35,150 nt of DNA from a virus. How positions within the stretch are numbered: position 1 is the stretch's first letter; each line of letters begins with the position of its first letter. A model generated the notes under the pieces. The model was not told the DNA's origin and did no database searches. It was given only the letters and a program-made list of their open reading frames with translations. The stretch is from positions 1 to 35,150 of IMG/VR virus record IMGVR_UViG_3300032006_000035. One strand, given 5' to 3'. The translations under genes were made by a program, and so were the position numbers. This document shows, one piece after another, positions 1 to 35,150 of the stretch.

Positions 1-444
1 GACGCAACGAACAACTACGTCGGCATCACAAACGTCAAGCTTCAGCCGGGACAGATCGCCACCCCTTATATCCCCCGCACCTACGAGGAAGAACTAACCG
101 TCTGCAAATTCTACGCCGAACTGCTGAATTATCAAACAGCCGGTTCGCAAGTCGTCGCCTTTGGCACCGCCTCTAGCACGAGCGCCGGACAGGTGAGCGT
201 CACCTATCAGGAAAAGCGGGCGGCTCCGGCTGTGACAGGCAGTGCCGCTGGCACCTTCCAGCTATCCGATTATAACGGTGGTGGCACTAACGATGCGACG
301 GGCGTGTCGTGGAATGAGCCGGGGTTAACGAACGTCCGAATGTCCGTGTCATACGGGGGTACCGCATTCACCGTCAACGATGCCATAAGAGTTAATAGAG
401 ACGGCAGTGATGCCGCCTTCATATTCATTAACGCGGAGGTATAA
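1..444 (+). CDS. Tail fibre, C-terminal part (allele A; 5' end cut by window)
   Basis: This is an open frame of 147 codons running in from the window edge, ending at TAA 442-444. Its first 42 residues are identical to the C-terminal region of the full 654-residue fibre at 32809-34773, including the segment IATPYIPRTYEEELTVCKFY, which is typical of fibre C-termini. After that the sequence diverges from the full-length copy at about half of its positions, except for islands such as SVTYQEKRAAPA, NEPGLTN and AFIFINAE. The tip should bind the host surface. The gene probably continues on the other side of the circular junction, so this is an alternative tip rather than a separate gene. Confidence 0.85.
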   Translation, partial: DATNNYVGITNVKLQPGQIATPYIPRTYEEELTVCKFYAELLNYQTAGSQVVAFGTASSTSAGQVSVTYQEKRAAPAVTGSAAGTFQLSDYNGGGTNDATGVSWNEPGLTNVRMSVSYGGTAFTVNDAIRVNRDGSDAAFIFINAEV

Positions 445-446
445 AA

Positions 447-773
447 ATGGCCGTTGAAAACGCGAAATTCACAAACGCAGATCATACTGGCTGGGATGCG
501 ACAATCGATGGCGTTGAGTGGTTTGGTGTCGTCGATGGCACACTCTGGGATGTCATAATCGAAAGCGGAGTTGAGATCGAGGCATTCACCGAAACGACAA
601 CGTGGGAGCAAGTTCGCACCCACCGGAATGTTCTTCTTTCCAAAACAGATTTCTACGCGCTGTCCGATGTCCCTATGTCATCAGAAATGACAGCCTATCG
701 GCAGGCTTTGCGCGATGTTCCGGCAAACAATGACGATCCCAATTCCATCGACTGGCCGGTATTGCCGAGTTAA
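447..773 (+). CDS. Tail-fibre assembly chaperone-like protein (allele A)
   Basis: This 108-residue protein starts 3 bp after the fibre stop with a strong ribosome site (GGAGG at 435-439). The C-terminal half has the signature of the Phage_tail_APC family: LLSKTDFYALSDVP followed by YRQALRDVP and IDWPVLPS. Family members sit directly behind fibre genes and help fold or attach them. The N-terminal 14 and the C-terminal 43 residues are almost identical to the second copy at 34776-35102, whereas the middle (residues 15-65) differs at many positions. The middle probably contacts the variable fibre tip, since both vary together (inference). Confidence 0.75.
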   Translation: MAVENAKFTNADHTGWDATIDGVEWFGVVDGTLWDVIIESGVEIEAFTETTTWEQVRTHRNVLLSKTDFYALSDVPMSSEMTAYRQALRDVPANNDDPNSIDWPVLPS

Positions 774-775
774 GA

Positions 776-970
776 ATGGATAAGGATCGCCGCACGGTGG
801 CGTCTGCCCACCATAGAATCGATGAGTTGCTGGTGGATGTCCGCGAGCATCTGGCTGTCTGTAGTGCAGAGTCCAAGTCACAGAATGCGAGGCTCAAGCG
901 GCTGGAAACGCTTGTGATTAGCAGTGGAGCAGCGTCCATCCTTTTACTCGTGTCGCTGCTGGTAAAATAA
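776..970 (+). CDS. Small C-terminally anchored membrane protein (XhlA-like topology)
   Basis: This is a 64-residue protein. Residues 10-45 form a hydrophilic, heptad-like helix and residues 46-63 a single transmembrane segment. That is the layout of haemolysin XhlA-type proteins, which accompany holins in some phages, but the similarity is only one of topology. It starts 2 bp after the chaperone stop and ends 3 bp before the next gene, so it is translated within the same late message. It could belong to the lysis set. Its first bases recur at the right end of the window. Confidence 0.6.
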   Translation: MDKDRRTVASAHHRIDELLVDVREHLAVCSAESKSQNARLKRLETLVISSGAASILLLVSLLVK

Positions 971-973
971 TGA

Positions 974-1360
974 ATGAGCGTATCCCAGTTCATAAAACTG
1001 CTGGAAACCGTTGGAATACCAGTTCTCGTGGGGGCTGTGTCCGGATATATGCTGTGGTGGATCGTCCGCTGGGTGCTGGTAAAGTTTTCAACGGACTTCA
1101 ACAGCCAGCTGGACAAGGGGCTGGCGAACATCGATGAGGAGATACGCGATACGCGGGCGGAACTGCTGGAAACAAAGCAGCTTATTATTCGCCTGATAGA
1201 CAGGGTAAGGCTGCTGGATCAATCGCTGCTTGAGCATGACGCCGTAGCGCGGACGATCTGGAAAATAGGCCCTGCGCTTGACAGGCCGAGAACAAGGGCA
1301 GAACGTCGGGATGAGCTAGAAGAAGAATTACGGAATATAGGCAAAAATGGTGATTTATGA
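974..1360 (+). CDS. Membrane-anchored coiled-coil protein, unknown
   Basis: This 128-residue protein has one hydrophobic segment at residues 13-36 (two W and a G-rich stretch), followed by a long charged helix (about 38-90) rich in E, L and R with heptad character, and an RRDELEEEL tail. No catalytic motif is visible. The position between a small anchored protein and the oxygenase, in the same module as the endolysin, is compatible with a lysis accessory or a virion membrane protein. The stop overlaps the next start (ATGA at 1357-1360), which indicates translational coupling. Confidence 0.6.
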   Translation: MSVSQFIKLLETVGIPVLVGAVSGYMLWWIVRWVLVKFSTDFNSQLDKGLANIDEEIRDTRAELLETKQLIIRLIDRVRLLDQSLLEHDAVARTIWKIGPALDRPRTRAERRDELEEELRNIGKNGDL

Positions 1361-2052
1361 TTTCTCTTGAGCATCTTATTTACCATGAGACAGGCGAGGC
1401 GGTAGGCCGCTACCACGATGAAGTGATCTGTATGCGCCCATTCGGCCCAGCTATCGGCCACTCAACGATACCACAGGACATTATCGACGCCTTTAACGCA
1501 GATATAGATGCGGGCACAGAAGGCCCTGACTGGAGCGACAAGCTGGTAGGGAAGGTGGATAAGGAACATCTGATTCCCACAGAAGTTCTGGAGCCGCACG
1601 CCAAGTATTTTACGGATGTAGCGTTGCGTTACGTGGATAACTACGCGGAGCGGCATTGCAAGCCACTGCCCGAAAACATCAAGCCAATGGTGACGATCCA
1701 GAGCGCGTGGTACGTCCAGCAGAAGGCGGCTGACTTCAATCCCGTCCACCTTCACACCAACGCAGAGCTATCGTGTGTCGGCTATCTCCAGATGCCCGAA
1801 GATATCCATAACGAGTGGGACGAGGACGACAGGGATCACTATCCGGCAGCGGGGCATATCGAATTTCTGCACGGTAGTCCTACGTTTTTGAACCGTTCGA
1901 CGTTCATGGTTCGGCCCAAGGTTGGAGATTTCTTTATTTTTCCTGCTGATCTGCCGCATACTGTGTACCCGTTCAAATCGTCCGGCGAGAGGCGCAGCTT
2001 TTCGATGAACATTATTCTCGCAGAACAGGAGATAAAAGATGGCGACGAGTAA
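1357..2052 (+). CDS. 2OG-Fe(II) oxygenase-like protein
   Basis: This 231-residue protein has the C-terminal pattern of the phage and marine-bacterial 2OG-Fe(II) oxygenases (2OG-FeII_Oxy_5 type). SAWYV is at 116-120, FNPVHLHTNAELS at 127-139, GYLQMPE at 142-148, and GDFFIFPADLPHTVYP at 190-205, followed by ERRSFSMNI at 211-219. The probable iron ligands are a His in HLH (131 or 133) and His201. Arg212 or Arg213 should hold 2-oxoglutarate. Such enzymes hydroxylate proteins or nucleotides; the substrate here is unknown. It overlaps both neighbours by a few bases, so it belongs to the late operon. The family call is fairly sure and the function is open. Confidence 0.8.
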   Translation: MISLEHLIYHETGEAVGRYHDEVICMRPFGPAIGHSTIPQDIIDAFNADIDAGTEGPDWSDKLVGKVDKEHLIPTEVLEPHAKYFTDVALRYVDNYAERHCKPLPENIKPMVTIQSAWYVQQKAADFNPVHLHTNAELSCVGYLQMPEDIHNEWDEDDRDHYPAAGHIEFLHGSPTFLNRSTFMVRPKVGDFFIFPADLPHTVYPFKSSGERRSFSMNIILAEQEIKDGDE

Positions 2053-2245
2053 GAAGAAAGGATTCCCCGGCCCGATGACGCGCGGCCAGATGGGCGCGTA
2101 TAAAGGCATCCAGAAGAAAGAATACTATCCCGGTGGACTCGACATTACCGCCGGTAACGAGATGGGGTTCCGCTCCGAAGGCTGGCGCGTAAAGCGCGGC
2201 GCTGATAAGCGCGGTACTTTTGGAATGAAGCTCCGAAAGGCGTAA
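2039..2245 (+). CDS. Small basic protein, unknown
   Basis: This is a 68-residue protein rich in Lys, Arg and Gly (KKKGFPGPMTRGQMGAYKG at the start and a KLRKA tail). The start is supported by AGGAG at 2027-2031, inside the end of the oxygenase gene. There is no membrane segment and no recognised domain. Small basic proteins of this kind in late operons often bind DNA or are minor virion parts, but nothing here proves it. Confidence 0.6.
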   Translation: MATSKKKGFPGPMTRGQMGAYKGIQKKEYYPGGLDITAGNEMGFRSEGWRVKRGADKRGTFGMKLRKA

Positions 2246-2246
2246 C

Positions 2247-2498
2247 ATGGCGACAAATCAGGAAGCCCGTCAGGCGGCGATACGGGCAGTCACATCGACT
2301 ACCGGGACTTACGATGAGGACTGGGTGGCGCTTTTCACGACACGCAGCGCACCGGCTGGGACGTACAACGAGCGCCTTCTTAGTTATATCAATACAAAGC
2401 TGTCCACCAGCCACACCAATCTGAATGACGCCATGCAAGCTCTGGCGGCAAACCAGAGCGCGGATAACTTCAGTTCGATGGGGACGTTTACGCCATGA
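2247..2498 (+). CDS. Unknown late protein, paralogue of the next gene
   Basis: This 83-residue protein begins MATNQEARQAAIRA and contains DEDWVALF, then GTYNERLLSYIN and a helical tail. The next gene repeats the same plan (TNQGARQATCRAA, DGDWLAM, GTLNERMLKYFN), so the two come from a tandem duplication. The ribosome site is AAAGG at 2236-2240. No known domain is recognised. The setting between fibre and lysis genes suggests a minor virion or tail-associated role (inference). Confidence 0.65.
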   Translation: MATNQEARQAAIRAVTSTTGTYDEDWVALFTTRSAPAGTYNERLLSYINTKLSTSHTNLNDAMQALAANQSADNFSSMGTFTP

Positions 2499-2800
2499 CA
2501 ACGAACCAAGGTGCGCGTCAAGCTACTTGCCGTGCGGCAGCGGGAAGCGCCCTTACGGTAGACGGCGACTGGCTGGCGATGTGCGATATGCACGGCATCA
2601 CCGGGACGCTCAATGAGCGGATGCTCAAATACTTCAACGGCTCTCTGGGGGCGACTTGGGATATGGCATCTTGGGATGAAGTCGCATGGGACGGCGCAGA
2701 TGGCAACCATACCAACATTAACGAGGCAGCAGCGGCCTTTGGCGAGTCCAATGGCATAACAGGCCCCGGCAGTCTGTTTTCACAGCTAGGATCGTTCTGA
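2495..2800 (+). CDS. Unknown late protein, paralogue with inserted WD motif
   Basis: This 101-residue protein is paralogous to the gene just before it and overlaps its stop (ATGA). It differs by an insertion of about 18 residues after the shared core. The insertion contains a repeated pattern, TWDMASWDEVAWDG (about residues 54-67), like the WDTATWDAATWG repeat in the tail nozzle protein at 26728-28251. The last residues (ITGPGSLFSQLGSF) resemble a short assembly tail. Function unknown. Confidence 0.65.
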   Translation: MTTNQGARQATCRAAAGSALTVDGDWLAMCDMHGITGTLNERMLKYFNGSLGATWDMASWDEVAWDGADGNHTNINEAAAAFGESNGITGPGSLFSQLGSF

Positions 2801-3021
2801 TGGCAGCAGGGAAAAAGAACTGGATCAAGGGCGCGATTAAAAAGCCGGGAGCTTTTACGGCACAGCGTGATCGCTACAACCGCACCCACAAGGGCAAGAA
2901 CCTGACGACAAACCAGTTCGCCAAAAAGGTTCTGTCTCCCAGATCAAAATTCAGTCCCAAGACAAAGCAACGTGCGCGTCTTGCTGGAACCTTACGCCGT
3001 ATGAAAGCAAACAGGAGTTAA
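2800..3021 (+). CDS. Small basic phage protein of the KKPGA type
   Basis: This 73-residue, strongly basic protein starts MAAGKKNWIKGAIKKPGAF and ends RARLAGTLRRMKANRS. Proteins with the same KNWI.GAIKKPGA opening are common, uncharacterised members of podovirus and siphovirus late regions. It starts at the last base of the previous stop codon (TGATGG), so it is probably translated by coupling. A DNA-binding or virion role is possible but unproved. Confidence 0.65.
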   Translation: MAAGKKNWIKGAIKKPGAFTAQRDRYNRTHKGKNLTTNQFAKKVLSPRSKFSPKTKQRARLAGTLRRMKANRS

Positions 3022-3023
3022 GC

Positions 3024-3251
3024 ATGGCTGATGACATTGGCGTACCCGACAAACTCGCGTGGCAGCAGAACAGACGCAGACTGGCGTATATCGCCATGAG
3101 CGCCATGCTGCTGACAATTATTGCCTCATTTGTCTGGCCCGAACGAGCCTCACAGATTCCGGCGGCAGAAATGATATACATCTCACTGGCTGGCGTGATT
3201 ATGGCCTTTTTCGGCGCGGATGCAGTCGCGTCCCGCAAAAAGGGTAAGTAA
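3024..3251 (+). CDS. Two-segment membrane protein, candidate holin or antiholin
   Basis: This 75-residue protein has hydrophobic segments at 20-38 and 49-67 and a short basic C-terminus (SRKKGK). That is the layout of class II holins. AGGAG precedes the start (3012-3016). Directly downstream lies a GTA-type three-segment holin and then the endolysin, so this gene belongs to the lysis cassette. Whether it is a second holin, an antiholin or a regulator cannot be told from sequence. Confidence 0.65.
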   Translation: MADDIGVPDKLAWQQNRRRLAYIAMSAMLLTIIASFVWPERASQIPAAEMIYISLAGVIMAFFGADAVASRKKGK

Positions 3252-3721
3252 TCCTCACCCTGCTGGGCAGCGTTCTTGGATTCGGGACTTCGATCATTCC
3301 CGAAGTTCTTGGCTATTTCAAACAAAACCAAGCCAACAAACAGGAACTGGCGATGCTGGAAGCCAAGGCCCAGTACGCCGCCCAGCTTTCAGAACTGAAG
3401 CTCCAAGAACTTGACGCGGAAGCCGATATTGCCGAAACGAAAGGGTTGTATGCCCACGATACGGCATTGGCAGCAAAGGGCGGCTGGGTAGTCGGGCTAC
3501 AGGCCAGCGTCCGGCCTGTCATTACATACCTCTTCATGCTGGCGTTTCTCAGCGTCAAGGCCGGTATGATCTATTCCCTGATAGGCAACCAAGGAATTGA
3601 CTGGACAACCGCTCTGGACGTTGCGTGGGATGCTGAGACGCAAGCTCTGTTTGCAGCTATTATGTCATTCTGGTTCGGTAACAGGGCGATGGGCAAAGCA
3701 AGGGCCGCAATTAAAAGATGA
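3251..3721 (+). CDS. Three-segment holin (GTA_holin_3TM-like), apparent non-AUG start
   Basis: The frame is open from 3248, but its first ATG is only at 3353 (122 residues). The 34 codons before it encode LTLLGSVLGFGTSIIPEVLG, the hydrophobic N-terminus expected of this family. Downstream are the family hallmarks ELDAEADIAETKGLY, SVRPVITYLFMLAF and ETQALFAAIMSFWFGNRAM, which give the other two membrane segments. There is no ATG, GTG or TTG in the extension. AAAAAGGG at 3237-3244 lies 6 bp before an ATC at 3251, so ATC (156 residues) or a CTG at 3260 is the likely start. The role is permeabilising the inner membrane for the endolysin. Confidence 0.7.
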   Translation: MLTLLGSVLGFGTSIIPEVLGYFKQNQANKQELAMLEAKAQYAAQLSELKLQELDAEADIAETKGLYAHDTALAAKGGWVVGLQASVRPVITYLFMLAFLSVKAGMIYSLIGNQGIDWTTALDVAWDAETQALFAAIMSFWFGNRAMGKARAAIKR

Positions 3722-4179
3722 AACTCACTCCTCATTTTACATTGGACGAGATGGTGAAAAGCCAGACAGCCCTGCGTCTGGGCCTTGATAACACACCTGA
3801 CACCGATGAAATGAAAAGCCTGCTGGCGCTATGTGAAAACGTGCTTGAGCCTGTACGGATTCACTGGGCCAAGCCTGTCGTCGTCAACTCAGGGTTCAGG
3901 GCATTACGCGTCAATAGGGCAATAGGCAGCAGAGACAGCAGCCAACACGCTAAAGGTGAAGCTGCTGATATAGAAATCCCCGGTATAGATAATCTCGTCC
4001 TGTATTACTGGATTGCGGAAGAGCTTGATTTCGATCAACTGATACTGGAGTTCTACAACGGTGAACCGTCCAGCGGGTGGGTTCACGTCAGTTATGTCGG
4101 GTTGGAGAATCGCAATCAAACTCTGCGAATAGACAAGGGCGGTGTTACACGTGAAACAATCCCCAACCGCACAGCCTGA
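3718..4179 (+). CDS. Endolysin, peptidase M15 family
   Basis: This 153-residue protein matches the M15A/VanY-like D,D-carboxypeptidase family used as phage endolysins. SGFRALRVNRAIG is at 58-70, SQHAKGEAADIEI at 75-87 and GWVHVSY at 120-126. The zinc ligands are His77, Asp84 and His123. It cuts peptide cross-links of peptidoglycan at the end of infection. There is no signal peptide, so export should depend on the holin encoded just upstream. The start overlaps the holin stop (ATGA). It is the last gene of the rightward operon: its stop directly abuts the stop of the leftward gene that follows. Confidence 0.88.
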   Translation: MKLTPHFTLDEMVKSQTALRLGLDNTPDTDEMKSLLALCENVLEPVRIHWAKPVVVNSGFRALRVNRAIGSRDSSQHAKGEAADIEIPGIDNLVLYYWIAEELDFDQLILEFYNGEPSSGWVHVSYVGLENRNQTLRIDKGGVTRETIPNRTA

Positions 4180-4431
4180 CTATTCGATAATCTTCATCAC
4201 CCTGTGGCGTCCGTCTGATCCTGTCTCTACATAAACCTTACGGCGTTCACAGGAATATCTCGCCCCGGAGCCGTCCGTGTCGCGCCATCCATTGCGCTTC
4301 AGTGTTCTCTTCACCGACAGGCAACCAGCCATGCCCATCTCCTGCCACTGTCCACGGACATCATGGTGCCCCATGTATTCCAGCGGCACACCCTTCATGT
4401 AAAGTATGAGGATAAACAAGGTTTCCACCAT
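4180..4431 (-). CDS. Small Cys-containing secreted or anchored protein, unknown
   Basis: This 83-residue protein has a short hydrophobic N-terminus (VETLFILILYM) followed by a soluble region. Two cysteines (C37 in AGCLSVKR and C61 in YSCERRKVY) could form a disulphide. This pattern of a hydrophobic start, GQWQEM and YSCERRKV is known in uncharacterised marine phage proteins. It is convergent with the endolysin with no intergenic base and is coupled to the gene upstream, whose stop overlaps its start. Confidence 0.6.
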   Translation of the reverse strand: MVETLFILILYMKGVPLEYMGHHDVRGQWQEMGMAGCLSVKRTLKRNGWRDTDGSGARYSCERRKVYVETGSDGRHRVMKIIE

Positions 4432-4856
4432 CAGTGCTTCCCCCCGTTGGCCTTGATTTCTGAAATCTGATCTTTAACTTCTTCAAGTTTACGCTCCAGC
4501 ACGGCGATACGCTTCTCGTAAAATTGCAGAGTCAGGGCCTGCTGCTGGTCGAACGGCGCACGGCCCTCCTCAATGTTGGTTGCGAGTTTATCAAATTCCT
4601 TGGACAGGTGTTCGATCAGCATGAACTGTTCGCTGTCCGCTGGCAGACTGCCCAGTTCCCCACGCGGCCACTTGATGCGGAACTCTGTGTTCTTTTCCAG
4701 ATCAGACTTCACCAGTATCTGGTTTGTTTCAATAAGGTTCAGCCGTTCCTGAACTCCGAACCATGCCCAGACGCCAACGGCGACAGCAGAAACAATGCTG
4801 ATCAGGTTTCGCACCGGCATAGCGAAACGCGTACTGTCGTCGATCTCTGTCGCCAT
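4431..4856 (-). CDS. Membrane-anchored coiled-coil protein, unknown
   Basis: This 141-residue protein has one transmembrane segment at 16-35 (PVRNLISIVSAVAVGVWAW), then EFRIKWPRGELGSLPADSEQF, and a strong C-terminal coiled coil from about 98 (LQFYEKRIAVLERKLEEVKDQI). Proteins of this build are frequent in T7-like and marine podoviruses without an assigned function. It starts the leftward pair 4856-4180. The region before it (4857-5113) is non-coding, and no clear promoter could be assigned. Confidence 0.6.
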   Translation of the reverse strand: MATEIDDSTRFAMPVRNLISIVSAVAVGVWAWFGVQERLNLIETNQILVKSDLEKNTEFRIKWPRGELGSLPADSEQFMLIEHLSKEFDKLATNIEEGRAPFDQQQALTLQFYEKRIAVLERKLEEVKDQISEIKANGGKH

Positions 4857-5113
4857 ATATTATTGTTGTGCAAAATTCAGGAAAATAATAGAATTAATAT
4901 CCCAAGTACGAAACCTCCCTGATTGTCGCCTGCGGCAGGCCCACTCCCAATCCCCTAATCCACTGCTTGCCGTGGGCGGCTTTTTTAGCCGTAATTAACC
5001 GTGATCTTTTAGTTACACCGCTCGCTTGATCCTTGCGGAACATTCGGAATCAGGCTAGCCTCTCGCTGTTAGGTTTAGGTTACGAAGAGGTTGCTGTTAG
5101 CGCAGCGGCCTCT
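4857..5113. other. Intergenic region with several stem-loops
   Basis: About 257 bp lie between two leftward genes. They hold a small inverted repeat (GCCTG-CGG-CAGGC, 4929-4941), a GCCG/CGGC hairpin followed by six T (4969-4986) and a 12-bp stem at 5085-5114. The stretch just before the gene at 4856 is AT-rich and may hold its promoter, but no convincing -35/-10 pair was found. A small rightward RNA ending at the 5085-5114 hairpin is possible but unproved. Confidence 0.4.
4969..4986 (+). terminator. Possible intrinsic terminator (weak)
   Basis: A GCCG-TGGG-CGGC hairpin is followed immediately by TTTTTT on the plus strand. The stem is only 4 bp. The T run is also part of a second palindrome, GGCTTTTTTAGCC, so the element is ambiguous. 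No rightward gene ends just before it. Confidence 0.3.
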
Positions 5114-5114
5114 T
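5085..5114. terminator. 12-bp stem-loop at the end of the peptidase-like gene
   Basis: AAGAGGTTGCTG (5085-5096) pairs with CAGCGGCCTCTT (5103-5114) around a 6-base loop; two of the pairs are G-U on the plus-strand RNA. TATCTTTT follows on the plus strand, giving terminator character for rightward transcription. The right arm touches the stop codon of the leftward gene at 5114. It could stop read-through in either direction. Confidence 0.45.
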
Positions 5115-5659
5115 TATCTTTTCGCAAACAGTCCTCGTAGCATCTGATGGTAGGTATCTTCGGGCTTGGACACGTCCATCGGTGGTTTTTGCACCGACTC
5201 TGAAACAAGTTCGTGAACCTCCGCGACACGCGCCCTCCGTTTCACCCGCTTATCTCGAATGGAAACGATTTCCCGAATCCGTCCGCAGGTGTAACGCCTG
5301 CCGCTGACGAGTTGCCAGTGCCAGCCTGCCACGATCAGAAAGACGCGATCTGAAGTCCTGTCTTTCTTTGACAACTTCAGCCACCGTGCCAATGTTGGCC
5401 CCGTCCGAGTGTTTAGCGGCACACGCTGTCCGTCGTCATCACAAGTAAGATACGGCCTAACTTTGATATTGCACGAGTGCAAAGCATCCAAAATCTCACT
5501 AGTGCAGGTTCCAGTAATACTCCGGCGTCCGGTATTCTTTCGGATGAGCCTTGCGGCCTCACCAGTCGTTAGATCAGTAAGGGCTGAAATTACGGATGGG
5601 CCGCAGAATCGGTTCTTGTCGGGGCCATCCGTGATGGCTCGTAATTTTAACTTCATCAC
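5114..5659 (-). CDS. Cysteine-peptidase-like (C39/papain-fold) phage protein
   Basis: This 181-residue protein has an N-terminal NRFCGPSVISAL (Cys19 followed by GPS) and a later FLIVAGWHWQLVSGRRY (His114). That is the Cys...His order of papain-fold peptidases and transglutaminase-like proteins. TTGEAARLIRKNTGRRSI and TLARWLK fit a widespread phage family with the same spacing. The C-terminal quarter is basic and variable. The substrate is unknown; host-protein cleavage is one possibility (inference). A good ribosome site (AAAGGAG, about 5667-5673) and an extended -10 promoter lie upstream, so it may be expressed on its own. Confidence 0.6.
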   Translation of the reverse strand: MMKLKLRAITDGPDKNRFCGPSVISALTDLTTGEAARLIRKNTGRRSITGTCTSEILDALHSCNIKVRPYLTCDDDGQRVPLNTRTGPTLARWLKLSKKDRTSDRVFLIVAGWHWQLVSGRRYTCGRIREIVSIRDKRVKRRARVAEVHELVSESVQKPPMDVSKPEDTYHQMLRGLFAKR

Positions 5660-5732
5660 ACACTCCTTTGTGCGCGAGAGAGCTAACCTGATTCACGATG
5701 TCAAAGAACAAACCAAGCTACTAAACTCCATT

Positions 5733-5741
5733 ATTATACCA
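5733..5741 (-). promoter_or_regulatory. Extended -10 promoter for the leftward gene at 5659
   Basis: On the minus strand this reads TGGTATAAT, a perfect TATAAT with the TG extension. No good -35 is visible at the expected distance (CCAATT), as is usual for extended -10 promoters. It points at the peptidase-like gene about 75 bp downstream. Confidence 0.55.
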
Positions 5742-5761
5742 TGGCCGATTTTAAGAATTGG

Positions 5762-5790
5762 CTGAAACCCGCAGAATCCATAGGTTTCAG
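5762..5790. promoter_or_regulatory. Inverted repeat next to the extended -10 promoter
   Basis: CTGAAACC (5762-5769) and GGTTTCAG (5783-5790) form a perfect 8-bp inverted repeat with a 13-bp spacer, just upstream of the leftward promoter. It is a candidate operator, or the end of the leftward transcript from 5912. No repressor gene is assigned. Confidence 0.35.
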
Positions 5791-5831
5791 AAGATTCAAA
5801 AAATTAAGTGATTGAATTTAAACAAAACAAA

Positions 5832-5880
5832 ATTGTGTATAACTTGAAAAAAACGCTTTTTTCGGATTTTGGGTTTTTTC
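5832..5880 (-). terminator. A/T-rich end region of the leftward primase operon
   Basis: Read leftwards, the transcript leaving the gene at 5912 passes a CTGAAAAAACCC stretch and then AAAAAA-GCG-TTTTTTT, an A:U stem with a terminal U run. The stem is weak, so termination is only possible. The surrounding 5790-5880 is the most AT-rich stretch in this part of the window. Confidence 0.3.
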
Positions 5881-5911
5881 AGATTAACCGCGAAAATCGT
5901 CCGGCGATCAC

Positions 5912-6181
5912 CTACCTCATGCCACTTAGCCACACCGCCAGCTTCTGCAACAGATCGGCGTATCCGGCCATGTCCTTGGCGTGATCCTCGTCTGTCTCGT
6001 CGCCTGTCTGGGAACGGGCCACCTTCAGCAGAACCTGCATACGGGCAACATCTGTCTCCGTAATCTCAACATCCAGATACGCACTCCACAGACGGGCGAT
6101 GCGTCGGTGTGTCTGGCGGTAATCGCCGTGTCTTCCGTGGCGATCCTTGATGGCTTCGGCTGCGCCTTCAAGAATGTTCAC
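5912..6181 (-). CDS. DUF6378-like phage protein
   Basis: The chosen GTG start (6181) overlaps the upstream stop (GTGA) and has a strong AGGAGGG 6-8 bp before it. This gives 89 residues beginning with NILEGAAEAIKDRHGRHGDY. The sequence then shows RRIARLWSAYLDVEIT.TDVARMQVLLKVARSQ and AGYADLL, the pattern of DUF6378, a helical family found near nucleotide or replication genes in many phages. An upstream ATG at 6229 would add 16 residues but lies inside the preceding gene. Function unknown. Confidence 0.7.
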   Translation of the reverse strand: MNILEGAAEAIKDRHGRHGDYRQTHRRIARLWSAYLDVEITETDVARMQVLLKVARSQTGDETDEDHAKDMAGYADLLQKLAVWLSGMR

Positions 6182-6411
6182 GCCATCCCTCCTGTGACGC
6201 CTCGAATATGCTTTTTGCATCGGGCGCACAGCCGGATATTTTTGGATTCACTCTCAAACTTTTTAGTCCCTTTGCACAGCGGCCCAAGACATTTGACGGT
6301 GACTTTTCTGTCATGGCGGCGTTTCCCAACGCCCTCGAATTTATCAGTCGTCTTCAAATCGTTCATTGTACGCCTAGCTCTGCCACGCCTGTTTGTAGTC
6401 GCTGCACTCAA
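6178..6411 (-). CDS. Small zinc-ribbon protein
   Basis: This 77-residue basic protein has four cysteines in two pairs (C41, C46, C62, C65, in KCLGPLCKG and RLCARCKKH), the spacing of a zinc ribbon. A strong AAAGGAG at about 6418-6424 supports the start at 6411, although that start overlaps the helicase stop by 38 bp. It probably binds nucleic acid or a replication partner. It lies directly downstream of the primase-helicase and is coupled to the DUF6378 gene. Confidence 0.65.
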   Translation of the reverse strand: MSAATTNRRGRARRTMNDLKTTDKFEGVGKRRHDRKVTVKCLGPLCKGTKKFESESKNIRLCARCKKHIRGVTGGMA

Positions 6412-7855
6412 AAACTCCTTTGCTTAAACTCAAATTCATATTGATTTCACAAGGATACCCAAGCTCTTCGTATCGAGACTTGTGTACGATCAGCCGCGCA
6501 TTAGTATTCCGCAGTCCGTAATCGTCTATGAACTGATCCCTGTGAATACTCAAAACCTGATCGGCCTTGTTCGCCCAGTGCTGGCTACCGGCGATGCTGC
6601 TATAAGTAATGGGCTCACGCACACCAGCGCCGATAGGCTTTGCTGGGTGCGCCAGAATCTGGAGATGCAAATTGCAGGCTTTAGCGAGATAAGTACATTG
6701 ATCCAAGCACTCGCCAATCCAGCCGGTTTCGGTTTGCTGGTTTTTGTTGAACGTCGGCACCAGCATATTCCACGGATCGATAGACGCTGCGCTGACTCCA
6801 TGCCGGACGTATGCGAGATTGATCATTTCGCATAGCCAATCAAACGTGGGGGAATTTCTTGGATGGTGGATGAATAGAAAGTGATCTTCGATCCAGTCGT
6901 CAGCCTCTTTTTGTTCGGCGTCCGACATTTCATTTTCAAGTTTGCTCCAGTAGGCGCTCCTCAAATTGCGCCGCACAAACGGCTTCTCCCTTGTCTCCAT
7001 GCTCATCAGGGCAACACGGATATCGTAGCGTCGGACGATCTGCGCCCATAGCTGCTGGGACAGATGGCTTTTGCCATGCCCCGGCCACCCGCTCATAATG
7101 CTCAAATGGCTGGGAGAAAGTTTTAATTTTCCTTCCCATTCCGGCCAGCCCTGCCATAGCGTCAACGCTGGCGGCTCTGGTATCTCAGATAATCGGTAGA
7201 TTCCTTCGACAGGATAGGGTTGGACGCCTTCACGCAGATACATGGACAGGCTTTCGGCACCCCATGTTACCAGCGCATCGTTGGCATCCTTGACATTATC
7301 AGGCCACTCAATCCAGAAACAATTAGCTGCGCCCAACAGATAGGCCAAGTCAGCGCGAAGATTTCTGCCGGGGCTGTCGCTGTCCGTGGCAATAATTATG
7401 CGCTTGCAGTCGCCTAGCCCTGCTGCGCGAGCTTGCGCGACATATTCATATCGCTTCGCCTCGTCTGGATTTTCAGTTGCATTGGCTGGCGCACCGCCCA
7501 CAACGGACAAGACAGAATGCGGTGGGACACCAGCCTCGATCAGAGACAAAGCATCCATCTCGCCCTCTACGATGTACACTTCATCCAGTGGGCCAGCCAT
7601 TACCGCTGCCTGATTGTAGAATTGCTGGGTTCCACCCGGTGACTGCCGGAACGTCTTATCGTTTAGGCTGCGAGCTTTCCAGTTAACAATCTCGTCGCCG
7701 TTATCCAGATAATTAAATATTATTGAAAGTTTATTTGAATCACCAAACGATATGATTTCGCCGCCAACTTTCATTTCCCGCAGTGTTTCTGGGCTTATTT
7801 TTCGTCGTAGCGCCCACTGGATTACTTCCTGATCTAGCCTCATCAAAACCCCCAC
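6374..7855 (-). CDS. Primase-helicase (T7 gp4-like), TOPRIM and DnaB-type domains
   Basis: In this 493-residue protein, residues 90-200 hold the TOPRIM primase core (VEGEMDALS at 97-105 and ATDSDSPG at 156-163). Residues 245-480 hold the ring-helicase domain (Walker A GWPGHGKS at 256-263, MSMETRE, IDPWN, and a later SIAGSQHWANKADQVLSI). The enzyme primes and unwinds DNA at the fork. Its N-terminal zinc-binding domain is missing from this frame and lies in the overlapping gene 7740-8030, one base out of register. The listed start is a GTG without a clear ribosome site. An ATG at 7843 (residue 5) behind GGGGG is an alternative. Confidence 0.88.
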   Translation of the reverse strand: MGVLMRLDQEVIQWALRRKISPETLREMKVGGEIISFGDSNKLSIIFNYLDNGDEIVNWKARSLNDKTFRQSPGGTQQFYNQAAVMAGPLDEVYIVEGEMDALSLIEAGVPPHSVLSVVGGAPANATENPDEAKRYEYVAQARAAGLGDCKRIIIATDSDSPGRNLRADLAYLLGAANCFWIEWPDNVKDANDALVTWGAESLSMYLREGVQPYPVEGIYRLSEIPEPPALTLWQGWPEWEGKLKLSPSHLSIMSGWPGHGKSHLSQQLWAQIVRRYDIRVALMSMETREKPFVRRNLRSAYWSKLENEMSDAEQKEADDWIEDHFLFIHHPRNSPTFDWLCEMINLAYVRHGVSAASIDPWNMLVPTFNKNQQTETGWIGECLDQCTYLAKACNLHLQILAHPAKPIGAGVREPITYSSIAGSQHWANKADQVLSIHRDQFIDDYGLRNTNARLIVHKSRYEELGYPCEINMNLSLSKGVFECSDYKQAWQS

Positions 7856-8030
7856 GCCATTCGCAATGATGGCAGAACCACATTACCTCGCTGCCCTTTC
7901 TCGTGATGGACAGGCTGCGATCCGCTTTGTTTTTCCGCTGATCGGAGCAACGGGGGCAGCGGTACTTACGCGAACCGTCCGCCCCCGCCACCAGCCCTCC
8001 GATCTCAGCGTTATCCTGCTGCCAGCCCAT
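7740..8030 (-). CDS. Zinc-binding domain of the primase, in a separate frame
   Basis: This 96-residue frame has CPRC (C25, C28) and CHHC (C53, C56) around DRSLSITRKGSEVMWF, the zinc domain that begins T7 gp4-like primases. It ends with WRGGF exactly where the primase frame becomes usable. Skipping one base in the run of five G (7849-7853) would give a single gp4-like protein (CEWRGVLMRLDQ). The last 35 residues therefore look like out-of-frame coding. It is either a separate trans-acting zinc protein, a frameshifted fusion, or the result of a one-base error. A TTG at 8075 with GGGAGG before it is an alternative start. Confidence 0.65.
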   Translation of the reverse strand: MGWQQDNAEIGGLVAGADGSRKYRCPRCSDQRKNKADRSLSITRKGSEVMWFCHHCEWRGGFDEARSGSNPVGATTKNKPRNTAGNESWRRNHIVW

Positions 8031-8208
8031 AACGTGCGAACCGTTTACCGTTCCTGTGCTGAAATTCAGTCTCAATATCCAAACCCTCCCGCCTCAGATC
8101 GTCAATACGCGCAGCAAGGCGAAAGCAATTAAATTTTTCAAGAGCCTCAATTGCTGTGACTGTGTTGCCAGCCTCAAGATACTCCCTGATTTTTGTTCGA
8201 TGGCTCAT
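8011..8208 (-). CDS. HTH_39-type helix-turn-helix protein
   Basis: This 65-residue protein is almost entirely a helix-turn-helix domain of the HTH_39 type. It reads GNTVTAIEALEKFNCFRLAARIDDLRREGLDIETEF.HRNGKRFARYGL, where ALEKF..FRLAARI is the DNA-recognition part. Such proteins occur as small regulators in phage early operons. The start directly follows the upstream stop, with GGAGGG in front (about 8217-8222). It probably acts on phage promoters; the target site is unknown. Confidence 0.75.
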   Translation of the reverse strand: MSHRTKIREYLEAGNTVTAIEALEKFNCFRLAARIDDLRREGLDIETEFQHRNGKRFARYGLAAG

Positions 8209-8457
8209 TTACTCACCCTCCTCTTTTAGTTTGTAACCTCCAGCCGCCAAGCAATCCGTTAAAAATATCATGCCGATTCTGCCTAAATTCGGCAGCCTTC
8301 GTAATTCGGATTCTTTCCATTGCAGCAACTCATCAAGGGAGTCTATGCCAGCATTGAGCAAACAGTTTACGACGCGAGTGTGCATCGACATGCCAAATAT
8401 CGCATATTCAGTGAAATCTGGATTTGTGGGCCAAGGCCGTTTATAGTTTTTCTTCAT
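8209..8457 (-). CDS. RNA polymerase alpha C-terminal-domain-like protein
   Basis: This is an 82-residue protein. Residues 24-76 (MHTRVVNCLLNAGIDSLDEL, then ESELRRLPNLGRIG, LAAGGYKL) follow the helix-hairpin-helix fold of the bacterial RpoA C-terminal domain, including the invariant-looking R..NCL and PNLG. Arg28, Asn31, Cys32 and Gly59 align with R265, N268, C269 and G296 of E. coli alpha, which contact UP-element DNA. Lys298 and Ser299 are not kept. There is no N-terminal domain for assembly into polymerase. It may bind promoter DNA or factors that normally touch alpha (inference). Confidence 0.65.
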   Translation of the reverse strand: MKKNYKRPWPTNPDFTEYAIFGMSMHTRVVNCLLNAGIDSLDELLQWKESELRRLPNLGRIGMIFLTDCLAAGGYKLKEEGE

Positions 8458-8466
8458 TTCAACCTC

Positions 8467-8991
8467 CTAGATTGGTGATATTGCAACGTCCACCTGTTCC
8501 CACGCTCTCCAGCGATCCGTGAAGCGATCAACGCCCGACGTAACCTCGAAAACGTCAATGCTCAGTTTCGCCGCTTCGGCGTAGGTTTTGTAGCTACAGA
8601 TTTCTACGATCTGTTTGTCGTCAAGTATCGCCATGTTTTCGCCGCATATCCCATCCAGCGCAGCTTTCACGACGTTATCCAAATCAGGTTTGATGGCATG
8701 AAACCCGCCACCTGCAAATAATTCTGCTCGTTTCTTTTTGCTGAGACTGCGCGGCGGCTCAAAGAATACGCCTATATGAACAATGCAGGGCAATGCCGTA
8801 GGCTTCCGCCCCGCCATGAGAATCATTGTGGCGTTGCGGATGCGCCCTTCATAATCTCGCGTCTTCTGTGGCGTATAGACATGCCCAGCCCGTGTGACGC
8901 GGGGCCTGCCCTTTGCAACAGGCACCCCCGGCACATCCAGACTGAAAAATGGCAAGTCAGCCAACACGCTCTCCCGCCACGATCTTGTCAT
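8467..8991 (-). CDS. rusA: RusA-like Holliday-junction resolvase
   Basis: This 174-residue protein from the ATG at 8991 shows the RusA pattern: VPGVPVAKGRPRVTRAG at 20-36, then KPDLDNVVKAALDGI at 101-115 and AILDDKQIVE at 121-130. Asp103, Asp105 and Asp124 or Asp125 are the metal-binding acidic residues. It resolves branched DNA before packaging. The start lies 35 bp inside the upstream gene. A GTG at 9030 is possible, but it adds residues not seen in the family. Confidence 0.85.
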   Translation of the reverse strand: MTRSWRESVLADLPFFSLDVPGVPVAKGRPRVTRAGHVYTPQKTRDYEGRIRNATMILMAGRKPTALPCIVHIGVFFEPPRSLSKKKRAELFAGGGFHAIKPDLDNVVKAALDGICGENMAILDDKQIVEICSYKTYAEAAKLSIDVFEVTSGVDRFTDRWRAWEQVDVAISPI

Positions 8992-9409
8992 GGCAATCCA
9001 ACCATCGTTGCACATCGGCCTCGCTGCCACCTACGGCGACTACAGCCTTGATGATAGCTTGAGCTTGAATGCTGCGCTCCCTGTTCCCCTGCGGGGCGCT
9101 GGCAACGGCCATTGGCGTTGTCTGTGGATGATTGCCCATATTGCGAGCTACAGGCGCTGGTGGGGGCGCTATGGGGGCCTCAGAGCCATTCCCGTGAGAA
9201 ACTTCCTTGACGATGCCCTTGCCGACGTACCGTTCTGAGGCACCGTTATATTCCTTATCGTAGAAAGCAAATTCGTAGGTGTTCCCCTCGAAGAACTTAC
9301 CAGCATGTTCGTCCCAGCATTTAATCACTCCGTTGTTTGTGTGCAGAGTGTGCGGGCCTTTTCCATTTGGCCGCTGGATATTCGTAATCGTCGCCTGCAT
9401 AACCGCCAT
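8957..9409 (-). CDS. OB-fold-like replication/recombination protein, candidate SSB
   Basis: This 150-residue protein has a beta-rich N-terminal part (MQATITNIQRPNGKGPHTLH, GVIKCWDE, GNTYEFAFYDKEY, YVGKGIVKEV) suggestive of an OB fold. A Pro-rich linker (APIAPPPAP, about 79-87) and a helical C-terminal segment (about 112-145) follow. No ordinary SSB gene was seen elsewhere, and this gene sits between RusA and a RecB-like exonuclease, so a single-strand-binding role is reasonable but inferred. It lacks the acidic DDxPF-type tail of bacterial SSB. Confidence 0.5.
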   Translation of the reverse strand: MAVMQATITNIQRPNGKGPHTLHTNNGVIKCWDEHAGKFFEGNTYEFAFYDKEYNGASERYVGKGIVKEVSHGNGSEAPIAPPPAPVARNMGNHPQTTPMAVASAPQGNRERSIQAQAIIKAVVAVGGSEADVQRWLDCHDKIVAGERVG

Positions 9410-9445
9410 TTAATTCTCTCCGTTCTCTGGTTGGTAATTAAGGGT

Positions 9446-9484
9446 GGGGAGGGGCGTCACCAAGCTCATAGACGCCACCTCCCC
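9446..9484. other. Strong GC-rich intergenic hairpin
   Basis: GGGGAGGGGCGTC (9446-9458) pairs with GACGCCACCTCCCC (9471-9484) except for one bulged base, around a 12-base loop. It lies between the exonuclease stop and the OB-fold-like gene. No U run follows on either strand, so it is not a standard terminator. It may slow RNA decay or processing. Confidence 0.6.
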
Positions 9485-9525
9485 TGCGCGACAGCGGAGG
9501 CTAAAACGCTGCCGCGCATAGGCCA

Positions 9526-10275
9526 TCAAAACGTCTCCGCTCGTGGCTCATAGCGAGCCAGTAGCAACGCTGCCTCAAACGCTGCCAGATTTTCCTCGTG
9601 ATGCTTAAATGTCACAGGATCAACCTGCCCCGTTTTGCGGCTGAACCGCACCAAGGTACAACCATCTATCCTGTCGCCAGCTTCCTGCAACATGGAGCGA
9701 TACGCTGTAAGCTGGGCCACGTGGCCGTGCTTGAGGCTGGCAGATAAATCCGTCACGCCCTTCCAATCCACGACATGAATTTCGTCGTTGTACATCTGCG
9801 CCACCATGTCGCACGTTCCGGCGATTTTCCATTTCTCTGAGTACAGACGGCGCTCAACATCTATGACGCGCTTGACGTTCCGATCAAACCAATCGCCCAG
9901 CTTGATCTGACATTTCCTCACGTCATAGTCGTCAGATGCTTCTGGCTCTAATCCCTGCGCCTTTGCCTCAACGTAAGCGTGAACCGCTGTGCCGATGGCG
10001 CCAGCTTCTGTCGTCGCCCGGTGTGGCGCTTTGCAGACGTTCTTGGCCCAGTCGATTTTCGCCGCTGTCCCATCGAATGCTGACGGGATGTCTACGCTGA
10101 TTAGCTCCTCACGAATCATCTTAGCGGCCCATCCCGAAGCTGCTCCGAAATTAAGCGGGAACGAACTCGCCACCCCACTGACGCTCAAGTCAACGCGCTC
10201 TCCGTTCCATGTGTAGCGATGGTTGCCCGCCGTATAAGTTAGCGTGCCGCCTAGCGTCTTGATAATCTCTGCCAT
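9526..10275 (-). CDS. PD-(D/E)XK exonuclease (RecB/Cas4-like)
   Basis: This 249-residue protein shows GTAVHAYVEA (His99), AGTCDMVAQ (Asp156), HVVDWKG (Asp170 and Lys172) and HVAQLTAYRSML (Gln188 and Tyr192). This is the full motif set of RecB-type PD-(D/E)XK nucleases. It probably degrades or resects DNA for recombination together with the OB-fold-like protein and RusA. Its leader carries a hairpin (10290-10310) followed by GGAGGCTAAAT directly before the ATG. Confidence 0.82.
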   Translation of the reverse strand: MAEIIKTLGGTLTYTAGNHRYTWNGERVDLSVSGVASSFPLNFGAASGWAAKMIREELISVDIPSAFDGTAAKIDWAKNVCKAPHRATTEAGAIGTAVHAYVEAKAQGLEPEASDDYDVRKCQIKLGDWFDRNVKRVIDVERRLYSEKWKIAGTCDMVAQMYNDEIHVVDWKGVTDLSASLKHGHVAQLTAYRSMLQEAGDRIDGCTLVRFSRKTGQVDPVTFKHHEENLAAFEAALLLARYEPRAETF

Positions 10276-10289
10276 ATTTAGCCTCCGGT

Positions 10290-10310
10290 GGGAGGGGCCG
10301 AACCCCTCCC
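10290..10310. other. GC-rich hairpin in front of the exonuclease gene
   Basis: GGGAGGGG and CCCCTCCC form a perfect 8-bp stem with a CCGAA loop. It stands right after the stop of the upstream gene and just upstream of the GGAGGCTAA ribosome site. No U run follows. Confidence 0.6.
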
Positions 10311-10318
10311 GGTTAAAT

Positions 10319-10594
10319 TTAGACGCAGATGTAATTGCTGACGGAAGGCTCTTCCTTCTTTAGGCCACCCAGCGAGCGCCATTCTGATGTGGCAGGTTCG
10401 AGAAGTGTGAAAACTGGTGTGTACCGCCCGCGACTGTTCTGAACGATGGCGAACTTGTACCGTTCGAAGGTGCTGGCTTCTGCTACCAGTTCCTCCTTGG
10501 TTTCAAAGGAAGGAGCCTTCTCGATGTCCCCTACCTTACGGGTGGTGTCCAGCATCTGAAGGTAGTCGGTGAAAAGCGTTGCTTTGTTATCCAT
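10319..10594 (-). CDS. Unknown early protein behind a repeated promoter
   Basis: This 91-residue protein begins MDNKATLFTDYLQMLDTTRK and contains FERYKFAIVQNSRGRYTPVF. No recognised domain. The start at 10594 is fixed by AGAGGCTAATCAG-ATG. A TATAAT at 10629-10634 with the shared -35 element lies 35 bp upstream, so the gene heads the transcript that also carries the exonuclease and the genes beyond it. Confidence 0.65.
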   Translation of the reverse strand: MDNKATLFTDYLQMLDTTRKVGDIEKAPSFETKEELVAEASTFERYKFAIVQNSRGRYTPVFTLLEPATSEWRSLGGLKKEEPSVSNYICV

Positions 10595-10628
10595 CTGATT
10601 AGCCTCTATGTTTAATTGCGATAAAGCC

Positions 10629-10661
10629 ATTATATACATCCCGCATACAAAGTAAACACCT
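10629..10661 (-). promoter_or_regulatory. Leftward promoter, copy 1 of the GTGTTTAC family
   Basis: On the minus strand, AGGTGTTTACT (-35 TTTACT at 10651-10656), a 16-bp spacer and TATAAT (10629-10634) are followed by a leader with AATTAAACATAGAGGCTAA. The -35 box and the leader are repeated at two other places in the early block. Confidence 0.65.
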
Positions 10662-10680
10662 AATATACCCAGGGGGTGCA

Positions 10681-11100
10681 CTACGGACGATTGACGATAC
10701 CTACCCACTCTGTAATCTTATCCTTTAACCCGCGCAGATCAGACGCCTTCCGCTCGCCCTTTCTCCCCTCCCAGTACGTCTGGTAGGCCGTCACGTCCAT
10801 AGTTTCCGCGTTGCCTTCCGCGATAATCACGGCGCTGTTTTTGGTTTTCGAGAACCGCTGATACATGATCCGCTGGCCGGTTGTAACCACGCCGCCCGGA
10901 CTCTTCCACTCCAGCATCAGGAAGGCGCTATTCAATTCCACGATACCATCGACATCTCCAAACGAGATGTTCCCCGGAAAGCAGTCGCGAAACACCTCGA
11001 TCTTTGGCCGGAGCTTTTTGTTGAAGCAGCCGTTCGCTTCGCAGTCCCATCGCATAGCGCCGGGTGGGAAGTTATCGAACGTACCCGGCTTAAGTTTCAT
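10681..11100 (-). CDS. PD-(D/E)XK nuclease-like protein (second nuclease)
   Basis: This is 139 residues from the ATG at 11100. NISFGDVDGIVELNSAFLML is followed by EWKSPGG and TGQRIMYQ, giving Asp49/Asp51, Glu64, Lys66 and Gln76, the metal-binding pattern of small VRR-NUC or Hjc-like nucleases. Two C..C groups precede the catalytic part. Its start overlaps the stop of the small zinc protein upstream. It may cut branched DNA or act on host DNA. Frames extended upstream of 11100 are out-of-frame shadows. Confidence 0.65.
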   Translation of the reverse strand: MKLKPGTFDNFPPGAMRWDCEANGCFNKKLRPKIEVFRDCFPGNISFGDVDGIVELNSAFLMLEWKSPGGVVTTGQRIMYQRFSKTKNSAVIIAEGNAETMDVTAYQTYWEGRKGERKASDLRGLKDKITEWVGIVNRP

Positions 11101-11248
11101 CGTCTGCGTCCCAGTCAGTGACAGCGAGCTTGCCTTCTCCCCAGCAGTCCTCGCAGATGCGCTCCTTGAAATCGTCGGCAGCAATCTGGATTTCGTAGTA
11201 GCCCCAGCCGTCGCACTCGATGCAGGGAACCGTCCGGATGCTAGTCAT
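11090..11248 (-). CDS. 52-residue zinc-ribbon protein
   Basis: This is a short gene read from ATG 11248 to TAA 11090: 52 residues with CIEC (C9, C12) and CEDC (C32, C35) and an acidic tail (DWDADDET). The two CxxC pairs, each followed by W-G, resemble a DnaJ-type zinc ribbon. GGGGAGG stands 7 bp before the ATG, and the gene overlaps both neighbours by a few bases, as expected of a real member of the operon. It may bind RNA or DNA, or partner the nuclease gene behind it (inference). Confidence 0.7.
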   Translation of the reverse strand: MTSIRTVPCIECDGWGYYEIQIAADDFKERICEDCWGEGKLAVTDWDADDET

Positions 11249-11648
11249 CGGACTGCCTCCCCCATACGGAGTAGCACTCGCTGATGGCGTATCTCATTTT
11301 CTGGGCCACAATCTCCAGCTCGTTCGCTGATAGGCTGAACGCATCCGCCAAGGCCATCTGCATAGGCGGTGAGTTTTTTTCGAGCCCACGCTCCAGTTCC
11401 ATTTCGCGCTCTGCGCTCCAGTCCCGGAATTTTTCAAGCTCCGTGGCGATCAGCTCCAACTGACGCAGCGGCGTTGATTCGATGAAATCGAACCGCGTTA
11501 CAGGTTGGACAGAATCAGCAGGGTTAGCAGGATGAGGTAGATGCTGGCTGGCTCCATGATTATCCTCGTTGCCTTTAGTTCTTAAGTTTAGATGTTTCGC
11601 CAACGCCTCGCTGTTCATAAGGGGAATTTTTGAATCAGGTGTCTTCAT
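11241..11648 (-). CDS. Unknown helical early protein
   Basis: This 135-residue protein has a polar, low-complexity first third and a helical remainder (LRQLELIATELEKF at about 61-74, MELERGLEK, ADAFSLSANELEIVAQKMRYAI). No domain is recognised. The ribosome site is GGAGGCTGAA, close to the repeated GGAGGCTAA element. It is coupled to the 52-residue zinc protein downstream (8-bp overlap). Confidence 0.6.
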   Translation of the reverse strand: MKTPDSKIPLMNSEALAKHLNLRTKGNEDNHGASQHLPHPANPADSVQPVTRFDFIESTPLRQLELIATELEKFRDWSAEREMELERGLEKNSPPMQMALADAFSLSANELEIVAQKMRYAISECYSVWGRQSDD

Positions 11649-11668
11649 TTCAGCCTCCGTTTGTAGGG

Positions 11669-11836
11669 TTACGGCAACGCAACCCAGATTAAAATCATCA
11701 AGCTCAAGAAGAGCAGGGCGAGAATGAAATCAACTATTGGCTTGATCCGATTTTTCTGCATCCGGCCTTCCCTCCAAACGGACAGGCTCATCAGGCGCTG
11801 GAACCGCGTGCCTTCGGCTGGGTTAAACTTTTTCAT
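11669..11836 (-). CDS. 55-residue tail-anchored membrane protein
   Basis: This short gene runs from ATG 11836 to TAA 11669. It has a basic N-terminal part (MKKFNPAEGTRFQRL, WREGRMQKNRIK) and one transmembrane segment at 34-54 rich in Leu and Ile. The start is preceded by GGAGGCTAATTCA and, further up, by the hairpin at 11853-11875, exactly as other early genes are. It is possibly an inhibitor acting at the host inner membrane; nothing shows this directly. Confidence 0.65.
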   Translation of the reverse strand: MKKFNPAEGTRFQRLMSLSVWREGRMQKNRIKPIVDFILALLFLSLMILIWVALP

Positions 11837-11852
11837 TGAATTAGCCTCCAGT

Positions 11853-11875
11853 GGGAGAGGGCAAAGCCCCCTCCC
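11853..11875. other. GC-rich hairpin in front of the small membrane protein
   Basis: GGGAGAGGGC (11853-11862) pairs with GCCCCCTCCC (11866-11875) with one A-C mismatch around an AAA loop. The position is the same as for the 10290-10310 hairpin: after a stop codon and before GGAGGCTAA. No U run. Confidence 0.55.
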
Positions 11876-11883
11876 GTTTCGGT

Positions 11884-12129
11884 TTATTGAACAGCCCCGT
11901 AATTCGGAATACTCCGAGGCCAGTTGCTCCGATCCTCGTTGATCTTGTCTAAATTGTATGCGGCTGACACTGCCTCATCGTAGTCCAGATACCACTGCCA
12001 CTTGGAAGATTCCTCATCGCATCCGACGGGGATAACGATATATTCAAAGGGCTCTTCGCACCGTTTATTAGGATCAGCGCCGTTTAAACAAACTGCGGTT
12101 CCGCCCGGCCATTTTTTAATCTGTTGCAT
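11884..12129 (-). CDS. Unknown small early protein
   Basis: This 81-residue protein begins MQQIKKWPGGTAVCLNG and contains CEEPFEYIVIPVGCDEE and WYLDYDEAVSAAYNLDKIN. The three cysteines and the acidic middle do not form a motif I know. The start follows AGAGGCTAATTCAAA, the leader type found directly behind the repeated promoters, and promoter copy 2 lies 39 bp upstream (12168-12173). Confidence 0.6.
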   Translation of the reverse strand: MQQIKKWPGGTAVCLNGADPNKRCEEPFEYIVIPVGCDEESSKWQWYLDYDEAVSAAYNLDKINEDRSNWPRSIPNYGAVQ

Positions 12130-12167
12130 TTTGAATTAGCCTCTTTGTTTAATTTACCAATACGGAC

Positions 12168-12200
12168 ATACTAATACATTTTGTATATCGTGTAAACACC
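12168..12200 (-). promoter_or_regulatory. Leftward promoter, copy 2 of the GTGTTTAC family
   Basis: On the minus strand, AAGGTGTTTACA (-35 TTTACA at 12191-12196), a 17-bp spacer and TAGTAT (12168-12173) are followed by a leader with AAATTAAACAAAGAGGCTAA. It is weaker at -10 than the other two copies. Confidence 0.55.
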
Positions 12201-12228
12201 TTATATACACTTTATGTATCCGCACCAT

Positions 12229-12258
12229 CTAGGAACATCTTTTAAATCCTGTTCCTAG
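12229..12258. promoter_or_regulatory. 9-bp inverted repeat upstream of promoter copy 2
   Basis: CTAGGAACA (12229-12237) and TGTTCCTAG (12250-12258) form a perfect inverted repeat with a 12-bp spacer. It lies about 30 bp behind the -35 box. No U run follows, so an operator is as likely as an RNA hairpin. Confidence 0.45.
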
Positions 12259-12310
12259 ACAAATCCGAACCACTGGTTTGCGGGGTTTGGAACCACTGAA
12301 AGCAGGGGTA

Positions 12311-12339
12311 CGGGAGGCGGCACCGCCGCCCCCTGCCCG
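12311..12339. other. GC-rich hairpin after the DUF932 gene
   Basis: CGGGAGGCGGC pairs with GCCGCC..CCT.CCCG across a short ACC loop, directly after the stop of the DUF932 gene (minus-strand TAA at 12344-12346). It resembles the other early hairpins. It lacks a U run, but the promoter that follows would make a transcript end here sensible. Confidence 0.5.
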
Positions 12340-12343
12340 TCTG

Positions 12344-13195
12344 TTACGCCGCCAGCTGAAGGAAGGGAACGCTGCTCGTCCAGCGCGATACTTCCATCTC
12401 GCGGTTCATCATCGTAACGGCAGCAGTATCGCTTTTGGTTTCCCGCAAAGCGAAACCGTTATCGTTGGCGTGGCTACTGTAATTGGTAAAGGCGCTGTAG
12501 AGGGCGTAGACGTTTAAGCCCCGCGTCTCGGCCTCTTCCTTGAAGAGCACCACCATCTTGTCGGCCTTCCGCTCGCCGGGGATCATGGCTTCGATCACCT
12601 GCGTAGCTGTCGCGACTGAAACGGGCGTCTCTGCCCAACGCTGGAGCCGCTGCCCGTGGCCCAGAAAATCATTCTTGGATCGTTGCAGATCAGCCAGAAA
12701 GTTTTCCAGCAGGAAGTTGCTGGAATTCTTGCGCCGCACCGTATCGTACTCGCCGATGATCTGGCCATTGGTGCAGTAGCTGTCGATGGCACCATACAGG
12801 ACGGTGTTGCTGCACGAGCCATCAATCCCATGCGGGCTGATGATCCGATAGTGGACATCGGTTTTATGCAGCAGACTCTCCACCGTGAACTTGACGGCCG
12901 GCAGTGACAAATCCATGCAGGCCCAGCCACCGTGGCGAGCGACACTCCAGCGGACTTTCATTCCCGCTAAATCGTCTGGGGACAGCTCGTTAGTTATTTC
13001 GCCAAACACGCCGCGAGCAAAATCACCGTGGCTGGCGCAGGTAAAAGTATGGCCGACAACATCAATGTAATCTTCGGTGTTGCCGTTGAGGACGTATTTC
13101 TTCCTTGCGACTTTGCTCGGCTCGAACCGCACCGGGAAATCAATGGCGGCTGGCACCACCAGCTCGGTGGGAACTCTTGCGGTTGAATTATACAT
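12344..13195 (-). CDS. DUF932-family protein
   Basis: This 283-residue protein has the character of DUF932 (phage/plasmid-like) proteins. There is a middle with GSCSNTVLYGAIDSYCTNGQ (about 126-145), then KNSSNFLLENFLADLQRSKN and a helical C-terminal half with RLQRWAETPVSV.TATQVIEAMI and LNVYALYSAFTNYSSH. Members are common in phages and plasmids and lack a settled function. It is the longest unknown of the early block. Its leader has AGGAGGTTAAGAAA in front of the ATG and a hairpin at 13234-13252. Confidence 0.7.
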   Translation of the reverse strand: MYNSTARVPTELVVPAAIDFPVRFEPSKVARKKYVLNGNTEDYIDVVGHTFTCASHGDFARGVFGEITNELSPDDLAGMKVRWSVARHGGWACMDLSLPAVKFTVESLLHKTDVHYRIISPHGIDGSCSNTVLYGAIDSYCTNGQIIGEYDTVRRKNSSNFLLENFLADLQRSKNDFLGHGQRLQRWAETPVSVATATQVIEAMIPGERKADKMVVLFKEEAETRGLNVYALYSAFTNYSSHANDNGFALRETKSDTAAVTMMNREMEVSRWTSSVPFLQLAA

Positions 13196-13233
13196 TTTCT
13201 TAACCTCCTAATCCGGCAGGATCGCCGTGCATA

Positions 13234-13252
13234 CGCCGGGATAACCCCGGCG
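13234..13252. other. GC-rich hairpin in front of the DUF932 gene
   Basis: CGCCGGG (13234-13240) pairs with CCCGGCG (13246-13252) around a short loop. It lies between the stop of the first early gene and the ribosome site AGGAGGTTAA, as in the other early leaders. No U run. Confidence 0.55.
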
Positions 13253-13270
13253 CATACAGAGCCACCCTTC

Positions 13271-13657
13271 TCAGGCTACGTCGTGGTATCTGGATTGGTT
13301 CCAGTACAGGGCTGTCTCTACCGCGTCTTCTACTGCGGCCTTGTAGCTCTCGCTGGTGGGCTTGCCGTTTTTCCGTAGAGTTGGCATCTCCACCCTAATC
13401 AAGCGGAGAGGATCGATCTCGGCGTCGTAGTCGATGCGATCCCCCAGAAACGCCGCGCCCCTATCTCCTGCTAACAGGACAGAACTTTCGGCTTCTGGGA
13501 TTTCATAAACGGCTACCGTTATTTCGTTCCCTCCTAATCCTCGAAAATCCTCTGCGGCTATCACGGCGCACGTCGTAACAGCCTCTCCAATGGAGTCGGC
13601 TCGCCAGCTCGTTCCGGCCATGCCGAGGTTAATCCACGCAAGGTATTGGTTTGTCAT
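13271..13657 (-). CDS. First gene of the leftward early block, unknown
   Basis: This 128-residue protein has no recognised domain. It begins MTNQYLAWINLGMAGTSWRADSIGEA and contains VAVYEIPEAESSVLLAGDRGAAFL and a helical C-terminus (SYKAAVEDAVETALYWNQSRY). It is overall acidic. It stands directly behind promoter copy 3 with the AGAGGCTAAG leader, so it should be among the first phage proteins made and is a fair candidate for a host-takeover factor (inference). Confidence 0.6.
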   Translation of the reverse strand: MTNQYLAWINLGMAGTSWRADSIGEAVTTCAVIAAEDFRGLGGNEITVAVYEIPEAESSVLLAGDRGAAFLGDRIDYDAEIDPLRLIRVEMPTLRKNGKPTSESYKAAVEDAVETALYWNQSRYHDVA

Positions 13658-13702
13658 CTTAGCCTCTTGGTTAATTGGTTATTGCTTATTGCTTATATAA
13701 GT

Positions 13703-13745
13703 ATTCTACACATTCTACCCACTGTGTAAACACCTAGTGTATACA
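13703..13745 (-). promoter_or_regulatory. Leftward promoter, copy 3, with a palindromic site
   Basis: On the minus strand, AGGTGTTTACA (-35 TTTACA at 13725-13730), a 16-bp spacer and TAGAAT (13703-13708) make the best of the three early promoters. The -35 box is one arm of a near-perfect 21-bp palindrome (13725-13745): TGTAAACAC, CTA, GTGTATACA. The site also lies 50 bp before the rightward gene at 13796, so one protein could control both directions. Confidence 0.65.
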
Positions 13746-13795
13746 ATGTATAAATTATTTGTTAGGATGCCCGTGTAAAATAGGGAGGGTATCTG

Positions 13796-14416
13796 ATGCA
13801 GACATTTTTGCCGTTGCCCAGTTTCACGCAATCGCTGCGGTGTCTCGACAGGCAGCGGCTGGGCAAGCAGCGCGTTGAGGCGTTGCAGATTCTTAATGCG
13901 CTCGCTGGCAAGTCCAAGGGCTGGGTGAACCATCCAGCTACGAGAATGTGGCGCGGCTACGAAGCTGCGCTGTCGCTGTACAAGGATTTAGCTATTACCG
14001 AATGGATCGAGCGCGGTTACAACAATACGATGGAGCGTGACGCTGTTGCCGGGCGGCTGGTTAAGTATCCACACTGGCTGGGTGACGAGGATTTCCACGC
14101 CTCGCACCGCAGCAATCTGCTACGCAAGGCCCCGGATCATTACGGCGTGATGGGATGGATTGAGGCGGATAATCTTGAATACGTTTGGCCCACACAGGAG
14201 GACAGAATGGTTTCAGAAGTCGAAGAGTTCTTAGCGGACGTGTCAGCATTCGGAGTCCGGCACGGATGGAGTGATACCCGCATCGGGGAAGAGTATGGCA
14301 ACCGCGCCATCATCCATCGAGCGAGGAAGGGTGTGGAGGAAGGCCGGGTTCGGATACGCCGTGGGACGATGCTGCGGGTGCGCAAGTTCATGGCCCAGCA
14401 GGACGCAGCGTTGTGA
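13796..14416 (+). CDS. MSMEG_6728-like protein fused to a C-terminal HTH domain
   Basis: This 206-residue protein is in two parts. Residues 1-138 (MQTFLPLPSFTQSLRCLDRQ, RLGKQRVEALQIL, GWVNHPATRMWRGYE, SHRSNLLRK.PDHYG) match the MSMEG_6728 group related to pyrimidine-dimer excision enzymes (Pyr_excise). Residues 139-206 (GVRHGWSDTRIGEEYGNRAI, VRIRRGTMLRVRKFM) look like a small helix-turn-helix protein. An in-frame ATG at 14207 has AGGAGG 5 bp before it, so the HTH part can also be made alone. GGGAGGG precedes the first ATG. It is the first rightward gene after the divergent promoters. Confidence 0.72.
   Translation: MQTFLPLPSFTQSLRCLDRQRLGKQRVEALQILNALAGKSKGWVNHPATRMWRGYEAALSLYKDLAITEWIERGYNNTMERDAVAGRLVKYPHWLGDEDFHASHRSNLLRKAPDHYGVMGWIEADNLEYVWPTQEDRMVSEVEEFLADVSAFGVRHGWSDTRIGEEYGNRAIIHRARKGVEEGRVRIRRGTMLRVRKFMAQQDAAL
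14207..14416 (+). CDS. Possible internal start: stand-alone HTH protein
   Basis: An ATG in the same frame as the 206-residue protein is preceded by a textbook AGGAGG (14196-14201) with a 5-bp gap. It would give a 69-residue protein with RIGEEYGNRAIIHRARKG and RRGTMLRVRKFM, similar to small phage HTH proteins with the R.G...GN...I..L/R.G pattern. If made, it may act as a regulator near the early promoters. Confidence 0.5.
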   Translation: MVSEVEEFLADVSAFGVRHGWSDTRIGEEYGNRAIIHRARKGVEEGRVRIRRGTMLRVRKFMAQQDAAL

Positions 14417-14850
14417 CGTGGCGGCAGATACCGGCGGCGCTAAAGACGGACGGCCTGACGCCAGTGGAGAAGCTGGTGCTGGTGGGGCTGGTGTATTTCG
14501 CTGATCAGCATGGCCAGAACAGCTACCCATCCCAGCAGACATTGGCGGGGCTGTGCAACGTCGGCCCCAGCACGATCAAGCGAGCCATGAGGAAGCTGCG
14601 GGGTATGGAGCTGATAACGCCAACAGGCAAGGGCCGGAAAGGCACGGTGCGCTACACCATAAACCTGTCGCTGTCGGCACTGCCCCGAATCAGGGGGGTG
14701 CCAACACAGGCCCCGGTGAAGGGCCATGAGCGGCCTACAATCCATTGTAAAACACCAGTGTATAAGAAAGAGGGGAATATTGTTATTGATAGGTTCTCAG
14801 ACATAGGGCCTATGCAGGCAATGAAGAAGGCTTGGGAACGGGAAGGCTAG
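14413..14850 (+). CDS. HTH_36-type protein, possible replication initiator
   Basis: This 145-residue protein starts at a GTG that overlaps the upstream stop. Residues 15-75 (LTPVEKLVLVGLVYFAD, YPSQQTLAGLCNVGPSTIKRAMRKLRGMELI) form the winged-helix domain of the HTH_36 class found at the N-terminus of lambda O-like and plasmid initiators. The C-terminal part is short, basic and without a helicase-loader motif. It is followed by a large non-coding region rich in palindromes, which would suit an initiator next to its origin (inference). A regulator is the alternative. Confidence 0.65.
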   Translation: MTWRQIPAALKTDGLTPVEKLVLVGLVYFADQHGQNSYPSQQTLAGLCNVGPSTIKRAMRKLRGMELITPTGKGRKGTVRYTINLSLSALPRIRGVPTQAPVKGHERPTIHCKTPVYKKEGNIVIDRFSDIGPMQAMKKAWEREG

Positions 14851-15168
14851 GCAACCAGAATGCGCCGTGTCAGGCGGTAATAATGCTGGGGGTATGGTTG
14901 GGCGATACTCTACCCAGAGGCGGTTGTAGCCCCCTGTGTGCGCCAGTGAGGGGTTGAGAGGCCGGAGGGTTGTGTAGGCTGGACACGCCCGCCACCCACC
15001 CCGGCGGGCCCAAAAAGCCTTCGGTTCGCGGTTTTCCAGTTCGCGGTTCGCGTTCGGTTCACGAACCAAAACCCAAACCAGTTCGGCGGCGGGGCTGGGC
15101 CGCGCAAGCGGCTGGCGTGGGGACGCAGGCGCACAGGGGCGCGCTGTCGGGCTCCGGCCCGAGGGCAG

Positions 15169-15180
15169 GTACCTAGGTAC
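15169..15180. repeat. 12-bp perfect palindrome
   Basis: GTACCTAGGTAC reads the same on both strands. It lies in the middle of the non-coding region beside TerS and is a candidate recognition or cutting site. Confidence 0.6.
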
Positions 15181-15378
15181 GGGCGGGGGCAAGGGGGGCC
15201 CCTGCGGCGTTTTCGGTTCTGAGATTTTCTTTCGACTTGGCGGGCCGGTGGCGTTGTCGTTGGCCTAGCTGGGGTATTACACGCAGCCCAATACCCAGCC
15301 TTCCAGCCCCCCAAAATAAGGGGCCCAAAAAGGGCATGAATATAACTTAACACCCCCCCGGTGCATCTGCGCCCCGTA

Positions 15379-15408
15379 TTGCAATTTTTATAAAACCTGA
15401 GATATAAG
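15379..15408 (+). promoter_or_regulatory. Possible rightward promoter for the TerS operon
   Basis: TTGCAA (15379-15384), an 18-bp spacer and TATAAG (15403-15408) stand directly before the TerS ATG. The start of transcription would fall at or near the ATG, and no clear ribosome site is present, so a leaderless or nearly leaderless message is possible. Weak evidence. Confidence 0.3.
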
Positions 15409-15413
15409 AAAAA

Positions 15414-15842
15414 ATGGCCGAAGAACAAAAAGGCGTTCTTAATCAACACGGCGTGGGACGCCCCGCGCACAAGCCTACTGAGACAACCCGCAAAATGGTG
15501 ACGAGCGCCATCGGTATGGGGCTGGATCAAACGGCCATCGGTGCGCTGCTGGATATAACCCCGAAGACGCTGCGTAAGTTTTACCGCCATGAATTAGACA
15601 CCGGCGCGGCCAAGGCTAATTTCAGTGTGGCGAAAAGCCTGTACGACAGAGCCAGCGGCGGCAAGGATACAGTCGCCAGCATCTTCTGGCTGAAGGCACG
15701 GGCTGGCTGGCAGGACACTACGAAAACAGTTCACGAAGGCCTGCCTGAGCAGATTACGGTATCGTTTGCCCTAGAGCCACCTAAAGTAGAACATCAAGTT
15801 ATTGATGTAACCCCCGAAAAACAAATAGAAAATGCAGACTGA
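15414..15842 (+). CDS. Terminase small subunit-like protein
   Basis: In this 142-residue protein, residues 14-60 (VGRPAHKPTETTRKMVTSAI, LDQTAIGALLDITPKTLRKFY) form a helix-turn-helix of the kind used to recognise the packaging site. The following FSVAKSLYDRASGGKDTVASIFWLKARAGWQD is characteristic of this TerS-like family. The acidic C-terminus may contact TerL. The gene lies at the head of the packaging operon next to the non-coding region. Confidence 0.72.
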   Translation: MAEEQKGVLNQHGVGRPAHKPTETTRKMVTSAIGMGLDQTAIGALLDITPKTLRKFYRHELDTGAAKANFSVAKSLYDRASGGKDTVASIFWLKARAGWQDTTKTVHEGLPEQITVSFALEPPKVEHQVIDVTPEKQIENAD

Positions 15843-17190
15843 CACCGTAGGTATTAGCAGCGTTGTACCCTATGCGCGGAACCCGCGCCGGAATGAGGCC
15901 GCTGTAGCCAAGGTAGCCGCGTCCTTGCAGGAGTTTGGGTGGCGTCAACCAATTGTGGTGGACGAGGATATGGTTGTGGTCGCTGGGCATACGCGGCTGG
16001 AAGCTGCCCGTACTCTGAATATGGAAGAGGTGCCGATACATATTGCGCGTGGCCTGACACCCGAACAGATTAAAGCCTACCGGCTGGCGGACAACCGCGT
16101 GGGGCAAGAGGCCGAATGGGACGAAGAGTTGCTACGGCTGGAGCTTGGCGAGCTTGCAGCGGCGAGCTTTGCACTTGATTTGACAGGGTTCGACACTCAG
16201 GAGTGGGAATCTATTTTATTGGATGCGGTTGGCCCGGAATCTGATACTGATGAGAAAAAAGGCAAGTTATCAGAGAAATTTTTGGTCCCCCCGTTCAGCG
16301 TCTTGAACGCCCGTGAGGGCTGGTGGCAAGCCAGAAAGAGCGCTTGGATTGGGCTGGGCATACAGAGCGAGTTGGGGCGCGGAGGAAAGGGTTATGCCGA
16401 GGCGATAGCTAACACATGGATACAGCGGGGGGGCAAAGGGGGGGAAACAGGAACCAGCGTTTTTGATCCAGTGTTGTGTGAGTTGGTTTACCGATGGTTC
16501 AGTCCGCCAGAAGGAATTGTGCTTGATCCGTTCGCAGGCGGCAGCGTGCGTGGGATTGTAGCCTCTGTTTTGGGGCGCGAATATGTGGGTTACGATTTGC
16601 GCCCGGAACAAGTTGCGGCCAATGGTGAGCAGGCGGTGTCGATATGTGATTCCCGACAGCCGCAGTGGGTAGTTGCTGACAGCCGTACTATCGACAAGTC
16701 TGATGTCGAGGCTGATTTCCTGTTTAGCTGTCCGCCGTATGCAGATTTAGAAATCTATAGCGACGACTCGCGGGATTTGTCGACGCTGCCCTATTCAGAG
16801 TTTCGGGATAGCTATCGGGAAATTATCGCCAAGTCCTGTGCAAAATTGAAGGATGATCGCTTCGCTTGCTTCGTCGTCGGTGAGGTGCGGGACAAAGCAG
16901 GGAGGTATTACAATTTCGTTGGCGATACTATCAGTGCATTTATGGATGCAGGAATGAGTTATTACAACGAAATGATTTTGGTGACAGCCGTCGGCTCGCT
17001 TCCCATTCGGGCTGGCCGATACTTTTCGGTGAGCCGTAAAATAGGGAAAACCCACCAGAACGTGTTGATTTTCGTCAAGGGTGACTTTAAGGCAGCAGTG
17101 AAAGCCGCTGGAGAAATCACAATAGACGAGGAAATGCTGGAACCCGATGGAAATACAGATACCGTACACGCCACGCCCCCAGCAGCTTGA
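15832..17190 (+). CDS. ParB-like domain fused to a DNA methyltransferase
   Basis: This is a 452-residue protein. Residues 5-130 carry a ParB/Srx-type domain (ARNPRRNEAAVAKVAASL, AGHTRLEAA at 51-59, AYRLADNRVGQ). Residues 205-430 carry an amino-methyltransferase domain with the SAM motif LDPFAGGSVRG (231-241) and the catalytic CPPY (300-303). The product would be N6-adenine or N4-cytosine methylation; the target is unknown. It overlaps TerS (11 bp) and TerL (44 bp). Fusions of this kind are known in phages. The role could be protection against host restriction or marking DNA for packaging (inference). Confidence 0.82.
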   Translation: MQTDTVGISSVVPYARNPRRNEAAVAKVAASLQEFGWRQPIVVDEDMVVVAGHTRLEAARTLNMEEVPIHIARGLTPEQIKAYRLADNRVGQEAEWDEELLRLELGELAAASFALDLTGFDTQEWESILLDAVGPESDTDEKKGKLSEKFLVPPFSVLNAREGWWQARKSAWIGLGIQSELGRGGKGYAEAIANTWIQRGGKGGETGTSVFDPVLCELVYRWFSPPEGIVLDPFAGGSVRGIVASVLGREYVGYDLRPEQVAANGEQAVSICDSRQPQWVVADSRTIDKSDVEADFLFSCPPYADLEIYSDDSRDLSTLPYSEFRDSYREIIAKSCAKLKDDRFACFVVGEVRDKAGRYYNFVGDTISAFMDAGMSYYNEMILVTAVGSLPIRAGRYFSVSRKIGKTHQNVLIFVKGDFKAAVKAAGEITIDEEMLEPDGNTDTVHATPPAA

Positions 17191-18478
17191 TCTGCACCGA
17201 AATGACACACGCTTTAAGATTTGCGTGAGCCATCGACGCTGGGGCAAAAGCGTCTACGCGGTGACAGAGCTGCTGGCTAAGGCTCTGGAAATTAAAACCG
17301 AGCGCCGAGACGGGCGCTTTATGTACCTTGCGCCGTACTACCGCCAAGCCAAGCAAGTCGCGTGGGATTATTTGCAGCACTATGCCCGTGATATTCCGGG
17401 AACCAAAATCAATCAATCTGAGTTGCGTGTTGATTTAATTAACGGCAGTCGTATTCGGCTGGCTGGTGCGGGAGATGATCCTGATGCGTTAAGAGGAATA
17501 TTCCTTGATGGCGTGATACTTGACGAATACGCCGATATGTCGCCGCGTGTGTGGAGTGAGATCGTGCGCCCCAGTCTGGTTGATCGTAAAGGATGGGCGA
17601 TATTTATTGGAACGCCGAAAGGCAGGAATCATTTCTGGCGGCTGTATGAGGACTCGGCAGACGATCACGAATGGTATCGTGCGATTTATCGTGCCTCTGA
17701 AACGGAGGTTATCGATCCGCACGAACTTGAAGCCGCCAAGCGTGAGATGGGTGAGGATGAGTATTTGCAGGAGTTTGAGTGTTCGTGGACTGCTGCGATC
17801 AAGGGAAGCTATTACGGAGGGATAATTGAAGACGCAGATAATGAAGGCCGTATCTGCCGCGTCGAGCATGACCCGGCGATTCCTGTCCACGTTGCGTGGG
17901 ATTTGGGTATCAGCGATTCGTGCGCTCTGTGGTTTTTTCAAGTCACTCTGGGCGAAGTTCGTATCATTGATTACTACGAACACAACAACGTAGGACTTGA
18001 GCATTACGTCAAAATCATGGAGGAAAAAGGGTACTGGTACGGCGATGACTGGTTGCCGCACGATGCCAAGGTGCGTGAACTGGGAACAGGGCGCACCCGT
18101 GCCGAGACGCTGATTAACATGGGCAGACGGCCCCGGATTGTCCCGAATCACAAGATTGCGGACGGTATAAATGCCGGGAGGCTGCTGCTCCAGCACTGCT
18201 ATTTTGACGAATTTGCCTGTGAGCAGGGCCTTAACGCGCTGCGTTCCTACCAGCGGGAATGGGATGATGTGAAGCGCGTGTTCAAGAAGACGCCCCTGCA
18301 CAACTGGGCCTCACACGCCGCAGATTCCTTCAGATATCTGGCGATTGCCTACCGGAATCTGAAGCCAAAAGAGCCCGAAACGGACTGGCAGGAAGAGATG
18401 CTGAAAAAACCAACACTTGACGATTTGTGGGAAATACACGATTTTGATGAGGCAAGGTATATGGAGCCACGAATCTGA
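17147..18478 (+). CDS. Terminase large subunit
   Basis: This is a 443-residue protein. The ATPase part has the Walker A variant SHRRWGKS (28-35), Walker B GVILDEYADM (122-131) and the coupling segment IFIGTPKG (152-159). The nuclease part has Asp252 (HVAWDLGISDS), Asp306 (WLPHDAKV) and Asp393 (SHAADSFRYL). It is the motor that cuts and pumps DNA into the prohead. The start lies inside the methyltransferase gene, so both are probably coupled. Confidence 0.92.
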   Translation: MEIQIPYTPRPQQLDLHRNDTRFKICVSHRRWGKSVYAVTELLAKALEIKTERRDGRFMYLAPYYRQAKQVAWDYLQHYARDIPGTKINQSELRVDLINGSRIRLAGAGDDPDALRGIFLDGVILDEYADMSPRVWSEIVRPSLVDRKGWAIFIGTPKGRNHFWRLYEDSADDHEWYRAIYRASETEVIDPHELEAAKREMGEDEYLQEFECSWTAAIKGSYYGGIIEDADNEGRICRVEHDPAIPVHVAWDLGISDSCALWFFQVTLGEVRIIDYYEHNNVGLEHYVKIMEEKGYWYGDDWLPHDAKVRELGTGRTRAETLINMGRRPRIVPNHKIADGINAGRLLLQHCYFDEFACEQGLNALRSYQREWDDVKRVFKKTPLHNWASHAADSFRYLAIAYRNLKPKEPETDWQEEMLKKPTLDDLWEIHDFDEARYMEPRI

Positions 18479-18831
18479 TGGCGATTGATTATGATTTACC
18501 TGACGGTGGTTTCGCCGCTGGAAGCGGCAGCATGGGAATGCCCGATGCTGCGATGCTGGGAAGCATTCTTGGCGATCTTACAGCAAAGATCACGGTAAAG
18601 ACGGAAGAGGTTCCCCAAGATTATACGGGCGTTCCGAAGAAAACCAAAACAGTAGAAGAGGTTGATTTAGCCGCCATTATGCCGGGGCCAGCGCCGATAA
18701 TGATGAATATGGGGCCACCGCCGCCGCAACAGATGCCGCAAATGCCGCAGATGCAGCAGCCGATGCAACAGATGCCCGGAAGTATGGGTGTGCAGGCAGC
18801 GCAGTCTGTTATGCAGCAGCCATTCGGTTAA
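18478..18831 (+). CDS. Pro/Gln/Met-rich protein, unknown
   Basis: This 117-residue protein starts on the last base of the TerL stop. The first half is Gly/Asp-rich with a charged middle (KTEEVPQDYTGVPKKTKTV). The second half is a repetitive Pro-Gln-Met stretch (QMPQMPQMQQPMQQM, about 88-102), expected to be disordered. Its position between TerL and portal suggests an assembly or structural accessory. Confidence 0.6.
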   Translation: MAIDYDLPDGGFAAGSGSMGMPDAAMLGSILGDLTAKITVKTEEVPQDYTGVPKKTKTVEEVDLAAIMPGPAPIMMNMGPPPPQQMPQMPQMQQPMQQMPGSMGVQAAQSVMQQPFG

Positions 18832-18844
18832 TTGCTGAAATGGA

Positions 18845-19240
18845 ATGGATTTCTGGGAAAAGCCACTCCATGAACTTTCAGATGAGGAATGGGAAGCCCT
18901 GTGCGACGGCTGCGGGAAGTGCTGCGCCGTTAAAATCAGGGATGAGGCGACAAATGAGGTGTTTTACACCGATGTTGCGTGTCATTTACTGGATAGTCAG
19001 ACTGCGAAATGCTCAAACTACCCGAAACGTCAGGAACTTGTGCCTTCCTGTGTGTCCCTGACGCCGGAGAATGTATATGAAATTGACTGGTTGCCCGAAA
19101 CGTGCGCGTACACAAAAAGAGCAAGGGGTGAGCCGCTTGAATGGTGGCATCCGCTCATATCGGGCAGCAAAGAGACGGTACACAGCGCCGGGATATCCGT
19201 GCGCGGCAAAACCAGCGGGGCAAGTATAGCCGATGGCTGA
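18845..19240 (+). CDS. YcgN/UPF0260-like Cys-cluster protein
   Basis: This 131-residue protein is plainly related to cellular YcgN (UPF0260; YkgJ-type CxxCxxCC family): [28 protein letters not shown], then [37 protein letters not shown] and HPLISGSK. Cysteines 20, 23, 26, 27, 46, 56, 69 and 87 are candidates for iron or zinc binding. It ends shortly after GISVRGK, somewhat before the end of cellular members. It lies inside the packaging and head operon and overlaps the portal start by 8 bp. Its role in a phage is not known; it is probably of host origin. Confidence 0.82.
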
Positions 19241-21152
19241 AACACGCGACGAACAGGAAAAACTGTACGGAACTGCCCTGTATTGGCAGCGTGAACTGGA
19301 TCAGGCCAGCGAATTTGAGCGTGATTGGCGTGAACGCGGCATCCGTGTTGTGGAGCGTTACCGTGATGAGCGTGACACAGGCGTTGTCGGGCCGCTGACA
19401 CACCGTTTTAATATTCTCTGGGCGAATACTGAAACACTTAAAAGCGCATTATTTGCGCGGATGGCCCAGCCAGATGTCCGCCGCAGGTTCCATGATGGAG
19501 ATACATCAGCGCGACAGGTTGCTATTGTACTGGAACGGGCGCTGCATTACGGAATAGATGTCTATGATTCGGAACTTCCTATCCGTGCTGCGTTGGAAGA
19601 TTATCTTTTGCCGGGGCGTGGCGTTGTATGGGTAATCTATGAGCCAATAATCGTAAAAGAAAAGACAAAAATCGAAATCAAAGGCGAAGATGTAGACATT
19701 CTGGAAGAAGAAGAGATCGAGCGCCTTGGCGATCAGCGTTGCCGCTTTGAATACGTCCACTGGCAGGATTACCGGGAAAGTCCAAGCCGCAGGCCGGAAG
19801 ATGTGACATGGCGGGCGCGGCGGCACCTGTTCACACGCGAGGAACTTGTCGGGCGCGGGTTTGATCATGCCGAAGATGTACCGCTGAACTGGATGCCGGA
19901 ACGTGCGGATGATGCAGATATAGATGAAATATACAACCGCGCTGAAGTTTGGGAAATCTGGGATAAGGTAAAGCGCCGACGCCTGTATGTGGCAACAGGA
20001 TATAAAGACGTATTAGCAGACGATGACGATCCCTACACGCTGGAAAATTTCTTTCCCTGCCCGACACCGTTGCTGGCGGTACGCACAAACAATACGTCAA
20101 TTCCTGTGCCGGAGTTCACGTTGTATCAGGATCAGGCGGACGAGCTGGATCGTGTAACAAGCCGTATCACGACATTAATAGAAGGCTTGAAGCGCCGTGG
20201 CGTCTACGACTCAAGCATTCCTGAGTTGGCACACCTCGCAAACGCAACGGACAACGAGTTTGTCCCTAGCGATAACTTTGCCAATTTAGCGCAAAAAGGC
20301 GGCCTGAACGGAGCATTCCAGACTGAAGACATTTCAGCAATCACACAGGTTCTGGCTGGCCTTTACAACCAGCGCGGACAGGTTCTCCAGACTATCTACG
20401 AAATAACAGGAATTTCGGACATTATTCGCGGCGGCGGCACAAAAGCCAGCGAAAGCGCCACGGCACAGCAGCTTAAAGCCCAGTACGGCTCCATGCGGTT
20501 ACGGTTACGGCAGGACGATATTCAAAAATACATACGCGATTTGTTCCGTATTAAGGCTGAACTTATTGCTGAAAACTACGAGCCGGACGTTCTGGAACGC
20601 ATTACAGGTATATCTATCAACGATGAAATGATTGAAATCATGCGTAACGACAAGTTACGCAGTTATCAGATCGATGTTGAAACAGACAGCACGGTATTCG
20701 CTGACGAAGAACAGATTAAGCGCACCCGCATAGAATTCGCGAACGTAATGGGCGGTTATTTAGTGCAGGCAATCGAAGCAACACGGGCCGCGCCGGAGCT
20801 GACGCCGATAGCGTTTGAAATACTTAAATTTGTTTCTGGCGCTTGGAAAGTCGGTAGGCAATTTGAAGATGTAATTGATGAAACAGAAGCCGCAGTTATG
20901 CAGCAGCTTCAAGCAGCCCAGCAGCAGCCGCAGGTATCGCCAGAAGAGCGTATCGCACAGCAGCGCATAGCGGCTGAACTTGAGCGCGAGAAGCTCAAGC
21001 AGGAAGGCAAGCTGGCTGATATATCCTCCAGAGAACGAACAAAATCGGTGGAGATAGAGGAAGAAAGCCGCGCCTCCAGTGAGCGCGTCCGCAGCAAGGA
21101 AGACTTGGCGCTTCTTGAGGCTGAGTTGAAAATGGCGGAACAGCAGCGATGA
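19233..21152 (+). CDS. Portal protein
   Basis: This 639-residue protein has the length, position and composition of a podovirus portal. Its N-terminus ([20 protein letters not shown]) is followed by [20 protein letters not shown] and a [16 protein letters not shown] segment. [20 protein letters not shown] at about 295-315 precedes the stem, and [17 protein letters not shown] and [20 protein letters not shown] lie further on. The C-terminus (from about 545) is a Gln/Glu-rich coiled coil that could form a barrel. It makes the ring through which DNA is packaged and to which the tail adaptor binds. Confidence 0.85.
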
Positions 21153-21418
21153 ACTCTGAATACCGTAGAAACTATGACGCCATTAAATGGACGCCGCAAA
21201 AGGCCGGTAAAAAGGCCGGGAAAGCCTTTAACAGAGCCGCGTACAGCATAATGAAAGATATAGAGCCGTTTAAAAGTCCAATAGACGGTTCTTATGTTAC
21301 AAGCAGATCAGAATTGCGCGAACACGAAAAGAGACATAATGTTCGCCAGATTGGTAATGACTGGGCGGGAAGTGAGCGCCCTTCAAACTGGGATACGATT
21401 AAAAATGTCAATAACTGA
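21149..21418 (+). CDS. Small conserved head-region protein
   Basis: This 89-residue basic protein contains MKDIEPFKSPIDGSYVTSRS followed by LREHEKRHNVRQIGNDW. Short phage proteins with this IKP.KS..DG..I.SR...REH...HN..E.GN pattern are typically found next to portal and scaffold genes. The function is unknown. The start overlaps the portal stop (ATGA) and the end overlaps the scaffold start. Confidence 0.7.
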   Translation: MNSEYRRNYDAIKWTPQKAGKKAGKAFNRAAYSIMKDIEPFKSPIDGSYVTSRSELREHEKRHNVRQIGNDWAGSERPSNWDTIKNVNN

Positions 21419-22505
21419 GACTAGCACCCCGGAAGCGGGGCCAGCGTCAGAAGCAACGACACTTGATGGCGTTCTTGAAAGCGTTATCGGTGTCAAAGGA
21501 GAGTTCAGTGACGGCGATGCTGAACCCACTTCTGAAAATCCAAAAGCTATCGCCGGAGAAACCAGCGCGGAAGAAGTCGAAGTCGCAACAGACGACTCAT
21601 CAGACGATGCCGCCGAGGGCCATGAAGCAAGCGAAGACGAAGCCACTCCCGAAACAGACATACCGGAGTCTGAAGGGGAGCCAGCGCCGGATGCTTTGGC
21701 TGCACCGAAAACATGGCCTGCTGAACAACGCGAAGCGTTCGAGCAGTTACCCGATGAGCAGAGAGATTTTATGCTTCAGAGGGAGAACGAGCGTGATGCG
21801 GCGTTCACTCGCAAGACGACTGAACTGGCAGAGCAGCGAAAACAGGTAGAAGGCTTACAGGGCGTTCTGGCACCGTACAAACAGCAGATGCAGGCTCACG
21901 GGATTAGCGAGGCCGAATATATCTCGCGTCTTATGAGTTATGACAATGCACTACGGCAGAACCCGCAGGCCGCTATCGCACACCTCGCCCAGCACTACGG
22001 AGTTCAGTTACCGTCAGGCGATTCGGGCGCGGATTATGTAGAGGACTATTCTACGGATTCGCATACACAGCAACTGCAACAACAACTGGCCCAGACGCAA
22101 CAGCAAGTTAATATGTTGGCACAGTCGCAGCATCAGGATCGTTACAAACAACTTGAGGATCAGGTTAGCTTATTCGCAAACGAAAAGTCTGCGGATGGAA
22201 GCCTAAAACGTCCTCATTTTGATAAGTTGCGTGAACGGATGTCGCGGCTCGTAACTGCCGGAGAGACGCAAGACTTGCAGACGGCATACGATATGGCGCT
22301 TCGCCTTGATGACGATCTCTACAAAGAGACGCTGGAAAGCGAGCGTGCAGCCGTAAGCAGGAAAGAAGAGGCAAAGAGGAAGGCGGCTGTCGATAAAGCC
22401 AAAAAGACTCGGCCTACTCAGTCAACGGCACCTCCCAAGGGTGCGGTTATGGCAAGCGGACTTGACGACATTCTGCGCGATACAATTAACACTGCCAGAA
22501 CGTGA
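21405..22505 (+). CDS. Scaffolding-like head assembly protein
   Basis: This is 366 residues from the ATG at 21405. The N-terminal 115 residues are acidic and disordered (E, D, S, T, A). WPAEQREAFEQLPDEQRDFM starts a long helical region with heptads and Gln-rich stretches. The basic C-terminus (KAKKTRPTQSTAPPKG, then LDDILRDTINTA) resembles the capsid-binding tail of scaffolds. It lies between portal and capsid genes. It should guide prohead assembly and leave before or during packaging. Longer starts at 21294 are in-frame extensions through the neighbouring gene. Confidence 0.78.
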   Translation: MSITETSTPEAGPASEATTLDGVLESVIGVKGEFSDGDAEPTSENPKAIAGETSAEEVEVATDDSSDDAAEGHEASEDEATPETDIPESEGEPAPDALAAPKTWPAEQREAFEQLPDEQRDFMLQRENERDAAFTRKTTELAEQRKQVEGLQGVLAPYKQQMQAHGISEAEYISRLMSYDNALRQNPQAAIAHLAQHYGVQLPSGDSGADYVEDYSTDSHTQQLQQQLAQTQQQVNMLAQSQHQDRYKQLEDQVSLFANEKSADGSLKRPHFDKLRERMSRLVTAGETQDLQTAYDMALRLDDDLYKETLESERAAVSRKEEAKRKAAVDKAKKTRPTQSTAPPKGAVMASGLDDILRDTINTART

Positions 22506-22516
22506 GGGTTACTGTT

Positions 22517-22538
22517 GTTGCCCCATGATGGGAGCAAC
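22517..22538 (+). promoter_or_regulatory. Hairpin over the capsid-gene ribosome site
   Basis: GTTGC and GCAAC together with CCC and GGG form an 8-bp stem with one bulged A around ATGAT. The GGGAG that serves as ribosome site for the capsid gene (ATG 22543) lies in the right arm. It may tune translation of the most abundant protein. Confidence 0.45.
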
Positions 22539-22542
22539 TTAA

Positions 22543-23499
22543 ATGGCTGCATCTCCAAATAGTACGTATACGGAGATTGTAACCACTACGCTTGCTGGTT
22601 ACTCCAAGACGATGGCCGACAACGTGACGAACAACAATGCGTTGCTTCGCCACATTGACTCGAACGGGAACAAATCCCCCGCGACAGGCCGAACCATCGT
22701 ACAGGAGCTTGAGTACGCTACGAACTCGACAACCAAGTGGTATTCGGGTTACGAGGTGCTTGATACTTCAACCAGTAACGTGTTCACCGCTGCCGAGTTT
22801 AATTACAAGCAGTTGGCGGGCAATGTGGTTATTTCAGGACTTGAGCAAGTCGAGAACTCCGGCCCGGAGCAGATTTTCAATCTTCTCAAAAGCCGGATTC
22901 GGAACCTTGAGAAATCGCTCAAGAACACGATGGCGACTGCGCTTTATGCAGACGGCACCGGAACTGATTCCAAGGAACTTGGCGGGCTGCAATTGATTGT
23001 CCCCGGCACCGTAGGCAATACGGTTGGCGGCATCAATTCCACCACCTATTCGTTCTGGCAGAATCAGGTGTATGACTTCTCAACAGAGGGGGCAAGCGCT
23101 TCCGCAACCACAATCCAGACGGCCATGAATACTCTTTGGCTTGCCTGTATCCGTGGCGCGGATCGTCCTGACGTGATTGTCGGTGATACCAATTACTTTG
23201 GTTTCTACTGGTCGTCGCTTCAGTCGAACCAGCGGTTCACGTCTGACGAGTCGGCATCGGCAGGATTTATGAACCTTATGTTCATGGATGCGCCGGTGTA
23301 TTACGACGATCAGTGCCCATCGAACAAGATGTACATGCTCAACACGGATTATCTCTTTCTGCGTTATGCGGAAGGCCGTGAGTTCGTGCCTCTTGGTGAG
23401 AAGGCTTCCGTAAATCAGGATGCACTTGTCATGCCTGTTGCTTGGGCCGGTAATATGGCCGTCAGCAACCGTGCGCGACAAGGTATCATCCAAGCCTAG
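22543..23499 (+). CDS. Major capsid protein
   Basis: This 318-residue protein lies between scaffold and a small decoration-like gene and has the composition of an HK97-fold phage coat. Segments include YTEIVTTTLAGYSKTMADNV, TNNNALLRHI near the start, an E-loop-like ATNSTTKWYSGYEVLDT, then RNLEKSLKNTMATALYADGT and PDVIVGDTNYFGFYWSSLQ. MFMDAPVYYDDQCPSNKMYM and LFLRYAEGREFVPLGEKA lie toward the C-terminus. A translation-control hairpin covers its ribosome site. Confidence 0.85.
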   Translation: MAASPNSTYTEIVTTTLAGYSKTMADNVTNNNALLRHIDSNGNKSPATGRTIVQELEYATNSTTKWYSGYEVLDTSTSNVFTAAEFNYKQLAGNVVISGLEQVENSGPEQIFNLLKSRIRNLEKSLKNTMATALYADGTGTDSKELGGLQLIVPGTVGNTVGGINSTTYSFWQNQVYDFSTEGASASATTIQTAMNTLWLACIRGADRPDVIVGDTNYFGFYWSSLQSNQRFTSDESASAGFMNLMFMDAPVYYDDQCPSNKMYMLNTDYLFLRYAEGREFVPLGEKASVNQDALVMPVAWAGNMAVSNRARQGIIQA

Positions 23500-23511
23500 T
23501 AGGAGGAGCGA

Positions 23512-23982
23512 ATGGCATACACAACTCAAAGTGCTGTTGGCATTGACTTCGACGGCGGTACGGAATCAACACCCTCTCAGGCTATTGGAACCCGGATGAT
23601 GGGAACCGATAGCTCGACTTGGCTTTACATCACGGCTGGTTCTGCAATCGCGCAGTACGATGTCGTAGCTGTAACTGAAGCCTTTTCGGGTGTTCCATGC
23701 ACAAAGGCTTTGATTGATGACGGACACATCGTTGGTGTGGCCCCGGAAGCAATCAGTTCCGGCGAGTATGGCTGGGTTCAGCTAACGGGTGTTGTCACGA
23801 TGAACGTGCTGGCATCCTGTGCTGCCGACGTTACCTTGTATTCGTCTGCAACCGCTGGTTCGCTTGACGATACGTCAACTTCGCAAACGGCAGTAAACGG
23901 CTTGTTTCTGACAACTGCTCGTGGTGGAACCGCCGGTTCTGCTGCGGGGTTGGGAACATGGCCTATGTCGGCTGCGATCTAA
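23512..23982 (+). CDS. Capsid decoration-like protein
   Basis: This 156-residue, beta-rich, Thr/Ser/Gly-rich protein with few charges (SSTWLYITAGSAIAQYDVVA, GVAPEAISSGEYGWVQLTGV, DVTLYSSATAG) resembles small phage head proteins of the DUF2190 or cement type. The ribosome site is a strong AGGAGGAG. It directly follows the capsid gene and precedes a strong hairpin, as expected of a highly expressed structural pair. Confidence 0.65.
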   Translation: MAYTTQSAVGIDFDGGTESTPSQAIGTRMMGTDSSTWLYITAGSAIAQYDVVAVTEAFSGVPCTKALIDDGHIVGVAPEAISSGEYGWVQLTGVVTMNVLASCAADVTLYSSATAGSLDDTSTSQTAVNGLFLTTARGGTAGSAAGLGTWPMSAAI

Positions 23983-23993
23983 CCGAGAAGGGA

Positions 23994-24019
23994 GTGCGGG
24001 GGCTTCAAAACCCCCGCAC
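23994..24019 (+). terminator. 9-bp GC hairpin after the capsid/decoration genes
   Basis: GTGCGGGGG (23994-24002) pairs perfectly with CCCCCGCAC (24011-24019) around CTTCAAAA. No U run follows, so it is more likely a partial terminator or a 3' stabiliser for the capsid message than a full stop. Confidence 0.5.
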
Positions 24020-24027
24020 AACTGCTT

Positions 24028-24435
24028 ATGGGTAATATCAGGATAGAGTTTCTGCCAAGCGAAGACGGCAAGCCCGATCTCGTAGAGATACGGCGCGTCG
24101 GTGATCCGAATACCGTTCTCTATAAAGTAACGGAAAAGGTTGAATGGCTGGCGGAGCATTTTCCTGCCGAACTTGCCGCTTATGAAAAAAGTGGCGGAAA
24201 AGTGTCAGCGGCCAATATTAAGCCGCAGGGCACTGAATTAACGGTACTGAAGGGTGTCGGGCCACGCAGGGCGCAAACACTAATAAATCGCGAAGTGGCA
24301 ACGGTTGAACAGCTATCAGAACTGTCTGATGCAAGCGTCAGCAGTCTCGGTGCAGGAACTGTTGATTTGCGTAAACTGGCCCGTGATTATTTAGCCGATC
24401 AAGCCGGTATTAAACCAAGGCAGACAGTTGGATGA
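24028..24435 (+). CDS. Helix-hairpin-helix head/tail-region protein
   Basis: This is a 135-residue protein. The first half (GNIRIEFLPSEDGKPDLVEI, VTEKVEWLAEHFPAEL) is not recognised. The second half has LTVLKGVGPRRAQTLINREV, TVEQLSELSDASVSSLG, a helix-hairpin-helix repeat of the kind that binds DNA without sequence preference. It lies between the decoration and adaptor genes and overlaps the adaptor by 4 bp. It could bind DNA at the head completion stage (inference). No ribosome site is seen; the hairpin lies just before the start. Confidence 0.65.
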   Translation: MGNIRIEFLPSEDGKPDLVEIRRVGDPNTVLYKVTEKVEWLAEHFPAELAAYEKSGGKVSAANIKPQGTELTVLKGVGPRRAQTLINREVATVEQLSELSDASVSSLGAGTVDLRKLARDYLADQAGIKPRQTVG

Positions 24436-25139
24436 CGCTACTCACGATTTGCCAAGACGCCGCTAAAATCATCGGGATAACTGCGCCTGATGCCGTGACT
24501 GCATCAACAGATACGTCTGTTATCCAGCTCGAAGCGTGTGCAAATCAGGAAGGCCGCGCACAGGTGCAGCGGTACAAATGGGAAGTCTTAATCAAAGAAG
24601 GAAGCCACACAACCCTTGCTGCTGAAAGTCAGGGTACGATGGTTTCCATTGCCAGCGACTTCGGGCGCTTCAGCAATAATACGATGTGGAACCGTACAAC
24701 GGACAGAACCTATTACGGGCCAATCACCGGCTCCGAATGGCAGCGTATTCTGGCTGTCGTCAGTGGCGGCATCACCAATTATTTCCGTATTCGTGGCGGG
24801 TTGCTGCTTATGCATCCGACGCCCACGGCAGGGCAGTCCGTCAAGTTCGAGTATATATCAAAGAACTGGGTGGATACGTCCGGTGGCTCAACGGCCAATG
24901 CGGATAAATTCACGGGCGATTCGCAGACAACCGTTCTTGAAGAGGAACTTGTTGTTCTGGGTGTCGTCTGGCGTTTTCTGAAAATAAAAGGACTGCCGTT
25001 CCAGCAGCAGTTCATGGAATATCAGGCCCGTGTGGAAGAATACAGTGGGCATGATGGAGCGAAGCCTATTCTGCGTATGGGTGGCCCAAGCAGGGCTATC
25101 CTTGCACTTAACGAGCCGGAAGGTAACTACGGCTTATAA
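24432..25139 (+). CDS. Head-tail adaptor (tubular A/gp4-like)
   Basis: This 235-residue protein starts MTLLTICQDAAKIIGITAPD, then LEACANQEGRAQVQRYKWEVLIKE, followed by a beta-rich middle, VLEEELVVLGVVWRFLKIKG and LPFQQQFMEYQARVEEY. This is the build of adaptor proteins below the portal of P22-like and other podoviruses. It connects the portal to the nozzle encoded downstream. Confidence 0.75.
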   Translation: MTLLTICQDAAKIIGITAPDAVTASTDTSVIQLEACANQEGRAQVQRYKWEVLIKEGSHTTLAAESQGTMVSIASDFGRFSNNTMWNRTTDRTYYGPITGSEWQRILAVVSGGITNYFRIRGGLLLMHPTPTAGQSVKFEYISKNWVDTSGGSTANADKFTGDSQTTVLEEELVVLGVVWRFLKIKGLPFQQQFMEYQARVEEYSGHDGAKPILRMGGPSRAILALNEPEGNYGL

Positions 25140-25150
25140 AGGAGATTGAA

Positions 25151-25258
25151 ATGCCGCAAGGAGCAGGAACATATGGCAGCCAAGTAGGCCGCCCACCAAA
25201 ACCATCTAATACGAAAAAGACTAAACCAGCATGTACTCTGGGTGGCCCTTCTAAATAA
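25151..25258 (+). CDS. 35-residue small phage protein
   Basis: This short gene is preceded by AAGGAGATTGAA. It reads MPQGAGTYGSQVGRPPKPSN, then a basic tail with one Cys. Tiny proteins with the opening MP.G.GTYGS..GRPPK are found at the same place, between adaptor and tail genes, in many phages. The function is unknown; it may be a small virion part or DNA-binding peptide. Confidence 0.72.
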   Translation: MPQGAGTYGSQVGRPPKPSNTKKTKPACTLGGPSK

Positions 25259-25267
25259 GGCGATTAA

Positions 25268-26728
25268 ATGCAGCGTGATTTATACGGCGAACTGCTCTCA
25301 CGGGCGCTGAACAGAGGCGCACCGCAAGGGCATTTTGCTGCATATATCACACCGCAGGAAGGCGGTGCCTTACGCGCTATGGGCGGGGGCGTCGCTCCCG
25401 GCGGGGGGCAGTATATGGCGAACGGCATTCCCAGCTTTCAGGAGATGGGCGGGGTTGATCCGGGCATAGCTGATCCAACAGGCCCGACTGGTGGCTATGG
25501 CTCCGCTGGTTTTGAGATGGGATTTACCGATCCTAGCCTTCCGGGTTATTTGGGTAATACGGGCGTGTCACAAGCAGATGTAGATGCGGCAGAGCAGGCT
25601 ATGGGGTTGGAAAACCCGCTGGGGAGAGCAGAACGTGCTGAAATGGCGCGGCAAATGGCGGCTGCTCGAATGGCCGAGGTGGATAGACGAAGCGCTCCTG
25701 TCACAGTTCAGGCTTTGCCAGCGGTGTCTCCAACGGTACAGGCCGGAATAAATGTAGCTAGAGCCGTGCAAGCTGGTATGCCACCCGCGCAGCAAGCAGT
25801 CGAAGACGATTATGGTGTGCCAACGGAATATGGCGTAACTCCATCAGGTTACAACGAGCGCGGCGATTTTGTTGGGTATGTTGACGACGCTTTCACGGGA
25901 ACTGGTGATAGGACATCTCGTAACAATCCAGCAACCGACGCCTTTGGGCGCGAGCCGGGGAATGTAGATCAATATGGATTTGTTACTGAACAGGGAGCAA
26001 GAAACGCGCAAAACAATCAAAGCGAAGGCGGTTTAGGATACATGAGCCCCGGCGCAATGAGCGTCCAAGCGGGAATGTCTTTTGCTGATTTAGCTGCTAT
26101 CAACAGCCTTAGCAGAGATGGGGGATACTCAGTTAACGCAACCAACCCAGATGCACACGATTTGGAAGTAAGTTTCCTTAACGCCCGATACAATCCCAAC
26201 TTTGCAAATGCTGTTTACGGAATTGGTGGACTTGTAAGCCCTTCATTTATGATGGGCGTAAACGCAATCAACGCCAGAAGCCCTCACGCGCAATACGAAG
26301 GTTATGAATCGCCGGGGTTCGGCAACATACTGGGGCAGGCAGCGCGGGGCATCGGGCTGGGAGGAGTTGTTGACGCCGTGGGTAATGTCCGCAGCGAAAT
26401 AGGTGAGGTACTTTCTGGCATTACTGATCCAATTACGGGCGCAATCGGAAGAGCAGGAACAGCGATAGGTGAAGAAATAAGCGGTGCGTTTTCCCCAGTA
26501 ACAGACTTTTTTGGAGATAGGCCAGCTCCTGAACAGGGGCCGAGCATTCCACAAGACGGGGGCAATCAAGAGGTATTTGTTCCACCGCAACCCGCGCCTG
26601 TGACAGAGCCGTTTGTTTCGGATGATGCGGATGATGCGGAAAGGCAGTTTGCAGAAATACCGCCGGATATTCTGGCTAGGATACTGGCGACTGAACGGTT
26701 TGGCCGACAGAGGGTAGGATTAGCATAA
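25268..26728 (+). CDS. Gly/Ala-rich virion protein, probable tail or ejection protein
   Basis: In this 486-residue protein, the first 60 residues (PQGHFAAYITPQEGGALRAM, GGGQYMANGIPSF) follow the FIAYINP.EA..L...GG pattern of uncharacterised phage virion proteins. The rest is low in complexity, rich in Gly, Ala, Pro and Asn, with helical patches (AEQAMGLENPLGRAERAEMA, about 107-126) and an amphipathic C-terminal region. It is in the tail operon between adaptor and nozzle, so a virion role is likely although no domain is known. Confidence 0.6.
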   Translation: MQRDLYGELLSRALNRGAPQGHFAAYITPQEGGALRAMGGGVAPGGGQYMANGIPSFQEMGGVDPGIADPTGPTGGYGSAGFEMGFTDPSLPGYLGNTGVSQADVDAAEQAMGLENPLGRAERAEMARQMAAARMAEVDRRSAPVTVQALPAVSPTVQAGINVARAVQAGMPPAQQAVEDDYGVPTEYGVTPSGYNERGDFVGYVDDAFTGTGDRTSRNNPATDAFGREPGNVDQYGFVTEQGARNAQNNQSEGGLGYMSPGAMSVQAGMSFADLAAINSLSRDGGYSVNATNPDAHDLEVSFLNARYNPNFANAVYGIGGLVSPSFMMGVNAINARSPHAQYEGYESPGFGNILGQAARGIGLGGVVDAVGNVRSEIGEVLSGITDPITGAIGRAGTAIGEEISGAFSPVTDFFGDRPAPEQGPSIPQDGGNQEVFVPPQPAPVTEPFVSDDADDAERQFAEIPPDILARILATERFGRQRVGLA

Positions 26729-28251
26729 TGGCTACTTCTCCACTCGCCATGACAGGACAGAGCAACGCGGTTCCCGCGCCGATTGGCGGGTTAAATACAC
26801 GCGACTCTGTTGATCTGCTGCCGGAAACAGATGCAATACGTCTCGAAAACTTCTTCCCGGCGCGTTCCCACGTTCAAGTCCGTAACGGATACGACGATCA
26901 TGTAACGGGACTGCCATCCACCGTTCAGAGCCTGATGGTTTATAACAGCGGCACCACAAGCACGATGTTCGCCGCAAGCGGTACTGCTGTTTACAACGTA
27001 ACCAGTGCCGGATCAGTCGGCTCTGCTGTTATTACCAGCCTGTCTAATGCCCAGTTCCAGTGGGTGAATATGACAACATCGGGTGGTTCGTTTCTGTTTA
27101 TCTGTAACGGGGAGGACGCTCCGCGCCACTGGAATGGTTCCGCATGGGCCACGCCAACCCTCGGCAGCATCACCGCTGCCAATGTTATCAATGTCGAAGT
27201 CTACAAGGAGCGTCTGTTCTTCGTCCTGACGGACAGCCTGACATACGGCTATCTGCCTGTTAACAGCGTGGCCGGCACAGTCGCATCTGTAAATCTGGGC
27301 AGCGTATTCAGCAAGGGCGGCAAGCTGATGGCAATCAGCACATGGACACGCGATGGCGGCTCCGGCCCTGATGACAATATCCTGTTCTATACAGATCAGG
27401 GCGAAATCGCCATGTACAGCGGCACCGATCCGTCTGACGCGACAAAGTGGAGCCTTGTCGGTGTTTACACGGTAGGGCGTCCTATCGGACGGCGGTGTAT
27501 GCTTCGCGTTGGTTCGGATTGCTATCTGGTGACAGAGAACGGCCTTCTGCCCATGACACAGGTGCTGGGCACAGGGGAGGCTGCGCCGAACCGTGCTATC
27601 AGCGACAAGATCAGCAACAGCTACAACGACTCAGTTGTAAACTTCAAGGACGTATTCGGGTGGCAGGGTGTTGTCTATCCAAAAGGTGGCTACGCAGCTA
27701 TCAATGTTCCTGACTCTACGGGCGGGGCTTTTATACAGTATGTTGTGAATCTTGATACCGGGGCGTGGGCAAAATTTACCAATCAGGATGCTTATGTCTG
27801 GGCAGTATTTAACAGCGATTTGTACTTTGGCGGAAATACCAAAGTCCACAAGGCTGACAGCGGGACGGACGATGCTGGTTCTGCGATAGAAGCAATAGCC
27901 AAGACAGCGTTTATCTATTTTGGTGGACGCAATGGCCCGAAGCGATTTACTGCTATCCGCCCTGTTATGGCGAGTGACACGGATCTGGAAGTCAGCATCG
28001 GGTTCGATACTGATTTCCGTGACGGCACAACGACATTCACCCCCAGCACAACGTCCAGCATTGCCTCGGCGTGGGATACGGCAACGTGGGATGCTGCAAC
28101 GTGGGGCGCTCCCATCACGACACAGCAGGCATGGTTCAGCGTTGCTGATATCGGATGGAACGCCGCTGTGCGTGTCCGCACCAGTACCAGTCAGCAATCC
28201 GTAAGATGGCTTGCAACCGATGTCCGCTATGAAGTGGGAATGGGCTTATGA
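26728..28251 (+). CDS. Tail nozzle-like protein (gp10/tubular B type)
   Basis: This 507-residue, beta-rich protein contains PAPIGGLNTRDSVDLLPETD and AIRLENFFPARSHVQVRNGY, a recognisable opening of podovirus nozzle and tail hub proteins. Repeated blade-like segments follow (SLMVYNSGTTSTMFAASGTA, FLFICNGEDAPRHWNG, VEVYKERLFFVLTDSL). Near the C-terminus is a WDTATWDAATWG repeat. It forms the lower tube of the short tail. Its start overlaps the last base of the previous stop. Confidence 0.78.
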   Translation: MATSPLAMTGQSNAVPAPIGGLNTRDSVDLLPETDAIRLENFFPARSHVQVRNGYDDHVTGLPSTVQSLMVYNSGTTSTMFAASGTAVYNVTSAGSVGSAVITSLSNAQFQWVNMTTSGGSFLFICNGEDAPRHWNGSAWATPTLGSITAANVINVEVYKERLFFVLTDSLTYGYLPVNSVAGTVASVNLGSVFSKGGKLMAISTWTRDGGSGPDDNILFYTDQGEIAMYSGTDPSDATKWSLVGVYTVGRPIGRRCMLRVGSDCYLVTENGLLPMTQVLGTGEAAPNRAISDKISNSYNDSVVNFKDVFGWQGVVYPKGGYAAINVPDSTGGAFIQYVVNLDTGAWAKFTNQDAYVWAVFNSDLYFGGNTKVHKADSGTDDAGSAIEAIAKTAFIYFGGRNGPKRFTAIRPVMASDTDLEVSIGFDTDFRDGTTTFTPSTTSSIASAWDTATWDAATWGAPITTQQAWFSVADIGWNAAVRVRTSTSQQSVRWLATDVRYEVGMGL

Positions 28252-28595
28252 TCAGCGATTACGTCTGGGAGCTTCTTGCCCCGGCGACGGAAGCATTTGA
28301 AGACGTAGGCCGTGAGGAAGTCGAGCAAGGCTTGGACGAAGGCACGTTTACGTTGTTTGAGGGGCTTGAATCGGCAGCAGTAACGTGTGCTTTTGGCGAT
28401 TCCCTGAGAATAGGACTGGCTGGCGGAAACCTGATAGAGCTGAGACAGATAGAAGAAGAAATCTGCGACTTTGCCAAAGCGCGGAATTTCAGATTCGTCG
28501 AGATTGTTGGACGCCCCGGATGGGAGCGAGAGTTGCCTGACTACAAACGAACAGCGGTGCTTTTAAGAAAGGAGCTAGGCTATGGGCTTCATTAG
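28248..28595 (+). CDS. GNAT-like small protein of the tail operon
   Basis: This 115-residue protein has a C-terminal half (IEEEICDFAKARNFRFVEIV, GRPGWERELPDYKR, TAVLLRKEL) that resembles the end of an acetyltransferase-like fold seen in small phage proteins next to nozzle genes. The acetyl-CoA loop (Q/RxxGxG/A) is not seen, so enzyme activity is doubtful. The start overlaps the nozzle stop (ATGA), and the end overlaps the next gene by 14 bp. Confidence 0.6.
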   Translation: MISDYVWELLAPATEAFEDVGREEVEQGLDEGTFTLFEGLESAAVTCAFGDSLRIGLAGGNLIELRQIEEEICDFAKARNFRFVEIVGRPGWERELPDYKRTAVLLRKELGYGLH

Positions 28596-29655
28596 GGATA
28601 TGTTCAGCAGCCCTGATCCGCCACCGCCTATAAATTACGGGCAACTCAGGCAGGATCAGCAACAGGTTGATCGTGAGTCTGCCCGGCTTCAGACGCAGTT
28701 ATCACGGCCTGATCTGGTTACGCCGTACAGCACGACGACATTCCGTGAAACTTCACCCGATCAATTTCTGGGAACATATACGCTTGCGCCGGAATATGAA
28801 GCTATCCGGGGGCAGGAAGCAGGATTACAGGCTGGATTGCAAGGCTTGGCGGGTGAACGTCTCGGGCAAGTAGACAGAGGTGCCTTTACGACAGCGGGAT
28901 TACCGGGCGAGCCAACGCCGTTTACCTACGGCCAGTTTGGAGATCAGCCTACTTATTCCACGGCAGCTGCAACCTATCAGCTTCCCAGCTTTTCTGATCT
29001 CAATACTTATACCAGCAATGCTGCCGATGAATTTTTCAATCGGGCTGTAGCACGTCTCAACCCTCAGTTCGACAGGGCAGAAACGGCCTTGCGGACGCAG
29101 TTGATTAACAGCGGCATTCCAGAGGGTTCCGGTGCCTTCAATCAGGAACTTGAGTTATTCCGGCAACAGAAGAACGATCAGCTGGCCGATCTTGCCAGCC
29201 AAGCTGTATTCCAAGGGCAATCACTTCAGCAGAATATTCTGAGTAACATTCTGGCAGGGCGCGGACAGGAACTTACGGAAATCGGCACTGAGTTTGACGT
29301 AGCTCAAGCGCGGAGAGGCCAGACGATTGCCGAAGCCAGAGATGAATATGGACTGGCACAACAAGCCCGTGACAGGGCGATAGCAGAGCGGTTGCGTGAG
29401 CGTCAGCAGCCTTTGACAGAGCTTTCGGCATTACTGACAGGCACAACGCCGTTTACTCAAGCAGCAGCGCAGGGGCCGGGGCCTTTAGCGGCAGTAGCGG
29501 CACCGCCTCCTATCGATCTGGGAGCGCTGGCTGGGGCACAACAAGCCGACAGGCTTGCTAGGTTCCAAGGCGCTGCGCAGAATGTGCAAGCAAATCGTAA
29601 TTTAGTGGGAACAATAGGCGGGGCGGCTTTAGGTAATCCCAGCCTATTTACATAG
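28582..29655 (+). CDS. Virion-associated tail/ejection protein
   Basis: In this 357-residue protein, the N-terminus (MGFIRDMFSSPDPPPPINYG) is short and Pro-rich. A middle with FFNRAVARLNPQFDRAETAL and RTQLINSGIPEGSGAFNQEL leads to long helices rich in Gln, Ala and Arg (about 175-290) and an Ala/Gly-rich C-terminus. This architecture is common to podovirus proteins that follow the nozzle gene and travel with the DNA. The ribosome site is AGGAG. Confidence 0.65.
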   Translation: MGFIRDMFSSPDPPPPINYGQLRQDQQQVDRESARLQTQLSRPDLVTPYSTTTFRETSPDQFLGTYTLAPEYEAIRGQEAGLQAGLQGLAGERLGQVDRGAFTTAGLPGEPTPFTYGQFGDQPTYSTAAATYQLPSFSDLNTYTSNAADEFFNRAVARLNPQFDRAETALRTQLINSGIPEGSGAFNQELELFRQQKNDQLADLASQAVFQGQSLQQNILSNILAGRGQELTEIGTEFDVAQARRGQTIAEARDEYGLAQQARDRAIAERLRERQQPLTELSALLTGTTPFTQAAAQGPGPLAAVAAPPPIDLGALAGAQQADRLARFQGAAQNVQANRNLVGTIGGAALGNPSLFT

Positions 29656-29667
29656 TCGAGGATAATT

Positions 29668-31170
29668 ATGGTTTTCACTGTCAACCCAAATATTGAGCGG
29701 CAACGCACATACAGAAGAGATTTGATGGCAGACGTGCTTGGCGCGCAACCCGGTTTAGGCCCTAACCCATATGCCACGCCTAATTGGAATTTTCTGGGGC
29801 AACTTGCTAAGGGTGCTATGGCAGGAAGGGCGGGGGCTGAAGCTCAAAGGCTTGAAAACCAGCAAAAAGCAGCGCAAGCCGCAATAGCGCAAGTCTTAAT
29901 GGGTAAAGGAGTTCCGGCTGCGGCTACACCCGCTGCGCCACAACCTACTGATTTTCTGAGCCGCGCAAAACGAGCAATATTTCCGTCTACTCCGACTGTC
30001 GCTGAAGCAGGGAGAAAGTACGCTGGCGCAACAACAATAACGCCGGAGATGGCAGTAGATTCTGGAGCTGATCCTTTACTATTGGAGCTTTCAAAGCAGA
30101 AAATCAGCACAACACGATTAGCGACAGAGCGGGAAAACAATTTAAGGGAAGCGACTGGGCTATATCGCAAAATTAAGACAGCCGGTGAAAATGCTGATCC
30201 AGCAATGGTGAAAAGGTTGAACGAATTATCAACCAACCTACCGACAGAGCTTCCGACAGCCGACTATAAGGTGGTTACGACGCCCGGAGGCAAGGCGGGG
30301 TATGTGCCAATAGATATTCTGGGCAACGTAACTGGAAATCTAACATTTGAGCCATCTCCGCTTGTAGATATGGGCTCAAGAGAAACAGCAAAAATTCAAG
30401 CTGAGCAAGAGCTTAAAGGGACGATAGCTGAACAAGCAGCAGACAGAGCGTTTGGGACATATTATGCCGATACTTTTATCGGGCAAGGCGGGTTTGCCGA
30501 TTTAGCTTCAAACAAAGCAAAGATACGAGGCGTTATCAAAGATTTGAAATCAGGAAAGCTAAACCTTACTGGAATTGACGTTGGGCTTGCTAACTCTGCT
30601 GGCAGGCTCCCCATGACTATATGGTACAAAGACGCAGCAAACGCATTAGATACAGTCGAAGAAGTCGTTCAGCGCAATCTGCGCGTTATCCTTGGCGCTC
30701 AATTTACAGAAGGAGAGGGAACAAGGCTTATAGCAAGAGCTTATAATCCATTCTTATCGGAAAAAGTTAATGCAAACCGACTTGAGCGGCTTGCTAATAC
30801 GATGGAAAGACAACTGCAACAAAAAATAAAGGCCATCGAATATTACCAAGCCAACAATGGTACTTTGCGAGGGTTTAAGGGCTATGTTCCTACTCTAGAT
30901 GATGTGCAGAAGGCCGCAGACGAATTAATCACTGAAGTAGCCACTCCCAAACAAATTTCTAATTGGGATAAAAATTACATAGACACTTTAATGACGCATG
31001 ATAACAAGCCGACAAACGAACTTCTTCAAATCTTGGACAATCCGGCTGCGAAAACTGCTTTAGTAGCAAGGGCAAGAAGTTTAGGGCTTAAAGGATTTAC
31101 GCAGGAGAATACTGGTGCTTCAGGCCGTAGCGTAACTGTTCCTATTCAGCAATTAGGTACGGGCGGATAA
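29668..31170 (+). CDS. Putative internal/ejection protein 1
   Basis: This 500-residue, mainly helical, basic protein begins MVFTVNPNIERQRTYRRDLM. It has an Ala-rich helix (AKGAMAGRAGAEAQRLENQQ), an alternating Thr/Pro-rich link and long helices in the second half (LERLANTMERQLQQKIKAIE). No enzyme motif is seen. It belongs with the gene after it as a pair of large virion proteins located between tail and fibre genes. Codons here are visibly more A/T-rich than in the capsid genes. Confidence 0.6.
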   Translation: MVFTVNPNIERQRTYRRDLMADVLGAQPGLGPNPYATPNWNFLGQLAKGAMAGRAGAEAQRLENQQKAAQAAIAQVLMGKGVPAAATPAAPQPTDFLSRAKRAIFPSTPTVAEAGRKYAGATTITPEMAVDSGADPLLLELSKQKISTTRLATERENNLREATGLYRKIKTAGENADPAMVKRLNELSTNLPTELPTADYKVVTTPGGKAGYVPIDILGNVTGNLTFEPSPLVDMGSRETAKIQAEQELKGTIAEQAADRAFGTYYADTFIGQGGFADLASNKAKIRGVIKDLKSGKLNLTGIDVGLANSAGRLPMTIWYKDAANALDTVEEVVQRNLRVILGAQFTEGEGTRLIARAYNPFLSEKVNANRLERLANTMERQLQQKIKAIEYYQANNGTLRGFKGYVPTLDDVQKAADELITEVATPKQISNWDKNYIDTLMTHDNKPTNELLQILDNPAAKTALVARARSLGLKGFTQENTGASGRSVTVPIQQLGTGG

Positions 31171-31182
31171 CCGGGGGTAACG

Positions 31183-32796
31183 ATGGAAAATGCCGAAATA
31201 ATTGCAGCCCTGACTGGCAATGTAGCTGCTCCCGAATCACCTGACGCGGAACTAGAATCATCCGATACGGAACTAAGCGCAGGGGATGTGGTTACAGGAG
31301 CAGTAACTAATTTCCCCAGCAGCTTCGCGCAGTTGGGCAAGGATGTCATACAGCCATTTTTAAGCCCAATAGAAACCGCTGAATCATTATACGAACTCGG
31401 CAAAGGTGTGGTGCAGCTAGTTATTCCCGGTGAACAGGGAAACGAAGAAACAGCGCGACGTGTCGGACAGTTTTTCGCAGATCGGTACGGTGGAGATGAT
31501 CCATTAGAAAGTATTAAGCGTACTATAGCCACCGATCCGGCTGGTTTTCTTGCCGATCTATCCTTAGTGGCTACGGGCGGTGCTGCGGCATTAACCAGAG
31601 CCGGAAAAGTAGCAAAAGTGTCGGAGAAGGCACTAGAAAAGGGACGACAAGCCGGGAAAGTGTCCCAGTTAGCTGATCCCATAACAGCCACAATAGCCGG
31701 AGCGACTAAAGCAGGCGGAAAACTTGCATCGAGTATGCTTGGAGGCGCTACAGGCGTTGGCTCAAAGCCAATACAGGTTGCCTTTCAAGCTGGACGCGCT
31801 GGCGGTGAAAAGGCACAGGCTTTTCTGGATAATTTAAGAGGTGACGCCCCGATATCTGATTTAGTTGAATCCGCTCGTAACGCCTTGAACAGTTTGCGGA
31901 ACGAAAGAAGAGCCGCCTACTTACAGGGTATGGAAAGGCTGGGCAAAGATCAAACGCCACTCAGCTTGGATGACGTGGATAAAGTAGTGTCAGAAATGAG
32001 TACGGAAGGCACACATCAGCTACCATCCGGGCGGCGTGTCAAGATACGGGGGGATAAGCCATCTCAAACTCTGGAAGAAATAAAAGCAAAAATAGAAGAT
32101 TTTAGGGGTGTCGACGGGGATGAAGTTCTCACAGCGATTGATTTAGATAAGCTGAAGCAAGCCATCGGTGAAGTGCGGGATCAAATCAATATTCGTGATA
32201 ATCCTATTCCGTGGAACCTAGCAAACCAAGTGTACGGCGCTGTTCGTAGAACTATTATCAAGCAAGATCCAGAATACGCTAAGACGATGAAAGAATACGA
32301 AGAGGCAACCGATCTAATAACAGAGATCGAAAATTCGTTTAATATGGGAAAAACAGGAAAGCGCGGTAGGATTGACACTCAAGTTCGTAAATTAACTTCC
32401 ATTATGCGTGATAATGTTAACACCGCTTACGGCTATCGGGGGGAACTTGCTGATACGTTAGCTTCAGCGGCTGGCGGAGAACGGTTATTGGAACAAGCTG
32501 CTGGCGTGACGCTTTCTCCGTTGAGAAGCCGGGGGCTGGCTAATCTGTCGCAAGTGGGAGTGGGGGCCGCTGCTGCTGCAACGGCCAATCCCCTATTGCT
32601 GGGTATGTATCCAGCCACAATGCCGAGAGTAGTTGGCGAGGCTGCGTATTATGCTGGGAAAGCATCTCCTTATGTTGGCGCTCCTGCGCGGGGCGCTGCT
32701 CGCGCTGCTCCGGCGGCTTTTCAAGTAGGGCGTACAAGCCGTGTATCGCAGCCTAGTCGTGAGGAAATGCTTTTTAATATATTGAGATCGAAATAA
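31183..32796 (+). CDS. Putative internal/ejection protein 2, with hydrophobic helices
   Basis: In this 537-residue protein, the N-terminal 60 residues are acidic. Amphipathic and weakly hydrophobic helices follow (ATDPAGFLADLSLVATGGAA at 124-143, TATIAGATKAGGKLASSML), then a long charged helical middle and an Ala-rich C-terminal membrane-like part (LSQVGVGAAAAATANPLLLG at 452-471). Such proteins form the channel across the host envelope in podoviruses. No lytic transglycosylase motif was seen. Confidence 0.62.
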   Translation: MENAEIIAALTGNVAAPESPDAELESSDTELSAGDVVTGAVTNFPSSFAQLGKDVIQPFLSPIETAESLYELGKGVVQLVIPGEQGNEETARRVGQFFADRYGGDDPLESIKRTIATDPAGFLADLSLVATGGAAALTRAGKVAKVSEKALEKGRQAGKVSQLADPITATIAGATKAGGKLASSMLGGATGVGSKPIQVAFQAGRAGGEKAQAFLDNLRGDAPISDLVESARNALNSLRNERRAAYLQGMERLGKDQTPLSLDDVDKVVSEMSTEGTHQLPSGRRVKIRGDKPSQTLEEIKAKIEDFRGVDGDEVLTAIDLDKLKQAIGEVRDQINIRDNPIPWNLANQVYGAVRRTIIKQDPEYAKTMKEYEEATDLITEIENSFNMGKTGKRGRIDTQVRKLTSIMRDNVNTAYGYRGELADTLASAAGGERLLEQAAGVTLSPLRSRGLANLSQVGVGAAAAATANPLLLGMYPATMPRVVGEAAYYAGKASPYVGAPARGAARAAPAAFQVGRTSRVSQPSREEMLFNILRSK

Positions 32797-32808
32797 GGAG
32801 TTAAAAAA

Positions 32809-34773
32809 ATGCCTTGGAGTGGTGGAGCTTTTACAAGAACGAACGGTGTTCATACGGGTGCCACCCTCTGGGCGCAGGATCGTGACGCTGGAACAAAGAT
32901 ACTGGCGACAAGGCACGATACCCATGATCAGGACTTGGCCGATGGCATTAACTCCACGCTCGAAAAGAGCGGGAGCAACGCCGCTACGGGCAATCTGAAC
33001 ATTGGCAGCAATCGCCTGACGGCGGTGGCAGACGGCACGGCCAAGACAGACGCTGCTACCGTCAACCAGATTCAGAGCAACGCCCCGGCCTTCCAAGCAA
33101 CGGATACGGGCACCGCCAATGCTTATGTCGTCGCACTGTCTCCGGCGGTGACGGCCTATGCGGCGGGGCAGGCGTTTACGTTCAAGGCTGGTGCGGCCAG
33201 CACCACGGCATCGACGCTGAACGTCAACGGGCTTGGTACCAAGGCGATCAAAAAGCTGCACGATCAGGACATTGCATCCGGCGATATCGAAAGCGGCTCC
33301 ATTGTCACGGTGGTTTACGACGGCACCAACTTCCAGATGACGAGCCAACTGGCTACAACCGCATCGTCTGGCGCACCATCAGCCTCTACATCGGCTAAAA
33401 CATCAGCCTACACAGTCGTTGCGGGGGATGATGCCTCAACCGTTCTATGCTCTGCGGCCTCCGCAGATTACGAAGTGGCGCTTACGGCGGCTGCTACGCT
33501 GGGGGATGGATTTACCGTCACAATCAAAAAATCAGACGCCACGAGATTTATGATCACCATCAACCCGAATAGCACCGAGACAATCGATGGGTTGCCTGAT
33601 CTGAAGCTCCGTAACGAGCATTCGGAAGTGACGTTAATCTGCGACGGATCGAACTGGCACATTATCAGCCATGAGAACGTGGCTTACGAATATAATGCCA
33701 TCGACAACAGTAACTTTCAGGTGGATCAATATTCTCAATCCGTCACGCGAACGGCGTTAGGCTCCGGCTCGTCGCTAACAGTACAGGATCGTTGGAAGAT
33801 CGCGATGTCTGGCAGTCCATCGGCGCGGTTTACATATTCTGTTGAAACTGGCGGTGGAGTGGATGGACGCCAGAAATGGGCGAAGCTCCTGTGTACAACG
33901 GCCAACGCCAGCCCCGACTCAAACGATCAGCTTATGATTCGACACAATATAACCGGGAATAATCTAGTCGGCGCTGGATTTCTTGGCACCGATAAGTTCG
34001 TAGAGAATATGATAATCAGCTTCGACATTATCGTTCATCTCGACGGCGGAAGTTCAGAGTCGTTTCCCGTCAAGATGGGTGTCAACTGTTTCACTGGGGA
34101 TAGCACAAGCCGGGAGTACGTCAACGATGTTTCGGTGGCAGCGGCTGACACATGGGAGCGCGTGTCGATTGTCATTCCTCAAGACACCGCCGCGAACTGG
34201 TCGGCGGGTACGAGTGCAACGCTGTATTTTAATTGGAACCTTACCGCTGGTTCTGGCTCTGTCGGGACAGCGAATACTTGGGCAAACACCTCGTACACTG
34301 ATTACATCACTTCTGCGTCTTCGAATTTCGCAGACGCAACGAACAACTACGTCGGCATCACAAACGTCAAGCTTCAGCCGGGACAGATCGCCACCCCTTA
34401 TATCCCCCGCACCTACGAGGAAGAACTAACCGTCTGCAAATTCTACGCCGAACTGCTGACGTATCAGACGGCTGGTTCGCAGGTGGTTGGATTCGGGCCG
34501 TTTAGCGGCACTGACGCCGCTCAAACCAGCGTTACATATCAGGAAAAAAGAGCAGCCCCGGCCATCACATCGTCGGTAGCGGGTACGTTTGAATTAGCGG
34601 CTTACGGCGTGGGAGCGCACGATGCGACAATTTTGCAGTACAACGAGCCGGGGTTAACGAATTTCAGATTTACAGCAAAATACGGGGGAACTGGATTCAC
34701 ACAGGATGACGCTGGGCAGATTAGACGGGACAGTAGTGATACCGCATTCATATTCATCAACGCGGAGATATAG
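32809..34773 (+). CDS. Tail fibre (allele B, full length)
   Basis: This is a 654-residue protein. The N-terminal 60 residues (MPWSGGAFTRTNGVHTGATL, DLADGINSTLEKSG) resemble the attachment domain of podovirus fibres. Middle repeats rich in Ala, Thr and Gly (FTFKAGAASTTASTLNVNGL) suggest a trimeric shaft, followed by a jelly-roll-like region. The end has IATPYIPRTYEEELTVCKFY and the variable tip. The ribosome site is AAGGAG. It recognises the host. The last 105 residues differ from allele A at 1-444, while the 42 codons before them are identical. Confidence 0.82.
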   Translation: MPWSGGAFTRTNGVHTGATLWAQDRDAGTKILATRHDTHDQDLADGINSTLEKSGSNAATGNLNIGSNRLTAVADGTAKTDAATVNQIQSNAPAFQATDTGTANAYVVALSPAVTAYAAGQAFTFKAGAASTTASTLNVNGLGTKAIKKLHDQDIASGDIESGSIVTVVYDGTNFQMTSQLATTASSGAPSASTSAKTSAYTVVAGDDASTVLCSAASADYEVALTAAATLGDGFTVTIKKSDATRFMITINPNSTETIDGLPDLKLRNEHSEVTLICDGSNWHIISHENVAYEYNAIDNSNFQVDQYSQSVTRTALGSGSSLTVQDRWKIAMSGSPSARFTYSVETGGGVDGRQKWAKLLCTTANASPDSNDQLMIRHNITGNNLVGAGFLGTDKFVENMIISFDIIVHLDGGSSESFPVKMGVNCFTGDSTSREYVNDVSVAAADTWERVSIVIPQDTAANWSAGTSATLYFNWNLTAGSGSVGTANTWANTSYTDYITSASSNFADATNNYVGITNVKLQPGQIATPYIPRTYEEELTVCKFYAELLTYQTAGSQVVGFGPFSGTDAAQTSVTYQEKRAAPAITSSVAGTFELAAYGVGAHDATILQYNEPGLTNFRFTAKYGGTGFTQDDAGQIRRDSSDTAFIFINAEI

Positions 34774-34775
34774 AG

Positions 34776-35102
34776 ATGGCCGTTGAAAACGCGAAATTTA
34801 CAAATGCGGATCACACCGACTGGGACGCGGTGATCGATGGCGTCCGCTGGGGAGGAACCGTCAATGGCACATTCTGGGATGTCATCGTAGAAAGCGGCGT
34901 CGATGTTGAGGCATTTACGGAAACGACGACATGGGCAGAGGTTCGCGCTGAACGGGATAGACGCCTCGCAAAAACAGATTTCTACGCGCTGTCAGATGTC
35001 CCTATGTCATCAGAAATGACAGCTTATCGGCAGGCTTTGCGCGATGTTCCGGCAAACAATGACGATCCCAATTCCATCGACTGGCCGGTATTGCCGAGTT
35101 AA
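34776..35102 (+). CDS. Tail-fibre assembly chaperone-like protein (allele B)
   Basis: This 108-residue homologue of the protein at 447-773 is of the same length and has the same ends. The changes fall in residues 15-65 (for example DGVRWGGTVNGTFWDVIVES instead of DGVEWFGVVDGTLWDVIIES). The TDFYALSDVP...YRQALRDVP signature is kept. GGAG stands before the ATG. Its divergence matches that of the fibre tip in front of it, which suggests each chaperone serves its own tip. Confidence 0.75.
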   Translation: MAVENAKFTNADHTDWDAVIDGVRWGGTVNGTFWDVIVESGVDVEAFTETTTWAEVRAERDRRLAKTDFYALSDVPMSSEMTAYRQALRDVPANNDDPNSIDWPVLPS

Positions 35103-35104
35103 GA

Positions 35105-35150
35105 ATGGATAAGGATCGCCGCACGGTGGCGTCTGCCCACCATAGAATCG
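35105..35150 (+). CDS. Start of the small anchored membrane protein (cut by window)
   Basis: The 15 codons MDKDRRTVASAHHRI and one extra base are identical to the start of the gene at 776-970. The rest lies beyond the window edge. If the map is circular, this is the same gene. Confidence 0.8.
   Translation, partial: MDKDRRTVASAHHRI

Follow-up and report, generated by a model that had tools for sequence, protein, structure and literature searches.

Predicted early promoters, a group-wide start leader and a conserved intergenic RNA element among exchangeable early genes of a tailed phage

Three predicted leftward promoters (P1, P2 and P3) in an uncultured tailed phage each precede a small orphan gene, and the genes behind them appear to be exchanged between relatives. 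We studied the whole 35,150-nucleotide stretch of IMG/VR record IMGVR_UViG_3300032006_000035 (hereafter the window). On balance, we judge it probable that P1-P3 are host-type early promoters on exchangeable accessory-gene cassettes, that they share hth70 as a common regulator, and that a stem-loop separates the coding units. The features concerned are as follows.

10276..10314, minus strand: 3' end of cassette 1, GGGAGGGG/CCCCTCCC hairpin and GGAGGCTAA 5' of the exonuclease gene
10319..10594, minus strand: orphan early gene behind P1, 91 amino acids
10595..10628, minus strand: P1 leader, AATTAAACATAGAGGCTAATCAG, then ATG at 10594
10629..10670, minus strand: predicted promoter P1, GGGTATAT repeat at 10670-10663; -35 region GGTGTTTACT with TTTACT at 10656-10651; -10 TATAAT at 10634-10629
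11837..11875, minus strand: 3' end of cassette 2, GGGAGGGGGC/GCCCTCTCCC hairpin and GGAGGCTAA 5' of g11669
11884..12129, minus strand: orphan early gene behind P2, 81 amino acids
12130..12167, minus strand: P2 leader, AATTAAACAAAGAGGCTAATTCAAA, then ATG at 12129
12168..12210, minus strand: predicted promoter P2, GTGTATAT repeat at 12210-12203; -35 region GGTGTTTACA with TTTACA at 12196-12191; -10 TAGTAT at 12173-12168
12344..13195, minus strand: DUF932 gene, kept in the relative L005 (88% identity)
13196..13275, minus strand: predicted structured intergenic RNA element, a long stem-loop with interruptions, between g13271 and the DUF932 gene and ahead of AGGAGGTTAAGAAA and ATG
13271..13657, minus strand: orphan early gene behind P3, 128 amino acids
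13659..13702, minus strand: P3 leader, ending in AATTAACCAAGAGGCTAAG, then ATG at 13657
13703..13746, minus strand: predicted promoter P3, TTGTATAC repeat at 13746-13739; -35 region GGTGTTTACA with TTTACA at 13730-13725; -10 TAGAAT at 13708-13703
13737..13790, plus strand: predicted rightward promoter region, divergent from P3, TATACA (in GTGTATACA, 13737-13745)-17-TAGGAT, read by eye
14207..14416, plus strand: hth70, a predicted 69-residue lambda-repressor-like DNA-binding protein and candidate regulator

The window contains four copies of the motif GGTGTTTAC, at 10652-10660, 12192-12200 and 13726-13734 on the minus strand and at 27460-27468 on the plus strand, against a mean of 0.15 and a maximum of 2 in shuffled sequences. 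The fourth copy lies within the coding ORF 26728-28251 and was rejected as a promoter. The other three stand at the -35 position of P1-P3; the common -35 motif reported for three leftward promoters by the first-pass annotation is far above chance. The 10-mer AGGTGTTTAC is also common to the three regions (sharing of at least nine letters arose in 0 of 500 shuffles), and their alignment has 17 identical columns in a block of 31, where the shuffles reached at most 13. A simple sigma70 scan picked out all three, as TTTACT-16-TATAAT (P1), TTTACA-17-TAGTAT (P2) and TTTACA-16-TAGAAT (P3); their hexamers have 9-10 matches of 12 and lie within the 16-18 bp spacing of sigma70-type promoters. Across the region, the scan gave no more promoter-like hits in total than in shuffles, and therefore only their repetition singles out P1-P3. 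Each contains three RTGTWTAY-like repeats in a constant register, the upstream repeat lying 11 or 13 bp from -35 and the -10 repeat 20 bp from -35; this register was read by eye, with a partial scan, in P1-P3 and both L005 promoters. Taken together, these features predict that P1-P3 are sigma70-type leftward promoters with GGTGTTTAC at -35.

Directly 5' of the corrected gene starts behind the promoters (ATG at 10594, 12129 and 13657) stands a nearly identical leader, AATTAA(A)C-A-AGAGGCTAA, as had been claimed at the outset. AGAGGCTAA occurs exactly three times in the window, on the minus strand at 10599-10607, 12136-12144 and 13659-13667, each copy just 5' of the start codon behind P1, P2 or P3, while shuffles gave a mean of 0.17 and a maximum of 1. 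The same annotation had regarded promoter and leader as one unit, and this did not hold: the leader is group-wide and the promoter motif is confined to one lineage. Within the window, GGAGGCTAA also precedes the genes at 11836 and 10275, where there is no promoter, and thus the leader is independent of the promoter. Across a large phage group, AGAGGCTAA (or GAGGCACA in one branch) stands 5' of many early genes; 28 of 46 GAGGCTAA words lie just 5' of an ORF start, compared with 1.65 on average when the words are permuted, in relatives that are not independent of one another. From its position, the leader is predicted to be a start-associated ribosome-binding leader of the whole group, not particular to P1-P3.

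The TTTAC promoter turned up only in the window phage and in L005/L006, one close lineage. In the remaining relatives, there is usually one sigma70-like promoter 5' of the early operon, of the TTGAC type and without the sequence shared by P1-P3. L005 has a matching counterpart of P3 at 612-653, the upstream half of P2 is kept in L005 and L006, and P1 was seen in one genome only. The occurrence of the motif before the same genes in close relatives had been named beforehand as a test; the motif is present in L005, but P2 and P3 head other genes there. Scanning the collection with GTGTTTACN{38,62}AAGAGGCTAA returned 23 stretches, among which the L005/L008 contig was the sole real counterpart and the others looked like chance; with GTATATNAGGTGTTTA, 55 stretches were returned, and only L005 and L006 were relevant. 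A nucleotide search of positions 7500-15000 against phage records gave no match. Bacterial genomes scanned with the primase/helicase gene gave only remote matches (26-33% identity), and thus no close prophage or host was found.

Cassettes 1 and 2 match each other at the 5' end (alignment score 46) and at the 3' end (score 42), each score being reached in 0 of 1000 shuffles, and the ORFs within them are mutually unrelated. The genes behind P1, P2 and P3 have no homologue in relatives or phage records; a separate search with g11884, the gene behind P2, likewise found no relatives. L012 lacks P1 and its gene, and its nuclease-like and exonuclease genes adjoin; this contig opens with the sequence of the 3' end of cassette 2. 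In L005, the gene behind P3 is swapped for a different one and that behind P2 is missing, so that P2 would directly drive the g11669 homologue. The likeness of the cassette ends and the loss or replacement of cargo in relatives support cassette copying with cargo exchange, in line with the earlier suggestion of spread by copying. Intrinsic termination at the cassette hairpins is not supported, because the early strand has no T-run, and we set the hairpins aside as terminators.

The stem-loop at 13196-13275 has a predicted folding energy of -42.1 kcal/mol (z -5.0), and a model of the element matches the window at 13197-13269. In the alignment, 94.8% of cells are paired, as against 77.0% after shuffling (0 of 500 shuffles), and 11 of 17 pairs have double changes. 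All 18 strong model matches are on the early strand, directly 5' of leaders; by the model, the window's two short hairpins do not belong to the element. Rfam 15 gave no match at the gathering score in the window and six relatives, and a distant search of phage records yielded no more than partial matches at chance level. By its strong covariation, the intergenic hairpin between tandem early genes is predicted to be a conserved folded RNA element that recurs across relatives.

A common regulator for P1-P3 is plausible, as the three repeats in each promoter and the co-occurrence of the motif with hth70 suggest. Among records that reach hth70, the motif was found only with a 94-96% identical hth70 (L006 does not extend that far); this co-occurrence may be linkage, because in L005 the two are physically linked within a single block. 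In 13 sequences (the window and 12 contigs), the hth70 gene points away from the early operon, and the L005 counterpart of the rightward promoter, TATACA-18-TATAAT, is stronger. hth70 is in frame with an upstream DNA glycosylase ORF (13796), and separate translation is possible. Its structure model is a confident four-helix fold (pLDDT 93.8) whose structural matches belong mostly to the lambda-repressor-like class, though weakly (E 0.39 or worse); a profile search gave no Pfam match and reached a PHROG transcriptional regulator at no better than E 0.16. We infer that hth70 is the best candidate for the regulator. Of the two HTH proteins proposed originally, it fits better than that at 8011-8208, a winged-helix HTH_39 protein within the replication operon with homologues in motif-free relatives, which we set aside.

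The likeness of the promoters might instead result from independent selection for strong host promoters with A/T-rich upstream sequence, without any common regulator or copying. The hexamers are indeed near the sigma70 consensus, and the leader is common to the whole group whatever the promoter; however, the shared letters reach far past the hexamers (AGGTGTTTAC, GTATAY upstream, ATGTRTA), the 3' ends of cassettes 1 and 2 correspond as well, and the TTGAC promoters of relatives lack the P1-P3 sequence, and we consider this account improbable. A regulon under another phage protein seems no likelier to us. The winged-helix protein at 8011-8208, the HTH_36 protein at 14413-14850 and an RNA polymerase-binding factor, for example the alpha-CTD-like protein at 8209-8457, are all encoded nearby, and HTH_36, too, is specific to the motif-bearing lineage (86% identity in L005, 37% in L010). 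HTH_36 is, however, similar to replication initiators, the other two have homologues in motif-free contigs, and L005 has the motif but no homologue of 8209-8457.

Cassettes that are morons proper, with cargo expressed independently from its own promoter and terminator and active in the prophage, would account for the promoters, the orphan cargo and the insertion between conserved genes. We rate this a little higher, but still as unlikely, given that no canonical terminator stands 3' of the cargo on the early strand, that leader and hairpin are early-operon features also found on core genes, and that no integrase or repressor was found among the annotated genes. Least likely of all, in our estimate, the stem-loops act as DNA-level recombination or replication signals. 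They do lie at cassette borders, where genes are exchanged, but their conserved G-U pairs (in 15 of 15 and 10 of 15 copies) suit RNA better, and they are found on the early sense strand only, directly 5' of leaders.

In the exchangeable-cassette reading that we favour, transcription would initiate at P1-P3, each driving a small accessory gene in the order promoter, A-rich leader with AGAGGCTAA, ORF, hairpin, and then the leader or Shine-Dalgarno (SD) sequence of the next gene. AGAGG would serve as the SD sequence, and the A-rich part would leave the start site unstructured. A common regulator would bind the triple repeat overlapping -35 and -10; hth70 may act in a Cro-like manner, turning off its own promoter as well as early transcription. 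The stem-loop most likely divides a polycistronic early mRNA into its coding units, through processing or 3'-end protection, and would leave each gene a clean leader. The nearly copied promoters and leaders and the recurrence of leader and RNA element suggest that the phage plugs exchangeable genes into ready-made cassettes. More tentatively, and with considerable doubt, we suggest a widespread undescribed phage group whose early region consists of such cassettes sharing the start leader and a new structured RNA not in Rfam, with a promoter/operator added in one lineage; the RNA would be a processing or regulatory signal that lets swapped-in unrelated genes be expressed at once.

Phage early regions contain many small orphan genes that are gained and lost. 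A shared leader and a conserved intergenic RNA offer a concrete explanation, open to testing, of how genes could be expressed as soon as they are acquired, and the cassette frame is a handle for finding such genes, often of host-takeover or anti-defence function, in uncultured phages.

Morons are extra genes between genes that adjoin in relatives, have their own promoter and terminator, and are expressed from the prophage. The P1 unit, compared with L012, is likewise an orphan gene that lies amid conserved genes, has a predicted promoter to itself and is missing in a relative; unlike in morons, no canonical terminator was seen on the coding strand, leader and hairpin are in the phage's own early-gene style, and one promoter design occurs three times. 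T7-like early regions have intergenic hairpins processed by RNase III. The predicted stem-loop resembles them in being long, interrupted and placed between early genes, with a single-stranded leader and an SD sequence after it. Its sequence and exact shape differ; the predicted stems are interrupted and about 22-26 bp long, against a yardstick of about 20 bp or more, near-continuous, for RNase III-type sites. In the literature collection searched, nothing turned up on repeated phage promoters that have leaders or on RNase III sites in early mRNA.

The closest known parallel, in our comparison, is the SAS/ESAS system of cluster K mycobacteriophages. SAS is a 13-bp ribosome-binding leader, GGGATAGGAGCCC, 3-9 bp 5' of many non-structural gene starts; ESAS is an upstream element in a subset of these genes, with sigma70-like -35 and -10 sequences and 17-bp inverted repeats (PMC3203893) and a promoter role (PMC11373665). 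Both occur with non-homologous genes, and hairpin formation by ESAS was judged unlikely (PMC3203893). As with SAS, the leader of the window phage recurs at the starts of non-structural genes that are not homologous, and as with ESAS, a promoter-containing upstream element stands before a subset of them (P1-P3). The sequences are unrelated, however (AGAGGCTAA is not the 13-bp GGGATAGGAGCCC), P1-P3 have short, direct-type, RTGTWTAY-like repeats in place of 17-bp inverted ones, the leader is more widely spread than the promoter motif, and a covarying RNA hairpin lies between genes. A second, unrelated architecture of the SAS/ESAS kind suggests that the arrangement is a general solution and not a peculiarity of mycobacteriophages.

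The window is the record, 35,150 bases long, of an uncultured virus and encodes a terminase, a portal protein, a primase/helicase, a RusA resolvase, an exonuclease, and a ParB-like/methyltransferase protein. Its leftward genes, which begin at about 13.7 kb, are probably early, judging from gene content. Relatives were collected with RusA, terminase, and other queries. In the ParB-like/methyltransferase protein (15832-17190, plus strand), a ParB-like nuclease domain is fused to a DNA methyltransferase, and the N-terminal part alone is kept in the relatives L007 and L009. An 82-residue protein (8209-8457, minus strand) matches PF03118, the C-terminal domain of RNA polymerase alpha, with 36 bits, which exceeds the curated cut-off; L010, L012, and L013 have homologues, and none was found in L005.

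The first-pass annotation had proposed that three leftward promoters (P1, P2, and P3) share a -35 sequence, and we found GGTGTTTAC at all three, far above chance:
10652-10660, minus strand: -35 region of P1
12192-12200, minus strand: -35 region of P2
13726-13734, minus strand: -35 region of P3
27460, plus strand: further copy, inside a coding ORF
The three promoter regions are identical in 17 of 31 columns (shuffle maximum, 13) and have a 10-mer in common; nine or more shared bases occurred in 0 of 500 shuffles. A sigma70 scan gave the hexamers TTTACT-16-TATAAT (P1), TTTACA-17-TAGTAT (P2), and TTTACA-16-TAGAAT (P3). The scan revealed no overall excess of promoter-like sites; the credibility of P1-P3 therefore comes from their repetition.

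The nearly identical leader claimed to precede the start codons was also recovered: AGAGGCTAA has three copies in 35 kb, each directly 5' of the start of the gene behind P1, P2, or P3. The same leader type, AGAGGCTAA or, in one branch, GAGGCACA, opens early genes in at least ten distinct relatives, often preceded by an A-rich stretch. GAGGCTAA words lay just before an ORF start in 28 of 46 cases, against a mean of 1.65 for permuted words, a count inflated by homologous contigs. At the front of the early operon of L010 (1454-1467), L074 (3879), and L079 (5946), a single start codon is preceded by two tandem GAGGCTA-type leaders. Among 25 related records, many of them fragments with a partial early region, the P1-P3 promoter sequence was, by contrast, confined to the window and L005/L006; two collection-wide scans of viral sequences for it gave no further convincing case. 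Most other relatives covering the site have one TTGAC-type promoter in front of the early operon. The leader and the promoter thus behave as separate elements.

Spread by copying, also proposed earlier, fits the P1 and P2 units. Their 5' ends can be aligned across 75 columns with a score of 46 (0 of 1000 shuffles), and their 3' ends share a GGGAGGGG hairpin followed by GGAGGCTAA (score 42, 0 of 1000 shuffles); the ORFs inside are unrelated to each other. The P1 unit of the window is flanked by a nuclease-like gene and the exonuclease gene; in L012 these two adjoin each other, with homology picking up again from the exonuclease start codon. L005 keeps the upstream part of P2, which leads straight into the homologue of g11669, a window gene, and the gene behind P3 differs from that in the window. 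The three cargo proteins had no match among the relatives fetched or in 50,697 phage records. The simplest reading of these few genomes is that cassettes were copied and their cargo was exchanged. Among the early genes of L005, 4107-5054 (plus strand) encodes a protein whose CxxxCxxC motif (GCPVGCWFC) resembles that of radical SAM enzymes.

P3 lies at a divergent boundary, opposite a rightward set that begins with a DNA glycosylase ORF, hth70 (14207-14416), and an HTH_36 replication-initiator-like protein. RTGTWTAY-like units, which may form an operator, occur upstream of the -35, at the -35, and at the -10 in five of five promoters (P1, P2, P3, and two in L005), in a register of 11 or 13 bp followed by 20 bp; the register was read by eye from aligned promoters, and a separate scan confirms individual sites only. 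The GTGTATACA unit of P3 doubles as a plausible -35 of a rightward promoter. The Hth70 protein has a confidently predicted structure (pLDDT 93.8), with weak, mostly lambda-repressor-like structural matches. L005 and L007 carry it at 94-96% identity, although L007 starts inside hth70, so that the promoter region falls outside its sequence; identity is 31-42% in eleven others, in which the motif was not found. By RusA, L010 is no more distant from the window than L005 is (90% against 84% identity), but its hth70 differs and the motif is absent. The promoter motif thus appears to track hth70 type, and hth70 is a candidate regulator; as both sit in one block, this co-occurrence is no more than suggestive. 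In the ORF at 13796-14416 (plus strand), hth70 is joined in frame to a pyrimidine dimer DNA glycosylase (PF03013), and an SD sequence precedes the internal ATG at 14207. The glycosylase part is missing from L005; therefore, genes were exchanged on the rightward side, too.

A long interrupted stem-loop lies between tandem early genes in many relatives and, in the window, between g13271 and the DUF932 gene, where it folds at -42.1 kcal/mol (z -5.0). Pairing holds in 94.8% of cells across 15 copies versus 77.0% when shuffled, and double changes occur at 11 of 17 pairs; slid controls drop to 33-44%, although the structure was drawn from the alignment tested, which somewhat favours it. With a covariance model, ten contigs including the window yielded 18 strong copies (E below 1e-7), all on the early strand; one copy is common to L079 and L080, and two (L090 3918 and L070 125) were outside the model-building set. 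Rfam gave no match to the element. Frequent G-U pairs suggest that it acts as RNA, probably in processing or 3'-end protection. Intergenic elements of a third, divergent kind, whose loops are of the GTTTAAAC/GTTTACAC type (L016 6676-6760 and 7782-7873; L018 397-487), matched the model weakly or not at all.

SAS leaders and ESAS elements are found in cluster K mycobacteriophages (PMC3203893); the ESAS elements hold sigma70-like promoters (PMC11373665). The leader and promoter arrangement of the window phage follows the same logic with unrelated sequences, and the intergenic RNA comes as an extra feature. By this analogy, the present system would work like SAS/ESAS without being a member of it.

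Follow-up and report, generated by a model that had tools for sequence, protein, structure and literature searches.

A tail fibre and a two-domain chaperone at both ends of the window

The window analysed here, i.e., the whole stretch of 35,150 nucleotides (positions 1 to 35,150 of IMG/VR virus record IMGVR_UViG_3300032006_000035), ends on a tail fibre gene and, directly downstream of it, a small chaperone gene that starts 2 nt past the fibre stop codon (Table 1). Self-alignment places direct copies of the end of this gene pair in two arms, arm A (positions 1-821) and arm B (34333-35150), which form the two ends of one contig; a search of the window's own record returned these two sites and no further copy. 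Arm A opens in the middle of the fibre gene and continues with the chaperone and then with small genes. A 2OG-Fe(II) oxygenase-like gene (1357-2052) is situated a short distance downstream of the chaperone. Elsewhere in the window, a 21-nt near-palindrome (GTGTAAACACCT..TATACAC) occurs three times with a spacing of about 1.5 kb (10650-10670, 12190-12210 and 13724-13744), possibly as an operator or promoter, and an ORF at 15832-17190 has family matches to both a ParB-like nuclease and a DNA methyltransferase and is likely a fusion of the two.

Table 1. Features of the tip/chaperone locus in the window.
Feature	Position	Strand	Basis and remarks
Tail fibre gene, arm B allele, 654 aa	32809..34773	+	phrog_4492 'tail fiber protein', E 2.5e-12
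Conserved N-terminal fibre stem, residues ~1-183	32809..33357	+	Stem scan; nucleotide homology of relatives ends there
Predicted beta-sandwich domain, residues 328-524	33790..34380	+	Structure model; resembles CBM4/22/61
Predicted connector helix, residues 536-543, before variable tip	34414..34437	+	Structure model
Terminal beta domain (tip)	34447..34770	+	Model residues 547-651; variable from 34460 (residue 551)
Fibre C-terminus, arm A allele, 147 residues	1..444	+	Arm alignment; 5' end cut by contig end
Left flank, arm B	34333..34459		Identical to window 1-127; length probably assembler overlap
Right flank, arm B	35025..35150		Identical to window 696-821, 126 nt
Divergent block, arm B	34460..35024	+	Arm alignment
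Divergent block, arm A	128..695	+	Arm alignment
Chaperone N domain, arm B, residues 1-51	34776..34928	+	Predicted three strands and helix; co-varies with tip
Chaperone C domain, arm B, residues 52-108 and stop codon	34929..35102	+	PF16778, E 1.3e-18; predicted three helices; stays with backbone
Chaperone, arm A allele, 108 aa	447..773	+	PF16778, E 1.5e-16

The last 360 residues of the fibre were modelled with a mean pLDDT of 74.8. The beta-sandwich of this model resembles carbohydrate-binding modules of families CBM4/22/61 (Foldseek E 5.6e-6 to 1e-3, at low TM-scores), and the tip variation starts at the edge of the terminal domain. No credible match was found for the tip among PDB sequences; 7aih reached a low E-value but offered no stretch passing alone. 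The chaperone model has a mean pLDDT of 89.3 and consists of two parts: residues 3-40 form three strands (3-28) and a helix (34-40), followed by a linker and the C-domain helices 53-65, 68-72 and 79-89. PF16778 (Phage_tail_APC) matches residues 53-107 with 67.0 and 60.4 bits against a gathering cut-off of 26.6 bits. Of the matches listed by Foldseek and VIA-align, 2kz6 is the best and aligns with the C domain (Z 5.9 over 59 residues); it is a sequence match as well. Mu Tfa and Pam3 gp25 are not among the listed matches, and for the N part alone the best Z among them is 3.1.

Between an identical left flank of 127 nt and an identical right flank of 126 nt, the arms enclose a divergent block of around 565 bases, comprising the last fibre domain, the N-terminal domain of the PF16778 chaperone and the first helix of its C domain. 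The preliminary description of this block, which gave coordinates for arm B only and did not place the arms at the two contig ends, was confirmed upon realignment: mismatches in arm B again run from 34460 to 35024, the variable end of the fibre is 105 (arm A) or 104 (arm B) residues long, and both chaperones are 108 aa long with identical residues 1-14 and 66-108. Many of the changes had been called synonymous, and rates computed along the alignment agree. The tip, counted from residue 43 of the 147 fibre residues in arm A, has a pS of 0.79 and a pN of 0.23; the corresponding values are 0.54 and 0.125 for chaperone residues 1-51, 0.69 and 0.31 for residues 52-66, and 0.07 and 0 for residues 67-108. 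Synonymous change is thus near-saturated, in support of the earlier proposal that the arms have long been apart or are of foreign origin. Such heavy synonymous change, with every type of base change present between the arms, indicates an old divergence under purifying selection, with the arms united by recombination, rather than local hypermutation.

Coupling of tip and chaperone across related loci

A scan with the fibre stem that ignored the tip yielded 189 relatives, 80 of which were kept; the stem is common to these 80, and their tips and next genes are diverse. In two loci the chaperone is shrunk to an N-type domain (L031:6943-7095, 51 residues; L036:6827-6988, 54 residues), and in L036 the next gene after the reduced chaperone is a homologue of window gene 776-970. 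A different small protein (88-107 aa) is found after another fibre-tip class in L117 (4537-4803), L024 (2075-2353) and L044; that of L117 has no PF16778 match. Most of the loci L052-L082 carry a short stem fibre and then a separate gene of 240-320 aa, not a long fibre and chaperone, and several of these separate genes appear lectin-like by eye.

For the coupling analysis, 89 loci were tabulated: 80 of at least 585 relatives, supplemented manually with both window arms and seven further loci (L029, L047, L050, L090, L014, L015 and L017) but not with L011, L016 or L018. Fifteen of them were dropped (no upstream ORF, cut ends or, in a manual removal of L189, a miscalled start), leaving 74 loci, 58 of which are non-redundant. 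The chaperone start of L030 was reset by hand, and L028, L031 and L035-L037 stood outside the Mantel set. Three segments were compared, namely the last 70 fibre residues (T), the chaperone without the final 57 residues (N) and the last 48 chaperone residues (C). Across the 58 non-redundant loci, the Mantel correlation between T and N is 0.838, and 0.799 given C (both permutation p 2e-4). Between T and C it is 0.425, and 0.018 given N (p 0.38); note that most loci were found via the C domain, which narrows the range of C and may lower its correlations. Removing a 16-member MSEY cluster gives 0.798 for T-N, 0.783 for T-N given C, 0.248 for T-C and 0.000 for T-C given N. Tip type does predict the type of chaperone N domain in related loci (r of 0.84 across the 58), as anticipated. 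The chaperone had been described as varying with the tip as a unit; this applies to the N domain but not to the C-terminal PF16778 domain, which does not follow the tip.

Neighbouring segments always correlate, and a tip swapped by homologous recombination could simply carry along the linked N half of the chaperone as a hitch-hiker, without any molecular matching. Yet, in the 44 of the 58 loci that have all blocks, the fibre's final 50 aa and the chaperone's initial 38 aa, on either side of the gene boundary, correlate at 0.79, compared to 0.47 inside the chaperone gene, where N and C touch; this is not predicted by physical linkage alone. For pairs that are not both in the MSEY cluster, the values are 0.59 across the boundary and 0.23 inside the chaperone. 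A shared tip (T of at least 0.3) also argues against mere hitch-hiking, as it comes with a shared N domain in 107 of 109 pairs, the exceptions being L120-L029 and L124-L167. Among pairs with a C of at least 0.7 and an N below 0.3, the tip is shared in none of 138.

The earlier claim that each chaperone is matched to its tip stands at the level of classes, where those 107 pairs support it and no case of free combination of tip and chaperone was found, and is not supported at the level of close alleles. Among the four closest alleles (A, B, L003 and L004), the informative tip sites favour the grouping of A with L003 and of B with L004 by 26:4:3. The N domain does not mirror this grouping (5:7:0 over chaperone residues 1-47), a mismatch that hitch-hiking would accommodate; residues 48-66 give 12:0:0. 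Nor does each tip have a chaperone of its own: the N domain is shared at a tip similarity below 0.3 in 62 pairs, such that a single N class accommodates widely differing tips, as hitch-hiking would also allow. Tip pairs below 0.2 even occur inside four of the ten multi-member N clusters, in which some upstream ORFs may be non-fibre. Conversely, L117 and L119 have related tips (0.31) yet different partner genes. Given the four-allele mismatch, the 62 pairs and these exceptions (L120-L029, L124-L167 and L117/L119), the compared sequences indicate a coupling of class to class, in which one chaperone type serves a family of variable tips.

The positions at which relatives lose and regain homology with the window bear on how the two segments move. 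Nucleotide homology stops at 33347-33357 in L033, L034, L036 and L047, and at 33695-33707 in L030 and L031. In L034, it stops at 33357 and returns at 34929, i.e., at chaperone codon 52, the exact boundary between the N and C domains; it returns at 34965 in L033, 34972 in L030 and 35016 in L031, with the proviso that BLAST places such ends only approximately and that similarity at the protein level persists through parts of the junction gaps. The downstream gene of L033 and L034 is the same as that of the window (94% and 88%). These breaks and returns in L030, L031, L033 and L034 indicate a replacement of the distal fibre together with the N domain of the chaperone in the window lineage, with the C domain retained. 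The converse is observed in L028, the last 54 tip residues of which are B-like (score of 209 versus 153 for A): an N domain of the window type is placed on an unrelated C domain (phrog_9114/1787, no PF16778 match), which we read as a natural domain swap. Both the position of the L034 junction at the domain boundary and the pairing of tip and N with another C domain in L028 speak against hitch-hiking only, which we consider unlikely as the full explanation.

A probable circular map that enters in one allele and leaves in another

Two contigs from other metagenomes cross the join between the window's ends. In IMGVR_UViG_3300008218_000664 (L029/L004), the fibre, tip, chaperone and window positions 822-2508 are found in one run, and in IMGVR_UViG_3300009605_001339 (L038/L005) the run extends over window positions 822-3014, both at ~91-93% and each with a single copy of the locus at the join. 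As relatives cross the join with one copy, the arms appear to be two alleles of one locus, and the window to be a map of ~34.3 kb, circular or circularly permuted, followed once around from allele A into allele B. Because both are in one contig, A and B were presumably present in the same sample. The record is classed as linear, which fits its ends being different alleles. A polymorphic fibre tip can thus hide the circularity of a complete circular phage genome.

The lengths of the flanks, 127 and 126 nt, probably reflect the k-mer overlap of the assembler around a bubble. We take this assembly to have used k = 127, at which an unresolved bubble in a de Bruijn assembler leaves flanks of 127/126 nt; the value was not found in the text that mentions metaSPAdes with default parameters. 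With the arms as ends of one contig from a circular map, neither identical flank can exceed the assembly overlap. Since their length was probably set by the assembler, the flanks are uninformative on a biological boundary.

A linear genome bearing both arms as divergent terminal repeats would account for the record as given, with an arm at each end. However, arm A lacks a start, opening within the fibre, the fibre, chaperone and window positions from 822 onward are continuous in relatives, and the flanks look like an assembly overlap. A true terminal duplication is therefore rejected on the single copy with which L029 and L038 cross the join, and we regard it as very improbable.

Phage Mu switches fibre/chaperone pairs via an invertible segment, in a layout of two fibre-tip versions with a partner gene between identical flanks. 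The arms match this layout, but programmed switching within one lineage, by invertible or cassette phase variation or by a diversity-generating retroelement, is the least probable origin of the two arms, as they are direct and not inverted, show heavy synonymous divergence with changes between all bases, and are represented by one copy at the join in relatives. A family search of the window, the record of which may lack parts, gave no match to RVT_1 (reverse transcriptase), Resolvase or Phage_integrase (tyrosine integrase). An invertible or recombinase-driven fibre switch was rejected on the direct arms and the lack of Resolvase and Phage_integrase matches, and a diversity-generating retroelement on the lack of an RVT_1 match in this possibly partial record.

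A probable fibre-tip cassette with a boundary inside the chaperone gene

Taken together, we consider it likely that the window is a circular map with a hypervariable tip/chaperone locus, where a cassette of distal fibre and chaperone N domain is exchanged and tip and chaperone are coupled at the level of classes. The locus encodes the fibre's terminal beta domain and, next to it, a PF16778 chaperone built of two domains. By analogy to Pam3 gp25 and Mu Tfa, the N domain may bind the tip and help to fold or align it, while the helical C domain would have a tip-independent role, probably the trimerisation of the chaperone. With a tip-specific N domain and a general C domain, the distal fibre and the N domain would be exchanged as one cassette. 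The comparison of relatives indicates that recombination swaps them in this way, with the right crossover in or near the inter-domain junction, such that the C domain remains with the backbone.

A more specific reading is put forward tentatively. The PF16778 chaperone gene may be split between two units, its N domain belonging to the host-recognition cassette and its C domain acting both as part of the backbone and as a homology anchor for crossover, in which case ~50 residues of the chaperone could predict the tip class of an uncultured phage. If the cassette account given above is right, a tip that moves between phages would need only the chaperone N domain alongside, and the N domain could serve to sort fibre tips in metagenomes.

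The principle of a modular fibre chaperone has already been published for Mu Tfa and Pam3 gp25, and the present case concerns another chaperone family. A non-exhaustive literature search found no report of PF16778 as a modular, tip-coupled chaperone. New here are the PF16778 family, the comparative test on 58 non-redundant loci and the exchange junction within a chaperone gene.

According to PMC9608196, Pam3 gp25, which acts on the fibre gp24, binds the distal fibre through a variable N-terminal beta domain and trimerises through a conserved helical C-terminal domain. Mu Tfa is described there as a modular chaperone of two domains, of which the N domain binds the fibre and is not conserved. 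The window's chaperone likewise has a variable N domain and a conserved C domain, the arrangement of modular fibre chaperones of the Tfa/gp25 type, and by this analogy would fit their scheme of a tip-specific N domain and a general C domain. Like gp25, it is a small, presumably fibre-acting chaperone, with a C domain predicted to be helical; unlike it, it belongs to PF16778 and counts 108 aa, whereas gp25 counts 162 aa and has a beta-sandwich as N domain (PMC9608196), and no sequence or fold link between the two was found among the listed matches. With Tfa it shares the two-domain modular build and the non-conserved N domain, fibre-binding in Tfa (PMC9608196); Tfa differs in being of another family by name, and no invertible segment was found in the window. 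A further likeness is offered by the Alteromonas phages A5, V22 and P24, in which, according to PMC10579305, a tail fibre and its cognate chaperone travel together and are shared across families of unrelated phages. There, the whole module is shared and the fibres of A5 are independent of the chaperone (PMC10579305), whereas the exchange boundary in the window lies inside the chaperone gene itself.
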